Program-made: the position numbers and the translations under genes
From: Candidatus Omnitrophota bacterium
GTDB taxonomy: Bacteria > Omnitrophota > Omnitrophia > Omnitrophales > Aquincolibacteriaceae
Direction: 5' to 3'
Assembly (NCBI GenBank): GCA_030698625.1
Contig: JAUYMS010000003.1
Location: 1 to 64,000, forward strand
DNA length: 64,000 nt
In this document: in pieces, positions 1 to 64,000 of the stretch
How positions within the stretch are numbered: position 1 is the stretch's first letter
How the letters are laid out: every line of letters starts with the position of its first letter
Notes under the pieces: model-generated
Database searches by the model: none
What the model saw: only the letters and a program-made list of their open reading frames with translations
What the model was told of the DNA's origin: nothing

Positions 1-96
1 ATTCATTACAACACGATCAGACCGCACAGCAGTTTGGGCGGCAAACCCCCAGCACCTCAGGCTATCGAAGCTAAATTAACTTTACTCGCGGGATGA
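1..96 (+). CDS. IS3-family transposase (integrase core), C-terminal fragment
   Basis: The open frame begins before the window and ends at the TGA at 94-96. It reads IHYNTIRPHSSLGG followed by KPPAPQAIEAKLTLLAG. The YN-x-x-RPHSSLG-x-x-PP block is the hallmark C-terminal end of DDE integrase-type transposases of the IS3/IS481 groups, just after the catalytic glutamate helix. Only 31 codons are visible, so the subgroup and intactness cannot be judged. It probably belongs to the same element as the terminal sequence at 116-140. Confidence 0.75.
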   Translation: MHYNTIRPHSSLGGKPPAPQAIEAKLTLLAG

Positions 97-140
97 GTTT
101 CATTAGCATGGAAGGTGGTACAAAAACTCCCGGCTGGTCA
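1..140 (+). mobile_element. Right end of an IS3-type insertion sequence (truncated by window edge)
   Basis: The first 96 bases encode the C-terminus of an IS3-type transposase. The bases just downstream, 116-140, run GGTACAAAAAC...GGCTGGTCA, which resembles the right terminal repeat of IS3-like elements (many end in ...CAGGTCA). The left end lies outside the window, so the element cannot be delimited or its terminal repeats compared. The boundary at 140 is an inference from the terminal pattern. Confidence 0.6.
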
Positions 141-362
141 GGAGGTTAAGAACTATTTACTGCAGTATAAAAAAAGAGCCATTCAAGATTACCTTTTAAA
201 TCCTTTAGAAATCAGATCACGTGGTTTTTTTGAGCTATTCAGGCCGGATGAGATGCCTGTATACAACCTTGCAAGATCAGTTTGTGGATTTGCAAAAACA
301 TTTGGGCAAAATTTAGGCGCCGGAAGATAGGGTACTGAGGTATGCTAATTTCTTGACCGCGG
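141..362. other. Intergenic stretch without a convincing gene
   Basis: Moderately AT-rich DNA between the insertion-sequence end and the ABC operon. A 71-codon open frame (115-330, GTG start) crosses it, but it begins inside the IS terminal sequence, has no well-placed ribosome site and resembles no family I recognise. I treat it as chance. It may hold the disrupted upstream part of the ABC operon leader. Confidence 0.4.
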
Positions 363-371
363 TGATAGAAT
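363..371 (+). promoter_or_regulatory. Extended -10 promoter for the ABC operon
   Basis: TGATAGAAT fits an extended -10 element (TG, one base, then TAGAAT). The predicted start of transcription near 378 lies upstream of a GGAG ribosome site at 385-388 and the ATG at 398. This placement is one reason to reject the upstream TTG at 353 as the translation start. The same TGNTAGAAT arrangement occurs before sdhC. Confidence 0.45.
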
Positions 372-397
372 GTGTGCCTCAAGCGGAGTTAAGCAGC

Positions 398-1156
398 ATG
401 ATCGATGTTCAATCCTTAACCATGCATTACGGCAGTTTCACGGCCCTCGACGGAGTTTCGTTCCAAGTGCGCGAAGGCGAGATCCTGGGGCTGCTCGGCC
501 CGAACGGCGCCGGTAAGACCACATGCATGCGCATCCTCACGACGTATCTTTACCCAAGCTCGGGGACCGTGAAGATCAATAATCACGATATCCTCGAAAA
601 GCCGATCGAAGTACGCCGTGCCACAGGTTACCTTCCGGAAACGGCACCTCTTTATACCGATATGCGCACCGACGAGTACCTCGCTTTTGTGGGGCGCGCA
701 CGCGGTTTGCGGGGCGATGAGCTGAAAAACAGGCTCAATTGGGTGCAGAAGAATTGTCAGGTCCAATCCGTTTGGAAACATACCCTGTCGCAACTTTCGA
801 AGGGGTACCGCCAGCGTGTGGGGCTTGCGCAGGCCTTGATCCATGATCCCAAAATTTTGATTTTAGATGAACCGACTTCGGGTCTGGACCCGCTGCAGAT
901 TCTGGGGATTCGTGATCTCATCCGTTCCCTTGCGGCCAAGAAGACCATTATCTTCTCCACCCACATTCTGCGCGAAGTTGAGGTGATGGCCGACCGCATT
1001 GTCATCATTAATGAAGGTAAGATCGTGGCCGTAGGGACACAGCAGGAACTCGCCGAACAGGTGAAGATCCAGACGCAGACCCACGAGACACCGCATTTGG
1101 AAGATATCTTCATCGAACTTTTGAAGCCGAGGCACGCGGGGGCGATAGCGCTATGA
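398..1156 (+). CDS. ABC transporter ATP-binding protein, GldA/NatA-like
   Basis: Cytoplasmic ATPase subunit of an ABC-2 type exporter, 252 residues from the ATG at 398 (GGAG at 385-388, 9 bases upstream; an in-frame TTG at 353 would add 15 unlikely residues). Visible motifs: Walker A GPNGAGKT at 34-41, signature LSKGYRQR, Walker B ILILDEPTSGLDP and the H-loop STH. The gene overlaps the downstream permease by four bases (ATGA), so the two are translationally coupled. Together with the fused permease/GldG protein and the DUF4340 protein it forms the unit seen in Bacteroidota gliding (GldAFG) and in many other phyla, where the exported substrate is generally unknown. The family call is secure; the substrate is not. 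Confidence 0.93.
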   Translation: MIDVQSLTMHYGSFTALDGVSFQVREGEILGLLGPNGAGKTTCMRILTTYLYPSSGTVKINNHDILEKPIEVRRATGYLPETAPLYTDMRTDEYLAFVGRARGLRGDELKNRLNWVQKNCQVQSVWKHTLSQLSKGYRQRVGLAQALIHDPKILILDEPTSGLDPLQILGIRDLIRSLAAKKTIIFSTHILREVEVMADRIVIINEGKIVAVGTQQELAEQVKIQTQTHETPHLEDIFIELLKPRHAGAIAL

Positions 1157-3627
1157 ACTTGGTCACCGTCTTAAGACGCGAACTCGGGGCTTACTTTAAT
1201 TCGGCCATCGCCTACATCTTCATTATCGTATTCGTGCTGATCAACGGCGGGCTCTACATGCCGCATTTCTTTATCGTGAACCGTGCCGACATGCAGACCT
1301 TCTTTATCACCCTTCCGTTTGTATTGGCGGTCTTTCTCCCTGCCGTCACGATGCGGTTGTGGGCCGAGGAACGGCGGGGCAATACCATGGAGCTGCTCCT
1401 GACCTTTCCGATGGGGCCGACCGATTTGGTCCTGGGTAAGTTTTTTGCGAGTTTTGTCTTTTATCTGACGGCGCTGGCGGCGACGCTGACGATTCCGATC
1501 ATGCTGAGTGTCTTGGGCCAACCCGATATGGGGGCGATTATCGGCGGGTATGTGGGGGCAGCGCTCCTGGGCGGCTTTTATTTGAGTATCGGAATCTTTG
1601 TATCCGGCCTCGTACGGGATCAGATCATCTCCTTTATTGTTTCCATGATGATCTGCTTTGGCTTGCACCTTCTCGGTACGGAGTTTTTCTCTATTTCGAT
1701 CGATAACTGGTTGCCCGGTCTCGGAACGTTTCTGAAGATTTATCTGGGTTCGGGGGGGCATTATGATGCCTTTACCCGGGGCATCGTGGATAATCAGGAC
1801 GTTATTTACTTTATCTTCGGCACGGCTATTTTTCTCGTGCTGAACGGGTTCTGGCTCGAAGGGCGCATGCGCCCCCGGGCGACGGCGATCTTCACGGCCG
1901 CCGCGGTCATTTCAGCGGGCATCTTTCTCATGGGAAGCTGGTTCTTTTCGGATCTCTCGCTCGGCCGCTTTGATATGACGCAGGGACAGCTCTATACGGT
2001 TTCGCCCGCCACCAAAAAGATTCTCAGCGGACTAAAGGCCCCGGTGACAGCCAAGCTCTATATCTCGTCCGCGGATAAAATGCCCACAGGAATGACAACT
2101 ATGGAACGGGACATCTCGGGAAAGCTCGACGAGCTGCGCATTGCCTCCGCCGGAAATCTTCAGTATAAAATCTTTCATCTGGATGCGACGAATGCAGTGC
2201 GCGCGCATGAAGGCGAAGAGGGATTCGAAGCGAGCCTCGAACGACAGGTCGCGGAAAAGGGCATTCTTCCGTTTCAGGTGCAGTCGATCGAATCCGACGA
2301 GGTTGGGGTCAGGCTCGTGTACGCCTCGCTTAGTATTGCGTACAAGGAAAAGCCCGAAGAGATCATCCCGCAGCTTATGCCGGAAAGCATTTTTGATCTG
2401 GAATACCTGATCGCCTCCAAAATCTATCGCATGACACTCGACGGCGTACCCCGCGTCGCGGTCGTTGCGCCTTACGAAGAGAGTAGTGTGGATCCCGCTC
2501 TAGCAGGCCTTCTGGCGCAGCTCGGAGGTCAAGTGCCGCAGAGCTTCCGGCAGGATAATTACGATATTCTGACTCGCTCTTTGAGTTACGAAGGTTACGA
2601 TGTTGAACGTATCGATCTGACGAGGATCCAACCCATCCCCGAAGGCGTCAAAACCTTAATCATGCTGGAGCCCAGGGGCCTTAATGACCGCCAGCTTTAC
2701 GAAATGAATCGCTTTCTTGTTGAGGGCGGATCGGTGTTTCTGGCCGTGCAGGCACAGGAATATGATTATGCCCCCGTCGGCGGCGAGATCAGCGTGGTTC
2801 ACCGCGCGACCGAGCCGGGGGTGAATTCATTGCTTTCCGAGTGGGGTTTTGAAGTCAACGAGGAAATCTTAGTCGACGAACAGAATGAAATGATTCGCGT
2901 CAACGGCGCCGCGCAAGTCGGCCCGTTTCCGGTTTCGATGCCTGTAAAGCTGCCGATTCAGATCGTTGTCAACGCCGACAAAATGAACGAAGCTGTTTCG
3001 CTGACGTCAAATCTGTCCTCGCTCTTTTATCTCTGGGGGTCAGCATTGAGCGTCGACGAGTATATGGCTAGAGGGCAGGGCCTCGAAATCAAAACACTCT
3101 TTTCTTCGAGCGATACCTCCTGGACCATAGAAGCGAAAGAAGGTTCGGTGACGGCCTCATTTTTTGAAACCGCCGAAGAAGCGCGGCGCGGACCCTTTCC
3201 GCTTGCTGTGATGGCAAGCGGGCAATTCACGGACGCCTATGCGGATGAGCAGCAGCCCGGTTGGCCCGGCGGCGAAGCGGCGCCCGCAATAGAAGCGGAA
3301 GAACTCGTGCCGTCGCCCGGAAAGTTGATCCTTGTCGGTTCGGCCACGATGTTTCAGAAGCAACTGCTGCAGAACCCCGGGCATCTGACGTTCTTCCTGA
3401 ACGCCGTCGATGCCCTGACGCTCGGCGAAGAGCTGGTTCAGATCCGTTCCAAGCGCCCGATCGATCGTAACCTGAGCCGGATCTCATCGGCCCACAAGTT
3501 GGGCTGGCGCGTCTTCGCGACGTTGCTGGTTCCTATCCTCATTGCCGTTATCGGAGCCCTCAGAGCTGTACTCCGAAGGCGCGCCAAGCAACAATACATG
3601 AAGGCCGTTGCGGCCGCGGCCTCTTAA
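1153..3627 (+). CDS. ABC-2 permease fused to GldG-like auxiliary protein
   Basis: An 824-residue membrane protein. Residues about 1-250 hold six hydrophobic segments typical of ABC-2/GldF permeases, including the AEERRGNTMELLLTFP loop that follows the second segment. From about 255 a further helix (AIFTAAAVISAGIFLMGSWF) opens a GldG-like part: the LTQGQLYTVSP-type motif appears here as MTQGQLYTVSPATKKIL, followed by a large extracytoplasmic domain (ABC auxiliary family) and a final membrane helix at about 790-812. In gliding bacteria these are two proteins, GldF and GldG; here they are one chain, an arrangement also known outside Bacteroidota. It overlaps the ATPase gene by four bases and is followed after five bases by the DUF4340 gene. 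Confidence 0.88.
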   Translation: MNLVTVLRRELGAYFNSAIAYIFIIVFVLINGGLYMPHFFIVNRADMQTFFITLPFVLAVFLPAVTMRLWAEERRGNTMELLLTFPMGPTDLVLGKFFASFVFYLTALAATLTIPIMLSVLGQPDMGAIIGGYVGAALLGGFYLSIGIFVSGLVRDQIISFIVSMMICFGLHLLGTEFFSISIDNWLPGLGTFLKIYLGSGGHYDAFTRGIVDNQDVIYFIFGTAIFLVLNGFWLEGRMRPRATAIFTAAAVISAGIFLMGSWFFSDLSLGRFDMTQGQLYTVSPATKKILSGLKAPVTAKLYISSADKMPTGMTTMERDISGKLDELRIASAGNLQYKIFHLDATNAVRAHEGEEGFEASLERQVAEKGILPFQVQSIESDEVGVRLVYASLSIAYKEKPEEIIPQLMPESIFDLEYLIASKIYRMTLDGVPRVAVVAPYEESSVDPALAGLLAQLGGQVPQSFRQDNYDILTRSLSYEGYDVERIDLTRIQPIPEGVKTLIMLEPRGLNDRQLYEMNRFLVEGGSVFLAVQAQEYDYAPVGGEISVVHRATEPGVNSLLSEWGFEVNEEILVDEQNEMIRVNGAAQVGPFPVSMPVKLPIQIVVNADKMNEAVSLTSNLSSLFYLWGSALSVDEYMARGQGLEIKTLFSSSDTSWTIEAKEGSVTASFFETAEEARRGPFPLAVMASGQFTDAYADEQQPGWPGGEAAPAIEAEELVPSPGKLILVGSATMFQKQLLQNPGHLTFFLNAVDALTLGEELVQIRSKRPIDRNLSRISSAHKLGWRVFATLLVPILIAVIGALRAVLRRRAKQQYMKAVAAAAS

Positions 3628-3632
3628 GATCT

Positions 3633-4985
3633 ATGACCAAGAAAAACGTACTAACCCTCGGTTTGATTCTCCTCGTTCTCGTTGTGGGAGTCGCGGTGAA
3701 GGAATTACGGAACCCCGAAGAGCTGGCCACCGAAGAATTTCATTCGCTGGAGCTGGATTTTCCCATACCGAGTATTCATGCCGTGAAGATTGCAAAAGGG
3801 AGCGCTGAGATTGCTCACTTGGCGCGAGACGGCGAGGATTGGCAGATTGAGAATTTATGGGGCGCGAAAGCAGCCGGAGATAAGGTGATCCGGTTTCTGA
3901 CGGCCATTCAAACGGCGCAGGGTGAGATGCGTGCAGACGATGAAGCGGTGTTTTCCGATTTCGGGATCGGCGAGGAGCACGGGTTTCACATAAGGCTGTA
4001 TGAAAACGGCGGGAAAGAGGTGTTGCACCTTGTGCTCGGAACGAAGCAGGCCGGATACCCTTCGGTCTTTCTGCGTCAAGCGGACTCGACGGCGGTTTAT
4101 TTGGCGCGCGCAGAAATCCTGTCATTAATGGGAGTCATCGGAGACCCGGAGTTTGTCGAGCCGGGACCGCACCATTGGGTGGATCTTGGGCTCTTAAATT
4201 TTGATCCGAAAGATGCTGACCGATTGGAGATGGGCGATTTTGCGGACGGAAAAGAAATTTCCGGAAGCCGGGTTTCCAGAAACGAAGAAGGTCAGTGGCG
4301 CTATGAGGACACGACCCGTCCGTTTGCGATTGACGGTCAGGAAGTCGATGATTTTCTGCTGGCGGCAACCCAATGGAAAGCCCTGATGGTTACCGATCCC
4401 GCGGGCCCCTACGCGTGGGATGAGCCTGTCTGGCGGATGACGTTCGAGTGGAAAGACGGACGCAGTGAACAGATCCTTGTTGTTGCCGATACCACCGACC
4501 CTTCTCAATTCGTTTTGCGTTCGAGATCGGCGCCGGTCGTTTTTCAGATTGCCCAGTACACGCTTGAGCGTATGCGCATTGACGACAGCAAATTCTTCAG
4601 AAAGAATCCGCTGGGAATCGATAAGGACAAGATACAGAGAATCGTCGTACATACCCCGAATAAAGTCGTCGCTTTTACGCCGAAGGATGAGACGATGACA
4701 AAGACGTATGCCGCACGTCTCGAGAGCTTCAAGGTCTCCAAACTCCCTAGCGGAGACATTGCCCAGAAGACCATGAAAACAATCGGAGATTTTTGGACCG
4801 AAACCGAAATCACCGACCAACCGGCAGTGATCTTAGACTGCGGCCAAGCCCTCGAAGGAGAGCCAGAGGAGTACCCCTGCCGATTGCGTGGCCAGGGGGC
4901 CCTTTTTCTCATATCTACCGGTACTTTCGAGGCATTATATGGCAATTTGGATGCCCTGCTAGCACCCCTCTCTAAAACCACCTAA
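3633..4985 (+). CDS. DUF4340 domain-containing protein
   Basis: A 450-residue protein with one N-terminal membrane anchor (VLTLGLILLVLVVGVAV) and a long soluble part predicted to lie outside the inner membrane. The layout of repeated segments (DWQIENLWGAKAAGDKV, HIRLYENGGKEVLHLVLG, SVFLRQADSTAVYLARAE) is that of DUF4340 proteins, which almost always follow GldG-like genes. The start at 3633 lies five bases after the previous stop and lacks a strong ribosome site, suggesting coupling. Its job is unknown; context suggests an accessory part of the exporter. Confidence 0.8.
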   Translation: MTKKNVLTLGLILLVLVVGVAVKELRNPEELATEEFHSLELDFPIPSIHAVKIAKGSAEIAHLARDGEDWQIENLWGAKAAGDKVIRFLTAIQTAQGEMRADDEAVFSDFGIGEEHGFHIRLYENGGKEVLHLVLGTKQAGYPSVFLRQADSTAVYLARAEILSLMGVIGDPEFVEPGPHHWVDLGLLNFDPKDADRLEMGDFADGKEISGSRVSRNEEGQWRYEDTTRPFAIDGQEVDDFLLAATQWKALMVTDPAGPYAWDEPVWRMTFEWKDGRSEQILVVADTTDPSQFVLRSRSAPVVFQIAQYTLERMRIDDSKFFRKNPLGIDKDKIQRIVVHTPNKVVAFTPKDETMTKTYAARLESFKVSKLPSGDIAQKTMKTIGDFWTETEITDQPAVILDCGQALEGEPEEYPCRLRGQGALFLISTGTFEALYGNLDALLAPLSKTT

Positions 4986-5045
4986 GTTAATATAATAAAA
5001 TAACTTACGAGCATAATTCTAGGCTGAAATATTTCCCTCATGGCC
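4986..5045. other. AT-rich spacer with weak hairpin after the ABC operon
   Basis: TAAGTTA (4983-4989, including the stop codon) pairs with TAACTTA (5001-5007) around an 11-base AT loop. It is too weak and lacks a following T-run, so it is not a convincing terminator. Nothing else is recognisable before the promoter at 5046. Confidence 0.35.
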
Positions 5046-5074
5046 TTGAAAAGGGGAATGCCGTAAGCTATAAT
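5046..5074 (+). promoter_or_regulatory. Sigma-70-type promoter of giant gene 1
   Basis: TTGAAA (5046-5051), a 17-base spacer and a perfect TATAAT (5069-5074). Transcription would begin near 5081, giving a leader of about 78 bases that contains the hairpin at 5089-5113. The same TTGAAA-17-TATAAT layout occurs before the TPR/nuo operon. Confidence 0.75.
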
Positions 5075-5088
5075 TTAGCACTTTTATA

Positions 5089-5113
5089 AACTCTTGTTTT
5101 TAGATAAAGAGTT
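5089..5113 (+). other. Leader hairpin upstream of giant gene 1
   Basis: AACTCTT (5089-5095) and AAGAGTT (5107-5113) form a perfect 7-bp stem with an 11-base loop, placed near the 5' end of the predicted transcript and 45 bases before the start codon. It could stabilise the very long message or mark a leader element. It matches no riboswitch class that I recognise. Confidence 0.4.
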
Positions 5114-5158
5114 AGAAGCTGCGATTAGCAGAGATAGGGGGAACACAGGTGGAAACAA

Positions 5159-8100
5159 ATGAGGATATTCTCAAAAACGAAACGACTCACAAGTCTGGTA
5201 ATCGCCATCTTTTTTACGACGTTTACGGTTCTTCAGAATGCCCCAAAAATTGCCCAAGCGGCGACTCCCGCTCAGCCGGCCCCGTCGTCCCTCGTCTCCT
5301 CCTTACCCTCCTTTACCGTGCCCACCGAACTCGGGCACATCGATAGTTTCTATAACAGCGGAAATCCACGAACTGTTTTCTACATTCAAGACGCCCACAC
5401 CTCACTGGAAGCCCAGAAGAATATCGCGCAAATCATTGACCGCCTCGTTGACCAGCAGGGTGTCCGGCGCGTTTTCGAGGAGGGCTACCAAGGTGCGGTA
5501 CCTTCTGATGAGTACTTTCCGATTCCCGACAAGAAACTGAAGCAAGAGACGTCCTACTTTTTCTTGGATCACCTCAGGTTAAGTGCCGCCGAATACGCTC
5601 ACATCAATCGCAAGCAGGATTTTGCGCTTATCGGAACCGACAATCTTAAACTCTATCTGGAAAATCTAAACTGGTACCGCAAAGCTGCCAGGGTTAGGAA
5701 ATTAGTACGGCAGGATGTCATGAGGCTCGAAAAGCATCTGGGCGCTCTCGAGACGAGATTGTTCCCGAAAAACTTTCAGAAATGGTGGGAGCTTAGGAAA
5801 CGGTTTGATTCCGATAAGATTCAGATCCCCGACTATCTGGTGCGGACGGCGGCTTTTTACACGGGACTCGCGGGCAATAGCGCAACGGCAAAAGATCTAC
5901 TTGCGGCGCAGTATCCGAACATTGACGTGTTTACAAAGATTTACAAAAAAGATGCAGAGGAAGCACAAATTGACTACCGCGCGATCTTCGGAGAACTCAC
6001 AGCGCTGGAGGAAGCTATTTCGGGCCGGTTACTCGCCGGTGAAGACGCTGTCATGCTCTATCTGATGTTGCGCTTCCTCGGATCGCTCAAGCGACTGAGT
6101 GTTCTTGAGGCATCGCGCGACGGCCTCGAGCTCTACCGTGAAAATAAGGGCCGAATCGATACGCGGAAGATCGTGGACTTTATCTACAAGCATACTCAGA
6201 CGGCCGTTATCCTTTCGCGATTCTGGGAAAAGGAGATCGGCGACATGATTCGGTTCTATGAAGTGGCGATCGAGAGAGAGCAGGCGATCCAGCCGTATCT
6301 CGAACAGGACTGGAAAGAGGCCGCTCTTGTCTACGGCGGTTTTCACAAAGAAGGCATTCTCGACATGCTGCGCCGACAGGGGATTTCTTACTATGTCATC
6401 AGTCCCGCGATGAGCGGACCGGACCCCGTACACGAGAAACGCTATCGCGCCTTGATGGAAGGAAAACACTATCGATTTGAAGAGGGCATGTGGCGCCGCC
6501 GGAGCGGTGAAGTTGATACCGCGCGCGCAGCAGGATTATACATCGGTCTCAAAGGGCCCACGCAGAGTTTGGTCACGAGTGTTGCCGACGGGATCAACCG
6601 TAGTGAACTCAGAGAAGGCACGCGCTTCGAAGAAAGTTTGAGTGCCCGGCTTAAGTCCGATCTAAGCCGCTGGATCGCCGGGCGGCAGGATTCAACTCCT
6701 CAAGGAAGCGAAGCGGCACCGCTTTTCACGCGTTCGGCGAATTGGCTTGAGTCCCTCGGACTTCTCGACGAGCTTTTGCTGCAAACACGGGATAAGCCGC
6801 TGGTTCGCGATCAGGTTCTCCGGGCTTATGAAGATTATCTGGGCGGCCTTTTACATTTTGCGCATGCGAAAACGTACTTTGAGCGATTGACTGAAATTGC
6901 ACAAACCCGGGAACGTTCCTCCTATGTTCAGGGCGAGATCATCAGCCGAGTTGCGGATGCCGTATTGCGGAACGAGCAGGTGGATGAAGCCGATATAAAA
7001 ACAGCATTCCTCGAACTCAAAACCGTGCCTTCGATGCGCCGCCCACTCAGCCGTGTGTTTGAACAACGCGGGTGGGGTACTTCGGTTCACGAGTATTTTA
7101 GATATCGTGATGTACCGAACCCGTCCTTCGCGGAAGTTTTCCCCGATATCGGGAGCTTGGTTTTGAAAAACCCGTCCGAAATTTACCGACGTTTTTACCG
7201 TGTCTTGGGAGCGCGCCGCGGCGCGGGCCCTCAGTTCTCATTGGAAGTGAAGTGGTTCAAAGAACACCTATACGGAGACGGAGACATCGCAGGCTTTGGT
7301 GCGGGGGAGTGGAGACGGATCTATGAGGCTATGGTCGACGAAAATCAATATGTGATAACAACGCGCCTGGGCGGCTTTCGCGGAGTGCGCGGCAAACGCC
7401 GGTTTCGCGGAAAACTGAAACGCCTCGCTCTGTGGCGCCCTAAAGCCGCGGATATTATTGCCAAGATCTCGCGGGTCTATGGTTACTCTGCCGATGATCT
7501 AAAAACAGTGATTCAGGACACATTGGAAAGTGAGGCGAAAGCCGAGGGCCTCAGCGATAAGCAATGGCTCCTGATTTATGAACGCTTGGATGCCGCTAAC
7601 AAAAAGAATTTTTCGAAATTAGACCAGACCCGCTACAAAGCAAAGACCTCGCTCTGGCGCCGCATCGTAAGAAAGCCGTATGATGATTTTCAAAGAATAA
7701 AGCGCCTCGGCATCCTGGGGCTCCTTTTCGGGTGGGTGGACGACATCTTAGTGCTCGCGCTCGGTATCTTTGTTCGGCTGCCGCTGCACCTCGTAGAAAT
7801 ATTCATGGGCCGCTATTACCGTCACGAAGTTATCTATGAGCATCGCCGTCAAGACGAGGACTTCCTGGGTGCGGCACAGAGCGACCTCATCCTGAGAAAT
7901 GCGATTAGGGAAATCGCCGGAAACGAACACACCATCGCCGACAAGTGGAGAGGCGGAGTCAGCGGTTTCCTGAGCCGTGCCGCCGACAGAACACTGCTCG
8001 GCAGTCTGACCAAAGCCACCGCATCCTTTACCGTTCGTCGTTCTTATCTGGCTGTGCTTCATGTGATTGCCGTCGGCATTCTGGCGACCCTGGGCGTCGC

Positions 8101-11100
8101 CATTCTCTCTTCCGGTGTCATCCTCACGACCTCGATGCTCGCGACTGCGACATCCGGCATCGTTGGCCTCGGTAGTATCTTCGCGTGGCTCAATGCCGTT
8201 CCCATTTTGAATCATCTGGTTGTTCCTCTTACGGTCGGCCGCGTTGGGCTGAGCGTTTTGATGGCCATCGGCCTTGTGCTGCCGCTTACCGTCATTCAAA
8301 AATACCGCAGTCTGCGCGGTACAAATCCCGAAGCCTGGCGTGCCTGGCATGCGCTTCGGGCGGTTGTCATCGACACGCTGCTCTCACCGCGCTTCTGGAT
8401 TACTGTCGTTGTGATGGCCATAGGGCTGCTGCTGATCGGCGCCGAAATCAGCGCCATGATCCAATATGCCGTCGCCCTGGATATTCTCATCCTGGGATCG
8501 GCGGCATCTTCGGTTACCGCCGATGCGATCAATGCAAACATGACCGATTACTGGCAGGACATCACAGGGCAGGAAGGACTCCATCCGCTAAGCGGTGTCG
8601 TCAGCGGTAAGGTTCATGTCGAAGGCATCTCCGAAGAACTCGAAGGCCCGCTTTTCACCCGTGCGGCTGCATTCGTGGAGCACGATGCATTGAGCTGGGG
8701 AAATCAGGCCGTCGACCTGACCCAGAACAGCCTCGGTTTTAATCTAAGCGATTGGATTTTTCATCGCATGGGAGGCGACCCCGAACTGAGCGCCCAGCAG
8801 GTATGGCAGATGGCGGATGTCCTTGCCTATGTTCGCGCAGCCCAGCGTTCCGAAGATGCGGCCGGCCTCAATGCCGAAGAAGCGGAAAATAATCGTGAAG
8901 CTCAAGTTCTGCAAACCGGCATTGCCAGGGACCAGGGCAAACTGAAGGTTCTCGCTTATGACCTGCTGTATCGGGAGCCCGATCAAGCGGCTGCACTCCT
9001 TGCCGCCATGGATGCCAATGAGGTGGGACTTATTGCCGGGGCGTATGTCACAAACGCATTCGAATCCTTTGAAGCAGAAGTCAGCGCCCTTACCGGAGCG
9101 CTCGAACAAGCCTCGCCCGCCCATCATGCCGTGTTTAGTCTGGCAGGCGAAACAGCAAGAATTAATCTGGGACATAATCCGGAAGCCGAACAACGTTTCA
9201 TCCTCCGCTGGCAGGCCCTCGCCGATGAAAATCCGGAACCGGACCGTGAACTGCTCGGGGCGGTTACGACCGTTCTTGATGATGTTCCTACCGGCAAGAT
9301 GGCGTCTCTTTTGGAGCGGGCGGATCGCAATCAATGGACCGCATACGTCTTCAATGAAGCCGTGCTTAGGCATCTGACGCGTAAAAAGCGATTTGTGGAA
9401 CTTCGGAGAGCTGTGACGACCGCGACGGCCGACTCTGCAGTAACGGGCGGCGAAGCGGATGTCGCGGCTCAAGCTGAAGCCAGTCGCGACAGGTATTTTG
9501 CGCTTCTCAACCAGGATCACAGTGATCGCGCCTATGCGATCGGGGACGCTTACCCCAAAATGTTGAGCCTCTTTGCGCGGGCCTATGAAGCGACAAAAGA
9601 TCCCGAATGGTACAACGTCATGGAGCAGGCGACGAGAAACATGCTGGGGAATCAGGATCTGCCGGCATTGCGTATCGCGCCGAAATACGAACACGTATCC
9701 GTCGAGCGTGCAACCGTTTCGCTGGACGGCGCCGCGATCGACTTATTCGATGCTATCACAAACGGCGTGCCGGGATACCGCTTGCGAGTGGAGCACAAGA
9801 CGGCCCCCCCTTTTGAAGTGGGTTATAGCGATGAGCTCGAAAAGACGATTCGGGAAGACTCGCTGGAGATTATTGACCGCGTCATTATCGAAACCGAAGA
9901 CGGAAAGGCAGTCGATACCCTAACTTTTACTCATGACGGCCGAGGAGTTCTAAGCGCCATTCAGAGTAAAGCCGGTTTAGTCACGACCCGGCAGGAAACC
10001 GCCGATATCCTGTCGCAGGTTACGGTCTTCGGAAACCGGCCCGGTCAGGCGCTGCCGTCGGGTATGGTTTATCGCTATGTGTATAACGCCTTTGGAGAAC
10101 TCCAATACATTGTCGAGGCAGATCGAATCGTAGGTGAAGAGAGTGTCAAGAAAACAGAAGTGAATACCGTGCTCAAGGACGCCCGCGGAAAAACACTTAC
10201 CGATGTCCCTATCGGACTCAAAGCCACTTATGCCCATTTCCGTTCGAGTGAAGCCCTTGATGCCCCTATTCTGCCTGAAGCCTTCGGGAGCATCCTTCAC
10301 GCGCTTGCCGATGTGCGCGCTGCCGCCCGAACCAATAAGGACTGGCAGCTCGCTGCGGATACGGAAAGATCGGCCTCAGAACTCATCATGTCGTTTTTCG
10401 CGCTGGACGGAGCCATTCATGCAGATAAAAAAGGGCAGTTATTTTTCTACAGCGACATCGATGAAACACGCGGCACCGTGACCAAAGTAACCTTGAGTGA
10501 TACCGTCGAGGCGAGTCTCGCCGACGGACTCGGCCGCTGGGCCGGAGAACTCGAAGCCGCCGATGAGCTTCGGGAACACATTGTCGGGCCGGAAGCCGAG
10601 ACAACCGCAGACAAACCTTTCGACCCCGCGTCTGTTCTCGATCACGTCCTCCGCAGCGAAGCTCTCGAAGGGTTGCGGCAATACATTCGCTACGGAACCC
10701 GCATTCCCGATTTCAAGTTTTCGAAAGTCACGGAGACATCGCTTAGAATTCCTAAAGGCGATGAGGATGCCGTTTTTTTAGAGTGGGAGCCGATCGACGA
10801 AGCGCGCTGGTATCTTGTGCGTGAGTTTCATCAGGATGCGGAGGGTAAATGGGATACTGATAAAAGCCGCGACCACTGGGTTCGCCAAAATTACTTTAAT
10901 GTGCAGACGCCCGCCGGAAAGCCGCGGCGTTATGTAGTGATGGGTTTTACCAGCGATCTTATTTTTGAGTCCTATGGGCCGTTTAACCCGATCAAGTCGA
11001 CACCGTCCGAGCCCGTCGTGGTCGAGCGTGAGCACGAGACCGATCAGCCGGCAGCGCCGACGATCCTCCTTCCGGAAAGACATTTCGTCAACTCGAGTGA

Positions 11101-14100
11101 GGAATGGATCGATCTCGACGCGACCTTTCGCGTGCTTGCCGTCAAGTTTCAAAGTCATCCGGGTGCGCGGGGTGTGGAATGGGAGATTGCCACAGACAAA
11201 AATTTCGAAGACATCGTCAAAACAGTCACAACGGAAAAAGATAAGTTGGAACTCTTCCTGCGCGGCATTCCCAACGGGCGTTACTACTTGCGTGTGCGGC
11301 TCTGGTCCGGCGAGAAGGCCGTGGTGGATCGTGATTGGATTGATCTCGATTCGGTCACGGTCAATGCACCCGATGTTGCGATACAGCTTGACTCGAATCT
11401 AAAGGTGTCGCTTCGTGATGATACGGTGCTGACATGGCCGGGCCGACAGGGCACTCCATTTTACAGAGTAAGGATTTGGTATCAAGACGGCACGCTTGAG
11501 CGCTTTGCCCACGGCGCCATTATTACCCGGACTCCTTTTATTAATGTGCGCGCGCACACATCAAAGCCCGTGAATCGTATTGAAATTACCCCTTATAGCG
11601 GGGATCCGGAACTCAGCGGTTACGCCGGGCCGAGCAGCGGTAATCTCGTGATCGACGAAATCCCGGGAGTCGCCAACCTGCAACCTATGGCGGAACCGAG
11701 TGTTATTGTGAGCAAATCCGGGGACGCGCTCAGCATCCCCAAAGTTGACGGTGCGCGGGTCTATCGCGTCGAACGCATTATCCGCGGCCCGCGGGACAGC
11801 CAAGTGACTGAAACCGATTGGGTGACCCGAGACAGCCTCATCCACCCCTTGCAGCGGCCGGCGCTTTATGCCCGCGTGCAGGCGTGGAGCGATACGCCGG
11901 CCAATGCCGGAGAACCCCTCAGTGATTATTCCGAGTGGGTCAAAACAGATGTCGATTTCGAAGTGCCCTCTGCGGTGGATGATGAGCGCATTCAGGTCGC
12001 GGAACGTACGGACCCTGACGGGGCAAAAGTTTATGAGCTTACCTTCCCGTCCGTCGAAGGTGTTGCGGGTTACTGGGTCAAGACGCGCAATGTTCGCGGC
12101 GGGGCCTACACCTATTGGGCGGCGCAGCCCGAGGACTCAACGATCGTGTCGGTACGATTGGTTCAGGACGCGGATCTTGTTTCGATTCAGTCGACAACCG
12201 GCCGGGTTCAGGGAAAGCTGAGTGACACGGTTCGGAGTCATCTTTCCGCCGACATTTCCCGGGACAATCAAACGGCTCCGTATCGGGTGATCGAGGAGAC
12301 GGCAGCGGGCGATTTTAACCGGAATGAGCGTCAGGACCCCGATTACCTTTTCTATGATGTCAGCGCAATCGAGGTCAGGACAGGAGAACGGGCTTATATC
12401 CAATATGCGACACAGCGCGGCAATGAAGAGACGCATGTTTACGGTCCGAGTTGGGCGCGCTACTTTTATCCGAGCTATGATGCGGACCGGATGCAATCCA
12501 GAATTATCCGGCTCACCGATACCGGCGAGTTGACCGTCTCGGACTGGTCGGATTGGCGAGACGTGAAAGTCCGTGTCGATGCACCCCCGGCCGTCAGCGA
12601 AATTGCCGCTGATGCCTCGGATGAAAATGGGCGCACCTTTAAGATTGCGGAACTCGATGGGGTAATCGCAGCTTCGCAGCCTGCCGTCGGTTATGCCTGG
12701 GAGACGCGCATGGATCTTAACGATCCGGCCGACGAGCTGCGCCGTTACGACACCTTCCCTGAGTTCTATAACGGTAGAGTCATTGATCGCGGAGACACCG
12801 TCCGCCTGTCACGAAATGCGCGTTATATTCGAGGCAAGGTCATCTACCGCACTCCTCACGGGGATATCGAATCGGAAACCTGGTCGAAATGGCAGGAGAT
12901 TGACACCAATATCGAAGAGCCCTCGACGATGCCGGAAGTGACCTTGAGCGGAAAACGCCGCGTTAATTTCCCCGAACACGCAGATCCGCGCGTGAACGCG
13001 TACGTCATCGAAGTGACCAACGACCCGAATGACAACCTCCAGCCGGTACAAAGTTTCGAGCGCCGGATCCTCCGTGAAACGCGCGGTGGCGAATCCGTCG
13101 TCGTCGGACCCAACAACTTCTATGATGTGCCCGTAAACGCGAAGTATGTCCGGGTGACGCCGGCAATTATCTATGATGAAAAAAACCGTATCCTGGGTCA
13201 GGAGAGCGATTGGGTCCGGCTCGATATCGAGAATGATATCGTCCTGCCCCGTTCCGACATGCCGTGGCGTTATGGCAGGGTGATCGTCGGGAAAAGCCTG
13301 CGGGACACAACGCATTTCGAATATGAGTTCAGGGACCGTTACGGGGTTGTCCGCAACACGATTACAATCAATTCATTTTCGAGGGGCACCGGAGACTTTC
13401 TCGCCTATCGCATGCGGCCCGTGCGGGGTACGGATATCACGGGCGAATTTGTTTATGAGGCGCAGGGCGAGTGGACGCCGTGGATTACCGTGAAAGAGCA
13501 GGATGTGGCCCATGAACCCAAAAGCCCTGCCGGGTTTCGGGTCTCCGATGAGGTTGAGGGACTTCCGTTGATGCTTCGGTGGGAGCCGGAATATCTCAAC
13601 GAGCGTTACAAGATCCTGAATTATCGGTATGTCCTCGAGTTTGAAGACCGCTTTGGAAACCGGCACGCGACGCGCTCCATGGAGACAATCGTGACGGAGT
13701 TTCCTTCGGGCACCGTTCGGGCCCGGATCAAGGCCGTGCGATCCCGCGTGGATCCGCTGGGCGAAAGCTATGTCGAATCCGAAAGCGATTGGACGCCGTG
13801 GCTGGACATTCCGGAACGCAATGACCTGGAGAGTGTGGTCGTCGACAAAATCACGGTCGGAAGGCTTCAGCGCGAGGACTATTTTGTGATTCACCTGAAG
13901 CCCATCCGTGATCCCCGGGTCGAGTGGCTTCATTTGGAGGAGATGCTGACGACCGGAGAATACCGGTACAATTCCCATATCGACCGCAAAAGCGTCGAGG
14001 CCAACGGATGGGTCATTTTAATTCCCACAAAGCAGCATGTCGCGAGCGTTCGAGTGGCGGCGTCGAAATATTCCGGCTACAATTGGCCGCCGCGGTCGAC

Positions 14101-17100
14101 GGGGAGGTTCATGTACTCCTCACCGATTTACTCTCACAACTGGGTCAAGATTCCCGGCAGAGAAGTCACCTATCTTGAGACACCCGAGATTATCGGGGTC
14201 ACACAGGTTCAGGAAAGGACAAGAGGCGCTGCTCTGAGATGGACCCCCGTGAACCCGGTGCTGCGGGACAAGAGAATTCTTTATGTTGTTCGCGGATTCG
14301 ATTCCGAGGGAATGACGCATTACTATCCCAAGACGTACGGGACAGGCGCCTATGTCTCAGATGAGAAAGAAGGCTCCGTCGTCGGAAGACTTCGGGGCGG
14401 AACACGCTTCTATTCGGTCCGGGCCCACGAAGTCAGCGAGTACGAGTCCGGCTATCACGAAAGCCGCTATGCCGATCTCGTGCCGGTGGGAATTGCACCT
14501 CCGACCGAACCCGTATCCGAAGCGCCGGTCGAGGTCAACGCCGAAAGTGCCGGCCTCCTGCATTGGCCCGCGGCGCAATACGAAATTACGATTCGTGACA
14601 CCGCCGATGCCGCCGCCGCGCCGGTCATTTTGCTCAGCGAAGAGCCCTATGCCCCCGATTCCGCCTTGCCGGCGGCCAGTGATGCTTATGAGGTCGAAGT
14701 CAAAGAGATCGAGGGTTTTGTCCTGCATTATGTCGACGGTTCGGGACGCAAGGGAACGGTCGCAACGGGTCTCAGAAATTCGGTGAATCTCGCCGAACTC
14801 CTTCCGGGCGACTATCACTCTCTCGAGGTTCGGTATGTGGTCAAAGGGGAGTTCCTCGGTGAACACAGCGGTTGGTCGGAATCGCGCGTGCTGAATGTAA
14901 AGCACGACGGGAATCTTCTCTATATTCGCCCGACCGGCGATTTGCATTTCACGGCGTATTTCGCCGACGGCACGGAAGTCGCTTTCTTCAAAGACAGCAA
15001 AGAAGTGGCTTATGGCGTTCTTGCCTCACCGGCAGGGCCGAAACAGGTAAGCGCGGAGGAATTGCCCGGGGAGTACCACCTGCTGCCGAGTGAGATCTTC
15101 GATAGCGGTATAAGTTTTGATGAGATTGATCCCAACGGAGATGCCGCCGGTTTCTATGCGGCCAATTTTGCACGGCGCGAAGTGATGCAAAACGGCGTGT
15201 GGGCTGTCAGCGAACCGGTCGGCGGATTCGACCGGCCCTTTCATTTGCTGGGCATAGCGTCTTCGGGAACACTGCATGCTTCTGAGACTCTTGGTCTTTC
15301 GGACGGAACCTGGAGCCGCGCTTCCAAATCGGCCGATGCGATCAACGCCGGTTTGCGTGAGGCGACCTGGCTTTCTGCGGAAACCGGAATGGAATTGGTG
15401 ACGCGCCGTTATCTCGCGCAAGACGTGCCAGCGGGTATCACACAGCTGCAGTTAAAAGACAACGGCAAGGCCGATGCGGCGTCGATGGTACTGGCTCTGG
15501 GGCTTTCGCCTGATATCACGACCGGCGAAGCTGAAGTCAAACGCGTCGGAGATTATGTGACCGTACGTTTCGGATCCGGACAATTCGCGGCCGTGCCCGC
15601 AGCTGCCGTTAGCGGATGGTATCTCGGACCGGATGCGAGCGCTGCCGAAAGGGATCCTAGTCTTCAGAGCGGCCCGAGTTCTTATAGCGGTATCGGGGAA
15701 AGGGCGGTTGTCTACCTGCGGGGCGAGGCACTCACAGACGCGAATTTCTTTATCATTTCAGGTGAAGGTGAAGCAAAGGACCTCTTGGGTGTCATTACCT
15801 CAGCAGCTGCCGACGCCGCCAATTATGAACAGACCCATGCCGCTCTTGCGAACAACGGTTTTCGCCGGGATATCCTGCCGGGTCCTTATGTGCGCGACAT
15901 CTTCGTGGACAAACTCTCAGGCCGTACCTGGGTACAAGTCTCCGAAGAAGAAGGCGCCTATCGCGCTTTGATCGGTAATCGGCCGAGCAGTTCTCTGAAT
16001 GCGCTCTGGACCGACAGTATCACCGGAGCCGATAGCGCGAATGTCGCAGTCTTGAATGTAAGAATGGCCGGCCTTCCTGATACGGGAAGTGATTTGGTAG
16101 CCAGCCGCATTATTCCGAATACCAACTGGCTGATGCGCCAAATGCAGTTACCGACCGATGCCTTTTCTCCCAAGCTGGTTCAGGGGGCCATGCGTTTTAA
16201 TGTTGCCGACGGTACGGTCACTCTCGACAACCAGAATGTGGCCGTTGTGGTTTCGGATCCGAAGGGCATTTATATTCCGGGCACGATGGCGATTCGCGGC
16301 AGCGGAGTCCGTGCCGGTCTCGGCGGCGGCGAGGTGCGAGATTACGCACTCAATGACACGAATAATTTTGAAATGCGTCTCGCACGGGAAGAAGACTTAA
16401 AGGTGGACCCGACTCAGGAATCTCTGAGCGCTTCAAGGGTTTATCGCGATGCCGAAAGACAGCTTGAAGTACAAGAAAACGTAAGGCTGGTAAACGGTGA
16501 GCAGGCTTTGCGCTATCAACTGGTTGTAAAGGCCGGGCAGGGCACAACTTTGGAAAGCGTTTCGGTCGGTTTGAGTGACCTTGATGCGGAGCCCGATGCC
16601 GGACGGAACCCCGAGGGAATTCCCGGTTTTGAGGGGCACAATGCGCTTTATATTGCCGGCGTTGATCGCGTATTTCACGCCGATGAGTTGTTCGAGCGCG
16701 CGGGGCTGGGCACAAGAGATCGGGGCAAATGGATCGATCTTCTGTCCCTGTTTCAAAGCTCCGGAGAGTTAAACGCCGAAGGCCTCCGGGTGAAAGCGGC
16801 ACTGAAAAACATCGGTGCCCTCGGAGTCCTGGGCTGGGACAAGGCCGGTATTGCTTATCCTGACGGCGGTATTGATTACGATAGCCGATACCGTGTGATG
16901 GTTCGTTTTGATGAGCGCGAAAATGATCGCGACGGTGACACGCATCTGGAAGTTACCGACATCCGTATTGAAATTCCCGCCTCAGGGCCGTCTTATGAGT
17001 CTCCCGAAATCGCCTTTACGCGTCTCGGTGTGAACGCGCAGATTACCGACGAGCAGGGGATGCCGGAGGATCTGAAATACCTGGTTCATGAATGGATACG

Positions 17101-20100
17101 CCGAGTGGATGGGGATGTCACCGGAGCTCCGGCCTTGGATGTGGATGACGCCTCGGTCGGATCTGTGATTGCACTTTGGGACACGGCCGATTTGATTTTG
17201 AGCCGGGCCAGGCAGGCCCATAGCGAAGGGCGCACCGACGATTATGCACGGCTTATGGTTCAGGTTCGTGAGATCAGTCTTCGGGCGCTGCGCGGTACCG
17301 TCAGGAATCGCGATACGGATGCCGGCGGTTATGAAGAGACTTCGGTCGATCCGCGCGAAGACGTGGCCCCGATTAAGGGCCGAGCGGGGCTCTATGGAGC
17401 CTATGCCGCTTCCTATGCGAAGGCCGGCGCCTTTTTTGAACGGGTTCATGAGTTGGAAGCTGACGGCCTTCCGGTTGTTTTCTCACAGGACAGCGGAGGT
17501 GCCTATGGAGTGATTATTCGCGACGCGGAGACAAAAGCGGCTGATTATTTTAAGCAGGCCGCGGAAGCCGATTCTCCGAAGGATGCTGAGCGCTATAGAG
17601 ATCTAGGCGAAATCTACTTATCGAAGGCCGAGAAATTTCGAGTACTCCGGTTGGCTGGTGATCCCGCGGATCTTCGCACGAGAGTGGCGGCAGTTGCCGA
17701 AAACGGAGAACTTGCGGATCCCCTGGAAGAGTTGCGCCGGCAATACTTTTTGCTGCACGGTAATCACGAATTGGCGCATAGTGAACGTTTGGATGCCTAC
17801 CGCACGTCAACGGATGTTGCCGCGGCGAACTACTGGAACGGAAACGTATTGCTCGAAGCCGAGCGCATTGTAAAACTCCAGAACATTCAGGAAGACGAAG
17901 AAAATTACGGCGCTTTTTACCGTGATGAGCGCGAGCCGGTTGCGCGGCTTGACGATAACGGGAGAAAGTTGTGGGCCCTTCGGTTGGCTTACGAAGCTGC
18001 GGGTAAAGAGATTCGCCGGCTCTTTTCGAATCCGCTCACAGACCCCCGCAGTTATCAACGGCTGGCAGCGCTTCATGTTCAGCGTCAGGAATATGCGCGT
18101 GCCGCCAACCGGAATATCAAGGCATGGCTTCGCGTCGACGAACGCGACGGACACCTCTACGGCTGGGAGACACCGACGCGGGAACAGGACAACGGGCGCC
18201 GTGATGCCTATGGCAACGCGGTCTACCGCGCTTATGGTTTGGCGAGCTGGATGGATCTTATCCCGGAAGCGATCACAAAGTTCGACGCCTCTTCGGCGAA
18301 GCACACCCAGGAACACACCGACGGCCGCAGAAGCCTCACGCCGCTCGGGCTTAAGGCACAAGTGTCTGACGACGACGGTGCCGATCAAGCCGATGTCCCG
18401 ACAAGTCTTACGGCGCTGGAAACTCAGGCGCTCGTATCTCGCGCTCAGGGAGGGCTTTTTGCCGACCCGCTGACCGGGGATCGTCTTACCCTGGCCGGAA
18501 CCGACGAAGCGGTCGATGCCAAGATTTATATCCAGGATCACATTACCCCGTTAGCCGAACCGCTGACGCACAAAGAAACATGGATCGGTCTCGCTCAAAT
18601 GGCAGTGCAGCTCACCGTCATCAAAGTCACCGGCACTTGGCTTGCCCGCAAAGCAAAACAGGTGTGGCGTGACTACGGCCATCGCCTGCCCATCCGGAAA
18701 TTCAGTTATTACATCTGGAGCCTAATGATGATCACGCTCGTCTTTTTCGCCTGGCAGTATTCGCTGTATTTCGATATTCAGGCAAGGCCTCTGGAGATTC
18801 TGGTCTTTATTATGATGGCCTTCGTCACGAAGTCCTTCGCCGACGGTTTTCATAACTATTTCAATCTCGGGAACATGCCCGACCCGCATCAGCGTGAGCA
18901 CAATGCGACGCTCGACGCCCGCCCGTTCCGCAACAACGGCGGGCCTGCCCGATTGAAGCTGCCCATGCATCAGACAACACTGCTCGGGACCCCTATCTAT
19001 TCCGCGCATGAAGAAGCGGCGCGTACGGCGCATGGGCTTGCCTATGAAAATGAGGGCGCGTTTCACAACTCGATCGTGAAAAACTTTCACCCCGATGCGA
19101 CCGGACTCCACTTTCACATCAACGATCAATCTCCCGACAAGGAAGGAGACGATGGCTTTAACGCCAAGAAATTTCATGAAAATTACACCCGTGATCTCAC
19201 GCGGCTGCACGGGCGCGGGCATTTCTATTACACGCATCAAAGCGGCAATGCCGACAAAAAACTCGGGGCCGTCGAGCTCATGGACAGCTGGTGGTATGCC
19301 CTGCGCGAGGGCATCCTGACGCATGTGGATGCGTTGTGGGAATCCCTGGATGACCGGCAGCGGGAGCGGGTCAAGCGCGTTGCCTACGGGACAACCGAAA
19401 TTTTAACGCCCGCGCAGACGGCCGCCGGCAGCGTTTTTCTTTCGGAGCAGAGCGATCTGCGGCTGACTTTTAATGATAACGGAACGGTCGATATGGAACT
19501 CGCAGGGGTCCGGGCGCGCGGCGTGCTAATCCCCGACGAAGACGGCGGGACCGTGTCGGTGGATTTTCTGGCAGGCCGCGAAGACGGCTTGACTGCCGTG
19601 CTTCCCGTAAGGGTCGAAAGGAGCGGCGAGAACCTGGTTTTCTATTACTACAATGAAGACCCCAATGGCGACAATGTGACTATTAAAGAGGTCCTCAATC
19701 ATGAGATCGAACGCAAAGAAGGCCTGCTGCCGATCGAAAAGAATGCGATGATCGAAGAAGAAGCGCGGGCCTTGCTCTACCGGTACTGGGCGAACGTTTA
19801 TGGCGGAACGGCCGAAGTCGCAGACGCTCCGGAAGAAATCTTTCGCGTTATCACGGGAACGGCAAAGACCCTCGATGAAGGAATACAGCGTGAAGTCGAA
19901 ATTGCGTTGGGCGGCCGGGAAGTGACCGATGCCGCTTATGGCTGGGACGGCGCCCGCGGTATTGCACTGCCGGGCGGGACGGCTGCGGCCCTTTCGCGGG
20001 CCATGGTGAGCCAATCTCTGGAATACTACGACAGGGTCGATGATATCGCCGTGTGGAACGGCAAGCCCCTTTCGGCGCTGCATGCCGAAGTAGACGGGCT

Positions 20101-23100
20101 GCCCATCCCGACGGTCTTTGACAGCCGCATCAAGGCATGGACCGACACCGCGCTTTTATCCGATGAAGACGACCAGAGTTATACTGTTCCGTTCAAAACG
20201 GAGGTCGGTAAGCGTGCGGTTCCCGGGCAGTATTATCGCGTCAGCGATGACGGCACGCAGCTCGTGCCGTATGACAACCCGGCGTTAGCAACAATGGACG
20301 GGGTCACACACGCCTTTGATGAGGCGCAGCGGGATGGGAAGAAGACTAACTTCGAGAAAAAGAAACAGACAGATGAAGAACTCGCGCACGCAAACCAGAT
20401 ACTCAAGAATATCCGCTACGTCGATATCGTCAAACAGGATTATCGTGTCCGCTACAATGCCGAGACCGGGCAGGTCGAAATTCTCGAGGAGCGCTGGCTT
20501 CTTTATGAATATACCTATAGCGACGGGTCACGGCAGGCCTTTTTCCGGCCGGAACGTCTCGTTCGCTTTGACACCTTTGTCGGGCATCTGCCTTCCATCG
20601 GGGCAATAACAAATATCTGGCGTCTCGACGAAGACACGACCGCGGACCTGGGTGACGGCGAAGAGGGAACGCTCGTGGCAGGCGCCCTGCAGTCGGGGCA
20701 TCCTCTCTACCAGCCGATCATGGAACCCGAGACACATCAGAACATCATCGGTTACGGCGGAATGGTATTTCATGTTTGGCAAAGTAATGCAGACGCCACA
20801 TTGTGGATGCAGATGGAAAGCCGGGCGCGCGAGCAGTCGAACATTAATGTGAAAAATGAGTGGCTGGCGCTCGGTCAGGGTCAATATACCGGTAAGGCCA
20901 TCGAGAATCTTGCCGCGGCGCATCATGCAAAGACCCATCGCATGGCCGAAGGCTTTTATGTCTCTCACGATATTTTAGAGCCGGGATATATGGGCTCGGG
21001 TCATTTCAACATGCGCTTGAAAAGAGAACTGAAAAAGAAAGGTCTCCTGACGGCGTTTGAGAAAGGGCCTAGCCATCACAAGTATGCCCGGGCAGTTGCG
21101 TTTATCGTGGACTTCCTCGAGTCTCCGACAGACCCCGGCCGCGTCGTTCTGCGCCGTTACGGGCGGCATGAGATGACTAAGGCCGAGTTGGAGGAACTCC
21201 TGTCCTATGACGTTCCGACCGAGGGCGGTTTCGGGTTGTTGACCGACATGGTCGGCTATGAAGAATCCTTTACCTCTCATGAGAATAGCCGCTTCAAACC
21301 CGACGGGCAGTGGAAGCGCGGAGACCTTCAGTTTTATCAGGCGACCTGGGGCGGTGTGGATATCCGAGGAAGCGTCACGCCTCCGCGCGCGATGCCCGGT
21401 TACATCATTTCACACCGCAAGACTCTCGAGCAGTCGGCCCTGGTTAAGGACGGGCAGTTTCACCGGGTTTTTGTGGGGCAGGAATACAAGCCCAGTCCCG
21501 TGCATGATGGTGTGAAATACTTTATTGCCCGGGTCAACGAAGCCGACCACCGCGGCGGCGCCATGTTTACCTGGCTGGTCATCATGCTCGTGCTGGCCGC
21601 CTTTTTCCACGCTCAGACCTTTAATCCCTTATCGCTTATTTACCGAACAACACCGTTTGCGGCGCTTCTCTTTATGATGTGGGTCATGCGCTCTTCGATT
21701 TTCCTGCGCTATGCGCGCGAAGAGGGAATGACCTTGCGCAACGCAACCAATCTTTACAAGGCAACTAAAGACATGATTACCAGCACGATGATCATCGGCG
21801 GCGTCAATGCATGGAAGTCTCTGCTGTCGACTTTTGCGCTGAGCTTCCGCGCGCCGACGATGAAATGGGTTACGATGTCGTCGGTAACAGACCATGCCCC
21901 CGGAATAGGGCGCATTATCGCCTTCTATACCGTCAGTTTTCTGTTGGGGCTTGTGTTCGTGGCCTATATCATTGCACTCCACCCGAGTATGGGGTGGCTC
22001 GTATACGGAAGTCTTTTCGTGGGCGCCTTCCTTACCGCGCCGATCCTGGCATGGATTACCGCACGCGAACCGAAACGCGCGGCCGTTTATATGGGCATCT
22101 TTAAAGTGCTTGTTGCTGCTGCCGCGGTGGCGATGCTCACACTGCCGCTTTACTCAGAAGTCACTTATGCAGGTTTTGGTTATTCAGTGCTCAAGCTCGG
22201 CCTCACGTTGGGCAAGGGGGCAGCAGTGCTGCTCGGTGTGATCCTTGCCTACAAGGTCCTTAGGCTGACTCTGCCGCCCATTTTTAGGAGGGCATTTTAT
22301 TTAGTAAGACATTCCCTGGAGTTTATCGGAGCGGGCATCACATGGCTCTTGGGCCTGGTTTCCTTTCGCTGGCTTTTAATGCTCGACGCACCCTTCCGGC
22401 AGCATTTCCCGCGGCTCTTTCATGCGGGAGAGGGATTTCATCTGTCCTCGATTCGCGACTATTTTTTCACGAAGGGAATCGACCCGCACCGGCATTTTTC
22501 AGCCAGTTACAAAGGTATCGGAAATATCATTTTGATTGCCGTGATCTGGGGTGCCCCGCTTATCTTTTCCGGGCCGCTTATTCATCTGCTCGGCGGAAGC
22601 CTGGGGCTCTATACGGGCGTTACCGGATTCTATGTCGGAACTTTCTTTCCGACCGGGCTCCTGGTCGTAGAAAAGGTATTGAGACCACAACGGCCTTGGT
22701 CGTGGAAAAATCCCTTCGATTACCCGCGAGCGGTTCTCAACCTGGCGGCGGCCTTGGTGGGCAATGCCGTCGGGCTCATTGCCTACTTGCTGAGAACAAC
22801 CCTGAGTCTTTTGGCTACGCCGTATCACGCGGCCCGGGTTAACCGCTTCATTCGTGTAGATCTTGACAACGTATCCGGTGAAAAGAGCAGAAAGCTTGCG
22901 CGCGACACCGCGAATGTCCTCAGCAACGGCAGCAAAGGGTTGCGTGAAAGTATCATGAGCCGGCTTGCGATTGGGCCGAAAGCCGATGAAAAACTCCACG
23001 CGATTAAGAAGTCGGGGATGCTGGATGACAAACAGTTTGCAGCCGTGGCGGAGATGTTTTTTGCGGACCGTCCCGGAGATACGCCCGTTTCCGTCGAAAG

Positions 23101-23707
23101 ATCAGAGTTGCGCCAAGCAGCTGAAGCGGTACCGGCTCAGGCCGAGCCGGTGCGGAGCAAAAAGGAACGGCCGAGGACACGCACCTATCTGGAGATCGTC
23201 AGCGACATTCGCGGGCTTCGCGGCGCCGTGGCCGTGGATGCACGAAGTGCGGCGAGCTTTAGCCCCGCACAAAAGGAAGAACTCGTGAAGCTGGCTCTTG
23301 CCGGGCGTGCCGCCGTTGTGATCTATGATAAAGACCGTGTTGCCGCTAAAGAGCTCGCGGAGTTCAAGGGTGTTGCCCATATTGGTTTGATTCCTGAAGG
23401 TGTAGAGCGGACCGAACGTTTACTGTCGCGGTTCGGTCAAGTCGTATGGCTCTTTGCCGACGGGCTCGACCCCCGTTCGGAGATCAACGCAGAAACGCAG
23501 GCGGCTGTGGGCAAACGCATGAAGTTGTTCCGTCAGCTGAATAACGAAGAAGAAGGCCTCGTGACTGCGGCGCTGCTCAAATTACGGTATGGAAACGCCT
23601 ACCGCGCCTTCCGCCGGGAAAACGGGGTGTACGAGTTAACGGACTACGGGTTGATCGAGCTCGTGCAGAACTATCTCGCCCAGGAAATCCTAAGCGCCGC
23701 GGCGTAA
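5159..23707 (+). CDS. Giant exported membrane protein 1 (6182 aa) with GT84-like glycosyltransferase core
   Basis: ATG at 5159 follows AGGTGG (5147-5152, 6-base gap). Residues 1-34 are a signal peptide ending in AQA. Order of parts: about 70-440, a domain shared with giant 2 (YIQDAHT with H80, [19 protein letters not shown] with H396), resembling the TIKI/TraB/ChaN group; RSELR at 481; hydrophobic stretches at 844-890 and 959-1120; mostly helical 1180-1700; fibronectin-III-like repeats about 1849-3120; a beta-rich part to about 4000; helical to 4480; membrane helices 4519-4560; a GT84-like core 4561-5460 with GQGQYTGK (5239-5246), SHDILE (5269-5274) and QWKRGDLQ (5384-5391), matching cyclic beta-1,2-glucan synthase motifs; about ten membrane helices 5464-5890; RSELR at 5981; a terminal domain. 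I infer an envelope glucan synthase with a huge ectodomain. The enzymatic call is motif-based only. Confidence 0.85.
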
Positions 23708-23737
23708 CCGGGTCTGGCGGGGCTGGGAAAAGTCATG

Positions 23738-23743
23738 TATAAT
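23738..23743 (+). promoter_or_regulatory. -10 box immediately before thyA
   Basis: A perfect TATAAT lies 10 bases before the thyA ATG. No good -35 box is visible. If used, transcription would start only a few bases before the ATG, giving an almost leaderless message. Confidence 0.4.
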
Positions 23744-23753
23744 GGCGGTCTCC

Positions 23754-24548
23754 ATGAAGCCATATCACGATCTCCTCAGGCATATCCTAAGTACGGGCAC
23801 CGAAAAGTCAGACAGGACGGGTGTCGGAACTCTCAGTACCTTCGGCTACCAGATGCGTTTTCCTTTGGACGAGGGTTTCCCGGTGCTGACCACCAAGAAG
23901 ATCCACCTGAAGTCGGTCATCCATGAGCTCCTTTGGTTCCTGCGCGGCGATACGAATATCGCCTACTTGAAGGAAAACGGCGTCCGCATCTGGGACGAAT
24001 GGGCCGATGAGAGAGGCGAGCTCGGTCCGGTTTATGGCAAGCAATGGCGTTCCTGGCAGACGCCCGACGGCGGGGCTGTCGACCAGATTGCACAGGTCGT
24101 GGAAATGATTAAGACCCATCCCGATAGCCGCCGTCTAATCGTTAGCGCGTGGAATGTGGCGGATGTCAATCATATGGCGCTGCCGCCTTGTCACTGCCTG
24201 TTTCAATTTTATGTGCGTGACGGGCGCCTTTCCTGCCAGCTTTATCAGAGAAGTGCCGATGCCTTCCTGGGCGTTCCGTTTAATATCGCATCTTATTCTC
24301 TTTTAACGGTCATGATGGCGCAGGTAACGGGCCTGGAAGCCGGCGAGTTTATTCACACCTTCGGCGATCTCCATATATACAAGAACCATCTGGAGCAGGT
24401 TCATCTGCAGCTTGGCCGCGAATTTCGCGCGCTTCCGACCCTCTCTATAAACCCGGAGGTGCGGGATATCTTCGCATTCCGGTACGAAGACTTCCGTATC
24501 GAGAACTACGATCCCCACCCTGCGATTAAAGCACCCATCGCCGTATAA
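23754..24548 (+). CDS. thyA: Thymidylate synthase
   Basis: Makes dTMP from dUMP using methylene-tetrahydrofolate, in the cytoplasm. 264 residues from the ATG at 23754 ([12 protein letters not shown], matching the usual ThyA N-terminus; an in-frame ATG at 23742 would overlap the TATAAT and is less likely). Seen: the R-x-G-V-G-T-L-S folate/phosphate loop ([20 protein letters not shown]), [17 protein letters not shown], the catalytic cysteine in [30 protein letters not shown], and the C-terminal APIAV. Length and motifs are complete. It sits five bases before a dihydrofolate reductase gene, which regenerates the folate it oxidises. Confidence 0.97.
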
Positions 24549-24553
24549 CGACC

Positions 24554-25048
24554 GTGAGAAAATTCAAACTCTATCACGTGGTGGCCATGGCGAGAAACCG
24601 GGTTATCGGTAAGAATAACAAACTGCCGTGGCATTACTCGGAGGATTTGAAGCACTTTAAACGGCTCACCCTGGATCAGACGCTCATCATGGGGCGCAAG
24701 ACCTATGAAAGTATCGGGAAGGCGCTGCCGAACCGCGATAACTTTGTGTTGAGCCGGTCCCAAAAGATGGTCGGCAACCGCCTCTATTTTTTTGATTCTC
24801 TGGAAAAGGCCCTGGAGAAGGTGCAGACCAAGAAGGTGTTTATTATCGGGGGAGCGGACTTATTTAAACAAACCATCAACATGGTCGACGGCATCTATTT
24901 GACGAAGATCCCGGAGGAATGCGACGGCGATACTTTTTATCCGAAGATCCCGGATTATTTTGTGAAATTACTGCGGGAAAAACTGCAGGACAGCCCGCGG
25001 CTCGATGTCATTTTCTATAAGGATACGCGTAAAAAGGCCGAGGTTTAA
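24554..25048 (+). CDS. folA: Dihydrofolate reductase
   Basis: NADPH-dependent reduction of dihydrofolate, completing the thymidylate cycle with the ThyA encoded just upstream. 164 residues from a GTG at 24554. Motifs: VVAMARNRVIGKNNKLPWH at the N-terminus, EDLKHFKRLT, the MGRKTYESIGKALPNR segment and FIIGGADLFKQ. No strong ribosome site lies before the GTG, so translation is probably coupled to thyA, whose stop is five bases upstream. Confidence 0.95.
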   Translation: MRKFKLYHVVAMARNRVIGKNNKLPWHYSEDLKHFKRLTLDQTLIMGRKTYESIGKALPNRDNFVLSRSQKMVGNRLYFFDSLEKALEKVQTKKVFIIGGADLFKQTINMVDGIYLTKIPEECDGDTFYPKIPDYFVKLLREKLQDSPRLDVIFYKDTRKKAEV

Positions 25049-25055
25049 ACAGGAC

Positions 25056-25700
25056 ATGCCCGAAGCATCCCCTCTCTATTTAAAGCAGCTCGAAGTCGGT
25101 CCGATGCAGAATTACATTTATCTCATCGGTGACAAGAACAAGCGCGAATGCGTCATGGTCGACCCGGCCTGGGATGTGGATAGCGTGCTCGCGGCCGCTC
25201 AGGCGGACAACATGAAAGTGACCGGGGCCCTGGTGACGCACACGCACTATGACCATGTGAACGGCGCCGAAGACTTAGTTGCGCGCATGAATGGGAAGAT
25301 CTATGTGCATAAGAGTGAGGCAGAGTTTCTAAAAGGCCTTCAGAGTTATATTGAGAAGGTGGATTCAGGTTACAAACTGAAGATCGGGGATATCGAAATT
25401 ACTTTTATCCACACCCCCGGGCACACTCCGGGTTCCCAGTGCTTCCTGGTCAATGACCGGCTGGTTTCAGGCGATACCCTCTTCATCAACGCCTGCGGCC
25501 GCTGTGACCTCCCGGGCGGCAATGTCGCCGACATGTATGAGAGCTTAGTGCGGCTGGCGAAGCTTGGCGATGATGTGATCCTATTTCCGGGCCATAACTA
25601 CGATGAGGACCCCACCTCGACCTTAGGCAAGGAAAAGCGGCAGAATCCGTACTATCAATGCCGCTCTTTACAGGACTTTCTTGATCTGCGCGTAGGATGA
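25056..25700 (+). CDS. Metallo-beta-lactamase-fold hydrolase, glyoxalase II-like
   Basis: 214 residues from the ATG at 25056 (GAGGT at 25040-25044 upstream), seven bases after folA. Zinc ligands of the MBL fold are visible: THTHYDHVNG (HxHxDH), the histidine in HTPGHTPGSQ, the aspartate in VSGDTLF and the histidine in FPGHNYDEDP. The layout GDTLFINACGRCDLPGG is that of small glyoxalase II-like and persulfide-dioxygenase-like proteins that hydrolyse thioesters or act on related thiol compounds. The substrate cannot be told from sequence. Confidence 0.85.
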   Translation: MPEASPLYLKQLEVGPMQNYIYLIGDKNKRECVMVDPAWDVDSVLAAAQADNMKVTGALVTHTHYDHVNGAEDLVARMNGKIYVHKSEAEFLKGLQSYIEKVDSGYKLKIGDIEITFIHTPGHTPGSQCFLVNDRLVSGDTLFINACGRCDLPGGNVADMYESLVRLAKLGDDVILFPGHNYDEDPTSTLGKEKRQNPYYQCRSLQDFLDLRVG

Positions 25701-25707
25701 TGTACGA

Positions 25708-25736
25708 TTGAAAAGGGAACCCCCTTCCCTTATAAT
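25708..25736 (+). promoter_or_regulatory. Promoter of the TPR-nuo operon
   Basis: TTGAAA (25708-25713), a 17-base spacer and TATAAT (25731-25736). Expected start of transcription near 25743, 39 bases before the TTG start of the TPR gene. It is the only clear promoter before nuoA and probably drives the whole nuo run. Confidence 0.75.
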
Positions 25737-25781
25737 GAAGCACTCATAGAGAATTTATCTAACTAAAAGAGGAGCCGTGAC

Positions 25782-26273
25782 TTGGAAGAGCTACCCAGCT
25801 TCCATAACGATGACGCCGAGCGGTATTTTCAAGAGGCCTATGAGAAACAAATGGCCGGTGAGATTGAAAACGCCATATCGCTCTATCTTAAGTCTCTCGA
25901 ACTTTGTCCGACGGCAGAGGCCCACACCTTTTTGGGGTGGGCATATAGCTACCAGGGGCGGTATGACGAAGCCATTAATGAGTGCCGTCATGCGATCGAC
26001 CTCGACCCCGAATTCGGCAATCCCTACAATGACATCGGGGCTTATCTGATTGAGAAAGACCGCCTGGACGAAGCGATCGAGTGGTTAGAGAAAGCGACCG
26101 TCGCCAAGCGGTACGAAAGTTACTGCTATCCCTATTATAATCTCGGACGGATCTGGGAGCGCAAAGGCGATTGGATGAAAGCACTGAACTCTTACGAAAG
26201 CTCACTGAAGTCCAACCCGAATTACACCCTTGCCAGAAAGGCATCCACGCGCCTTCAGGCAATGTTCAATTAA
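25782..26273 (+). CDS. TPR-repeat protein heading the nuo operon
   Basis: 163 residues from a TTG at 25782 with a strong ribosome site GAGGAG at 25769-25774 (7-base gap); a GTG at 25777 is in another frame. The protein is an array of about four tetratricopeptide repeats, with motifs such as AHTFLGWAYSYQGRYDEAI, NPYNDIGAYLIEKDRLDEAI and PYYNLGRIWERKGDWMKAL. No signal peptide or membrane segment is present, so it is probably a cytoplasmic protein-protein scaffold. Its stop lies 11 bases before nuoA, so it is likely co-transcribed with complex I; a role in complex assembly is possible but unproven. Confidence 0.85.
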   Translation: MEELPSFHNDDAERYFQEAYEKQMAGEIENAISLYLKSLELCPTAEAHTFLGWAYSYQGRYDEAINECRHAIDLDPEFGNPYNDIGAYLIEKDRLDEAIEWLEKATVAKRYESYCYPYYNLGRIWERKGDWMKALNSYESSLKSNPNYTLARKASTRLQAMFN

Positions 26274-26284
26274 AGCTGAAAATC

Positions 26285-26638
26285 ATGCAGGGTTACGCAG
26301 GTGTCTTAATCATGTTTGTCATGGCCGCGGGAGTCTCCGGGCTGTTCATCGGGCTTAAGTCTGTTCTTGGGCCCCGTAACCCGAATGCGATCAAGGATAT
26401 TCCCTTTGAGTGCGGTAAAGTACCCTTTGAGAAGCCGACAGGCAGGCACGCCGTAAAATTTTACCTGGTCGGAATTCTCTTTGTTATTTTTGATATCGAA
26501 CTTATTTTTCTTTTTCCGTGGGCGGTGGTATTTCGTGAAGTGGGCATACCGGCCTTTGTGGCCGTCATGTTTTTTCTGACAATGTTCGAACTCGGATTCG
26601 TTTACGCTTGGCGTAAAGGGGCACTGCAGTGGAAGTAA
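26285..26638 (+). CDS. nuoA: NADH-quinone oxidoreductase subunit A
   Basis: A small membrane subunit of complex I, 117 residues from the ATG at 26285. Three membrane segments; the family signature is present as KDIPFECGKVPFEKPTGRHAVKFYLVGILFVIFDIE, in which the ECG cysteine and FDIE acidic residues belong to the loop near the quinone site. It overlaps nuoB by 10 bases. Confidence 0.95.
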   Translation: MQGYAGVLIMFVMAAGVSGLFIGLKSVLGPRNPNAIKDIPFECGKVPFEKPTGRHAVKFYLVGILFVIFDIELIFLFPWAVVFREVGIPAFVAVMFFLTMFELGFVYAWRKGALQWK

Positions 26639-27102
26639 AAACGCTTGAACAGACCGGTGGATTTACCTCTAAGCTTGACGATATGGTGGCGTGGGCCCGA
26701 AAATTTTCCATTTTTCAATACCCCTTTATAACGGCATGCTGCGGTATGGAGTATATGTCAACGGCGTGTTCGCATTATGATGTGGACAGGTTCGGCGCGG
26801 GGCTGCCGCGATTTTCGCCGCGGCAGGCGGATGTGCTCTTTGTGGTCGGGACAATTTCGCATAAGCTCGCCCCGGTCCTCAAACACATCTATGATCAGAT
26901 GGCCGATCCAAAATGGGTAGTGGCCTTTGGGGTCTGTACCTGTACCGGAGGTTTTTATAATAATTACGCGACCGTGCAGGGGATTGATACCATTATTCCG
27001 GTTGACGTCTACATCCCCGGGTGCCCGCCTCGCCCGGAATATGTCCTGGATGGGTTGATGAAGCTTCAGGAAAAAATCCAAATCGAAAAAAAGGCTTACT
27101 GA
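26629..27102 (+). CDS. nuoB: NADH-quinone oxidoreductase subunit B
   Basis: Carries cluster N2, the last iron-sulfur centre before quinone. 157 residues from a GTG at 26629 inside the end of nuoA. Ligands visible: tandem Cys37-Cys38 in ITACCGMEY, a cysteine in FGVCTCTGGFY (103 or 105) and Cys132 in YIPGCPPRPE. The CTCTGG segment replaces the commoner CASSGG; the cluster ligand set still looks complete. Confidence 0.96.
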   Translation: MEVKTLEQTGGFTSKLDDMVAWARKFSIFQYPFITACCGMEYMSTACSHYDVDRFGAGLPRFSPRQADVLFVVGTISHKLAPVLKHIYDQMADPKWVVAFGVCTCTGGFYNNYATVQGIDTIIPVDVYIPGCPPRPEYVLDGLMKLQEKIQIEKKAY

Positions 27103-27116
27103 GCGGAAAATCGAAA

Positions 27117-27599
27117 ATGGGAAATTTACACGACAGAGTCAAAGAGCGGTGGCCCCATGCGGTTCTGGAGCTGCATGACGACCGGGGGGATGAGACGGTA
27201 GTGCTCATGCGCGACGACTTTACTGTGATCATGAAGGCCTTAAAAGAAGACCCCGAATTTGATTTTCAAATGCTCATGGATCTGACCGCCGTTGACGGCA
27301 AAGACCTGGGCTGGAAGCCCCGTTTTGAGGTGGTTTATCATCTGTATTCGCTGAGTAAGAATCACCGTCTGAGGGTGAAAGTGCGCGTCAACGAACGCGA
27401 TGCGCTCATGCCCACGGCGACGACACTCTGGGCGATTGCCGACTGGTTTGAGCGGGAAGTGTGGGACATGTTCGGGATCCGCTTTGAGGGGCATCCCGAC
27501 CTGAGGCGAATCTTAATGTATGATGAGTTTGTGGGCCACCCCCTGCGCAAAGACTATCCCCATAATAAGCGGCAACCACTCATCGGCCCGAAAAACTAG
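27117..27599 (+). CDS. nuoC: NADH-quinone oxidoreductase subunit C
   Basis: 30-kDa-type peripheral-arm subunit, 160 residues from the ATG at 27117 (GGA at 27105-27107 upstream). Diagnostic C-terminal motif EREVWDMFGIRFEGHPDLRRIL followed by GHPLRKDYP. It is separate from NuoD, unlike the fused NuoCD of enterobacteria. Confidence 0.96.
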   Translation: MGNLHDRVKERWPHAVLELHDDRGDETVVLMRDDFTVIMKALKEDPEFDFQMLMDLTAVDGKDLGWKPRFEVVYHLYSLSKNHRLRVKVRVNERDALMPTATTLWAIADWFEREVWDMFGIRFEGHPDLRRILMYDEFVGHPLRKDYPHNKRQPLIGPKN

Positions 27600-27608
27600 T
27601 CCACGCCT

Positions 27609-28946
27609 ATGCCTGAGCTGAAGAAAACACGTAAAGAGTCCATGTTACTTAACATCGGGCCGACGCATCCGGCGATGCACGGCATCGTCCGCATCATTGC
27701 CGAACTCGACGGCGAAGAGGTCGTCGACACCGATGTCGAAATCGGTTACCTTCACCGTGCTTTTGAAAAGCATGCCGAGCAGGACGGCTACCTGCAGGTC
27801 ATCCCTTATACGGACCGCCTCAATTATGTCTCGCCGCTCATTAACAACACGGGCTACTGTTTGGCTGTTGAAAAGCTTTTTGGGTTGGAAACAACGGAGC
27901 GTGCCAAGTATATCCGCGTCATCATGAACGAGTTATCGCGCGTAACCGATCACCTCACTTGCGTCGGCGCTTCTGCGATGGAGCTCGGGGCGTTCACGGT
28001 TTTTCTTTACATGATCAAGGCGCGCGAAATGATTTATCAGTTGATTGAAGAAGTGACGGGGGCACGCCTGACGATTTCCTACACGCGCATTGGCGGGGTC
28101 AAGGCAGATCTCCCGCCTGATTTTGCTTCGAAATGCCGTGAGATCCTAGGCGAGTGCCGGGGTGTCTTGAAGGAGGTGGACCAGCTAGTGACGCGCAATC
28201 GCATTTTTGTCGATCGCCTCAAGGACATCGGCGTGATTTCTCAGGCAGATGCCGTGGCTTACGGTATCACCGGTCCTTTTCTTCGTTCGACCGGAATCGA
28301 CTATGACGTTCGCCGCGCGGCGCCCTACCTGGTTTACGATCATTTTGATTTTGAAATCCCTGTCGGCGAACACGGGGATAATTTTGACCGGTACCTCGTG
28401 CGCATGGATGAGATGGAGCAGAGCATGCGCATCGTGGAACAGGCGCTCGACAAGATTCCCGGCGGTCCGGTGCTTCTGGATACCCAAGGTAATGAAATCT
28501 CTGCCGCCGACATGGTCGATGAGGCGAAGATGGGGCGCGTCACGGGTCTTTGCGGCAAGTCTGCCAGTACGGATCCTACGTTGGAGGGTTCCGGCCGCGG
28601 GATCTATGAGAAGATCGAGTCGGGGAATAAAGAAGCCATGATGCCGCCCAAAGAGATGACCTATAGCAGTATCGAAGGTCTCATGAATCACTTCAAGACG
28701 GTCATGGTCGGGCACGGAATTCGCCCGCCGAAAGGGGAAGTCTACTTTCCGGTGGAAGGGGCCAACGGCGAATTGGGTTTTTATATCGTCAGCGACGGCA
28801 CCGACCGCCCTTATCGCGTTCGGGTAAGGCCGCCGTGTTTTGTCATTATGGCGGCGCTATCGAAGATTTTAAAGGGAGATACGCTGGCCGATATTGTGCC
28901 GACGTTCGGATCGGTCAACATGATCGGGGGAGAACTCGATCGATGA
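27609..28946 (+). CDS. nuoD: NADH-quinone oxidoreductase subunit D
   Basis: 49-kDa subunit, which forms the quinone pocket with NuoB. 445 residues, ATG at 27609. Motifs: LNIGPTHPAMHGIVRI near the N-terminus, EIGYLHRAFEK, YTDRLNYVSP and the C-terminal SFVxxxxGSVNMIGGELDR-type end. It overlaps nuoE by four bases (ATGA). Its length, above the usual 400 or so, reflects an insertion around residues 290-345. Confidence 0.96.
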   Translation: MPELKKTRKESMLLNIGPTHPAMHGIVRIIAELDGEEVVDTDVEIGYLHRAFEKHAEQDGYLQVIPYTDRLNYVSPLINNTGYCLAVEKLFGLETTERAKYIRVIMNELSRVTDHLTCVGASAMELGAFTVFLYMIKAREMIYQLIEEVTGARLTISYTRIGGVKADLPPDFASKCREILGECRGVLKEVDQLVTRNRIFVDRLKDIGVISQADAVAYGITGPFLRSTGIDYDVRRAAPYLVYDHFDFEIPVGEHGDNFDRYLVRMDEMEQSMRIVEQALDKIPGGPVLLDTQGNEISAADMVDEAKMGRVTGLCGKSASTDPTLEGSGRGIYEKIESGNKEAMMPPKEMTYSSIEGLMNHFKTVMVGHGIRPPKGEVYFPVEGANGELGFYIVSDGTDRPYRVRVRPPCFVIMAALSKILKGDTLADIVPTFGSVNMIGGELDR

Positions 28947-29413
28947 ACCACGCCTGGACCCCTGAAATCAAAAATGAGTTGGACGCGATCGTTGCGAAAT
29001 ACGAGACCAAACGCGCGCCCATCCTGGAAATTCTGCGGACCCTGCAAGAGCGCTTCGGTTACATCACCAAAGAAACGGAAGCGGCCGTAGGGAAATACCT
29101 TGAAATCCCCGCCATAAATGTGCGCGAAGTCATGACTTTTTACACGCTTTTTTATGCAAAGCCGCGCGGTAAAAAATGTCTGCGCGTCTGCCGGACACTG
29201 ACATGCGCGCTTCTGGGCGCCGCGGATCTTGTCGAGCATGCCGAGCAGAAGCTCGGTATCAAAGCAGGTGAGACAACCCCCGACGGGGAATACTCCCTTT
29301 ATGCCGTGGAGTGCCTCGGCGCCTGTGAGATTGCTCCCATGATGCAGGTTGATGACGATGAATATGTCGGGGCTGTAACAAAAGAAAAGATTGATCAGGT
29401 AATCAAGAGATAG
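28943..29413 (+). CDS. nuoE: NADH-quinone oxidoreductase subunit E
   Basis: 24-kDa [2Fe-2S] subunit of the NADH dehydrogenase module, 156 residues. The cluster ligands are Cys83 and Cys88 (VCRTLTC) and Cys124 and Cys128 (ECLGACEIAP). The start ATG at 28943 overlaps the nuoD stop. Confidence 0.95.
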   Translation: MNHAWTPEIKNELDAIVAKYETKRAPILEILRTLQERFGYITKETEAAVGKYLEIPAINVREVMTFYTLFYAKPRGKKCLRVCRTLTCALLGAADLVEHAEQKLGIKAGETTPDGEYSLYAVECLGACEIAPMMQVDDDEYVGAVTKEKIDQVIKR

Positions 29414-29415
29414 CG

Positions 29416-30744
29416 ATGGAAAAATTAATCTCGCGATATTTCAGACCCGGCCACACCTACTGGATGGCGGACTACGAGCGCGACGAAGGCTACGAGCAGG
29501 CGCGCGCCGTCTTCGACAAATATGACGCCAAGAGCCTGATCGATGAGGTCAAGAAAGCCAATTTGCGCGGGTTGGGCGGTGCCGGTTTTCCGGCGGGCGT
29601 GAAATGGAGTTTCGTGCCCCAGGATACGGGAAAGCCCGTGTATCTCGTGGTCAACGCCGACGAGGGGGAGCCAGGCACCTTCAAAGATAAATACATTATC
29701 CGGCACGTGCCGCATCTCTTACTGGAAGGAATCATTATTGCGGCCTATGCCAACAATGTGCACAAGGCCTACATCTACATTCGCGGCGAATACGTACAGC
29801 CGTATCTCATTCTCAAAAAGGCGCTCGAAGAAGCTTATGCCAAAGGATATCTGGGCAGGAACATCTTCGGGAAAGGCTATGACTTGGAGGTCGTTATTCA
29901 TCGCGGTGCGGGCGCTTACATCTGCGGCGAAGAGACGGGCCTGCTGGAATCGTTGGAAGGCAAGCAGGGCAAACCCCGCCTGAAACCGCCTTTCCCCGCA
30001 GTCGTGGGATTGTTCGGCTGTCCGACGGTCATCAATAATGTGGAGACACTTTCTTACCTTCCCTTTATTTTGAGGCGGGGCGCCGAGTGGTTCGCCGACC
30101 TCGGCTCCGAGAAGAACGGGGGCATGCGTCTTTTTTCGGTGAGCGGGCATGTCGAAAAGCCGGGTGTCTATGAGCTGCCTATGGGGGTTCCATTAAGTGA
30201 AATTATTTATACGCATGCCGGAGGCATACGCGGAGGCCGGGAACTCAAGGCAGTGGTTCCCGGCGGGCTCTCGGCCGCAATTCTGAGGGCCGATGAAATC
30301 GGTGTCGGTATGGATTTCGACCAGTTGCGTGCGCTGGGTACGATGGCCGGTTCCGCAGGAGTTATCGTGATGGATAACACAACCTGCATGGTCACGGCCT
30401 TGATGGTGACCATGAGATTCTATGCCCATGAATCGTGCGGGCAGTGCTCGCCCTGCCGGGAAGGGACCGGGTGGGTTTACCGTATTTTAAAACGCATCTG
30501 CGAAGGACATGGGCGGGCCGCCGATATCGACAACATGGCCGATATCTGCTCCTTTATGGGAGGCACGACCATTTGCGCTTTGGCCGACGGTGCTGCGATG
30601 CCGCTCAGGAGTTACCCGCAAAAATTTCGCCCCGAGTTTGAGGCGTTTATCGAAAAACGCAGAACAGAAATCGAAACCGACGGTAGCGGTGAGTTAAGTC
30701 ACGGGTTACCGAAAAGAGGCACACAAGCCAGGGCCATCCTTTAA
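29416..30744 (+). CDS. nuoF: NADH-quinone oxidoreductase subunit F
   Basis: NADH- and FMN-binding 51-kDa subunit, 442 residues. Seen: the RGLGGAGFPAGVKW FMN loop, GAGAYICGEETGLLESLEG, and the [4Fe-4S] motif ESCGQCSPCREGTGW. Its TAA stop shares a base with the nuoG ATG. The C-terminal tail of about 25 residues beyond the family core is polar and unremarkable. Confidence 0.96.
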   Translation: MEKLISRYFRPGHTYWMADYERDEGYEQARAVFDKYDAKSLIDEVKKANLRGLGGAGFPAGVKWSFVPQDTGKPVYLVVNADEGEPGTFKDKYIIRHVPHLLLEGIIIAAYANNVHKAYIYIRGEYVQPYLILKKALEEAYAKGYLGRNIFGKGYDLEVVIHRGAGAYICGEETGLLESLEGKQGKPRLKPPFPAVVGLFGCPTVINNVETLSYLPFILRRGAEWFADLGSEKNGGMRLFSVSGHVEKPGVYELPMGVPLSEIIYTHAGGIRGGRELKAVVPGGLSAAILRADEIGVGMDFDQLRALGTMAGSAGVIVMDNTTCMVTALMVTMRFYAHESCGQCSPCREGTGWVYRILKRICEGHGRAADIDNMADICSFMGGTTICALADGAAMPLRSYPQKFRPEFEAFIEKRRTEIETDGSGELSHGLPKRGTQARAIL

Positions 30745-32402
30745 TGACCGTAAAGTTAACCATTGATGGTAAAGAGGTAGAAGCCAAAAAAGGGACACGC
30801 GTGATCGAGGCTGCCAAATTGGCGGGAACCGATGTCCCATTCTATTGTTATCACCCGGGCCTTTCGATTGCGGGTAATTGCCGCATGTGTTTGGTCGAGG
30901 TTGAGAAGATCCCAAAACTTCAGATTGCCTGCCACACTCATGTGCAAGACGGCATGGTGGTGCACACCAACACCGAGAGGGTCCTCAAGACACGCCAACA
31001 TATCCTGGAGTTCCTTTTGATCAATCACCCTGTGGACTGTCCCGTCTGCGATCAGGCCGGGGAGTGTTGGCTGCAGGACTATTACATGAGATACGGGCTT
31101 TATGACAGCCGTCTGAATGAAGACAAGATCAAGAAACCGAAGGCCACTTCGATCGGGCCGACGGTCATGCTGGATGCGGAGCGTTGCATCCTGTGCTCAC
31201 GCTGTGTGCGGTTTTGCGACGAGATCTCTAAGACCTCCGAGCTTGGCATCATTAATCGCGGCGACCATTCCGAAATAGCCGTGTTTCCGGATCACGAACT
31301 GAGCAACCCCTATGCCGGCAATGTGGTCGACATTTGCCCGGTCGGCGCGCTGACGGACAAGGATTTCCGTTTCAAGATCCGTGTTTGGTATCTTAAAAGC
31401 GAAAACACAATTTGTAACGGGTGCTCGCGGGGCTGCAATATTCAAGTGCAGTACAATCTCGACCGGCCGCATCACAGCCGGGGCGAGCGCGTCAAGAGAC
31501 TCAAGCCCCGTTTTAATGAGCGGATCAATAAGTGGTGGATGTGCGACGAGGGCCGTTATGGTTACAAGTACCACGACCACAACCGGACGACAGCGCCTCT
31601 TCTTCGGCTCGCTGCAGATATCCACGAAGTTTCTTGGGATGAAGCTTATGGCCAGGTCGCGACTTGGATGAGGCATTCCGGGTATGATGTCGGGGTCTTT
31701 CTTTCGCCGCAAATGTCCAATGAGGAACTCTATTTGGCAAAGCGCCTGTATGTGGATCAACTGGGGATCAAGGACGTCTTTCTTCTTTCCCCGAATGCTG
31801 ACGGTTTCGAAGATGATTTGCTCATCCGCGCCGACAAGAACCCGAACTCCAGGGGGGCCGAAGAACTCGGGTTCAAGTACGACGGCGGGCGCTTAAAAGA
31901 TTTTTGCAGCCGGGCGGCACAGGGAAAGGTCAAAGGGCTGATTGCCTTCGGCCAGGATCTGCAGGCGCTTCTCGAAGGTGCCGGGATTCAGGCGGCGCTG
32001 GATAAGTTGGAGTGGACACTCTTTATCGGGTCCAATCACAATCTCATGTCAGAGTCTTCTTCGCTGGTTCTCCCGGCGGCGACCTATGTCGAAAAGGAGG
32101 GGACGTTTACCAATTTTGAAGGGATCGTTCAGAAATTCAATAAGGTGCTCGAACCCCTGAGCGAATCGCTTCCGGAGTGGTTGATCCTGGTCAATCTCTC
32201 GAGGACACTCAACCTGCCGCTGCGCTTTGAGAGCGCCGGGGAAATTTTTGGCGCACTCGCGGCAGACTACAAACTCTTTGAAGGTTTGAATTACGAAAAA
32301 CTGGAATCGGATCCGGCAACCGTTGAAGTGATGTCCGCGCCGACCATTCCTGACTTGGAACAGCAATCCGCTCTCATCTTCCGGCAAGAACCGTCATGCT
32401 GA
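30744..32402 (+). CDS. nuoG: NADH-quinone oxidoreductase subunit G (short form)
   Basis: 75-kDa-type iron-sulfur subunit, 552 residues. N-terminal [2Fe-2S] site (CYHPGLSIAGNCRMC), the His/Cys [4Fe-4S] motif HPVDCPVCDQAGEC, CILCSRCVRFC, and CNGCSRGC opening the molybdopterin-oxidoreductase-like part. That last domain is shorter than in the roughly 900-residue E. coli protein; short NuoG forms are common. It overlaps nuoH by seven bases. Confidence 0.95.
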   Translation: MTVKLTIDGKEVEAKKGTRVIEAAKLAGTDVPFYCYHPGLSIAGNCRMCLVEVEKIPKLQIACHTHVQDGMVVHTNTERVLKTRQHILEFLLINHPVDCPVCDQAGECWLQDYYMRYGLYDSRLNEDKIKKPKATSIGPTVMLDAERCILCSRCVRFCDEISKTSELGIINRGDHSEIAVFPDHELSNPYAGNVVDICPVGALTDKDFRFKIRVWYLKSENTICNGCSRGCNIQVQYNLDRPHHSRGERVKRLKPRFNERINKWWMCDEGRYGYKYHDHNRTTAPLLRLAADIHEVSWDEAYGQVATWMRHSGYDVGVFLSPQMSNEELYLAKRLYVDQLGIKDVFLLSPNADGFEDDLLIRADKNPNSRGAEELGFKYDGGRLKDFCSRAAQGKVKGLIAFGQDLQALLEGAGIQAALDKLEWTLFIGSNHNLMSESSSLVLPAATYVEKEGTFTNFEGIVQKFNKVLEPLSESLPEWLILVNLSRTLNLPLRFESAGEIFGALAADYKLFEGLNYEKLESDPATVEVMSAPTIPDLEQQSALIFRQEPSC

Positions 32403-33508
32403 CGACATTCATCATGGCCGGCATCGTGCTTTTTTCGGTCATTAACCTTGCCGGTCTGCATACCTGGATCGAACGCAAGCAGAGCGCCGTGATGCAGGAC
32501 CGCATCGGCGCCAACCGCGCCCATGTCGTGCTGCCGTGGAAATGGGCCGCGCCTATCAATTGGCTCCTAAAACCCATCAATGCGCTGGGGCTCTTTCATC
32601 CGGTGGCTGACGCCATCAAAATGTTTACAAAGGAAGATTACATCCCGCCGTACGGCGACAAACTCCTGCACACCCTGGCGCCGTTTCTTTCTATGACTTT
32701 CGCGCTGGTGGGCTTTGCGGCCATTCCGTTCGGCGATGTCCTGGTGATCGGCGGGCGCGAGATCACCTTGCAGGTCGCTTCGATGAATGTGGCCATGCTC
32801 TACATTTTCGCGATGGCTTCGATGGGAGTCTACGGGGTCATTCTGGCGGGTTTTGCATCCAACAGTAACTATGCCTTTCTCGGAGGCCTGCGGGCTTCTT
32901 CTCAGATGCTGGCGTATGAAATTACCCTCGGCACCACCCTCATCGGTATTGTGCTCGTGTACGGTTCTCTGGATCTTCAGGAAATCGTGCGCGGTCAGGG
33001 TAAGCTCTTGTTCGGGTGGATTCCGATGTGGGGCATTCTGGTCCAGCCGCTCGGGTTCTTTCTGTTTCTGGCTGCGGGGATTGCCGAAACCAAACGAATT
33101 CCCTACGACATGCCGGAGGGGGAGTCGGAAATTATCGGTTACTTTACCGAATACAGCGGTATGAAATTCGGCATGTTTTATTTTACGGATTTTGTGGAGA
33201 CGATTCTGGTGGCCTGTCTGGCAACCACTCTCTTTTTCGGCGGCTGGCAGGTTCCGTACCTGGCAGCAAACGGTTTTCACTTTCCGTGGGGCGCCGAGGT
33301 TGCTTTGCCGAATCTTGCCGTCGTGATTCTGCAAATCGGCGCATTCACCTTTAAGGTGTTGTCTTTCTGCTGGCTGTTCATGACCATACGCTGGACGCTG
33401 CCGCGGTTCCGTTATGATCAGCTCATGGAATTGGGATGGAAAGGTATTTTCCCGATTTCTCTTGTGAACCTCGTCGTCACCGCCATGATTCTGCTGATGC
33501 TGGGATAA
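32396..33508 (+). CDS. nuoH: NADH-quinone oxidoreductase subunit H
   Basis: Membrane subunit joining the peripheral arm to the proton-pumping arm. 370 residues, about eight or nine membrane helices. Motifs: WIERKQSAVMQDRIGANRA and GIAETKRIPYDMPEGESEII, containing the charged residues near the quinone channel. It is the last nuo gene in the window; its stop overlaps the ClC gene start (TAATG) and nuoI-N do not follow. Confidence 0.96.
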   Translation: MLTTFIMAGIVLFSVINLAGLHTWIERKQSAVMQDRIGANRAHVVLPWKWAAPINWLLKPINALGLFHPVADAIKMFTKEDYIPPYGDKLLHTLAPFLSMTFALVGFAAIPFGDVLVIGGREITLQVASMNVAMLYIFAMASMGVYGVILAGFASNSNYAFLGGLRASSQMLAYEITLGTTLIGIVLVYGSLDLQEIVRGQGKLLFGWIPMWGILVQPLGFFLFLAAGIAETKRIPYDMPEGESEIIGYFTEYSGMKFGMFYFTDFVETILVACLATTLFFGGWQVPYLAANGFHFPWGAEVALPNLAVVILQIGAFTFKVLSFCWLFMTIRWTLPRFRYDQLMELGWKGIFPISLVNLVVTAMILLMLG

Positions 33509-35536
33509 TGGCGAAACGATTTCCGCTTAACCTTCAAATCTCGCGTATTCCGGAACAAATCCTACTCTGGATGAGCTCGTCACGGCTTGCCGTTCCCCTT
33601 ACCGTTGCGAGCTTTGTCGGTATCGGCACCGGTCTCGTTGTCGTTGCGTTCATCAGGACACTGGAGTTTTCGCAGAAGTTTTTCTTTACCGACATCCAGG
33701 GACAACTGGGGTTTATGGGCCGCTACGGCATCGTTTTGGTTCCGGTAATCGGGCGGACTGTTAGTCGGGCTGCTCGTGACCTATGTCTGCCCCGAGGCCA
33801 AGGGGCACGGTGTGCCGGAGGTAATGAAGGCGACTGCACTGAAGGGCGGTAAGATTCGTCCTATTGTTGTGCTGGGTAAGGCGCTGGCTTCGGCCATTGC
33901 CATCGGTTCCGGCGCCTCGGCGGGACGTGAAGGTCCTATCGTGCAGATCGGATCCGCTTTGGGGTCGGTGACGGGCCAGCTGTTCCACATGAGTGAAGCG
34001 CGCGTGAAGAATCTTGTCGCCTGCGGTGCTGCGGCCGGTATCTCGGGAGTGTTTAATACGCCGATTGCAGGCGTGATGTTTGCCTTGGAAGTCATTCTGC
34101 GCGACTTTGGCGCGCGCGCTTTGAGTACCGTAGTTGTGGCATCGGTTTCGGCCAGCGTGATCAGCCGTATTTTTCTCGGGGAATCTCCCGCCTTTGTCGT
34201 TCCCGTCTACTCCCTCTGGAGTCCTCTGGAAATCTTTCTCTATGCATGTCTCGGAGTCCTCTCGGCATTTGCCGCCTGGCTCTTCGTAACGGTACTGCAT
34301 GAGTCCGAACACCGTTTCGATGCGTTGAAGTTCCCCGATTGGTTAAAACCAGCTTTCGGCGGTTTGCTCATCGGAATCATCGGTCTTTATTTCCCGCAAG
34401 TCTTCGGTGCCGGGTTGCACACGATCGAGGAGGCGCTGCACGGGAATATGGGGCTGGAACTCTTGCTTGCGCTTGTGCTTCTCAAGATACTCGCGACCTC
34501 GGTTTCGCTGGGGTCCGGCAGTTCGGGCGGCGTGTTTGCGCCCGCGCTCTTTATCGGAGCCGTGCTGGGCGGTGCCTTCGGTAAGCTTGTCTATGGGCAT
34601 TTCCCCTTTGAAGTGGCGCCGCCGGGTGCTTACGCGCTCGTGGGAATGGCCTGTGTGTTTGCGGCGGCCGCTCATGCGCCGGTGACGGCCATTCTCATCG
34701 TCTTCGAGATGACCGGCGACTATCAAATGATTCTGCCGCTTATGATCGCCACCGTCATTGCGGCATCGTTGGCACAAGTCCTGAGGCGCGAGTCTATTTA
34801 TACGATGAAGCTCAAGGAACGCGGTATTCATATCGAGTCACTCGAAGGCGCCGCATTCCTGAGCGCCATTCAAGTTCGCGATGCCATGAGCACGGTTTTT
34901 CACACCATTCCGAGGCACCTGACCGGACAGGAACTGCTCGAGAAGATGTCCCGTGAGAAGGATGAATATCTCTATGTGCTCAACAGCCGCGACGAACTGT
35001 GCGGCGTCATTACCTCGAAGATTATGCACGAAGTACTCCTTGAAAAGGAGATGGCCATGATCATTGCCGACGATATCGCGACGCCGGTACATGATGTGTG
35101 TTTTCCGGACGAGTCCTTGAGTGAGGCCGCGCATCTGCTGATGTCGCATCATTTGCACCAGATCCCCATTGTCGATCAGCATAATAAGAAAAAAATAGTC
35201 GGGGTCCTAAAATCGGAAAATATCTTTAAGGCCTACACGGACCTTGCCTTGAAACGCGACGAAATCGTCAACCGGATGCGGCAGGATGACGGACATGCCG
35301 GCGGCGCCTTAACCATCCGGTTTATTATTCCCCGCCGTTCGCCGGTGGTGCAGAAGGCCCTCAGGGAACTCACAATCCCGGACGGTGTCGTACTGACTTC
35401 ACTCCAGCGCAAGAACAAGACCGTCATGCCCGCAGGCGATACGGTTCTTGAATTCCGCGACAAGGTCTGGGCCGCGGTCCTGCCTAATTGCGAGGATGCA
35501 TTCCGCGCCTGGCTTAAGGAAAACAATCTCACTTAG
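33508..35536 (+). CDS. ClC-family chloride channel/antiporter with CBS domains, interrupted by a frameshift
   Basis: Two overlapping frames make one protein of about 675 residues. The first frame starts at the ATG at 33508 and runs to 33852 but loses homology at VPVIG; the second frame, from about 33752, gives GGLLVGLLVTYVCPEAKGHGVPEV. Removing one G from GGG at 33751-33753 joins them. Filter motifs are intact in the second part: GHGVPE, GREGP (gating glutamate), and GSSGGVFAP. After the membrane part come two CBS domains (about 34870-35230) and a TrkA-C-like domain at the C-terminus. It overlaps the nuoH stop, so it was probably translated with the nuo genes. Either a real inactivating insertion or an assembly error in a G-run. 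Confidence 0.85.
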
Positions 35537-35573
35537 AGGAATAAAACCTGAGGATTCTGCGATAGTGGCAACG

Positions 35574-35617
35574 CGGTGGGTTAGGAGGCCTGAGGTGTCC
35601 AACCTCCTAACCCACCG
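35574..35617. terminator. Strong hairpin between convergent genes
   Basis: A perfect 15-bp stem (35574-35588 with 35603-35617) closes a 14-base loop that can itself pair GAGG/CCTC. It sits between the ClC gene (+) and the peroxiredoxin gene (-), the position expected of a bidirectional terminator. No T-run follows on either strand. Confidence 0.6.
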
Positions 35618-35642
35618 AAAAGACAAGACGTTCTTCGAGGGA

Positions 35643-36206
35643 TTAAATCTTTCCGACTAGCTCCAAGCCGGGTTTCAGGGTCTTCGCACCGGGAGACCAA
35701 CTCGCCGGGCAAACTTCCCCTTTATTTTCACGCACGAACTTTGCGGCCTGCAGTTTGCGAAGCAGCTCTTTGGCGCTTCTGCCGATGCTGTTGTCGTGAA
35801 TTTCAAATGCCTTCAGAATTCCGTCGGGATCAATAATGAAACTGCCGCGCAGGGAAAGACCGTCGGCCTCAATATAAGTTCCGAATTGGCGTGAAAGCTG
35901 ACCCGTCGGGTCAGCCACCATCGGGAACCGAATCTTCTTGATCGCGGGCGAGATGTCGTGCCAGGCTTTGTGCGCATATACCGTGTCGGTACTCACACTC
36001 ATCACCTCGGCGCCTTCTTTTTGAAACGCGGCATAAGTCGCCGCCAGTTCCTCAAGCTCTGTCGGGCAGATGAAGGTAAAGTCTGCGGGGTAAAACACAA
36101 GCACAACCCACTTACCCTTATAGTCCGATAATTTAACGGGAATAATGTCGTCGTTCTGGTAGGCCTTCGCTTCGAAATCCTGAACTCTTGCTCCGATTTT
36201 CTCCAT
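35643..36206 (-). CDS. ahpC: Peroxiredoxin (AhpC/TSA type, 2-Cys)
   Basis: Thiol peroxidase that reduces H2O2 and organic peroxides in the cytoplasm. 187 residues; the minus-strand ATG at 36206 is preceded by GGAGGA. Peroxidatic cysteine in PADFTFICPTE and resolving cysteine in KGEVCPASW, so a typical 2-Cys enzyme. No ahpF or thioredoxin reductase gene is adjacent, so the reductant is unknown. It is transcribed divergently from giant gene 2. Confidence 0.95.
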   Translation of the reverse strand: MEKIGARVQDFEAKAYQNDDIIPVKLSDYKGKWVVLVFYPADFTFICPTELEELAATYAAFQKEGAEVMSVSTDTVYAHKAWHDISPAIKKIRFPMVADPTGQLSRQFGTYIEADGLSLRGSFIIDPDGILKAFEIHDNSIGRSAKELLRKLQAAKFVRENKGEVCPASWSPGAKTLKPGLELVGKI

Positions 36207-36421
36207 TGTGTCCTCCGTGCTGCCGGTTTGTTTCTTCTGAAAGGGACCCTATTTTATACACTTTAATTTTGAAAATCCAGAGATTCGTCGATGGGCCCCA
36301 TATATTTCTAAAAAAAGATCCTAAGTCGTTTGTATTAAAAGACTTAAAAGGGTGGCTATACTTGTATTCCCGAGCTTTTAACTGTAGACTTTATAAATCA
36401 TTAGCAAAAGCGAGGAAAAAA
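36207..36421. promoter_or_regulatory. Divergent control region of ahpC and giant gene 2
   Basis: On the minus strand TATAAA (36258-36253) lies about 47 bases before the ahpC start. On the plus strand TATACT (36357-36362) with a weak TTAAAA 16 bases upstream (36335-36340) is the best candidate for giant gene 2, giving a leader of about 52 bases. An AAGTC/GACTT inverted repeat (around 36323-36345) overlaps the latter -35 position. These are unaided pattern matches. Confidence 0.4.
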
Positions 36422-39400
36422 GTGGGATTTCGCCATAAGCGAACACACCCTACTATAAAGAAGATTATCGCGTGCGCGCTGTTGATATGTTTTACCGCCT
36501 TCAGCGTAGCCGCACCGGCCTCGGCCGCCTCTATGGCGGGTGTTGCGGCACACCCGAGCCTCGGAGACCTCACCTCGCTCTCCGTTCCGAAAGAGTTCGG
36601 CACCATTGAGCGCATTTTTATCCCGGCCGGCGGGAGCCGCCACGCGCCGGTCCTCTACATTCAAAATGCACATACCAATTATGACTCCGAGATCCATGTA
36701 AGCCGTCTTATTGAGCATTTCCGCAAAAAATACGACCTGCCGCTCGTCATGCTCGAGGGGGGTGAAGGCCGGCTCGACAATCTGTTCTTCCGCTCGTTTC
36801 CCGATGCCGAGGTCAAAGAAAAAGTACTGCGGGAATACATTTCGAAAGGAGAGCTCTCAGGCGGGGAGATGGCTGCGGTCACCGACGACTTCGGCGTCAC
36901 CGATTATATCGGAATCGAAGACCGCAAACTCTATGAGAGAAATAAACAGGCCTATCTGAAGGCCATTGCCGCTGAAGACGAAGTCCTCGACCTCTTGTGG
37001 CGTATCGATGATGAGCTCTACAAGCGAAGCCAGACTATTTTTTCAGAAGAGACCAAGACGTTCTGGACGTCTCAGAGAAACTTCCACAGCGATTATCTTG
37101 ATTTTATCGAGTACCTGAGCGTCGCCGCGGCCATTTGGAAGACACTGCGCAAAGAGCCGATCGCCTATACCTACCCGCAGCTCGGAAGGCTGCTTGCGCT
37201 CGAGTTCGAGCAGAAGCGTTATAAGGCCGGCGAGATCGACCTTGCCCTCAGAAATTTGATCCGGGAATTCCAAAAAGGGATACTCACGACACTGTCGTCT
37301 TATGAGCAGATGGACCTCAATGAAGGGATTCAGGATTATCTCACCAACCAGAGACAGGCGGCAGAGTTAGTTCAAAAATTTGTTGAGACGGCCGAACGGC
37401 ACGGACGCGAATTTCCGCTGCCGCCAGCCTTACAACCCGGTGCCATGCAGGCCCGCACCCTTGCCTCCATCAAAGGCACCGTGCTCTTCGACGAACTGCG
37501 CGACCTCGAAGCGCTGATTCGCGCCGAGCTTCCTAAAAGTGATGCCGAGCGGCGGCTCCTTGACGACCTCTTTCACTTGGATCTCCTCGATCAACTGGCG
37601 CACTTAGAGCTTGTGCCGCGAGAATGGAACCGGATCCGGGCTTCAAAGCCGAGTGCCTTGATCAAGTCGCCGACGGACTCAGGCGACCTGACAAAATTAG
37701 ACCGTCTTTATAACGCCCATTACCGCTTTTATGAATTAGCCGAAGAGCGCGACGGGGCGCTGTTCGCCAATATGGAAAGAACGGCTGCCGAACACCGCGC
37801 GGGTCTGTCGGCTGTTGTTACCGGCGGTTTTCACGCCGCGAGCATCACGCAGCAGCTGGAGGCCGCGGGCATTCCGTTTGCATTGATTCTGCCGAAAATC
37901 GAAACGATCGACGATGACTCGAGCTACCGTAATGTGATGCAGGGAAAACGGTCTTATACCGAGCGCTTCGGTGCAAACTTATGGGATGCGTTGGCCCAGG
38001 ACTATGCCGCTAAAATTGCGGCGACTCTGAAACCCGCAGATCTGACACCCTCATTAAAACAGTGGCGCGACCGCATTATCCAGAACGCGATTGCCGAGAA
38101 GAGGATTACGAGCGCAGGACAATACACACGGTATGTCGACGCACTGGTGCAATCCCTGCGCCGTAAGTTCGCCGAGAAAGGGGACTTTGCGGCGGACGAA
38201 GTCTCGGCTGAGGAACTGAGGGGTCTTATCGATAAGGAGCTGAACAATTTCCTACCCGTCTACTTTGAACGATTCCGGGCCCACCTCAAGAGGAAGGCCC
38301 TTGTTTTCGAGATGGGGCTGAAGGAAATATGGGTTTCGGGAGATATCTCAGCAGAGAAAATTGGCGGACTCTTTGACCGGTTGCATGCCGGCGGCACATC
38401 AAATCTTGCCCCGGATATTGCCCTTATCCCGGCACGGCAACCGCCCTCGACACCGCCTTCGGCGACACCACGCCTAAGCAGTACCGAGATTCGCGAAAAA
38501 GCCATCGAGTTAGAAAGAATCGCCGCCGAGCAGGGCCTGACACCTGAGGAGTTCGCCGGAGCACTGGAAGCTTATGACGCGATCCTGAGCGCCGAAGAAG
38601 GAATTATTGCCGGCACTCCGGCCGCACTGATTCGCGATACGATTCGCAGCGTTCCGAACACGAGCGATGCCGTCACCATCCTGACCGAAGCCCGCAGGCG
38701 CAACGGCACCCGTGAAGGCAGATTCACGATTGAAACGATTCCGCTGGACCAGGCTGCGGCTGAAGACGGCCGGGCAGGCAGATTCACGATCGAAACCGTT
38801 CCGCTGGGCAAGGCCACGATTGAAGTGTTTCCTGTTGCGGCTGCAGTGCCGCCTGCACCGCCGGGGCCTCCGAGTGAGCCACCGGGCGGGGGCAGCGGCA
38901 CCTTCAATTTTCCGGAAATTCCGGATGGTTTTAACACAAGCTCACTGATTAAAGAAGTCCTGCTACCCGGCAGGCCGGTATCAGCTTCGAGAGCTGCCGA
39001 GCCAGAAAGCCCGCATGCAGGTGAGCTTCGCGGCGAGATCGAGGATCTGCTGAGTGAGCTGGAAGAAGCCAAACAAAAAGACAAGCTGGCGTATGAAAGA
39101 AAACTCAAGGAGATTGCGGGGCGACTCCACGTCCTCATGATCTACCTTTACCTTGAGCTCTATGGGCCGTGGGTCGATGCAAAAGAACTTTTCCTCAAAC
39201 CGCCGGGCCCACAGACGGGCATTGAATGGGAGCTTTTGCTCGAAGGACCGGAAGAAATCTCGTTTACGGAACTCCTGAAGCGTCTGCTCGCTGCGAGTTT
39301 GGCGGGGGCTTATACCGCTGACCCTCAGCGGTCCGAGTTGCGTATTATTCCGTCGGCAGGGCTCGATTTTTCGGGGCAGTTGCGGCTTCGCGGGGCCCTG

Positions 39401-42400
39401 GAGGTCTTTGTTCAGGCACTGCAGAATCCGGCGCCCATCACGGCTTTGACACAAAACGAATTCGCGGCCGGGGAGTTTTCTTTTCTGTTACGAAGCGACG
39501 GTATTATCAGTATCGCCGATTACGGCAGCGCAGATCAGGCAAAGCAGACACAGACGCAATTTCGGGAAATCGGCTTCATTGAAGACCGCGGAGGACCGGC
39601 TCAGACAGCGATTCGTTCATTAATAGAAGAGGGCAAACGCATTGTTCATGAACGGCCCGAATTGCACCGCAACTTTACCGGCATCGCCGATGCCCTGCGG
39701 CAGAAAACCGCGTTGCGCGACGACAATACTTCGGGCCTATCGCCCCCGGTTGTCTCGGTTTCTCCGACGTTTCAACGCCGCACCCTGAGTGAGGCCCTTC
39801 GTTATCAAGCCGGAGTAGAGAGTAACCGAAATAATGCCCGCCGCGCCCGAGAGCAGCTCGAGCAGCTTACTGAAAATCAGAAAAACGAGATTATCGGGAT
39901 CCATACCTTATATGGTGAGCTTGCGCCCGGCGAGGGAGAATTCTTCCGGGGTTCAACCCTTGAAGTAAAAAATACTTCGGAGATCCCGGAGATAGCCGAT
40001 CTGGCAAAGGCCCAAAATCTCCCCGATGTGCCGGTTGTCATTATCCGCCTCTCTGCAGAGGCCCTGAAACGCTTGAAGCAGAGCGGGAAAATCAGCGGTG
40101 CCGGGATAAGCGTGCACAATGTCCCCGGTGCGGTCGCCATTCAGGGTGCCTTGGCACGAAAGGGATTCGGTGCTTTTAATATCGGCGCCATTATTACGCC
40201 GCAGAGTCACTTCGGTTATTCTCCCACAGAAAGGGAATTTCACGAACTCGGTCATAATATCGCCTTGGGCAAAACTGCCGATCTCGGCCGCACGGCGACA
40301 CCTTTCATCGTAAGACCCGGCGGCGAGGTGGACACTTTAGAAGAACTCAGCAATTACCGGCTTATGTATGCCGGCGCTGACGGGCAGATCAACCGTGTTG
40401 ATCAATTCGGAAGGCCGCTAAAGACCTATGAAGGCAAGCGCGGGCTCGTCACGGGTTATGCGCGCAGCGCCAAGCAGAGACGCGAACTCGAACGCATGAT
40501 GGATATCGTGGCGCGGCTCGACTCCATTTTCCCGCACCGCTATGTGACGCATCTGTTGCTGCGTGCCCGCAGCCATGAAGAAGTGTTGGGGTGGACAGTC
40601 GATGAGGCCGGCCGTGAACTCAGTGATGAGGCACTTGTTGAGAGATTTTTGGAACACTTTACACTCGAGGAACTCCTGAGGGCCAAAAAAGCAGGCTATG
40701 ACCCGAATCAGATTGCGCTCCTGGACTTGGACGATCAGGCGCGCGAGCGCGAGTACATACGCGGAGATCTTGCGAATCCCACGACTGAGAACATTCAGCG
40801 GTGGGCCGATCAGTGGGCCGTCGGGCCGGTAACTTATCTGGTCGAGACGGGGCGCCGCTCAGAGCTGCGCCTGCTGCAGGGCTGGCTGAGTGCCGAAACG
40901 ACAGACCCGATTCTCTACAACGCTGCGGTGAGTGCACTGAACAGGCTGGGTCTTACGCCTGCCGATATTGCGGCACGGCTCGCACCCATTGAGGAGTCCG
41001 GCGCCGATCTTCAGCCCGACATTAATATTTCCAATCAAGGTGTGCGTGAACAGTCCGTGCACCCGGCAACGAATGCCGAGTTTCGTGCCCAGCTGGATGA
41101 GAAATACCGTAAGCAGGAACTTGCCAAGGGCAGACCGCTTGCCGTGATTAATGCCGAGATTTTGGCAGCAGGCGTTTCGGGCGCTGCGCTCGCGATCCAG
41201 CCCGATGCGGTCACAACCAATGAATTCGGCGAGACAGAAAACGTCTTTTTCTTAGACGGCCTCGCCGAAGACAGGCAGATTGGTCATGCAGGGCTCACGC
41301 GCAACCAGGTCTATGCCAAGACCGGCCGCTACGATATCGCAGCCCATGAACTTGCCGAACTCCGGCTGTGGAAAATCAAAGAACGCGAACTTATCGAAAG
41401 GGGCGAGATCGATCCGTCTGCGACGCCTGCAAGCGGCACACCGCGTAATATCCGCGAATGGATCCGCGCCAATATCACCGAGGCAAGAAGACTCGACGCC
41501 CAGTTTCATGCCATCGGGCTGAAAGCGGAAGCGGCCGCCCGCGCCCAGAAGGTAAAAACCGCCGACCATCTTTCACGTGTGGTCTACCAGGTTATCGGGA
41601 AGGCGCTCTACGAGGTCCCCGTAACTGCGGCCAAAGCGGAACTCGACAAAGTCCAGAAGCAATACGAACTCCTCAAGAATTCGGGTTTAAAGGGTGAGGC
41701 GTTTCAAGTTGAACTTAAGCTTAAGGAGACCGAGCTTGCCGATGCGGCAAAGAAATTTCAGCAAGCACATGAGAAGTGGTTTACTTATCAGATTCTTCAG
41801 TCCCCCAACGGGGCAAACCGGCTTAAAGGCCTCCTGAGAAAAATCGGTATCGATGTCAAACCCGGCGACACGCGGTCGGGGCTCACTCTTTTGGAAGCAT
41901 TTTCGCTGAACCCTGAGGTCAGAGCTATCTATGACAAAGTCACAGCAGCCCTGGCGGCCCATGAAAGTGAACTGCAGGCGGCCCTCGAAATTGACAGTGA
42001 AGATAAGATCGAAACGCGCGAGCACTTAGAGAAACTCAGGGCACTCGGCGAGAAGGTCAGGGGCGAATTGGAAAGGGACCTGGCGGGCACCGATACGGAG
42101 CTTCTCAGCATTATCATTCCGACAGCCGTCTCGGAGTGGATTACCGGGTTCTCCCTATTGGATGAGAGCGGGCAAAACGTGCGCGCGGGAGCGCAGGCCG
42201 ACCTGATCGGTCAGGGGCGGGCCAATTTCATCGTCGCGGTCGCCCTCTATTTGGGTTTTGATATCTCGGCACCCACGGGTATCGGAAAAACAACGGGGAT
42301 GCGTCTCGGTGCGGCGATCGCCAAATATGCGGATCCGAATACCTCAGTCGGTATGTTTTTAGAAAATACCGATTCCGAGGGGAAAGACTATGTGAAGGTG

Positions 42401-45400
42401 AAGAAGGGCGGCCAGTATGACGGAAGCAGGCAGCGGAAGGTGGGTGCGGATGCGGATTATGCCAAAGGGGTTACCGGTCTCGAATTTGCGGCGCTCAACG
42501 GATATGACGTCATTCGCGCCAGCGATTACATCGGGGAAGGCAAGGAAGATTACGCGGGGCTTCATGAGCAGCTTAAGAGCAACCCCAGGGCGGTCCTCGT
42601 CATCGATGTCTTCAACGCGTCACAGCTCGGCAATCAATTCGACAGGCTCTCCGAGAGCGGTAAACTCGATGCCGTGGACCTCTATGAATATATAGAGGCA
42701 ATGGATGTCAAGATTGTCGACGAAGCACAGATCCCAGCGCTGCACCGTGTCCGTTCCATTATCGCCAAAGGCGGCGACGCTCAATTGGAAGGCCGGAGAA
42801 AAATAGTTCGCCGCGGCTTGAATGCGGCCAAGGTCCTCGACCGCCTGCGGGAGGAGGGCGAGTTCGTAGAGGCCGAGGACATCGAAGACTTTCTGCAATA
42901 TTTAAGCGACGGCACGCTTAAAGAGACCCCGGCCTATGTCGTTACCGATGAAGGCATCGAGTTGAACCGGGCGCTGACGGAATTGCTGAGAAAAAATCTC
43001 AAGAAGTACGGGTTCACGCGGCAGCGCGAGTTCCGCTCACTCCTGCAGGCGCTCTATGCCCCGAGCGAATCGCTGATGCCGGGCATTATCGAAGGGCGAA
43101 TCGAGCTTAAGCCCTTCCAGGAAGACAAGGGAACGATCGAAAAACGCCAGCAGTCCAGCGACGTCGCCCTCCAGGTCGGTGCCCTTTACCGCTTTTTTAA
43201 GCAGGTGGCCGCAGAAAACGAGGCGCGCGCCAAAAATGCCCCGCAGGTGATCGAGGAAATCAAGACACAGCTGGAGTCGATGAGAACGCCGGCCAATACG
43301 GCGGCGATTAACCGCCTCAAAGCCAATCTCGACAGGCTCAAAGCCGGTCACAACGAGAAGCTCTATAATCAAATTGCGGCGCAAATCGAGGCCTTGAGAG
43401 ACTCGGCTAATAAAACGGTCATTGACGGCCTAAGCGAAGATCTAAGAAAAGCAGGGCCCGTCAGAGTTCGGGACGTGGTGCAGGACCTGGAGAGTACCGA
43501 CAACCGGATTGACGGAGAGAAGGCCGGCGACAAAATTTTGAGCGGTGATGAAATCGTTGAAGGCGTGGATCTGAAACCCGGCAGCAAGGCGAAAACCGAA
43601 GTTAACTATGAGAAGTTGGGGAACTTCTTCAAGGTCGAATCCATCGGCCGCCTTGACACAAAGACCGGGACCCCGATTCAGGAACTTTTTGGTTCGGGCG
43701 TGCGAACGCTGTCGGCAACACTTCCGCTCACAAACGAACTCTATACCGGGAATCCGCTCATCGATCTCGGCACGAGCCGCCCGGACCTGGAGCTTTACAA
43801 GGAGGCCGGACGTCTCCATCTCGGCACCCTCGATTTTGACAGCGACGAAGATATTGAAAAACTTCTAAGCCTTTTGAAAAGCCGGGATGTCCTCCGGAGC
43901 GGCGATGAGAGTAAAGGAGAATTGGCGGTAAAGCCGCTCATCGTCATTCCGCTTGTGAAATATCAGGGCAGACTGCGCGAGCGGCTTGAAGAGTATCTGA
44001 AACAACACCCGGACCTTGCCGCCGACCTTGGGTATACGGCCGACGCCGTCCGGAACATCATCCGTGAAGTGGGCGTAACGACCACCTCCGAGGCGGTGCA
44101 GGAAATTGAGGGCGAGGGCCTTTATTCCCAGGGGTTCGTTGTGATCGGGCCGAGCCGTATTGCGACCGGCCGCGACTTCAAGGGCATCATATCCGTCATC
44201 GGGCTGGGTATAGAAAACTATCCCGCCGACCTGCTCGCACAGCTGATCGGCCGCGACCGCCAAAATCGCGGCCAGATTCATCTTTACGGGGCGACCGAGG
44301 GACTGCGCCGTAATCTGGTTCAGTCCATCGCGGGCGCCGAGGCAACCGATATGGAAAGATTCTTGGCCAGGCAGTTGAAGATCCTCGAGCGGGAGCTGGC
44401 CGACACGGAAACACGGACCGAAACGGAATTCGACGCGGCAAAAGCGCGAAACGCCAAATTCGCCGTGAGCGGCAACCGAAAAGATCTCGGGCATGATGCC
44501 CTGGTGATCGATAAAATTAGTAAGGCCCTCGACGGCACCGTGGACGGCAAACCCGGGAGCCCGGCGCTCAGAACTTCGGCCAACGAGGCGGTGATCGACC
44601 GCATTAAGCAGAACCTGGGCAATCTCCTGGCGGCCGTCGATGCCGTAAGCGTCAAAGACCTCGTCAACAAGATCAACGCGGATTTCGGCACACTTCAAGG
44701 CCTCTCGCCGGCCGAAGCAAAGATCAATCTGGAAAAATTACAGGCTTATGCCGGGAACATACAGCGAGTCTTCCTGGTGACGCGGGTCGGCCAGCAGACG
44801 ACGCGCCGCGATGAAGGCAAAAGGCATATCCTTTTACACCGCGTCCTCCGGCAGAAGTACGATCAGAGCAAAATGGGTTCCGAGGAATTTCAGGACCTGC
44901 TCGAAAAACTCGCGAAATCAGCGGATCAGAAAATAACGCTGGAGTACAAAGACGAGGCAAAGGGCGAAACGCCCGAGTCGACGACCAGTACGGAGTTCCG
45001 CCTGAGCGATTTCTACGGCCTCAACTTTCAGTACCGTTACCTCATGGTGCAGTCTCACGCCAGCCGTTTTGTGGCCACGACCATGTCACGCAACGAAGTT
45101 GTCACGCGGCCCCTGAAGTCTCTCGTCAGTCAGCTTATCAACGGAACCGGCCAGGCCGCGGCGCTAAGCGTGCCCGAGCGGCAGAAGGCCGTCGCATACC
45201 TCTCGGAGCTCATCAAGGAAATCGAGGAGGGAAAGGTCTTTGATGTGGATTCCTATCTCGAACGCGGTGTTATCTCCGGCGAAGACTATGTGCGGAATGA
45301 ATTGTTGATGCAGATCAATTTCGTGCTGGGTGAGGACCTCGAAAATGACCGGGGTGTCCTGGAGAGGCTGCGGGGCCAGAAAATATTCCGGTCGATCTGG

Positions 45401-48400
45401 TCGCTCGTCGAAGACACGCTCCGTGTCACCGAGTTGCGCGAGGTGAAACAGGCGCTCAAGACCAAGGAATTCAAATTGGAATCGGTGCAGGCAGAGGCGA
45501 AGCTTAGTGCTGAGCAGGGCTTCCCGGGTAAATTTTCCATCGCTTCAACTAAGGACAAGAGCCTGCGCAACCTCTTCAAGACCTTGGTCCTGTTTTCCGA
45601 ATATGTCGCTGCCGGGCACCGGCACCGCTCGCCTTCCTCCGAGCAGGGTGAAAGGGCTTATGCCCAAACCGCCAAGGAAGAGACCAACCGCGACCGCGGG
45701 TATCAGCGATCTCTCGGGGATGTCCTGGAAGATAGTACGAAGACAAGAGAAACCACCGAAAAATTAAAGAACCGAAGCGAACTGCGCGGCGGCCGGGTCT
45801 CGCGGGCGGCGCTTAACTTTAAGCGATTTCTGGAGCAGCTCAAGAAGCGCCTGGAGACCGACACCGAACAGACAACGGCTGCCCTGAATCGCCTCCGGCG
45901 CGGCATCCGCGCGGATAATCCCGCTTTTATCAAGGACGATTGCGCCGGCGGAACGTCGTGTGCGGACCTCGCCTATGCCGTTGCGCATGAACTTTTGGAT
46001 CAAGGGGTGTTTGCGGATCCCCAGCAGGGCAGTACGGTTGCCGGCCGGGCTCTCGGCTTCTTCGATTCCCTGAGCGATACCGAAGCGGCCGCTGTCCGGT
46101 TCCCGGATTTTCTAAGCGCGCTCCGCGCCGATCACCCGGAAGCCGCTCTCGCGCGCCTGAAACTTCTCTATAAGGGCGCCTTAAATCCGGCCGAAGAAGC
46201 AGCGGCCAACGCCGCATTCGACACAGAAGCTGAGGCGGAGCGTTATAAGCGCGTGAGGACAAAACTGGCCAAGAGAAAATCTGTTTATGATGAAAAGGTA
46301 TCAAAGCAGTCGGAGTTCCTGCGTTTTCGAGGCGGCCTTCGCGGGGTGTTGGACAATATTAGGTACTATCTCAACCTGAGCCAGGCGGTGAAGGGTGTCC
46401 TGAGTTTTGAGCTCGGACTCTCGGGCCTGAGGAACAGTCTCCGGACCCGCGGCTGGAAAGGCCTCTACTCGAAATTCTTTCAACCCTTTTTCGGCGGCAG
46501 TCGGAATCTTTTCGGGATTATCCGAGTGAACGCCATTACGGTCGCCGATGTGTACAACGGCAGCGGGGCGGACCTGGAGCAGACTCTAAGACAACTCCGG
46601 TCGCAGGTTCCTGACTTGGAGGAAGCCGATCTGGATATTCTACGTGACCGTTGGGGTGATCTCGACAGCACCCTCAGGAATCTGCTTATGAATATGTCGG
46701 TCGAAGACCTGCCGCGATTCCTCCGGGCATTAAAGGCTGTGGAAAAGGAGGCGGGTGAAGAGGGGTTTGCCAAAGACCGCGGCCGCGTGATTCGGGATGC
46801 CTACCGTGTCGCTTTCGAAAAGGAACCCGACAGCGCGGGGGCCGAGTTTCGCAGGACATTGGTTTCGGTTTTTAAAGTGGGTTTGGTGGTTGCGGCGACG
46901 ATCGCACTCACGGTCGCGTTACCGCTCGGCCTTCTCTACGCGGCGGGACTGCTCGGGGTTGCGGGCGCGTTCCAGATCGTGTCTCTGGCGGTGACCTACG
47001 GCCTGTTGAATACGCCGTTCGGTGCTAAGTTGTTCAAAGACAAGAAAGAAGGATTGCTGGCCTTGCTGAATCAGCCGGAGGGTACCCTGGCGGGCACGCT
47101 TTTGAAATGGACGGTATTCCTGCCAAAAAGCACCGCAAAGGCATTTTTGAATAAAAAATTTACGCAAAGCGGTAAACGCCTCAAGCGTTTAAGCAAACTC
47201 GAAGACTTGATTGAACGCGCCAAGAAAGGCTATTTCAAGCCTTCGGCTGTCAGCCTGCTGCGTGTCATTAAACTGCATTACGCCGAAAAGGGCTGCGAGG
47301 GAAATGCCTGTGCCGCACTCGATGCCCTGGTTTCGGATTTTGACGGTGAAACCGGATACGCAAACGGCCAGACGATCCCCGATACTTTTAAATCCTTTTC
47401 AATCGCTGACATTGACGGCACTTTGGGGACGCCGTCGAAACTGGCCGAAATCTGGACGGGGATAAGCGACATTGCGGACAATGTCCTTGCCAGTGACGCG
47501 CGTGTTGCCGCATTTACTTTGGAAGAACTTGAGAAGCTCGCGGCCCGTCACGGGCTTGACGATCACGTTTGGGATTTGGCGCGCCAGTTTGATAATTCCC
47601 TGGAGACACCCGGCGCGGACCTGCTCCAGGCGATCAAAGATTCGGGTACGGCGCGCAGTCAGATTCACCTTTCGGAATTCCGCGAACTCGCGAAGGCTTC
47701 GCGGGCCGTTGCCCTGCTTGCGGCCCCGACCGAAGACGATCTCCTGACTGTCGGAGAAAACTTTCTCCTCACGCCTACGAGCTTGAAGATTTTAGCCAGG
47801 CAGGCCGGGCTTACGGTTGATGCCGCTACGTTTACGCAGAAACTCCTGGACCGCGGCAAGGCGGCGGGCCGCCAGGCGCAGAGGCGCGCCCTTGCGAAGA
47901 CCCGCATTGCCCAGGCCATCGAAACCTTGAAGGAGGCCGAGCGCGTTCCGGCCGCAGATCGCGGCGCAAAGCGAGCCGAGGCGGCGAGCCTGCTCGACAA
48001 GGCCTTCCGGGCCGACCCGGACCAGGGCAAGCGTATTGCGGAAGTAGAACTCGATTTCCGGCTGGCCGGCGGTTATGACTATGTTTACAAGGCCCTTCGC
48101 GGCATGATTGACACGATGAGAGAGGATCTCAGGGTCAACCGCGCCCATTATACGGCCGAGGAAATCAAGGGACTTGAGATTCAGCTCGCACTCCTGGAAA
48201 AACGGCACAAGGCCGGCAACAAGATCGTCATTGCGTCGAATCTCGATGCGGCGGCGTTGAACCGCGGCGGCGAGATCCATTTGAACAGAAACCTGCTCAT
48301 TGCCATGAACCGCCTGCGGCGTGATCCGAAACTGGGAAAAGATGCCGAAACGATTGTTCAGGCAACGATCGGGTTTTTTCTGCAGCATGAAGAAACGGAA

Positions 48401-51400
48401 GGCCGGCTGGATATGCTTGATCGTCAAGTGATCATCAGACAGTTAGTGCAATTTCAAATCACCGAAGCGAGCCGCGCCTTGACCCCCGCCGAAAAGACCG
48501 AGCGGGACCGGCTGCTTCATATCCACCGCCTCATCGGTCACGGCGACGGCAAATCAACTCATCGCGGCGCCAATGACTTCGGAAAGGCCTTTCGCGACTA
48601 TGCGGCCAACTATTATGAAATGCTCTACACGCGGACACTGACGAATGCACAGCGCGAAGGGGTCTACACGGCCTTCGAAGGCCTTGCGGCCCTCTGGCAT
48701 CAACCCAATTTTCTGGACAAGATCACGCCCTATAGGCGCTTTGCCGACGGAGGAACGGATGTCAGCCCGTTTGAAATTGCGAGACAGCGCCGCCGGGAGC
48801 GTATCAAGGTCGTCAATGATCTCAGGGCGCTGAAAGCCAAAGAACGTGCCGCCCTGTCGGGAGGTCCGGTCCTGACGGCGGCTGAAGAAGCCGAGCGTGG
48901 CCGGCTCGAAAAAGAACGGCAGCAGCCTCTCTGGAACGAAAAGACAAGCCCGGTAAGAATCTTCAACGATTACTTTCGCCACAATAGTGTGTTCGGCTAT
49001 GCCTTCGCCTTCAAGAAGGCCGTCAACGACGGGCTTATTAAGCGGGCAAAAGAAATTCTCGAAGCGGAAAAGAAAAAGAACTTTGACGATGACCGACGGC
49101 CCCTGGCCGAGCCGAATATCAGCCAAGCCATGATCGATGACCTGGAGGCCCTCCTCAGGAATGTTGCCGGCAAGAACGAAGCCGAGAGAAAAGCGGAAGT
49201 CTCGAAGTGGTGGGAAAATGTCGAAAATAGCGCCTTAAAACTCTTTTCCCTATATACCCAATACAACCATGACGTTGTCGGGGATCTTGTCGCCGGCGAG
49301 GCCGCCAAAGTTGCCGACGAAATCGAAGCCGGCTTCAAACCGGATGCAAGCGGGGTCGTCGACCCGGTGAAATTGGCCGCGGCCCGTGAGAAGTTTGTCG
49401 TCGATGCAAGCGGCACGCCTATTCTCGAGAACACGATACGAAACATCCTGGGGCCCGGTTTTATTAACGTCGATCCCTTCTCCGACGGTTTCTATAAAGT
49501 GGAAGAGCAGGTCAAAGAGAGAATTCTTAAGACAATCTTTCAATACGGAGACGATAATGACAGGAAGCTGGTGCAGAAACTGGCGAAGCGCTCGCCCGGA
49601 AGCCGGCGGACGCTCGACTATTATCTTAAGAGTTTTTCCCTGGCGGCCATGCTCGAAGATGCTGAGTCCCACGAGAAAACGGCGCCCGCCGCCAAGACCG
49701 ATGCACAGCGCTTCATTGAAAGCAATCTGCAGGAACCGGGTGCCTTTGCCGTTACGCCCGGGCTTTCGGCCGCCGACGCGCAGATCATTGCGGATACGGT
49801 ACGAGCCGCCCGCACCGCGAATGAGACGGCCTATCTGGTACTCACCGGCGTCACCGATTCCCAACGCGATATCCCCGAAGTCCTTTTAGACGAACTCAAC
49901 AAGATCGGCTTTGAAACGTCGCTCGCGCAATTTAAGCGGGGTGAGAACGTGTACCTTAGTTTTCAAGGGGCACTGCCGGAACGGATTGAGCCGTTCGGCT
50001 CCCACGGGTACACGAGTACGGATATTCAGGTGACTCACTTTCACCCTTCAGACGACCCGACGCCGAGCAGTATTACCGACGCGCCGGGCAGCGGCAGTTC
50101 TAAGATTATTGCGCGCACAAGGGCCTCGACTTACAGCACGCATGAATCGAGCCACCCTGATGTCACCGGGCACAGTCCGGTAGGCGATGCCTTTGACCCG
50201 GCCAAACACCAGCAGATTGTCTTCTATGAAGATGACAGCGGGAATAAGGTTTATGACGTCTTTGAGGAAACATCCCCCGACCCTTATAGTGGTTTCCAGA
50301 GCTATGCGCCTGAGTTTACCGACTTGATCAGGCGGCTGCGTACCGACAATAAGGCTTACACATTTTACATAAAGGATAACCGGCCGGGCAGTACGCCGAC
50401 CGACTGGTTGAAATCCCAATACTATATTCCGGGGACTTCGCGCTCGGAGCTTCGTCAAAGTGTTGCCGCCGACAAGGTATCGCCCGACGCGGTCGACACC
50501 TCGGTTTCGCGGGCCGTCAGTATTGTCGGCAATGCCGTGGCGGGTGATGCGCTGGTTCGACTGGGACTTGCCGCAGATACAGTGCTCTATGACGATGACG
50601 AAGTGGCGGCCGCGCTTAAAGTGCTTTATGACCGCGGGCTAAGTGCCGAAGACGTTGCGGGCTTGACCAGGCCGGTCATTGAAAACGCGGTGAACCGGGC
50701 GCTCGGCGATCTTCGGCAGCGGTTGAGCGAGCCGGAACGGCGCGGGGCTGTTCTCGACGACCTCGGCACCCGGCTTGCGAGTTTTGATACGACTCTTCCC
50801 GCTCCGGAGGCCTTGTGGCATGCGTTTGTCGACGCCTCGGGACTCATTGCGGTGGAGAACCCGGATTTCACGGAACTCTCGGGCTGGGTCGACAGCGTAC
50901 GTAATCTCATGCGCTACTCGGCTGCGGTCTCGACTGAAGGCGGCGCGCTCGGACTCAGTCTCGACAATTTAACGCAGGCCGATGTCGCACGCGCGCGGGC
51001 GATCAAAGATGCGATCCTGGCAAATAAAGAGAACCGGATTATTTCTTATCAGATATCGAACGACCTCATTAACTCGGCCAATCGCCGGGAGCTCATCGAG
51101 GAATTGGCCGTCACGGTGCGCAATACCGTGATGCTTCGCCCCAATTATTATATCCGTATTATCGTGCCGACCATTGCCGACCAGGACGAGCTGCGTGAAA
51201 TCTTCGGGCGGCTGGCCAATGAATCTGATTTGGAGATCATTACGCCGAGTCACGTGTATCTGACGAGCACGGAGGCACAGCCGAACATCCTCGAGGTGTT
51301 TACGCCTTCGCATATTGTCATTACCGATGATGCCGAGATCCACGCGAACAAGATCGGCGATGCCGCAGCCCTCGCCTCCGACCGTTTTGTCGACGGCAGT

Positions 51401-51619
51401 GTGCGCATTCGTTACACGGGTGACTTGAAGGTGACGCCTTCCGAGCTCCTGCTGGCGGCGATCGCGTCACTCACCGAGGAGACGCTCGATCAGTTGGTCC
51501 GCTACGACAACGGGCTGATCCGCGCCCGCAATCGCACGGCCCTGACGTCCTTTGCCCTGGCCGCCCAGATGCTGGCCCAGGAATTCCGCGAACAAATCCT
51601 CCAAGCCCGCAGCGCGTAA
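36422..51619 (+). CDS. Giant exported protein 2 (about 5065 aa) with SF2/SecA-like ATPase and metalloprotease-like motifs
   Basis: Start chosen at the GTG at 36422: GAGGA at 36412-36416, and the next 35 residues form a signal peptide ending PASA. The open frame extends 78 codons further upstream without a signal. Parts: 70-516, domain shared with giant 1 (YIQNAHT with H84, LEGGEG, IGIEDRKLY, GGFH with H471); Pro-rich linkers near 670 and 810; RSELR at 970, 1479, 3118 and 4674; HELGH at 1274-1278; HELAE at 1642-1646; an SF2-type ATPase about 1930-2640 with PTGIGKT (1951-1957), DEAQ (2100-2103), TGRDF (2582-2586) and QLIGRDRQNRGQ (2607-2618); two membrane helices about 3483-3537; HEETEGRL from 3989; a JAMM-like HFHPSDDPTPSSITD at 4539-4553. 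Much of the rest is charged helix or coiled coil. I infer a secreted or periplasmic multi-module protein; no substrate can be named. Confidence 0.85.
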   Translation: MGFRHKRTHPTIKKIIACALLICFTAFSVAAPASAASMAGVAAHPSLGDLTSLSVPKEFGTIERIFIPAGGSRHAPVLYIQNAHTNYDSEIHVSRLIEHFRKKYDLPLVMLEGGEGRLDNLFFRSFPDAEVKEKVLREYISKGELSGGEMAAVTDDFGVTDYIGIEDRKLYERNKQAYLKAIAAEDEVLDLLWRIDDELYKRSQTIFSEETKTFWTSQRNFHSDYLDFIEYLSVAAAIWKTLRKEPIAYTYPQLGRLLALEFEQKRYKAGEIDLALRNLIREFQKGILTTLSSYEQMDLNEGIQDYLTNQRQAAELVQKFVETAERHGREFPLPPALQPGAMQARTLASIKGTVLFDELRDLEALIRAELPKSDAERRLLDDLFHLDLLDQLAHLELVPREWNRIRASKPSALIKSPTDSGDLTKLDRLYNAHYRFYELAEERDGALFANMERTAAEHRAGLSAVVTGGFHAASITQQLEAAGIPFALILPKIETIDDDSSYRNVMQGKRSYTERFGANLWDALAQDYAAKIAATLKPADLTPSLKQWRDRIIQNAIAEKRITSAGQYTRYVDALVQSLRRKFAEKGDFAADEVSAEELRGLIDKELNNFLPVYFERFRAHLKRKALVFEMGLKEIWVSGDISAEKIGGLFDRLHAGGTSNLAPDIALIPARQPPSTPPSATPRLSSTEIREKAIELERIAAEQGLTPEEFAGALEAYDAILSAEEGIIAGTPAALIRDTIRSVPNTSDAVTILTEARRRNGTREGRFTIETIPLDQAAAEDGRAGRFTIETVPLGKATIEVFPVAAAVPPAPPGPPSEPPGGGSGTFNFPEIPDGFNTSSLIKEVLLPGRPVSASRAAEPESPHAGELRGEIEDLLSELEEAKQKDKLAYERKLKEIAGRLHVLMIYLYLELYGPWVDAKELFLKPPGPQTGIEWELLLEGPEEISFTELLKRLLAASLAGAYTADPQRSELRIIPSAGLDFSGQLRLRGALEVFVQALQNPAPITALTQNEFAAGEFSFLLRSDGIISIADYGSADQAKQTQTQFREIGFIEDRGGPAQTAIRSLIEEGKRIVHERPELHRNFTGIADALRQKTALRDDNTSGLSPPVVSVSPTFQRRTLSEALRYQAGVESNRNNARRAREQLEQLTENQKNEIIGIHTLYGELAPGEGEFFRGSTLEVKNTSEIPEIADLAKAQNLPDVPVVIIRLSAEALKRLKQSGKISGAGISVHNVPGAVAIQGALARKGFGAFNIGAIITPQSHFGYSPTEREFHELGHNIALGKTADLGRTATPFIVRPGGEVDTLEELSNYRLMYAGADGQINRVDQFGRPLKTYEGKRGLVTGYARSAKQRRELERMMDIVARLDSIFPHRYVTHLLLRARSHEEVLGWTVDEAGRELSDEALVERFLEHFTLEELLRAKKAGYDPNQIALLDLDDQAREREYIRGDLANPTTENIQRWADQWAVGPVTYLVETGRRSELRLLQGWLSAETTDPILYNAAVSALNRLGLTPADIAARLAPIEESGADLQPDINISNQGVREQSVHPATNAEFRAQLDEKYRKQELAKGRPLAVINAEILAAGVSGAALAIQPDAVTTNEFGETENVFFLDGLAEDRQIGHAGLTRNQVYAKTGRYDIAAHELAELRLWKIKERELIERGEIDPSATPASGTPRNIREWIRANITEARRLDAQFHAIGLKAEAAARAQKVKTADHLSRVVYQVIGKALYEVPVTAAKAELDKVQKQYELLKNSGLKGEAFQVELKLKETELADAAKKFQQAHEKWFTYQILQSPNGANRLKGLLRKIGIDVKPGDTRSGLTLLEAFSLNPEVRAIYDKVTAALAAHESELQAALEIDSEDKIETREHLEKLRALGEKVRGELERDLAGTDTELLSIIIPTAVSEWITGFSLLDESGQNVRAGAQADLIGQGRANFIVAVALYLGFDISAPTGIGKTTGMRLGAAIAKYADPNTSVGMFLENTDSEGKDYVKVKKGGQYDGSRQRKVGADADYAKGVTGLEFAALNGYDVIRASDYIGEGKEDYAGLHEQLKSNPRAVLVIDVFNASQLGNQFDRLSESGKLDAVDLYEYIEAMDVKIVDEAQIPALHRVRSIIAKGGDAQLEGRRKIVRRGLNAAKVLDRLREEGEFVEAEDIEDFLQYLSDGTLKETPAYVVTDEGIELNRALTELLRKNLKKYGFTRQREFRSLLQALYAPSESLMPGIIEGRIELKPFQEDKGTIEKRQQSSDVALQVGALYRFFKQVAAENEARAKNAPQVIEEIKTQLESMRTPANTAAINRLKANLDRLKAGHNEKLYNQIAAQIEALRDSANKTVIDGLSEDLRKAGPVRVRDVVQDLESTDNRIDGEKAGDKILSGDEIVEGVDLKPGSKAKTEVNYEKLGNFFKVESIGRLDTKTGTPIQELFGSGVRTLSATLPLTNELYTGNPLIDLGTSRPDLELYKEAGRLHLGTLDFDSDEDIEKLLSLLKSRDVLRSGDESKGELAVKPLIVIPLVKYQGRLRERLEEYLKQHPDLAADLGYTADAVRNIIREVGVTTTSEAVQEIEGEGLYSQGFVVIGPSRIATGRDFKGIISVIGLGIENYPADLLAQLIGRDRQNRGQIHLYGATEGLRRNLVQSIAGAEATDMERFLARQLKILERELADTETRTETEFDAAKARNAKFAVSGNRKDLGHDALVIDKISKALDGTVDGKPGSPALRTSANEAVIDRIKQNLGNLLAAVDAVSVKDLVNKINADFGTLQGLSPAEAKINLEKLQAYAGNIQRVFLVTRVGQQTTRRDEGKRHILLHRVLRQKYDQSKMGSEEFQDLLEKLAKSADQKITLEYKDEAKGETPESTTSTEFRLSDFYGLNFQYRYLMVQSHASRFVATTMSRNEVVTRPLKSLVSQLINGTGQAAALSVPERQKAVAYLSELIKEIEEGKVFDVDSYLERGVISGEDYVRNELLMQINFVLGEDLENDRGVLERLRGQKIFRSIWSLVEDTLRVTELREVKQALKTKEFKLESVQAEAKLSAEQGFPGKFSIASTKDKSLRNLFKTLVLFSEYVAAGHRHRSPSSEQGERAYAQTAKEETNRDRGYQRSLGDVLEDSTKTRETTEKLKNRSELRGGRVSRAALNFKRFLEQLKKRLETDTEQTTAALNRLRRGIRADNPAFIKDDCAGGTSCADLAYAVAHELLDQGVFADPQQGSTVAGRALGFFDSLSDTEAAAVRFPDFLSALRADHPEAALARLKLLYKGALNPAEEAAANAAFDTEAEAERYKRVRTKLAKRKSVYDEKVSKQSEFLRFRGGLRGVLDNIRYYLNLSQAVKGVLSFELGLSGLRNSLRTRGWKGLYSKFFQPFFGGSRNLFGIIRVNAITVADVYNGSGADLEQTLRQLRSQVPDLEEADLDILRDRWGDLDSTLRNLLMNMSVEDLPRFLRALKAVEKEAGEEGFAKDRGRVIRDAYRVAFEKEPDSAGAEFRRTLVSVFKVGLVVAATIALTVALPLGLLYAAGLLGVAGAFQIVSLAVTYGLLNTPFGAKLFKDKKEGLLALLNQPEGTLAGTLLKWTVFLPKSTAKAFLNKKFTQSGKRLKRLSKLEDLIERAKKGYFKPSAVSLLRVIKLHYAEKGCEGNACAALDALVSDFDGETGYANGQTIPDTFKSFSIADIDGTLGTPSKLAEIWTGISDIADNVLASDARVAAFTLEELEKLAARHGLDDHVWDLARQFDNSLETPGADLLQAIKDSGTARSQIHLSEFRELAKASRAVALLAAPTEDDLLTVGENFLLTPTSLKILARQAGLTVDAATFTQKLLDRGKAAGRQAQRRALAKTRIAQAIETLKEAERVPAADRGAKRAEAASLLDKAFRADPDQGKRIAEVELDFRLAGGYDYVYKALRGMIDTMREDLRVNRAHYTAEEIKGLEIQLALLEKRHKAGNKIVIASNLDAAALNRGGEIHLNRNLLIAMNRLRRDPKLGKDAETIVQATIGFFLQHEETEGRLDMLDRQVIIRQLVQFQITEASRALTPAEKTERDRLLHIHRLIGHGDGKSTHRGANDFGKAFRDYAANYYEMLYTRTLTNAQREGVYTAFEGLAALWHQPNFLDKITPYRRFADGGTDVSPFEIARQRRRERIKVVNDLRALKAKERAALSGGPVLTAAEEAERGRLEKERQQPLWNEKTSPVRIFNDYFRHNSVFGYAFAFKKAVNDGLIKRAKEILEAEKKKNFDDDRRPLAEPNISQAMIDDLEALLRNVAGKNEAERKAEVSKWWENVENSALKLFSLYTQYNHDVVGDLVAGEAAKVADEIEAGFKPDASGVVDPVKLAAAREKFVVDASGTPILENTIRNILGPGFINVDPFSDGFYKVEEQVKERILKTIFQYGDDNDRKLVQKLAKRSPGSRRTLDYYLKSFSLAAMLEDAESHEKTAPAAKTDAQRFIESNLQEPGAFAVTPGLSAADAQIIADTVRAARTANETAYLVLTGVTDSQRDIPEVLLDELNKIGFETSLAQFKRGENVYLSFQGALPERIEPFGSHGYTSTDIQVTHFHPSDDPTPSSITDAPGSGSSKIIARTRASTYSTHESSHPDVTGHSPVGDAFDPAKHQQIVFYEDDSGNKVYDVFEETSPDPYSGFQSYAPEFTDLIRRLRTDNKAYTFYIKDNRPGSTPTDWLKSQYYIPGTSRSELRQSVAADKVSPDAVDTSVSRAVSIVGNAVAGDALVRLGLAADTVLYDDDEVAAALKVLYDRGLSAEDVAGLTRPVIENAVNRALGDLRQRLSEPERRGAVLDDLGTRLASFDTTLPAPEALWHAFVDASGLIAVENPDFTELSGWVDSVRNLMRYSAAVSTEGGALGLSLDNLTQADVARARAIKDAILANKENRIISYQISNDLINSANRRELIEELAVTVRNTVMLRPNYYIRIIVPTIADQDELREIFGRLANESDLEIITPSHVYLTSTEAQPNILEVFTPSHIVITDDAEIHANKIGDAAALASDRFVDGSVRIRYTGDLKVTPSELLLAAIASLTEETLDQLVRYDNGLIRARNRTALTSFALAAQMLAQEFREQILQARSA

Positions 51620-51633
51620 AGCAGCGCAACGCG

Positions 51634-51796
51634 GGAAGTTGGCAGCGAGTTCCTTCCCTCAGGATTCGTGCAAGAAATCTACACGGTGTGGCGGCGGAAC
51701 ACCTTCCGCTGTTCCAGCGGCTTTCCACCGCCACACCGTAAGATTTCTAATAATGCCGAATCCTAATTTTCGGGAAGAAACTCGCTGCCAACTTCC
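51634..51796. repeat. 163-nt nested fold-back (imperfect palindrome)
   Basis: Arms pair in register: 51634-51651 with 51779-51796 (18/18), 51653-51658 with 51772-51777 (6/6), 51661-51668 with 51757-51764 (8/8), 51673-51680 with 51741-51748 (8/8), 51683-51694 with 51728-51739 (12/12). The 33-base apical part contains a 5-bp hairpin (51706-51720). It begins 15 bases after the giant 2 stop, so it could act as a terminator or 3' stabiliser, or be a small fold-back mobile element. Confidence 0.8.
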
Positions 51797-51941
51797 GATA
51801 ACACCATCGCATAGGGGGCGGGAGGGGTGGCACCGGTGACAGGACCCCGACCTCCGGGCAAGTGGAAGGGCGCGCCCGCCGGGGGCCGGCCACGCGCTCT
51901 CAAGGATTGCGGTGGGGGCTCCGACACTGTAGGATAGGCCT
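51797..51941. other. GC-rich spacer
   Basis: A very GC-rich stretch (around 51866-51892 almost only G and C) without a reading frame or clear promoter, apart from a TAGGAT at about 51928 that could be a -10 box for the exchanger gene. Confidence 0.3.
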
Positions 51942-52889
51942 ATGCTTATTCAAATACTCTATCTTGCCGCAGGGTTGCTGCTCGTGATCAAAGGGGGCGA
52001 CCTCTTTGTGGATTCGAGCGTGCATATCTCGCGCCGTTTGCATATCCCGCGCATTGTTGTGGGCGGCACGATCGTGAGTCTTGCCACGACCGTGCCCGAA
52101 CTCGTCGTCTCGGCGACCGCGAGTTATATGGGGGATTCCGGCATCGCCGTCGGAAATGCGGTCGGTTCGGCCATCGCCAATATCGGGCTTATCGTCGGGG
52201 TTGTGGCGGTGCTCACGCCGGTGGTCGTGGACCTTGCCGATTTCAGGGCGCGCTCTCTCTGGATGCTGGGCTCGGCGATTCTTGTCATTATCTTTTCGTG
52301 GGACCTTGAGCTGCCGAGGACATTAGGCCTGATTCTCTTCGCCGTGGCGCTCGTCTACCTGGCGGTCGACTGTATCGGCGCCATACGCAAGCGAAAGACC
52401 GCCGATGAGACTCCCGACGAAACGCCGCTGACCAAATCGCTCATGACTTTTGCCCTTGGTGCGGTCATGGTCGGGCTCGGCAGCCGCCTGCTCGTGACCT
52501 CGGGCATTCAGATCGCCTCGGCGCTCGGGATCCCGTCAGTCATTATCGGGCTTTCGATTATTGCGGTCGGCACGTCCCTGCCGGAACTCGTCACCGCCGT
52601 GACCGCGGCGCGAAAAGGCGTGCCCGACCTTTCCATCGGCAATATCATCGGCGCGAACGTATTGAATTTATCCATGATCACCGGGATTTCCGCCGTGATC
52701 CGCCCGCTCTCGCTTCTCCCGTTTACGCGCAACTATTCCTTTCCGTGGCTGATGGTTTTTGTCGGGCTCATGATCCTGATGATCGGCAGGGAAGGCAAGA
52801 TCGACAAACGCGAGGGCTGCATTCTGCTCGCACTTTATTTTCTGTATATCGCAGGCCTCATCGTGTTCCCCATGATCGGCAGGGTGTGA
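51942..52889 (+). CDS. yrbG: Calcium/sodium antiporter (CaCA family, YrbG-like)
   Basis: Inner-membrane cation exchanger of 315 residues with about ten membrane helices. The two inverted alpha repeats are clear: SLATTVPELVVSATASYMGD then GNAVGSAIANIGLIVG in the first half, and AVGTSLPELVTAVTAARKG then GNIIGANVLNLSMITG in the second; the paired glutamates and asparagines bind the cation. A short ribosome site AGGA precedes the ATG. Followed after two bases by the DUF192 gene. Confidence 0.93.
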   Translation: MLIQILYLAAGLLLVIKGGDLFVDSSVHISRRLHIPRIVVGGTIVSLATTVPELVVSATASYMGDSGIAVGNAVGSAIANIGLIVGVVAVLTPVVVDLADFRARSLWMLGSAILVIIFSWDLELPRTLGLILFAVALVYLAVDCIGAIRKRKTADETPDETPLTKSLMTFALGAVMVGLGSRLLVTSGIQIASALGIPSVIIGLSIIAVGTSLPELVTAVTAARKGVPDLSIGNIIGANVLNLSMITGISAVIRPLSLLPFTRNYSFPWLMVFVGLMILMIGREGKIDKREGCILLALYFLYIAGLIVFPMIGRV

Positions 52890-52891
52890 CG

Positions 52892-53290
52892 GTGTTTCGC
52901 CACCGGCCCCTGCAATTAATCGACAAGGTGACCAAGAAGATTGCCGTGAACCGTTTGTTTGTGGCCGACGGGTTCTGGAGCCGCTTTCGCGGCTTGATCC
53001 TGCGCCCCAAAATAGAAGCCGACGCCGCGCTGCTGCTCGTACCCGCGGCCTCTATCCACACCTTTATGATGGGTTACGCCATTGACGTGGCCATGCTCAG
53101 TGAAACCGGCGAAGTCCTGAAAGTGGTGCCGAACGTTCGGCCCTGGCGGATTGTCAAAGGGGCGAAAGGCACCCGCGCTGTCTTGGAGTTCGCGGCCGGC
53201 GAGGCCGGGTTCGAGGCGGGGGCCCAGCTCAGGCTGCGCACAACGGGGATTCCCCCCCACTCGCTTCGTTTTCTCTGGGAAGCCGTTTAA
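52892..53290 (+). CDS. DUF192 family protein
   Basis: 132 residues from a GTG at 52892, two bases after the antiporter stop. The family pattern RFRGLILRPKIEADAALLLVP, then IHTFMMGYAIDVAMLSETGEVLKVV, is visible, with the F-M-x-x-x-I-D-V core strand. DUF192 proteins are small beta-barrels of unknown function, often exported; here no signal peptide is seen. Coupled expression with the exchanger is likely. Confidence 0.8.
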   Translation: MFRHRPLQLIDKVTKKIAVNRLFVADGFWSRFRGLILRPKIEADAALLLVPAASIHTFMMGYAIDVAMLSETGEVLKVVPNVRPWRIVKGAKGTRAVLEFAAGEAGFEAGAQLRLRTTGIPPHSLRFLWEAV

Positions 53291-53294
53291 ATTG

Positions 53295-53303
53295 TGCTAG
53301 AAT
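53295..53303 (+). promoter_or_regulatory. Extended -10 promoter of the sdhCAB operon
   Basis: TGCTAGAAT matches the TG-N-TAGAAT form also seen at 363-371. Expected transcription start near 53310, then GGAG at 53319-53322 and the sdhC ATG at 53329. Confidence 0.5.
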
Positions 53304-53328
53304 AAGGCCTTATAGATTGGAGCAACGG

Positions 53329-54021
53329 ATGTTAGCAGCAGGTTTTACGAAAAGTTCCGTCGGCAAGAAGTTGCTTATGGCTGCGACCGGCCTCATGTTG
53401 TTCGGGTTTGTGGTGGGGCATCTCCTCGGCAACCTGCAGATCTTCCTCGGCGCCAAAGTCCTCAACGAATATGCCGTCCACCTCCTCGAACTCGGCCCTC
53501 TTCTCTGGCTCATGCGCGGCGGTCTTCTGACAGCCCTTATCCTTCATATAGGCCTTGCGGTCAACCTCGCGCTCGAAAATCGCAAGGCACGCCCGACCGG
53601 TTATTCCTTTCGCGCGAGTGTCCAAACGACTTATGCCGCAAGGACCATGATGGTCTCCGGCGTCATTATTCTGGCTTATGTGGTTTATCACCTGCTTCAT
53701 TTCACTTTTCGGGTGACGAACCCCGAGATCTCAAGCCTGCACGATGCCGCCGGGCATCACGACGTTTACGCGATGGTGGTTCTCAGCTTTAAAGACCCGG
53801 TGATCTCCGGGGTCTATATCCTGGCACAGCTGCTTCTGGCTTCGCACTTGAGCCACGGCTTCGGCAGTATGTTTCAATCCCTGGGTTGGATCTGCGAAGG
53901 CAATGAATACTGCATGAAAAAGGTGAGCCTGGCGATCGGGGCTTTGATCGGGCTCGGCTACATCTCTATTCCCGCCGCGGTTCTCCTGAATATGCTGACC
54001 GTACCCGGAGGGGCAGGATGA
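53329..54021 (+). CDS. sdhC: Succinate dehydrogenase/fumarate reductase cytochrome b subunit
   Basis: Haem-bearing membrane anchor of complex II, B. subtilis/epsilon-type single-subunit form. 230 residues from the ATG at 53329 (GGAG with a 6-base gap; an in-frame TTG at 53317 overlaps that site). Five membrane helices with histidines placed as haem ligands ([41 protein letters not shown]). The N-terminus [19 protein letters not shown] is characteristic. It overlaps sdhA by four bases. Confidence 0.93.
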
Positions 54022-55937
54022 GCGTAACTCTCGACGCCAAGATTCCGAGCGGCCCGCTTGCCGACAAGTGGGACAAGCACAAGTTCGATATGAAACTTGT
54101 GAATCCCTCCAATAAGCGCAAATACAAGGTGATCATTGTGGGGTCGGGCCTGGCCGGGGGTGCGGCCGCGGCAACACTCGCCGAGCTGGGTTATGCGGTT
54201 GAGTGTTTTTGTTACCAGGACAGCCCGCGCCGAGCGCACAGTATTGCCGCGCAGGGCGGCATCAACGCCTCGAAGAATTACCAGAATGACGGCGACAGCG
54301 TGTTTCGCCTGTTCTACGACACCGTCAAAGGCGGCGACTTCCGCTCGCGTGAAGCCAATGTCTACCGCTTGTCGCAGGTGAGTGAAAACATCATTGATCA
54401 GTGCGTGGCGCAGGGTGTTCCCTTTGCGCGCGAATACAGCGGTTATCTTGGGAACCGTTCTTTTGGCGGGGCGCAGGTCTCGCGCACCTTTTACGCCCGC
54501 GGCCAAACGGGGCAGCAGCTCTTGCTCGGCGCTTACCAGGCACTCAGCCGCCAGATCGAACTCGGCAGAGTGCGGATGCATACGCGCGCTGAAATGCTCG
54601 ACGTCATTATCGTAAACGGTCACGCCAAGGGCATTGTGGTGCGCAACCTCGTCAGCGGTAAGACGAGCACCCACATGGCCGATGCCGTGGTGCTCGGCAC
54701 CGGCGGTTATGCCAATGTCTTCTATCTTTCAACCAATGCCAAAGGGTGTAACGTGACGGCGGCCTTTCGCGCCTATAAGCGGGGAGCGGCCTTTGCCAAC
54801 CCGTGTTACACGCAGATTCACCCGACCTGCATTCCGGCGAGCGGGCATTATCAGTCTAAGCTCACGCTCATGTCGGAGTCGCTGCGTAATGACGGGCGCG
54901 TGTGGGTGCCCAAATCCAAAAACGATAACCGCCCGGCCCTTCATATCGAAGAGCATGAGCGCGACTATTTCCTGGAACGCAAGTACCCGAGTTTCGGCAA
55001 CCTGGCCCCGCGTGACATTTCGTCGCGCAGCGCCAAAGAGGCCTGCGACGACGGGCGGGGTGTCGGCAAGACGGGTCTCGGGGTCTACCTTGATTTTGCC
55101 GACGCCATCAAACGGCTCGGCGAAGACACCATCCGCGAGCGCTATGGCAATCTCTTCCATATGTATGAAAAGATCACGGGCGAAAATCCCTACAAGATGC
55201 CGATGCGTATTTTTCCCGCGCCCCACTACACGATGGGCGGGCTCTGGGTCGACTACAACCTCATGAGTAATGTGCCCGGCCTGTATGTGATCGGTGAGGC
55301 CAATTTCTCTGACCACGGCGCGAATCGGCTCGGGGCAAGCGCGCTTATGCAGGGCCTGGCCGACGGCTATTTCGTATTGCCTTACACGATTGCCGACTAC
55401 CTGGCACGCATCAAGCCGGGCGAAGCAGGCGACTCGCCGCCCGAAGCGAAGGCCGCAGAAAAAGAGGCCGACAAGCAAACCAAAAGACTCCTGGCGGTCA
55501 AGGGAAAGACCACCGTCGATGAGTTTCACCGCAGGCTCGGGAAAATCATGTGGGACTATTGCGGCATGGCGAGAAACGCCGCAGGCCTGAAAAGAGCGCT
55601 TGGCGAGATCCCCGAGCTTCGCGAACGGTTTTGGGAAGACGTCAACGTGCTCGGCAGTGACAAGGAACTGAACCAAGCGCTCGAACGCGCCGGCCGGGTC
55701 GCCGACTTTCTTGAGTTTGCCGAAGTCATGTGCCACGACGCGCTCGAGCGCAATGAGTCTTGCGGCGGCCATTTCCGCGAAGAGTACCAAACCGAAGACG
55801 GCGAGGCCCTGCGCGACGACCAGAACTTTACCCACGTTTCAGCCTGGGAGTACCAGGGGGTGGGGGCCAAACCCTTGCTGCACAAGGAACCGCTCGTGTA
55901 CGAGAATGTCAAGTTAGCCACAAGGAGCTATAAATAA
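54018..55937 (+). CDS. sdhA: Succinate dehydrogenase/fumarate reductase flavoprotein subunit
   Basis: Catalyses succinate/fumarate interconversion with FAD. 639 residues. FAD-binding [17 protein letters not shown], the histidine for covalent FAD in [61 protein letters not shown] and [14 protein letters not shown]. The size and the fusion-free N-terminus (about 30 residues before the FAD motif) fit the B-type enzymes that pair with a five-helix cytochrome. Direction (oxidation or fumarate reduction) cannot be decided from sequence. Confidence 0.96.
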
Positions 55938-56680
55938 TGAATCTCACCCTGCACGTCTGGCGGCAGAAAAGCGCCGATCTCGGCGGCGAGATGGTCAGGT
56001 ACGACGCCAAAGATATCAGCCCCGACATGTCGTTTCTCGAAATGCTCGATGTCGTTAATGAAGGGCTCGACCAAAAGGGCGAAGAGCCGATCGCCTTCGA
56101 CCACGACTGCCGCGAGGGGATTTGCGGGATGTGTTCGCTTACGATCAACGGCATTCCGCACGGGCCGGACCGCGGCACGACAGTGTGCCAACTGCATATG
56201 CGCCGTTTCAAAGACGGAGATTCCATTCATATTGAGCCGTGGCGCGCCAAAGCCTTTCCGGTGATCAAAGACTTGATCGTCGACCGCACGGCTTTTGACA
56301 ACATCATTCGTGCCGGCGGCTATATTTCGGCCTCGACCGGCGGGGTGCCCGACGCCAATGCCATTCTTATCCCCAAGAAAAATGCCGACGACGCCATGGA
56401 CGCCGCGGCGTGTATCGGCTGCGGGGCCTGTGTGGCGGCCTGCCCGAACGCCTCGGCCATGCTGTTTGTGGCCGCGAAGGTCTCACACCTGGCGCTTTTG
56501 CCGCAGGGTGCGGTGGAGGCCGGCACCCGCGTTAAGAAGATGATTTCCAAAATGGATGAAGAAGGGTTCGGCGCTTGCACCAACCACTTCGAGTGTGAAG
56601 CGGCTTGTCCGAAAGAGATCAGCGTGAAGTTCATCGGCAAGATGAACCGTGAGTTCCTCAAGGCTTCCGTTAAGAAATAA
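55937..56680 (+). CDS. sdhB: Succinate dehydrogenase/fumarate reductase iron-sulfur subunit
   Basis: Electron-transfer subunit, 247 residues, sharing one base with the sdhA stop. Ligand sets: CREGICGMC for [2Fe-2S], [12 protein letters not shown] for [4Fe-4S] and [15 protein letters not shown] for the third cluster. All required cysteines are present. Confidence 0.96.
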
Positions 56681-56698
56681 CCCCCCGCAGGTATTCTA

Positions 56699-57292
56699 AT
56701 GATGATTTGCTGTCTTGATTTAGAAGGTGTTTTGGTTCCCGAAGTATGGATCAATGTCGCGAGGAAGACGGGTATTAAAGACCTGCTTCTGACCACCCGC
56801 GATATCCCCGACTACAACGTGCTCATGCGCTACCGCCTGAAGATCCTCAAAAAACACGGCCTCCGCCTGCCGGATATCCAGCGGGTGATCGCTCGGATGA
56901 GGCCGCTTCCGGGGGCGAAAACCTTCCTAAACCGGCTCCGGGCCCGCACCCAGGTCATCATCCTCTCAGACACCTTTTACGAGTTTGCCGACCCCCTGAT
57001 GCGCCAAATCGGCTACCCGACGCTCTTCTGCAACCGGCTCAAAGTGGCCAAATCCGGCCTCATTACCGGTTATAAGTTAAGGCAGAGCAATGGGAAAGAG
57101 AAAGCGGTCCGGGGCCTGCGGAAGCTTGGGTTCGAGGTCCGGGCGGCCGGAGACTCCTATAACGATCTGACGATGCTAAAATCGGCAAATCGTGGTATTC
57201 TATTCAACCCGCCGGCCGCAATCCGGCGTAAATACAAGCGGTTCCCGGTGACCCGCACGCATGCGGCATTACTGAAGCAGCTGTTAAAATAA
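56699..57292 (+). CDS. thrH: HAD-type phosphatase, ThrH-like (phosphoserine phosphatase / homoserine kinase)
   Basis: 197 residues. The N-terminus CLDLEGVLVPEVWINVA replaces the usual DxDxT of HAD enzymes with DLEG, as in ThrH of Pseudomonas, which has phosphoserine phosphatase and phosphoserine:homoserine phosphotransferase activity. Also seen: TTRDIPDYNVLM, VIILSDTFYEFADPLMRQIGYPTLFCN and AAGDSYNDLTML with the Mg2+ aspartates. Two adjacent ATG codons make the start uncertain by one residue. It follows sdhB by 18 bases. Confidence 0.88.
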   Translation: MMICCLDLEGVLVPEVWINVARKTGIKDLLLTTRDIPDYNVLMRYRLKILKKHGLRLPDIQRVIARMRPLPGAKTFLNRLRARTQVIILSDTFYEFADPLMRQIGYPTLFCNRLKVAKSGLITGYKLRQSNGKEKAVRGLRKLGFEVRAAGDSYNDLTMLKSANRGILFNPPAAIRRKYKRFPVTRTHAALLKQLLK

Positions 57293-57314
57293 GGAAAGTT
57301 GAGGATTATTCGTC

Positions 57315-57476
57315 ATGGCAAAAGAAGGCGCCAGAGTTAACGTGCAAATGAGAAGTCCCGAGAGCGGCCACACCTACTGGACCTCGAAGAACAAGCGTAC
57401 GACGACCGAGCGTTTAGAGCTCAAAAAGTACGACCCCAAAGTCCGTAAACACGTCGTCTATAAAGAGAAGAAGTAA
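57315..57476 (+). CDS. rpmG: 50S ribosomal protein L33 (bL33)
   Basis: 53 residues from the ATG at 57315 with GAGGA at 57301-57305. The family core [20 protein letters not shown] followed by [16 protein letters not shown] is plain. The zinc-binding cysteines of the other bL33 form are absent, so this is the cysteine-free type. It lies three bases before the Trm112-like gene. Confidence 0.93.
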
Positions 57477-57479
57477 TTC

Positions 57480-57737
57480 ATGGTCGATAAAGAGCTGCTG
57501 GACATTCTTGTCTGTCCGGAGACCAAACAGGACCTGACTTTGGCCGATGAGGCCCTTGTCGATAAGATCAACGCCCGCATTGCCGCGGGCACGCTCATGA
57601 ACCGCTGCGGGCAAAAGGTAGAAGGCAAGATCGACTACGGCCTCGTGCGCAGTGACAAAAAGTTCCTCTATATTATCCGAGACGATATCCCCGTCATGCT
57701 GATCGACGAGGCGATCGCCCTCGAGGGCATCCTGTGA
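57480..57737 (+). CDS. Trm112 family protein
   Basis: 85 residues. The N-terminal DILVCPETKQDLTLAD and the C-terminal FLYIIRDDIPVMLIDEA match the Trm112/YcaR small zinc-finger-like family; in eukaryotes and archaea Trm112 activates several RNA and protein methyltransferases, while bacterial members are little studied. The stop overlaps the next gene by four bases (GTGA), so the two are translationally coupled. Confidence 0.88.
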   Translation: MVDKELLDILVCPETKQDLTLADEALVDKINARIAAGTLMNRCGQKVEGKIDYGLVRSDKKFLYIIRDDIPVMLIDEAIALEGIL

Positions 57738-58735
57738 GCCCACAGGCGCCCAGCCCAACTAAAGAAAAAACCGTCCGACAATTTATAGAGCAGAACTACC
57801 GCCACTTCAACTCAGCCGTTGTCGTGGATGCGGCCCGCGCCTACGAAACACACATCAATGCCGGCAACAAGATGATGATCACCCTGGGCGGCGCCATGAG
57901 CACGGCCGAACTCGGCATCTCGCTCGCCGAGATGATCCGCCAGGATAAGGTGCATGCCGTCTGCTCGACCGGCGCCAATCTCGAAGAAGACATCTTCAAC
58001 CTGGTCGCCCACTCGCATTACGAGCGCGTGCCCGGCTACCGTGACCTAACGCCTGAAGACGAGATCAAACTCCGCGACAGTGGCAGGAATCGCGTGACCG
58101 ACACCTGCATCCCCGAAGAAGAGGCGATGCGCCGAATCGAGAGGAAGATCCTCGAGCTGTGGAGCAAAGCGGCTGACGGAGGCCTAAGGTTTTTCCCCTA
58201 CGAATTTATTTATCAGCTGATCCGGAGCGGCACACTCAAAGAACACTATGAGATCGACCCGAAAGACTCGTGGGTCGTTGCCGCCTGTGAAAAAGGCATC
58301 CCCATCTTTACCCCCGGCTGGGAAGACTCCACCCTCGGGAACTGCTTCGTCGCAGGCGTCATCAAGGGCACCATTAAGACTTATGACTGCGTCAAATCCG
58401 GCCTCGAGCAAATGGGCTACCTGGTCGACTGGTACAAACAGAAATCCATGGCCAACTCGATCGGCTTCTTCCAGATCGGCGGCGGCATCTCGGGCGACTT
58501 CCCGATCTGTGTCGTGCCGCTCATCATCCAGGACCTCAAACACAAAGACTGCAAGCTCTGGAGCTACTTCTGCCAGATCTCCGATTCCACCACTTCATAC
58601 GGCTCATACAGCGGCGCGGTACCCAATGAAAAAATCACCTGGCACAAACTCGATGCATCAACCCCACGCTTCGTCATCGAGTCCGACGCAACCATCGTCG
58701 CACCCCTTATCTTTGCGTACGTTTTGAATAAATAG
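57734..58735 (+). CDS. Deoxyhypusine-synthase-like protein (possible homospermidine synthase)
   Basis: 333 residues from a GTG at 57734. The NAD-binding fold of deoxyhypusine synthase is recognisable: NKMMITLGGAMSTAELG, VCSTGANLEED, PIFTPGWEDSTLGN, and the SDSTTSYGSYSGAVPNEKITWHKL segment. The catalytic lysine that forms the enzyme-imine in eukaryotic and archaeal enzymes (GGG-x-x-K-H) is missing: residues 249-257 read GGGISGDFP. Since bacteria lack eIF5A, members of this branch are thought to act on small polyamines, for example as homospermidine synthases. That role is inference here. Coupled to the Trm112-like gene. Confidence 0.85.
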   Translation: MSPQAPSPTKEKTVRQFIEQNYRHFNSAVVVDAARAYETHINAGNKMMITLGGAMSTAELGISLAEMIRQDKVHAVCSTGANLEEDIFNLVAHSHYERVPGYRDLTPEDEIKLRDSGRNRVTDTCIPEEEAMRRIERKILELWSKAADGGLRFFPYEFIYQLIRSGTLKEHYEIDPKDSWVVAACEKGIPIFTPGWEDSTLGNCFVAGVIKGTIKTYDCVKSGLEQMGYLVDWYKQKSMANSIGFFQIGGGISGDFPICVVPLIIQDLKHKDCKLWSYFCQISDSTTSYGSYSGAVPNEKITWHKLDASTPRFVIESDATIVAPLIFAYVLNK

Positions 58736-58764
58736 GACAGTATTATCCCGGGGACCGTTGCCGC

Positions 58765-58911
58765 TGTCATCCCGAGGCCCACGGCCACTGTCATCCTGAG
58801 CCCGCCGAAGGCGGGCGAAGGATCTCGCAACACTGTACGCTGTCATTCTGAGGGCTGCAGGCCCGAAGAATCTCTGACATACGTTTGTCATTGAGGGCCG
58901 AAGGATCTCGC
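58765..58911 (+). repeat. Four degenerate copies of an intergenic TGTCATYCTGAG repeat
   Basis: Copies begin at 58765, 58789, 58841 and 58886 with TGTCAT and, except the first, end in CGAAGRATCTC. The second (58789-58828) contains the hairpin CCCGCC-GAA-GGCGGG. An inverted copy lies at 63073-63112. Such elements are common dispersed repeats; here they mark the border between the conserved cluster and the accessory end. Confidence 0.75.
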
Positions 58912-58949
58912 GAAGTCTAACTAAAACCACAAGAACAAAGGATAAAAAA

Positions 58950-59090
58950 ATGGCTGGCACTCACGCTAGGCGCACAAAGAGCTTTAACCAATTGAGTTCC
59001 AAGCAAAGTCGTTCTGTAATTTCACGCACGACGAGGCTCATGAAACAATATAAGACCGCACACGAAAGACTCAAGCGGGCAGGCCGCTAA
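58950..59090 (+). CDS. Small basic protein, 46 aa, unknown
   Basis: ATG at 58950 with AAAGGA at about 58937-58942. The product starts MAGTHARRTKSFNQLSSK and ends HERLKRAGR, with many Arg and Lys residues and no cysteine or membrane segment. A strong hairpin follows at 59103-59146, supporting a transcribed unit. The composition suggests nucleic-acid or ribosome binding, but I recognise no family. Confidence 0.5.
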   Translation: MAGTHARRTKSFNQLSSKQSRSVISRTTRLMKQYKTAHERLKRAGR

Positions 59091-59102
59091 TACGGGACAC
59101 TG

Positions 59103-59146
59103 TTCTCCCGAGCCTCCGGTTTAAAGAACCGTAGGCTCGGAGAGAA
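59103..59146 (+). terminator. Long hairpin after the small basic gene
   Basis: CCGAGCCT (59108-59115) pairs with AGGCTCGG (59133-59140), continued inward by CGGTT/AACCG and outward by TTCTC/GAGAA with one bulge. It is a strong stem, but the T-run of a classical intrinsic terminator is missing. Confidence 0.55.
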
Positions 59147-59160
59147 CGAGTATCGCAAGT

Positions 59161-60000
59161 GTGTCAGATCAATACCACGACATGAAGAAGCCATCAGATA
59201 TTAGCATTGTCATATGCGCGCGCTGTTCGGAGGCGAACAAGATCTACTATGCCCGGTGCTGGAAATGCAGCGATCCTATAGAGAAACCAAACCAGCCTGC
59301 ATTGCCGGCTCAGCAGGCGACAGTAGCTAAAGTGGATAAGCTGCCCGGTGCAGACGCAATCTTAAGAGCCTACAAAACTGTGCTGAGTAGTGAAACCAGG
59401 GGTTCGAACGTGTGGCCGCAGAGTGCCTTACCCTATCCTCTTAATGATGTAAAACATGCAATCGTTGAGGAATTTACAAAGTGCGCCGATGGGGATGGTG
59501 CTCAAAAAGAACTATTGAGGAAACTTTATGCCCAGTTGGCTAATTTTGTGAGCGATGGCGACGCTAAGGAATTCGGAAATCACGGAATGGACCCTGAATG
59601 GCATACGGACATTGTCGAGAGGATTGGCCGCACGAAGACTCAGTATGACAAGGAGATTCAATCAGTGGAAAGCGAAATAAAGAGGCTTGCAGCTGAAAAT
59701 AATATTGAACAGCGTGGACGCCGTGACAGTATAGCAGAAGCTGTAAGGCGGCTGACGAATAAGAAACAACTAATGGCTGCTTGGATCATATCGACACTCC
59801 TATTCGTGGTAGTGCTATTTGCGCCAAGAGATCACCTGGTGCAAGGACCTGGGGGGCGTGTTTTTAGAATTACCGAAAAAACCGACATCCTGTATAAAAG
59901 TGCGATTCCTTCAATACAATGGGATACTGTTTTGCAGAGGTCTTTTTTGATCCTAATCATCGGAAGTATGTTTGTTTACACCCTAAGAGATAAAAAATGA
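59161..60000 (+). CDS. Zinc-ribbon, coiled-coil membrane protein of unknown function
   Basis: 279 residues from a GTG at 59161 (an ATG at 59182 is a possible alternative; neither has a clear ribosome site). An N-terminal zinc ribbon has Cys19-x-x-Cys22 and Cys33-x-x-Cys36. A polar middle leads to a coiled coil at about 160-200 (TQYDKEIQSVESEIKRLAAE). Two membrane segments follow near the C-terminus, MAAWIISTLLFVVVLFAP and FLILIIGSMFVYTL. The base composition is more AT-rich than the genes upstream, consistent with an acquired region. No family recognised. Confidence 0.65.
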   Translation: MSDQYHDMKKPSDISIVICARCSEANKIYYARCWKCSDPIEKPNQPALPAQQATVAKVDKLPGADAILRAYKTVLSSETRGSNVWPQSALPYPLNDVKHAIVEEFTKCADGDGAQKELLRKLYAQLANFVSDGDAKEFGNHGMDPEWHTDIVERIGRTKTQYDKEIQSVESEIKRLAAENNIEQRGRRDSIAEAVRRLTNKKQLMAAWIISTLLFVVVLFAPRDHLVQGPGGRVFRITEKTDILYKSAIPSIQWDTVLQRSFLILIIGSMFVYTLRDKK

Positions 60001-60282
60001 GATGCTCATCGCACATATTTTTATCCGGTAACCTTAGTTAGGTGACAGACACGAAAAAAGGGGACACAGAGTAAGGTGCCGCATAGAAGGGCCCGGGTAC
60101 CGAGCAGTTAACCGGACGGCATCTGGCGGGGACACGTTAAAAATTCCGGTATCAGTTCTCCTGGGTAGATGGGGACAGTCCCCAGAGGGCCAGGTTCAAT
60201 TGTGCGGCCGGCCGCACAATTCAACAGTTAGGTGACACCAAAAAGAGGGACAGTCGTTAGTTCCGGTGTTACGGTGTTAAGA
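60001..60282. repeat. Non-coding repeat-rich stretch with a perfect 24-bp palindrome
   Basis: No gene is seen. It contains a perfect palindrome at 60198-60221 centred on GGCCGGCC, a GGGGAC-A-GTCCCC inverted repeat at 60171-60183, two AGGTGACA...GGGACA-like blocks (about 60040-60065 and 60230-60252) and GGGTACC followed by GTTAACCGG at 60095-60115, which resembles the sequence right of the IS element. It is probably scar DNA from repeated insertions. Confidence 0.6.
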
Positions 60283-60354
60283 GGTACCGGGAACTGGTTT
60301 CATAAGTCCTTGTAAGTAGTTGTCGATAAAAGACTCAAGGGAGGGAACAGCCCT

Positions 60355-61103
60355 ATGAGTCGCGCCATATATTTAAGTGAAAGACAGTGGAAAATGATTG
60401 AGCCATTGCTTCCCCAGTTAAAAAGTAATGGCCGGCCTTGGAAAAATAACCGAGCCGTTCTTGAAGGAATCCTTTGGGTACTTCGAAGCGGAGCAAGATG
60501 GAAAGATCTACCCAGGGAGTATCCAAGCCCAAGTACCTGTTGGAGACGATTAAGAGATTGGGAAGCACAAGGTGTTTGGGAACAAATCTGGCAAAGTTTT
60601 ATTCGGCAGTTAGATAAGCGGCGAAGAATCCAATGGGCACAGTGTTTTATGGACGGCCACTTTATCGTGGCTAAAAAAGGGGCTCTAAAGTCGATTACGC
60701 AAGGCGGGGCAAGGGTTCGAAGCTTATGGTGGTGGTGGACGGCAAAGGAATTCCTTTGGCAGTGGCCCTTCACGGAGCCGGTCCTCACGAGCAAATCTCG
60801 ATCCAGAAGCTGGCGCGCAAGCCAGAGCGTTTGATTGGTGACAAGGCTTACGATTCGAAAGCCTTGCGAGCAAAACTTAAGAGCCAAAACATTAATTTGA
60901 TTGTTCCACCTAGAAGATGTACGAGTAAGACGGTGCAAGACGGACGCTCGCTTCGCCGGAACAAACATCGGTGGAAAATTGAACGCACGATGTCTTGGCT
61001 TGGAAACTACCGGCGTTTGGTGGTTCGTTGGGAAACCAACGATAAAATGTATCAAGCTTTTGTCCATATTGCTTGTGCCTTAATCACTTACCGATGCTTA
61101 TGA
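60355..61103 (+). CDS. IS5-family transposase made by -1 ribosomal frameshifting
   Basis: Frame A opens with the ATG at 60355 (MSRAIYLSERQWKMIEPLLP; helix-turn-helix GILWVLRSGARWKDLP) and carries the first catalytic aspartate in CFMDGHF. At A6G (60673-60679) a -1 slip on A-AAA-AAG continues in frame B as RGSKVDYARRGKGSKLMVV, then VDGKGIPLAV, GDKAYDSKALR with the second aspartate and RWKIERTMSWLGNYRR with the catalytic glutamate. Without slipping, frame A ends at 60834 in unrelated residues. The fused product of about 250 residues is complete, so the element may still move. Confidence 0.88.
60673..60679 (+). other. Slippery heptamer for programmed -1 frameshift
   Basis: A-AAA-AAG in the frame-A phase; both tRNAs can re-pair after a one-base backward slip, and the new frame restores the conserved K-x-G-S-K-V...KGSKLMVVVDG block of IS5 transposases. 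Confidence 0.8.
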
Positions 61104-61120
61104 AACCGGTTCCGGGTACC

Positions 61121-61256
61121 AAAGGGACAGGTAACCGGTAAGTATCTTAAGGAGTGATTGTCAAAGGGATGAGGGCACGATAACTGGACGCCGGCCCGTA
61201 AGTTCATCTTCAAACCGAAATGGGCTAAAAAAGCTGAGGCGCTACGTTTAATTTCA
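61121..61256. other. Spacer right of the IS element
   Basis: Begins with AAAGGGACAGGTAACCGG, related to sequence at 62619 and to 60095-60115. No gene or convincing promoter is visible before the ATG at 61257. Confidence 0.4.
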
Positions 61257-61988
61257 ATGAAGGCACTGCTGATTCGGGTTGGCGCTGATTGTTCATCCGG
61301 GCGGTTTAACGGACCGATGAATGGCATGACGAGGGAATTTGTCTATATCCCGATTCCTGAATCCTGTGATGTGCATGCTGATCTGGCGACGCCCTATGCC
61401 CTTTTTGATGCAGCCCTCCAGTGTTTCGGCGAAGTTCTTCCCAAGCATCTTGTCGGTCGAAATACACACCTTGATCCTGATTTCGAGCATCTTACCTATG
61501 GCGACCAAGGACAGAGAGCTGTACAAATAACCTCTTATCTTGAGAGAGGGGATCTCGTTGTGTTTTATGCCGGGTTGCGCGATCTTCATCCCAGGGCGCA
61601 GCTTGTTTATGCGATCATCGGTCTTTATGTTATCGATGATATTATTGCTGCCCGATCGGTGCCGAAAGATCGATGGCACGAGAATGCGCATACGCGTCGG
61701 GTATTGCGCCCGAGCAGCAAGAATGATGTGATAATCAAGGGGAAGAAAGAAGTCTCAGGACGACTACGGAGCTGCCTGCCGATCGGGTCCTATCGCAGCT
61801 CTGGTGATGCGCCGGAGAAAAGGCCATGCTACCGCGTCTTGCCGGATTTGCTTCGGGCCTGGGGCGGGCTTGATGTGTCGGACGGATTTATCCAGCGCAG
61901 CGCGCGTCTGCCAAAATTCATCGACGCAGACAAATTCTATACGTGGTTTAATGACCAGAAGGTTGAATTTCTTGAAAAGAACAACTGA
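61257..61988 (+). CDS. Putative nucleotide-modification-associated domain 3 (Nmad3) protein
   Basis: 243 residues. The N-terminus MKALLIRVGADCSSGRFNGP and then REFVYIPIPES strongly recalls the Nmad3 family, defined by association with DNA base hypermodification genes in phages and bacteria. LVFYAGLRD and LVYAIIGLYVIDD follow the same pattern (a strand-rich fold reporting on a small region of sequence). Its biochemical activity is unknown. It overlaps the Nmad2-like gene by 17 bases. An IS5 element lies upstream and repeat scars lie on both sides, so the pair looks acquired. Confidence 0.7.
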   Translation: MKALLIRVGADCSSGRFNGPMNGMTREFVYIPIPESCDVHADLATPYALFDAALQCFGEVLPKHLVGRNTHLDPDFEHLTYGDQGQRAVQITSYLERGDLVVFYAGLRDLHPRAQLVYAIIGLYVIDDIIAARSVPKDRWHENAHTRRVLRPSSKNDVIIKGKKEVSGRLRSCLPIGSYRSSGDAPEKRPCYRVLPDLLRAWGGLDVSDGFIQRSARLPKFIDADKFYTWFNDQKVEFLEKNN

Positions 61989-62598
61989 TAAGCCGAAACT
62001 TTTCGTTTACAAGATCAAGGTGGACAGCGGCGGCGCACCCTGCGTCAGAAAAGGACTTTTAACATTAGCGATTTGCAAACCTCTGATTCGTTCCGCGGCA
62101 AATGCCGGTGACTGGATTTTTGGCTTTGGAAGCAACGAATTGGATAATCGCTTGATTTATGTTGCGGAGGTTACGGAGAAACTATGCAATGGGCTTTATT
62201 ACGGTAAGGTGTTTTCAGGGCGGCCGGATGCCATCTACAGATGGAAGGGCGATCAATTGAGACCCAAAAGAAATCGTTTGTACCATCGCGGCATAAAAGA
62301 TCCCGAGCGCGACATTGGGGTGTTCGCTCATTATAAAAGGGCGAATGTTTTGCTGAGCCGAAAGTATCGTTATTTTGGGAAGGAGCGATATGATTATAGT
62401 GTTGGCTTGCGGCAATTTATACGGTCGATTGGGCGCGGGCACCGGTGTCGTATTTCGGCGCACCGGAGAGCGCAGCTGGAAGATCTTAGAAAAAGAGTGT
62501 GGCGAGAATGGAAAAAAACCGGCCGTCCGACACATGCGGCCCCGGCGGATCGGCAAAGCGTATGCCATGCAGACGCCGGTTCTTGTGTGCTTAAATGA
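61972..62598 (+). CDS. Putative nucleotide-modification-associated domain 2 (Nmad2) protein
   Basis: 208 residues from a TTG at 61972 with AGAAGG at 61958-61963; an ATG at 61951 is a weaker alternative. The pattern LFVYKIKVDSGGAPCV, LTLAICKPLIRSAANAGDWIFGFGS, then NRLIYVAEVTE and RYFGKERYDYS...IRSIGRGHR, is that of Nmad2 proteins, in which a conserved cysteine/lysine (ICKP) and the GDW motif stand out. Overlap with the Nmad3-like gene implies joint translation. No methyltransferase or known base-modifying enzyme is adjacent. Confidence 0.7.
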   Translation: MKRTTDKPKLFVYKIKVDSGGAPCVRKGLLTLAICKPLIRSAANAGDWIFGFGSNELDNRLIYVAEVTEKLCNGLYYGKVFSGRPDAIYRWKGDQLRPKRNRLYHRGIKDPERDIGVFAHYKRANVLLSRKYRYFGKERYDYSVGLRQFIRSIGRGHRCRISAHRRAQLEDLRKRVWREWKKTGRPTHAAPADRQSVCHADAGSCVLK

Positions 62599-62610
62599 AT
62601 ATTTAGAAAG

Positions 62611-62636
62611 GTGCCGGGTACCAAAGGGGCAGGTTA
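62611..62636 (+). repeat. Remnant related to the IS right flank
   Basis: GGTGCCGGGTACC followed by AAAGGGGCAGGTTAA repeats the end and right flank of the IS at 61113-61133 with few changes. It may be a leftover of an excised or deleted IS copy. Confidence 0.5.
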
Positions 62637-62714
62637 ATCGAAACTAAGAAGCAAAGGGTTGGAGTAGTTTCAGTATCGGTTCTCCCGGCGGACAACTATT
62701 CAAGAGGAGGGGTG

Positions 62715-62987
62715 ATGACGCGAAAAGCGGTTTTTAGCGGATGGTTGCTGTTGATGTTGAGTTGTGGGCTCCCGGCGGCGAAGGCGCCCGTACTGGGCCG
62801 GCCCGACCGCCTGCTGCTTCCCGCCGATATCCTCGACGCCGTCATTTCGCCTTCTCACAAAGTATCGGAAGACTATGAAGGGAAACTCGAGCCGGGCGAG
62901 CTTTCACCCATGTCCGATTTGACCCATGTGATGACAGTGCGCGAGCTGTTGGACATCACGGCGTATTTAATGGCCCAGCAGGACTGA
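62715..62987 (+). CDS. Short exported protein, haem-domain-fragment-like
   Basis: 90 residues from the ATG at 62715 with a strong GAGGAGG at 62704-62710. A signal peptide is likely (GWLLLMLSCGLPAAKA), with a possible lipidated cysteine although the lipobox is imperfect. The mature part, DILDAVISPSHKVSEDYEG then ELLDITAYLMAQQ, resembles the end of cytochrome-c-like domains in Planctomycetes-type proteins (the LDA-x-x-PS-x-x-x-S and L-x-D-I-x-A-Y-L pattern) but has no CxxCH haem site. It may be a degenerate or truncated relative. Confidence 0.55.
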   Translation: MTRKAVFSGWLLLMLSCGLPAAKAPVLGRPDRLLLPADILDAVISPSHKVSEDYEGKLEPGELSPMSDLTHVMTVRELLDITAYLMAQQD

Positions 62988-63007
62988 AAGGATGATTTAT
63001 ACGGAAA

Positions 63008-63035
63008 GGTACTGGGAACCGGTTTCACAAGTCCT
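63008..63035 (+). repeat. Solo left end of the IS5-family element
   Basis: 28 bases matching 60283-60310 at 25 positions, all three differences transitions, with no transposase downstream. It indicates an earlier insertion or a non-autonomous derivative. Confidence 0.7.
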
Positions 63036-63072
63036 GCCATCCTGCGGGCGTAGGCCCGAAGGATCCAGCGTC

Positions 63073-63112
63073 GCGAGATTCTTCGCCCGCCTTCGGCGAG
63101 CTCAGAATGACA
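63073..63112 (-). repeat. Inverted copy of the TGTCATYCTGAG repeat
   Basis: On the minus strand this reads TGTCATTCTGAGCTCGCCGA and continues to CGAAGAATCTCGC, differing from 58789-58828 at a few positions. The GCCCGCC...GGCGAG inner stem is partly kept. Confidence 0.75.
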
Positions 63113-63199
63113 TGGTGTGTGGCGAATGTCCCCGTAAGAAGCCGTGTTAAAACGTACCCTATCTGTAAAGCTCTTGTTGTATCAATGTATAGCATTTAT
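63113..63199. other. Spacer, nothing recognised
   Basis: Short AT-richer stretch between the dispersed repeat and the tandem repeats; no reading frame or site of note. Confidence 0.3.
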
Positions 63200-63235
63200 G
63201 TGGCCAAATAAGTGGCCAAAATAGTGGCCACAATC
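63200..63235 (+). repeat. Three 12-bp tandem repeats upstream of the Fic gene
   Basis: GTGGCCAAATAA, GTGGCCAAAATA and GTGGCCACAATC at 63200, 63212 and 63224, exactly 12 bases apart; a fourth, GCGGCCAAAAAA, lies at 63291-63302 just before the ribosome site. They sit immediately upstream of a possible -35 box, suggesting a regulator-binding array. Confidence 0.6.
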
Positions 63236-63239
63236 TGGC

Positions 63240-63268
63240 TTGAAAATCATATAACTGCAATGTAGTAT
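63240..63268 (+). promoter_or_regulatory. Candidate promoter of the Fic gene
   Basis: TTGAAA (63240-63245), 17 bases, TAGTAT (63263-63268). The start of transcription would fall near 63275, 36 bases before the ATG. Confidence 0.4.
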
Positions 63269-63310
63269 TGAATATATCAATTATATATAAGCGGCCAAAA
63301 AAGAGGACAT

Positions 63311-64000
63311 ATGATAGATCGTAAAGAAACAGTTGGCCTGATGGAGCCCCTCACAATATCCCCCGAGGCAAAAAATTATTCCGAGCTGATGGATTTAGTG
63401 ATTGAGGTTACCGCTGCATCCACAGGATTAACAAGAAGCTTACCTGCGGGTGTCATTAAAGCTTTGTCGGAATTGGTAAGAGCGATGAATTGCTACTACA
63501 GCAATTTCATCGAAGGTCACAATACGCATCCGGTTGATATCGAAAAAGCTCTTAAAAATGATTTCAGCCAAGACAGTAAAAAAAGGGATCTCCAGATTGA
63601 GGCTAAAGCGCACATTGAAGTGCAGCGATGGATCGATAGCGGTAGCATAAAAGAAAAAACTTATAAGGCAGAAACGATCCAAGCCATTCATTTTCAATTT
63701 GCGAAATCTCTGCCGGAAGATTTTTTGTGGGTGGAAGATCCAGAGACTAAAGAAAAAGTAAAAGTGATTCCCGGTGAAATAAGACAGCGTGATGTAAGAG
63801 TAGGTCAGCACTACGCCATAAGTCCTGGGGCGGTGCCGAGATTTTTAAAGCGGTATGAAGAAGTTTATACGAGCCTGGGAAAAGCCGAAGCCATTTTAAA
63901 TGTTGCGGCCGCGCATCACCGGCTGTTGTGGATTCACCCTTTCTTGGATGGCAATGGCCGGGTCGCCCGGCTGGTTTCATATTCATTGCTTTTAGAAACG
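63311..64000 (+). CDS. Fic-domain protein (AMPylator family), cut by window end
   Basis: At least 230 residues from the ATG at 63311 (GAGGA at 63303-63307); no stop before the window ends. The catalytic Fic motif HPFLDGNGR starts at His209. An autoinhibitory helix motif is present upstream, S-N-F-I-E-G (Ser64 to Gly69), matching the (S/T)xxxE(G/N) consensus in which the glutamate blocks ATP binding, so this is a class II Fic protein with inhibition in the same chain. Fic enzymes transfer AMP or related groups to target proteins; the target is unknown. A DNA-binding C-terminal domain, common in this subgroup, would lie beyond the window. Confidence 0.9.
   Translation, partial: MIDRKETVGLMEPLTISPEAKNYSELMDLVIEVTAASTGLTRSLPAGVIKALSELVRAMNCYYSNFIEGHNTHPVDIEKALKNDFSQDSKKRDLQIEAKAHIEVQRWIDSGSIKEKTYKAETIQAIHFQFAKSLPEDFLWVEDPETKEKVKVIPGEIRQRDVRVGQHYAISPGAVPRFLKRYEEVYTSLGKAEAILNVAAAHHRLLWIHPFLDGNGRVARLVSYSLLLET

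What the first reader, a model, noticed from the sequence alone, without database searches (positions are those of the whole stretch)
42209..44342. SF2/SecA-like ATPase core inside a protein that carries a signal peptide
Giant 2 residues 1951-1957 (PTGIGKT), 2100-2103 (DEAQ), 2582-2586 (TGRDF) and 2607-2618 (QLIGRDRQNRGQ) match SF2 motifs I, II, V and VI in the right order and spacing. Yet the chain begins with a cleavable-type signal peptide and has membrane helices only near 3483-3537. A nucleotide-driven motor outside the cytoplasm would lack ATP. Either the chain is partly retained in the cytoplasm, or is delivered into a host or prey cell, or the site has become non-hydrolytic.
Basis: partly seen in the sequence, partly recalled or inferred. 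Interest (0 to 1): 0.85.

Follow-up and report, generated by a model that had tools for sequence, protein, structure and literature searches.

The report
Motor ATPase in exported giant protein
A giant bacterial protein that appears built for export, because it starts with a signal peptide and has almost no cysteine, also carries an intact, conserved ATP-driven motor; it belongs to a large family of similar giants studded with one exact five-residue tag (RSELR) at domain borders, which suggests processed proteins that act inside other cells.

Summary
Giant 2 (GTG 36422 to 51619, 5,065 aa) has a signal peptide and a complete, ordered SF2 motif set: PTGIGKT, DEAQ, SATLP, ATGRDF, QLIGRDR. Four giant ORFs from other Omnitrophota genomes, 27-31% identical over the core, keep every motif, including the Walker lysine (4 of 4 covered), DE.Q and GRDR (5 of 5). 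A dead site is therefore unlikely. No Pfam or PDB sequence matches; profile alignment links the core, colinearly, to SecA-like domains of other giants but not directly to SecA. So it is a new, divergent SecA-type family.

The signal peptide belongs to a ~550-aa N-terminal module found in 49/49 genomes of the class. Export is supported by extreme cysteine depletion: 0.04% in module giants, 1.16% in cytosolic-like proteins, none in the 880-aa core. Sister giants with the same N-terminus carry SNF2, ResIII, PCMT, APH and GNAT domains, so the ATP paradox is general.

Following it led to an exact pentapeptide, RSELR: 62 copies in the first 8 giants (0.17 expected), then 75 in 8 further giants examined afterwards, at domain borders and with free synonymous codons.

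Best reading: exported polyproteins, processed at RSELR, whose ATP-dependent parts act inside a prey or host cell. Delivery and cleavage are inferred, not shown.

The parts
36422..51619 (+). Giant 2 gene, 5,065 aa from GTG 36422 (the open frame reaches upstream to TTG 36188)
   Evidence: GAGG ribosome-binding site 6 bases before GTG 36422; signal peptide begins there
36422..36526 (+). Signal peptide, 35 aa, predicted cut ASA^AS
   Evidence: sequence; aligned with the N-termini of 6 giants and 29 module loci
36527..38221 (+). N-terminal module (IQNAH ... EGG ... GGFH), weakly EreA/HopBA1-like fold
39329..39343 (+). RSELR site 1 (residue 970)
40856..40870 (+). RSELR site 2 (residue 1479), upstream border of the ATPase-containing block
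42023..44398 (+). SF2/SecA-type ATPase core, residues 1868-2659, no cysteine
42272..42292 (+). Motif I / Walker A PTGIGKT
42719..42730 (+). Motif II / Walker B DEAQ
43712..43726 (+). Motif III SATLP
44165..44179 (+). Motif V TGRDF
44240..44275 (+). Motif VI with arginine finger, QLIGRDRQNRGQ
44924..45841 (+). Conserved block directly after the ATPase, colinear in all five giants
45773..45787 (+). RSELR site 3 (residue 3118), downstream border of the ATPase-containing block
45941..45961 (+). CAGGTSC: one of only two cysteine pairs in the mature chain, disulfide-like spacing
46877..47008 (+). Hydrophobic hairpin (residues 3486-3529), at a comparable place in the homologues
47294..47311 (+). CEGNAC: second cysteine pair
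47990..49348 (+). Conserved block with HExxE (QHEETE, 48383-48400), also present in the SecA-like giant C42
49346..50464 (+). Conserved block with JAMM/RadC-like THFHPSDDPTPSSITD (50033-50080); ends at an RSELR in giant 2 and in the G012 giant
50441..50455 (+). RSELR site 4 (residue 4674)
5159..23707 (+). Giant 1, 6,182 aa: same signal peptide plus module, no cysteine, two RSELR sites; no SF2 motif set seen

Best explanation
Giant 2 is an exported, cysteine-poor, multi-enzyme giant (probably a polyprotein) of an Omnitrophota bacterium. A signal peptide and a lineage-wide N-terminal module send the chain out. The chain carries a catalytically competent SF2 motor of a new, divergent SecA-type family, followed by a conserved block, a hydrophobic hairpin and two metal-site-like motifs (HExxE, HxHP..PS..TD). 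An endoprotease cutting at RSELR would free a ~1,640-residue fragment with the whole motor (about residues 1484-3122). Since ATP is found inside cells, the motor most likely works in the cytoplasm of another cell (prey or host) reached by contact or injection. Shown: motifs and their conservation; signal-peptide-like N-terminus; cysteine depletion; RSELR enrichment and its place outside recognised domains. Inferred: ATP hydrolysis, export, cleavage at RSELR, delivery, target.
For: Motor: motifs I, II, III, V and VI conserved in homologous cores of four other genomes. hhalign against a combined profile of SecA-like domains from other giants gives probability 76%, E 2e-5 (reversed control 0.1%), and the unforced alignment puts WA on WA, DEAQ on DE.D, SATLP near the GMTGT region, ATGRD on AGRGTD. 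Export: signal peptide plus module, 49/49 genomes of the class; cysteine 0.04% in six module giants, 1.16% in cytosolic-like and 0.53% in signal-peptide-like proteins of the same contigs; core families 4 and 8 Cys against 26.8 and 70.4 expected at the SecA rate; cysteine is by far the most depleted residue (0.05x). Generality: same-module giants carry SNF2 + Helicase_C, PCMT, HATPase, APH, GNAT, ResIII. Processing: RSELR 62 times in 67,614 aa, expected 0.17, near-absent one-letter variants, 54 distinct 15-mers in 62 sites, none inside a Pfam-matched domain of the two giants checked; then 75 more in 8 unseen giants and none in 80 kb without giants. Precedents: Amoebophilus effectors with conserved N-termini and variable C-termini including SecA-like helicase-related domains (PMC3482391); open cytoplasmic contact between an Omnitrophota predator and prey (PMC13153191).
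Against: No localisation, ATPase or proteomic data. AlphaFold on the core failed (pLDDT 45, pTM 0.26). No direct SecA similarity (probability 1.7%). Cysteine depletion could have other causes in very long chains. RSELR might bind something rather than be cut; no protease identified. No prey or host known for this MAG. Flanks of the hydrophobic hairpins are neutral to positive on both sides, giving no clear orientation.
Confidence: 0.5

Rival explanations
1. Cytoplasmic retention: the N-terminal segment acts as a membrane anchor or export stalls, and the motor works in the producer's own cytoplasm.
For: ATP is available there; SecA-like motors normally work there; no transmembrane segment lies between the signal peptide and the motor in giant 2, so topology depends on the signal peptide alone.
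Against: Signal-peptide-like N-termini, mostly with [AV]-x-A sites, on all complete N-termini seen; near-zero cysteine in the chain and core while the organism's own and related SecA and helicases have about 0.5-0.75%.
Confidence: 0.2
2. The nucleotide site is no longer hydrolytic and serves a structural or other-ligand role outside the cell.
For: Removes the ATP problem; the family is highly divergent with no curated family match.
Against: Complete conservation of catalytic residues including the GRDR arginines at 27-31% identity; P-loops also intact in sister giants' SecA-like, SNF2 and ResIII domains.
Confidence: 0.1
3. Self-translocating motor: the SecA-like domain enters the target first and pulls the rest of the chain through the target membrane, helped by the hydrophobic hairpin downstream.
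For: Cassette order ATPase, conserved block, hairpin, metal-site blocks is kept in five giants; SecA-type motors move polypeptides (general knowledge).
Against: No direct evidence; SNF2 and ResIII sisters suggest varied enzymatic cargo rather than one translocation role; cleavage at RSELR would uncouple motor and cargo.
Confidence: 0.15

Closest known systems
SecA (protein translocase ATPase)
   Same: Order of motifs I, II, III, V and VI and their profile alignment through the SecA-like domains of other giants
   Different: No detectable direct sequence similarity; DEAQ not DEVD; SATLP not MTGTA; sits in the middle of an exported giant; the genome has a separate normal SecA of 871 aa
SecA_DEAD-bearing giant proteins of Omnitrophota (West-Roberts et al. 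preprint 10.1101/2023.11.21.568195, recalled from memory, not held; giant ORFs in PMC10066038)
   Same: Giant ORFs of the same phylum; Pfam SecA_DEAD found here in giants of 2,300-39,000 aa
   Different: The giant 2 core is a separate family that Pfam misses; the shared signal-peptide module, cysteine depletion and RSELR junctions were found in no paper I could read
Amoebophilus APD1/APD2 effectors (PMC3482391)
   Same: Conserved secreted N-terminus with highly variable C-terminal enzymatic parts, SecA-like helicase-related domains among them
   Different: Lipobox and other N-terminal domains; Bacteroidetes endosymbiont; chain length and RSELR-type junctions not compared
Cleaved polyproteins with short protease sites (general concept)
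   Same: Exact short motif at domain borders, small residue (A/S) after the final Arg in 28 of 62 sites
   Different: Bacterial, exported, no protease known, cleavage not shown

Membership tests
Superfamily 2 helicase/translocase ATPases | Ordered motifs I, II, III, V, VI with catalytic Lys, Asp-Glu and Arg | tested here: met
   kept in five giants
Superfamily 2 helicase/translocase ATPases | Two RecA-like folds | tested here: inconclusive
   AlphaFold model unusable; strands predicted just before motifs II, V and VI fit but prove nothing
SecA | Sequence match to SecA (Pfam PF07517, PDB chains, SecA profile) | tested here: not met
SecA | Motif layout colinear with SecA-type domains | tested here: met
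   hhalign with SecA-like giants, probability 76%, motifs aligned; no such match to DEAD, RecG and other SF2 clusters
SecA | Cytosolic partner of SecYEG that moves preproteins | not testable with these tools
   signal peptide and cysteine depletion argue against a cytosolic role
DEAD-box helicases | DEAD-box (PF00270) family match | tested here: not met
EreA/ChaN/Tiki-like fold (N-terminal module) | Significant structural match | tested here: inconclusive
   EreC ranks 2-3 (E 0.2, prob 0.35-0.47), BcR135 and HopBA1 in the top 40; none significant; model pLDDT 71
Polymorphic-toxin or host-directed effector type systems | Conserved secreted N-terminus with variable C-terminal enzymatic parts | tested here: met
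   secretion itself is predicted, not measured
Polymorphic-toxin or host-directed effector type systems | Delivery into another cell | not testable with these tools
   needs an enrichment culture with prey
Processed polyprotein | Exact recurrent site at domain borders | tested here: met
Processed polyprotein | Cleavage at the site | not testable with these tools
   needs proteomics

The most novel reading that the evidence does not exclude
A class of Omnitrophota exports tens of near-cysteine-free giant polyproteins per genome through a shared signal-peptide module. In this family an endoprotease of one exact specificity (RSELR, probably cutting after the last Arg) splits them into individual enzymes, among them ATP-driven SF2 motors, kinases, methyltransferases and acetyltransferases that work on cofactors inside the attacked cell. 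The giants would be a delivery format, one gene coding for a whole set of injected enzymes, rather than single giant machines.
Probability: 0.35. Interest if true: 0.95.

Novelty: new variant of a known kind. Interest (0 to 1): 0.84.

Why it matters
What the giant genes of Omnitrophota do is an open question. This case shows that their ATPase domains sit in chains that look fully adapted to life outside the producer, so the place of action becomes a sharp, testable question. The shared N-terminal module, the cysteine depletion and above all the exact RSELR sites give concrete handles: a predicted export signal, a predicted fragment pattern for proteomics and a protease to look for. If RSELR is a cleavage site, giant proteins here are polyproteins, which would change how all such genes are read.

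Tried and rejected
Pfam, NCBIfam and PDB sequence searches of core and module found nothing significant. AlphaFold of the core gave pLDDT 45 and was not used for a fold search; the N-module model gave only weak matches. A genome-contig scan with the single protein found nothing; with the alignment it found the same four homologues and named them Omnitrophica. Type II secretion genes next to the giants were expected from the literature, but the neighbours are complex I, thymidylate synthase, succinate dehydrogenase and transport genes. Positive-inside analysis of the hydrophobic hairpin gave no clear answer. My first ordered-motif pattern mis-stated motif VI and was corrected. RSELR as a DNA repeat was rejected: 54 distinct 15-mers in 62 sites and all synonymous codons used across the sites (the C5 line of that output is a name-matching slip). 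The West-Roberts preprint and the Kizina 2022 paper are not held.
Full report
1. What was checked. The window is part of a 3.52 Mb assembly (window = C21:1-64000). The related contigs that carry names are 'Candidatus Omnitrophica bacterium' or 'Omnitrophica bacterium' MAGs. Giant 2 is one uninterrupted frame, 36188/36422-51619. All listed motifs are present at the stated places, and a fifth, SATLP (motif III), lies between II and V.

2. Is it more than chance? Four other genomes of the same family (three other genera) encode a homologous core inside giant frames of 2,818 to 7,878 residues, all cut by contig ends. Identity is 27-31%, yet the motifs [GA]TGIGK[ST] or PTGIGKT, DE[AV]Q, LSATLP, R.[AG]T..D and GRDR(S/Q)N are kept in every member that covers them. 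The ordered pattern is not met by any of 5000 shuffles, although that pattern was written after seeing the sequence. With a profile, only 9 of 384 genomes sampled across the phylum match, four of them weakly.

3. Which ATPase? Pfam and PDB sequence searches are empty. Direct profile comparison with SecA gives 1.7%. Pfam SecA_DEAD does match other giants of the class, 2,307 to 39,033 residues long, and one in this genome (C42, 12,573 residues). Against a profile of eleven such SecA-like domains the core gives 76%, E 2e-5, reversed control 0.1%, and the unforced long alignment pairs the motifs in the right order. Other SF2 clusters give 2.6% or less, except one 35% match that lies off the motifs. 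I read the core as a new, highly divergent SecA-type SF2 family. AlphaFold with only five rows failed, so the fold itself is not shown.

4. Signal peptide and N-terminal module. Every complete giant N-terminus compared in detail starts with a signal peptide followed by a domain marked by IQ[DN]AH, EG and GGFH. The module occurs in 49 of 49 genomes of the class, often 20-30 copies each, and in 169 of 384 phylum genomes, partly as stand-alone proteins of about 530 residues. It has no Pfam or NCBIfam model. The predicted structure (pLDDT 71) resembles erythromycin esterase EreC, BcR135 and the effector HopBA1 only weakly. Three giants from other genera with the N-terminus held combine the module with a SecA-like P-loop (G038 C33, G038 C15, G023 C117).

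5. The ATP paradox is general. In this genome a 14,273-residue giant with the same N-terminus carries SNF2-Helicase_C, PCMT, two histidine-kinase-like ATPase domains, an APH phosphotransferase and a GNAT domain. A 9,109-residue giant carries two ResIII helicase domains with intact ATGKT and DEVHH, a histidine phosphatase and a P-loop domain. Most of these need ATP, SAM or acetyl-CoA, or are usually intracellular.

6. Evidence that the chains leave the cell. Apart from the signal peptide, cysteine is almost absent: pooled 0.04% in six module giants, against 1.16% in cytosolic-like and 0.53% in signal-peptide-like proteins of the same contigs. The 14,273-residue giant has one cysteine. The mature giant 2 has four, as CAGGTSC and CEGNAC; its core has none. 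At the SecA motor rate the five cores should have 27 cysteines and have 4; the SecA-like domains of other giants should have 70 and have 8. No other residue is nearly as depleted. I take this as adaptation to an oxidising or unfolded-export route, and as evidence against cytoplasmic retention. It is indirect.

7. Cassette. In the five core-bearing giants the order is ATPase, a conserved block (2835-3140), a hydrophobic hairpin, a block with HExxE and, in three, a block with HxHP..PS..TD. The HExxE block also follows the SecA-like ATPase in C42. These metal-site readings rest on motifs only.

8. RSELR. While reading junctions I found the exact pentapeptide RSELR 62 times in 67,614 residues of eight giants, where composition predicts 0.17. 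One-letter variants are near background. Of 62 sites 54 have distinct DNA, and all synonymous codons occur across the sites, so the peptide is what is kept. None of the 28 sites in the two best-annotated giants falls inside a Pfam-matched domain; one lies seven residues after PCMT, others just outside APH, Rce1 and HATPase domains (matched domains cover only about a tenth of the C48 chain, so this alone is weak). The first site usually follows the N-terminal module. As an independent test I then fetched eight further giants of the genome: 75 more RSELR in 52,123 residues, all eight positive, five cysteines in all, and no RSELR in 80 kb without giants. Relatives of the same family also have it, at low copy. 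A/S follows the motif in 28 of 62 sites. The simplest reading is a processing site, cut after the last Arg; giant 2 would then release residues about 1484-3122 with the complete motor. A binding site is the alternative. No paper found mentions such a motif.

9. Mechanism. I propose export through the module, processing at RSELR, and action of the ATP-dependent parts inside another cell. Literature gives two supports: Amoebophilus effectors have conserved secreted N-termini and variable C-termini that include SecA-like helicase-related domains (PMC3482391), and an Omnitrophota predator shows open cytoplasmic contact with its prey (PMC13153191). TLC-family (nucleotide-transporter-like) genes occur in 32 of 49 genomes of the class, this one included. 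Delivery, cleavage and activity remain inference.

10. Limits. All sequences come from MAGs or unnamed assemblies; several homologues are cut by contig ends; no SignalP, topology or deep-alignment structure tool was available; hydropathy calls are simple; the claim that published giants often carry SecA-like domains is recalled from a preprint I could not read.

Noticed in passing
window 39329, 40856, 45773, 50441 (giant 2); 6599 and 23099 (giant 1); other giants of G000: Exact pentapeptide RSELR recurs 137 times in 16 giants (about 120,000 residues), at domain borders, codons free; candidate protease or recognition site.
   Followed up: partly
window 5159-7108, 36422-38221; L107-L136: Signal peptide plus ~550-aa IQ[DN]AH/GGFH module without Pfam or NCBIfam model, 49/49 genomes of the class, up to tens of copies per genome, from stand-alone proteins to 35,000-residue giants; the signal peptide itself is unusually conserved (FTxTSVVWAD).
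   Followed up: partly
G000:C48:4821-47639 (L170-L172): 14,273-residue giant with one cysteine, carrying SNF2, PCMT, APH, HATPase, GNAT, Rce1-like and TPR domains behind a signal peptide.
   Followed up: partly
G000:C50 (L168, L169): 9,109-residue giant with two ResIII/DEAD helicase domains with intact ATGKT and DEVHH motifs.
   Followed up: partly
window 50033-50080: THFHPSDDPTPSSITD, JAMM/RadC-like metal motif, conserved in three giants (HFHP..P.PS..TD); no Pfam match.
   Followed up: partly
window 40241-40255 and 41345-41359: HELGH and HELAE metallopeptidase-like motifs upstream of the ATPase; the region around residues 1118-1524 has a relative in the G014 giant at a different place.
   Followed up: no
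G021:C47 (L081, L090-L094): 39,033-residue giant with a SecA-like domain (TGEGKT) and many NGDGK/DLNGD dockerin- or calcium-type repeats.
   Followed up: no
window 57734-58735: Deoxyhypusine-synthase family gene (PF01916) in a bacterium, downstream of succinate dehydrogenase genes.
   Followed up: no
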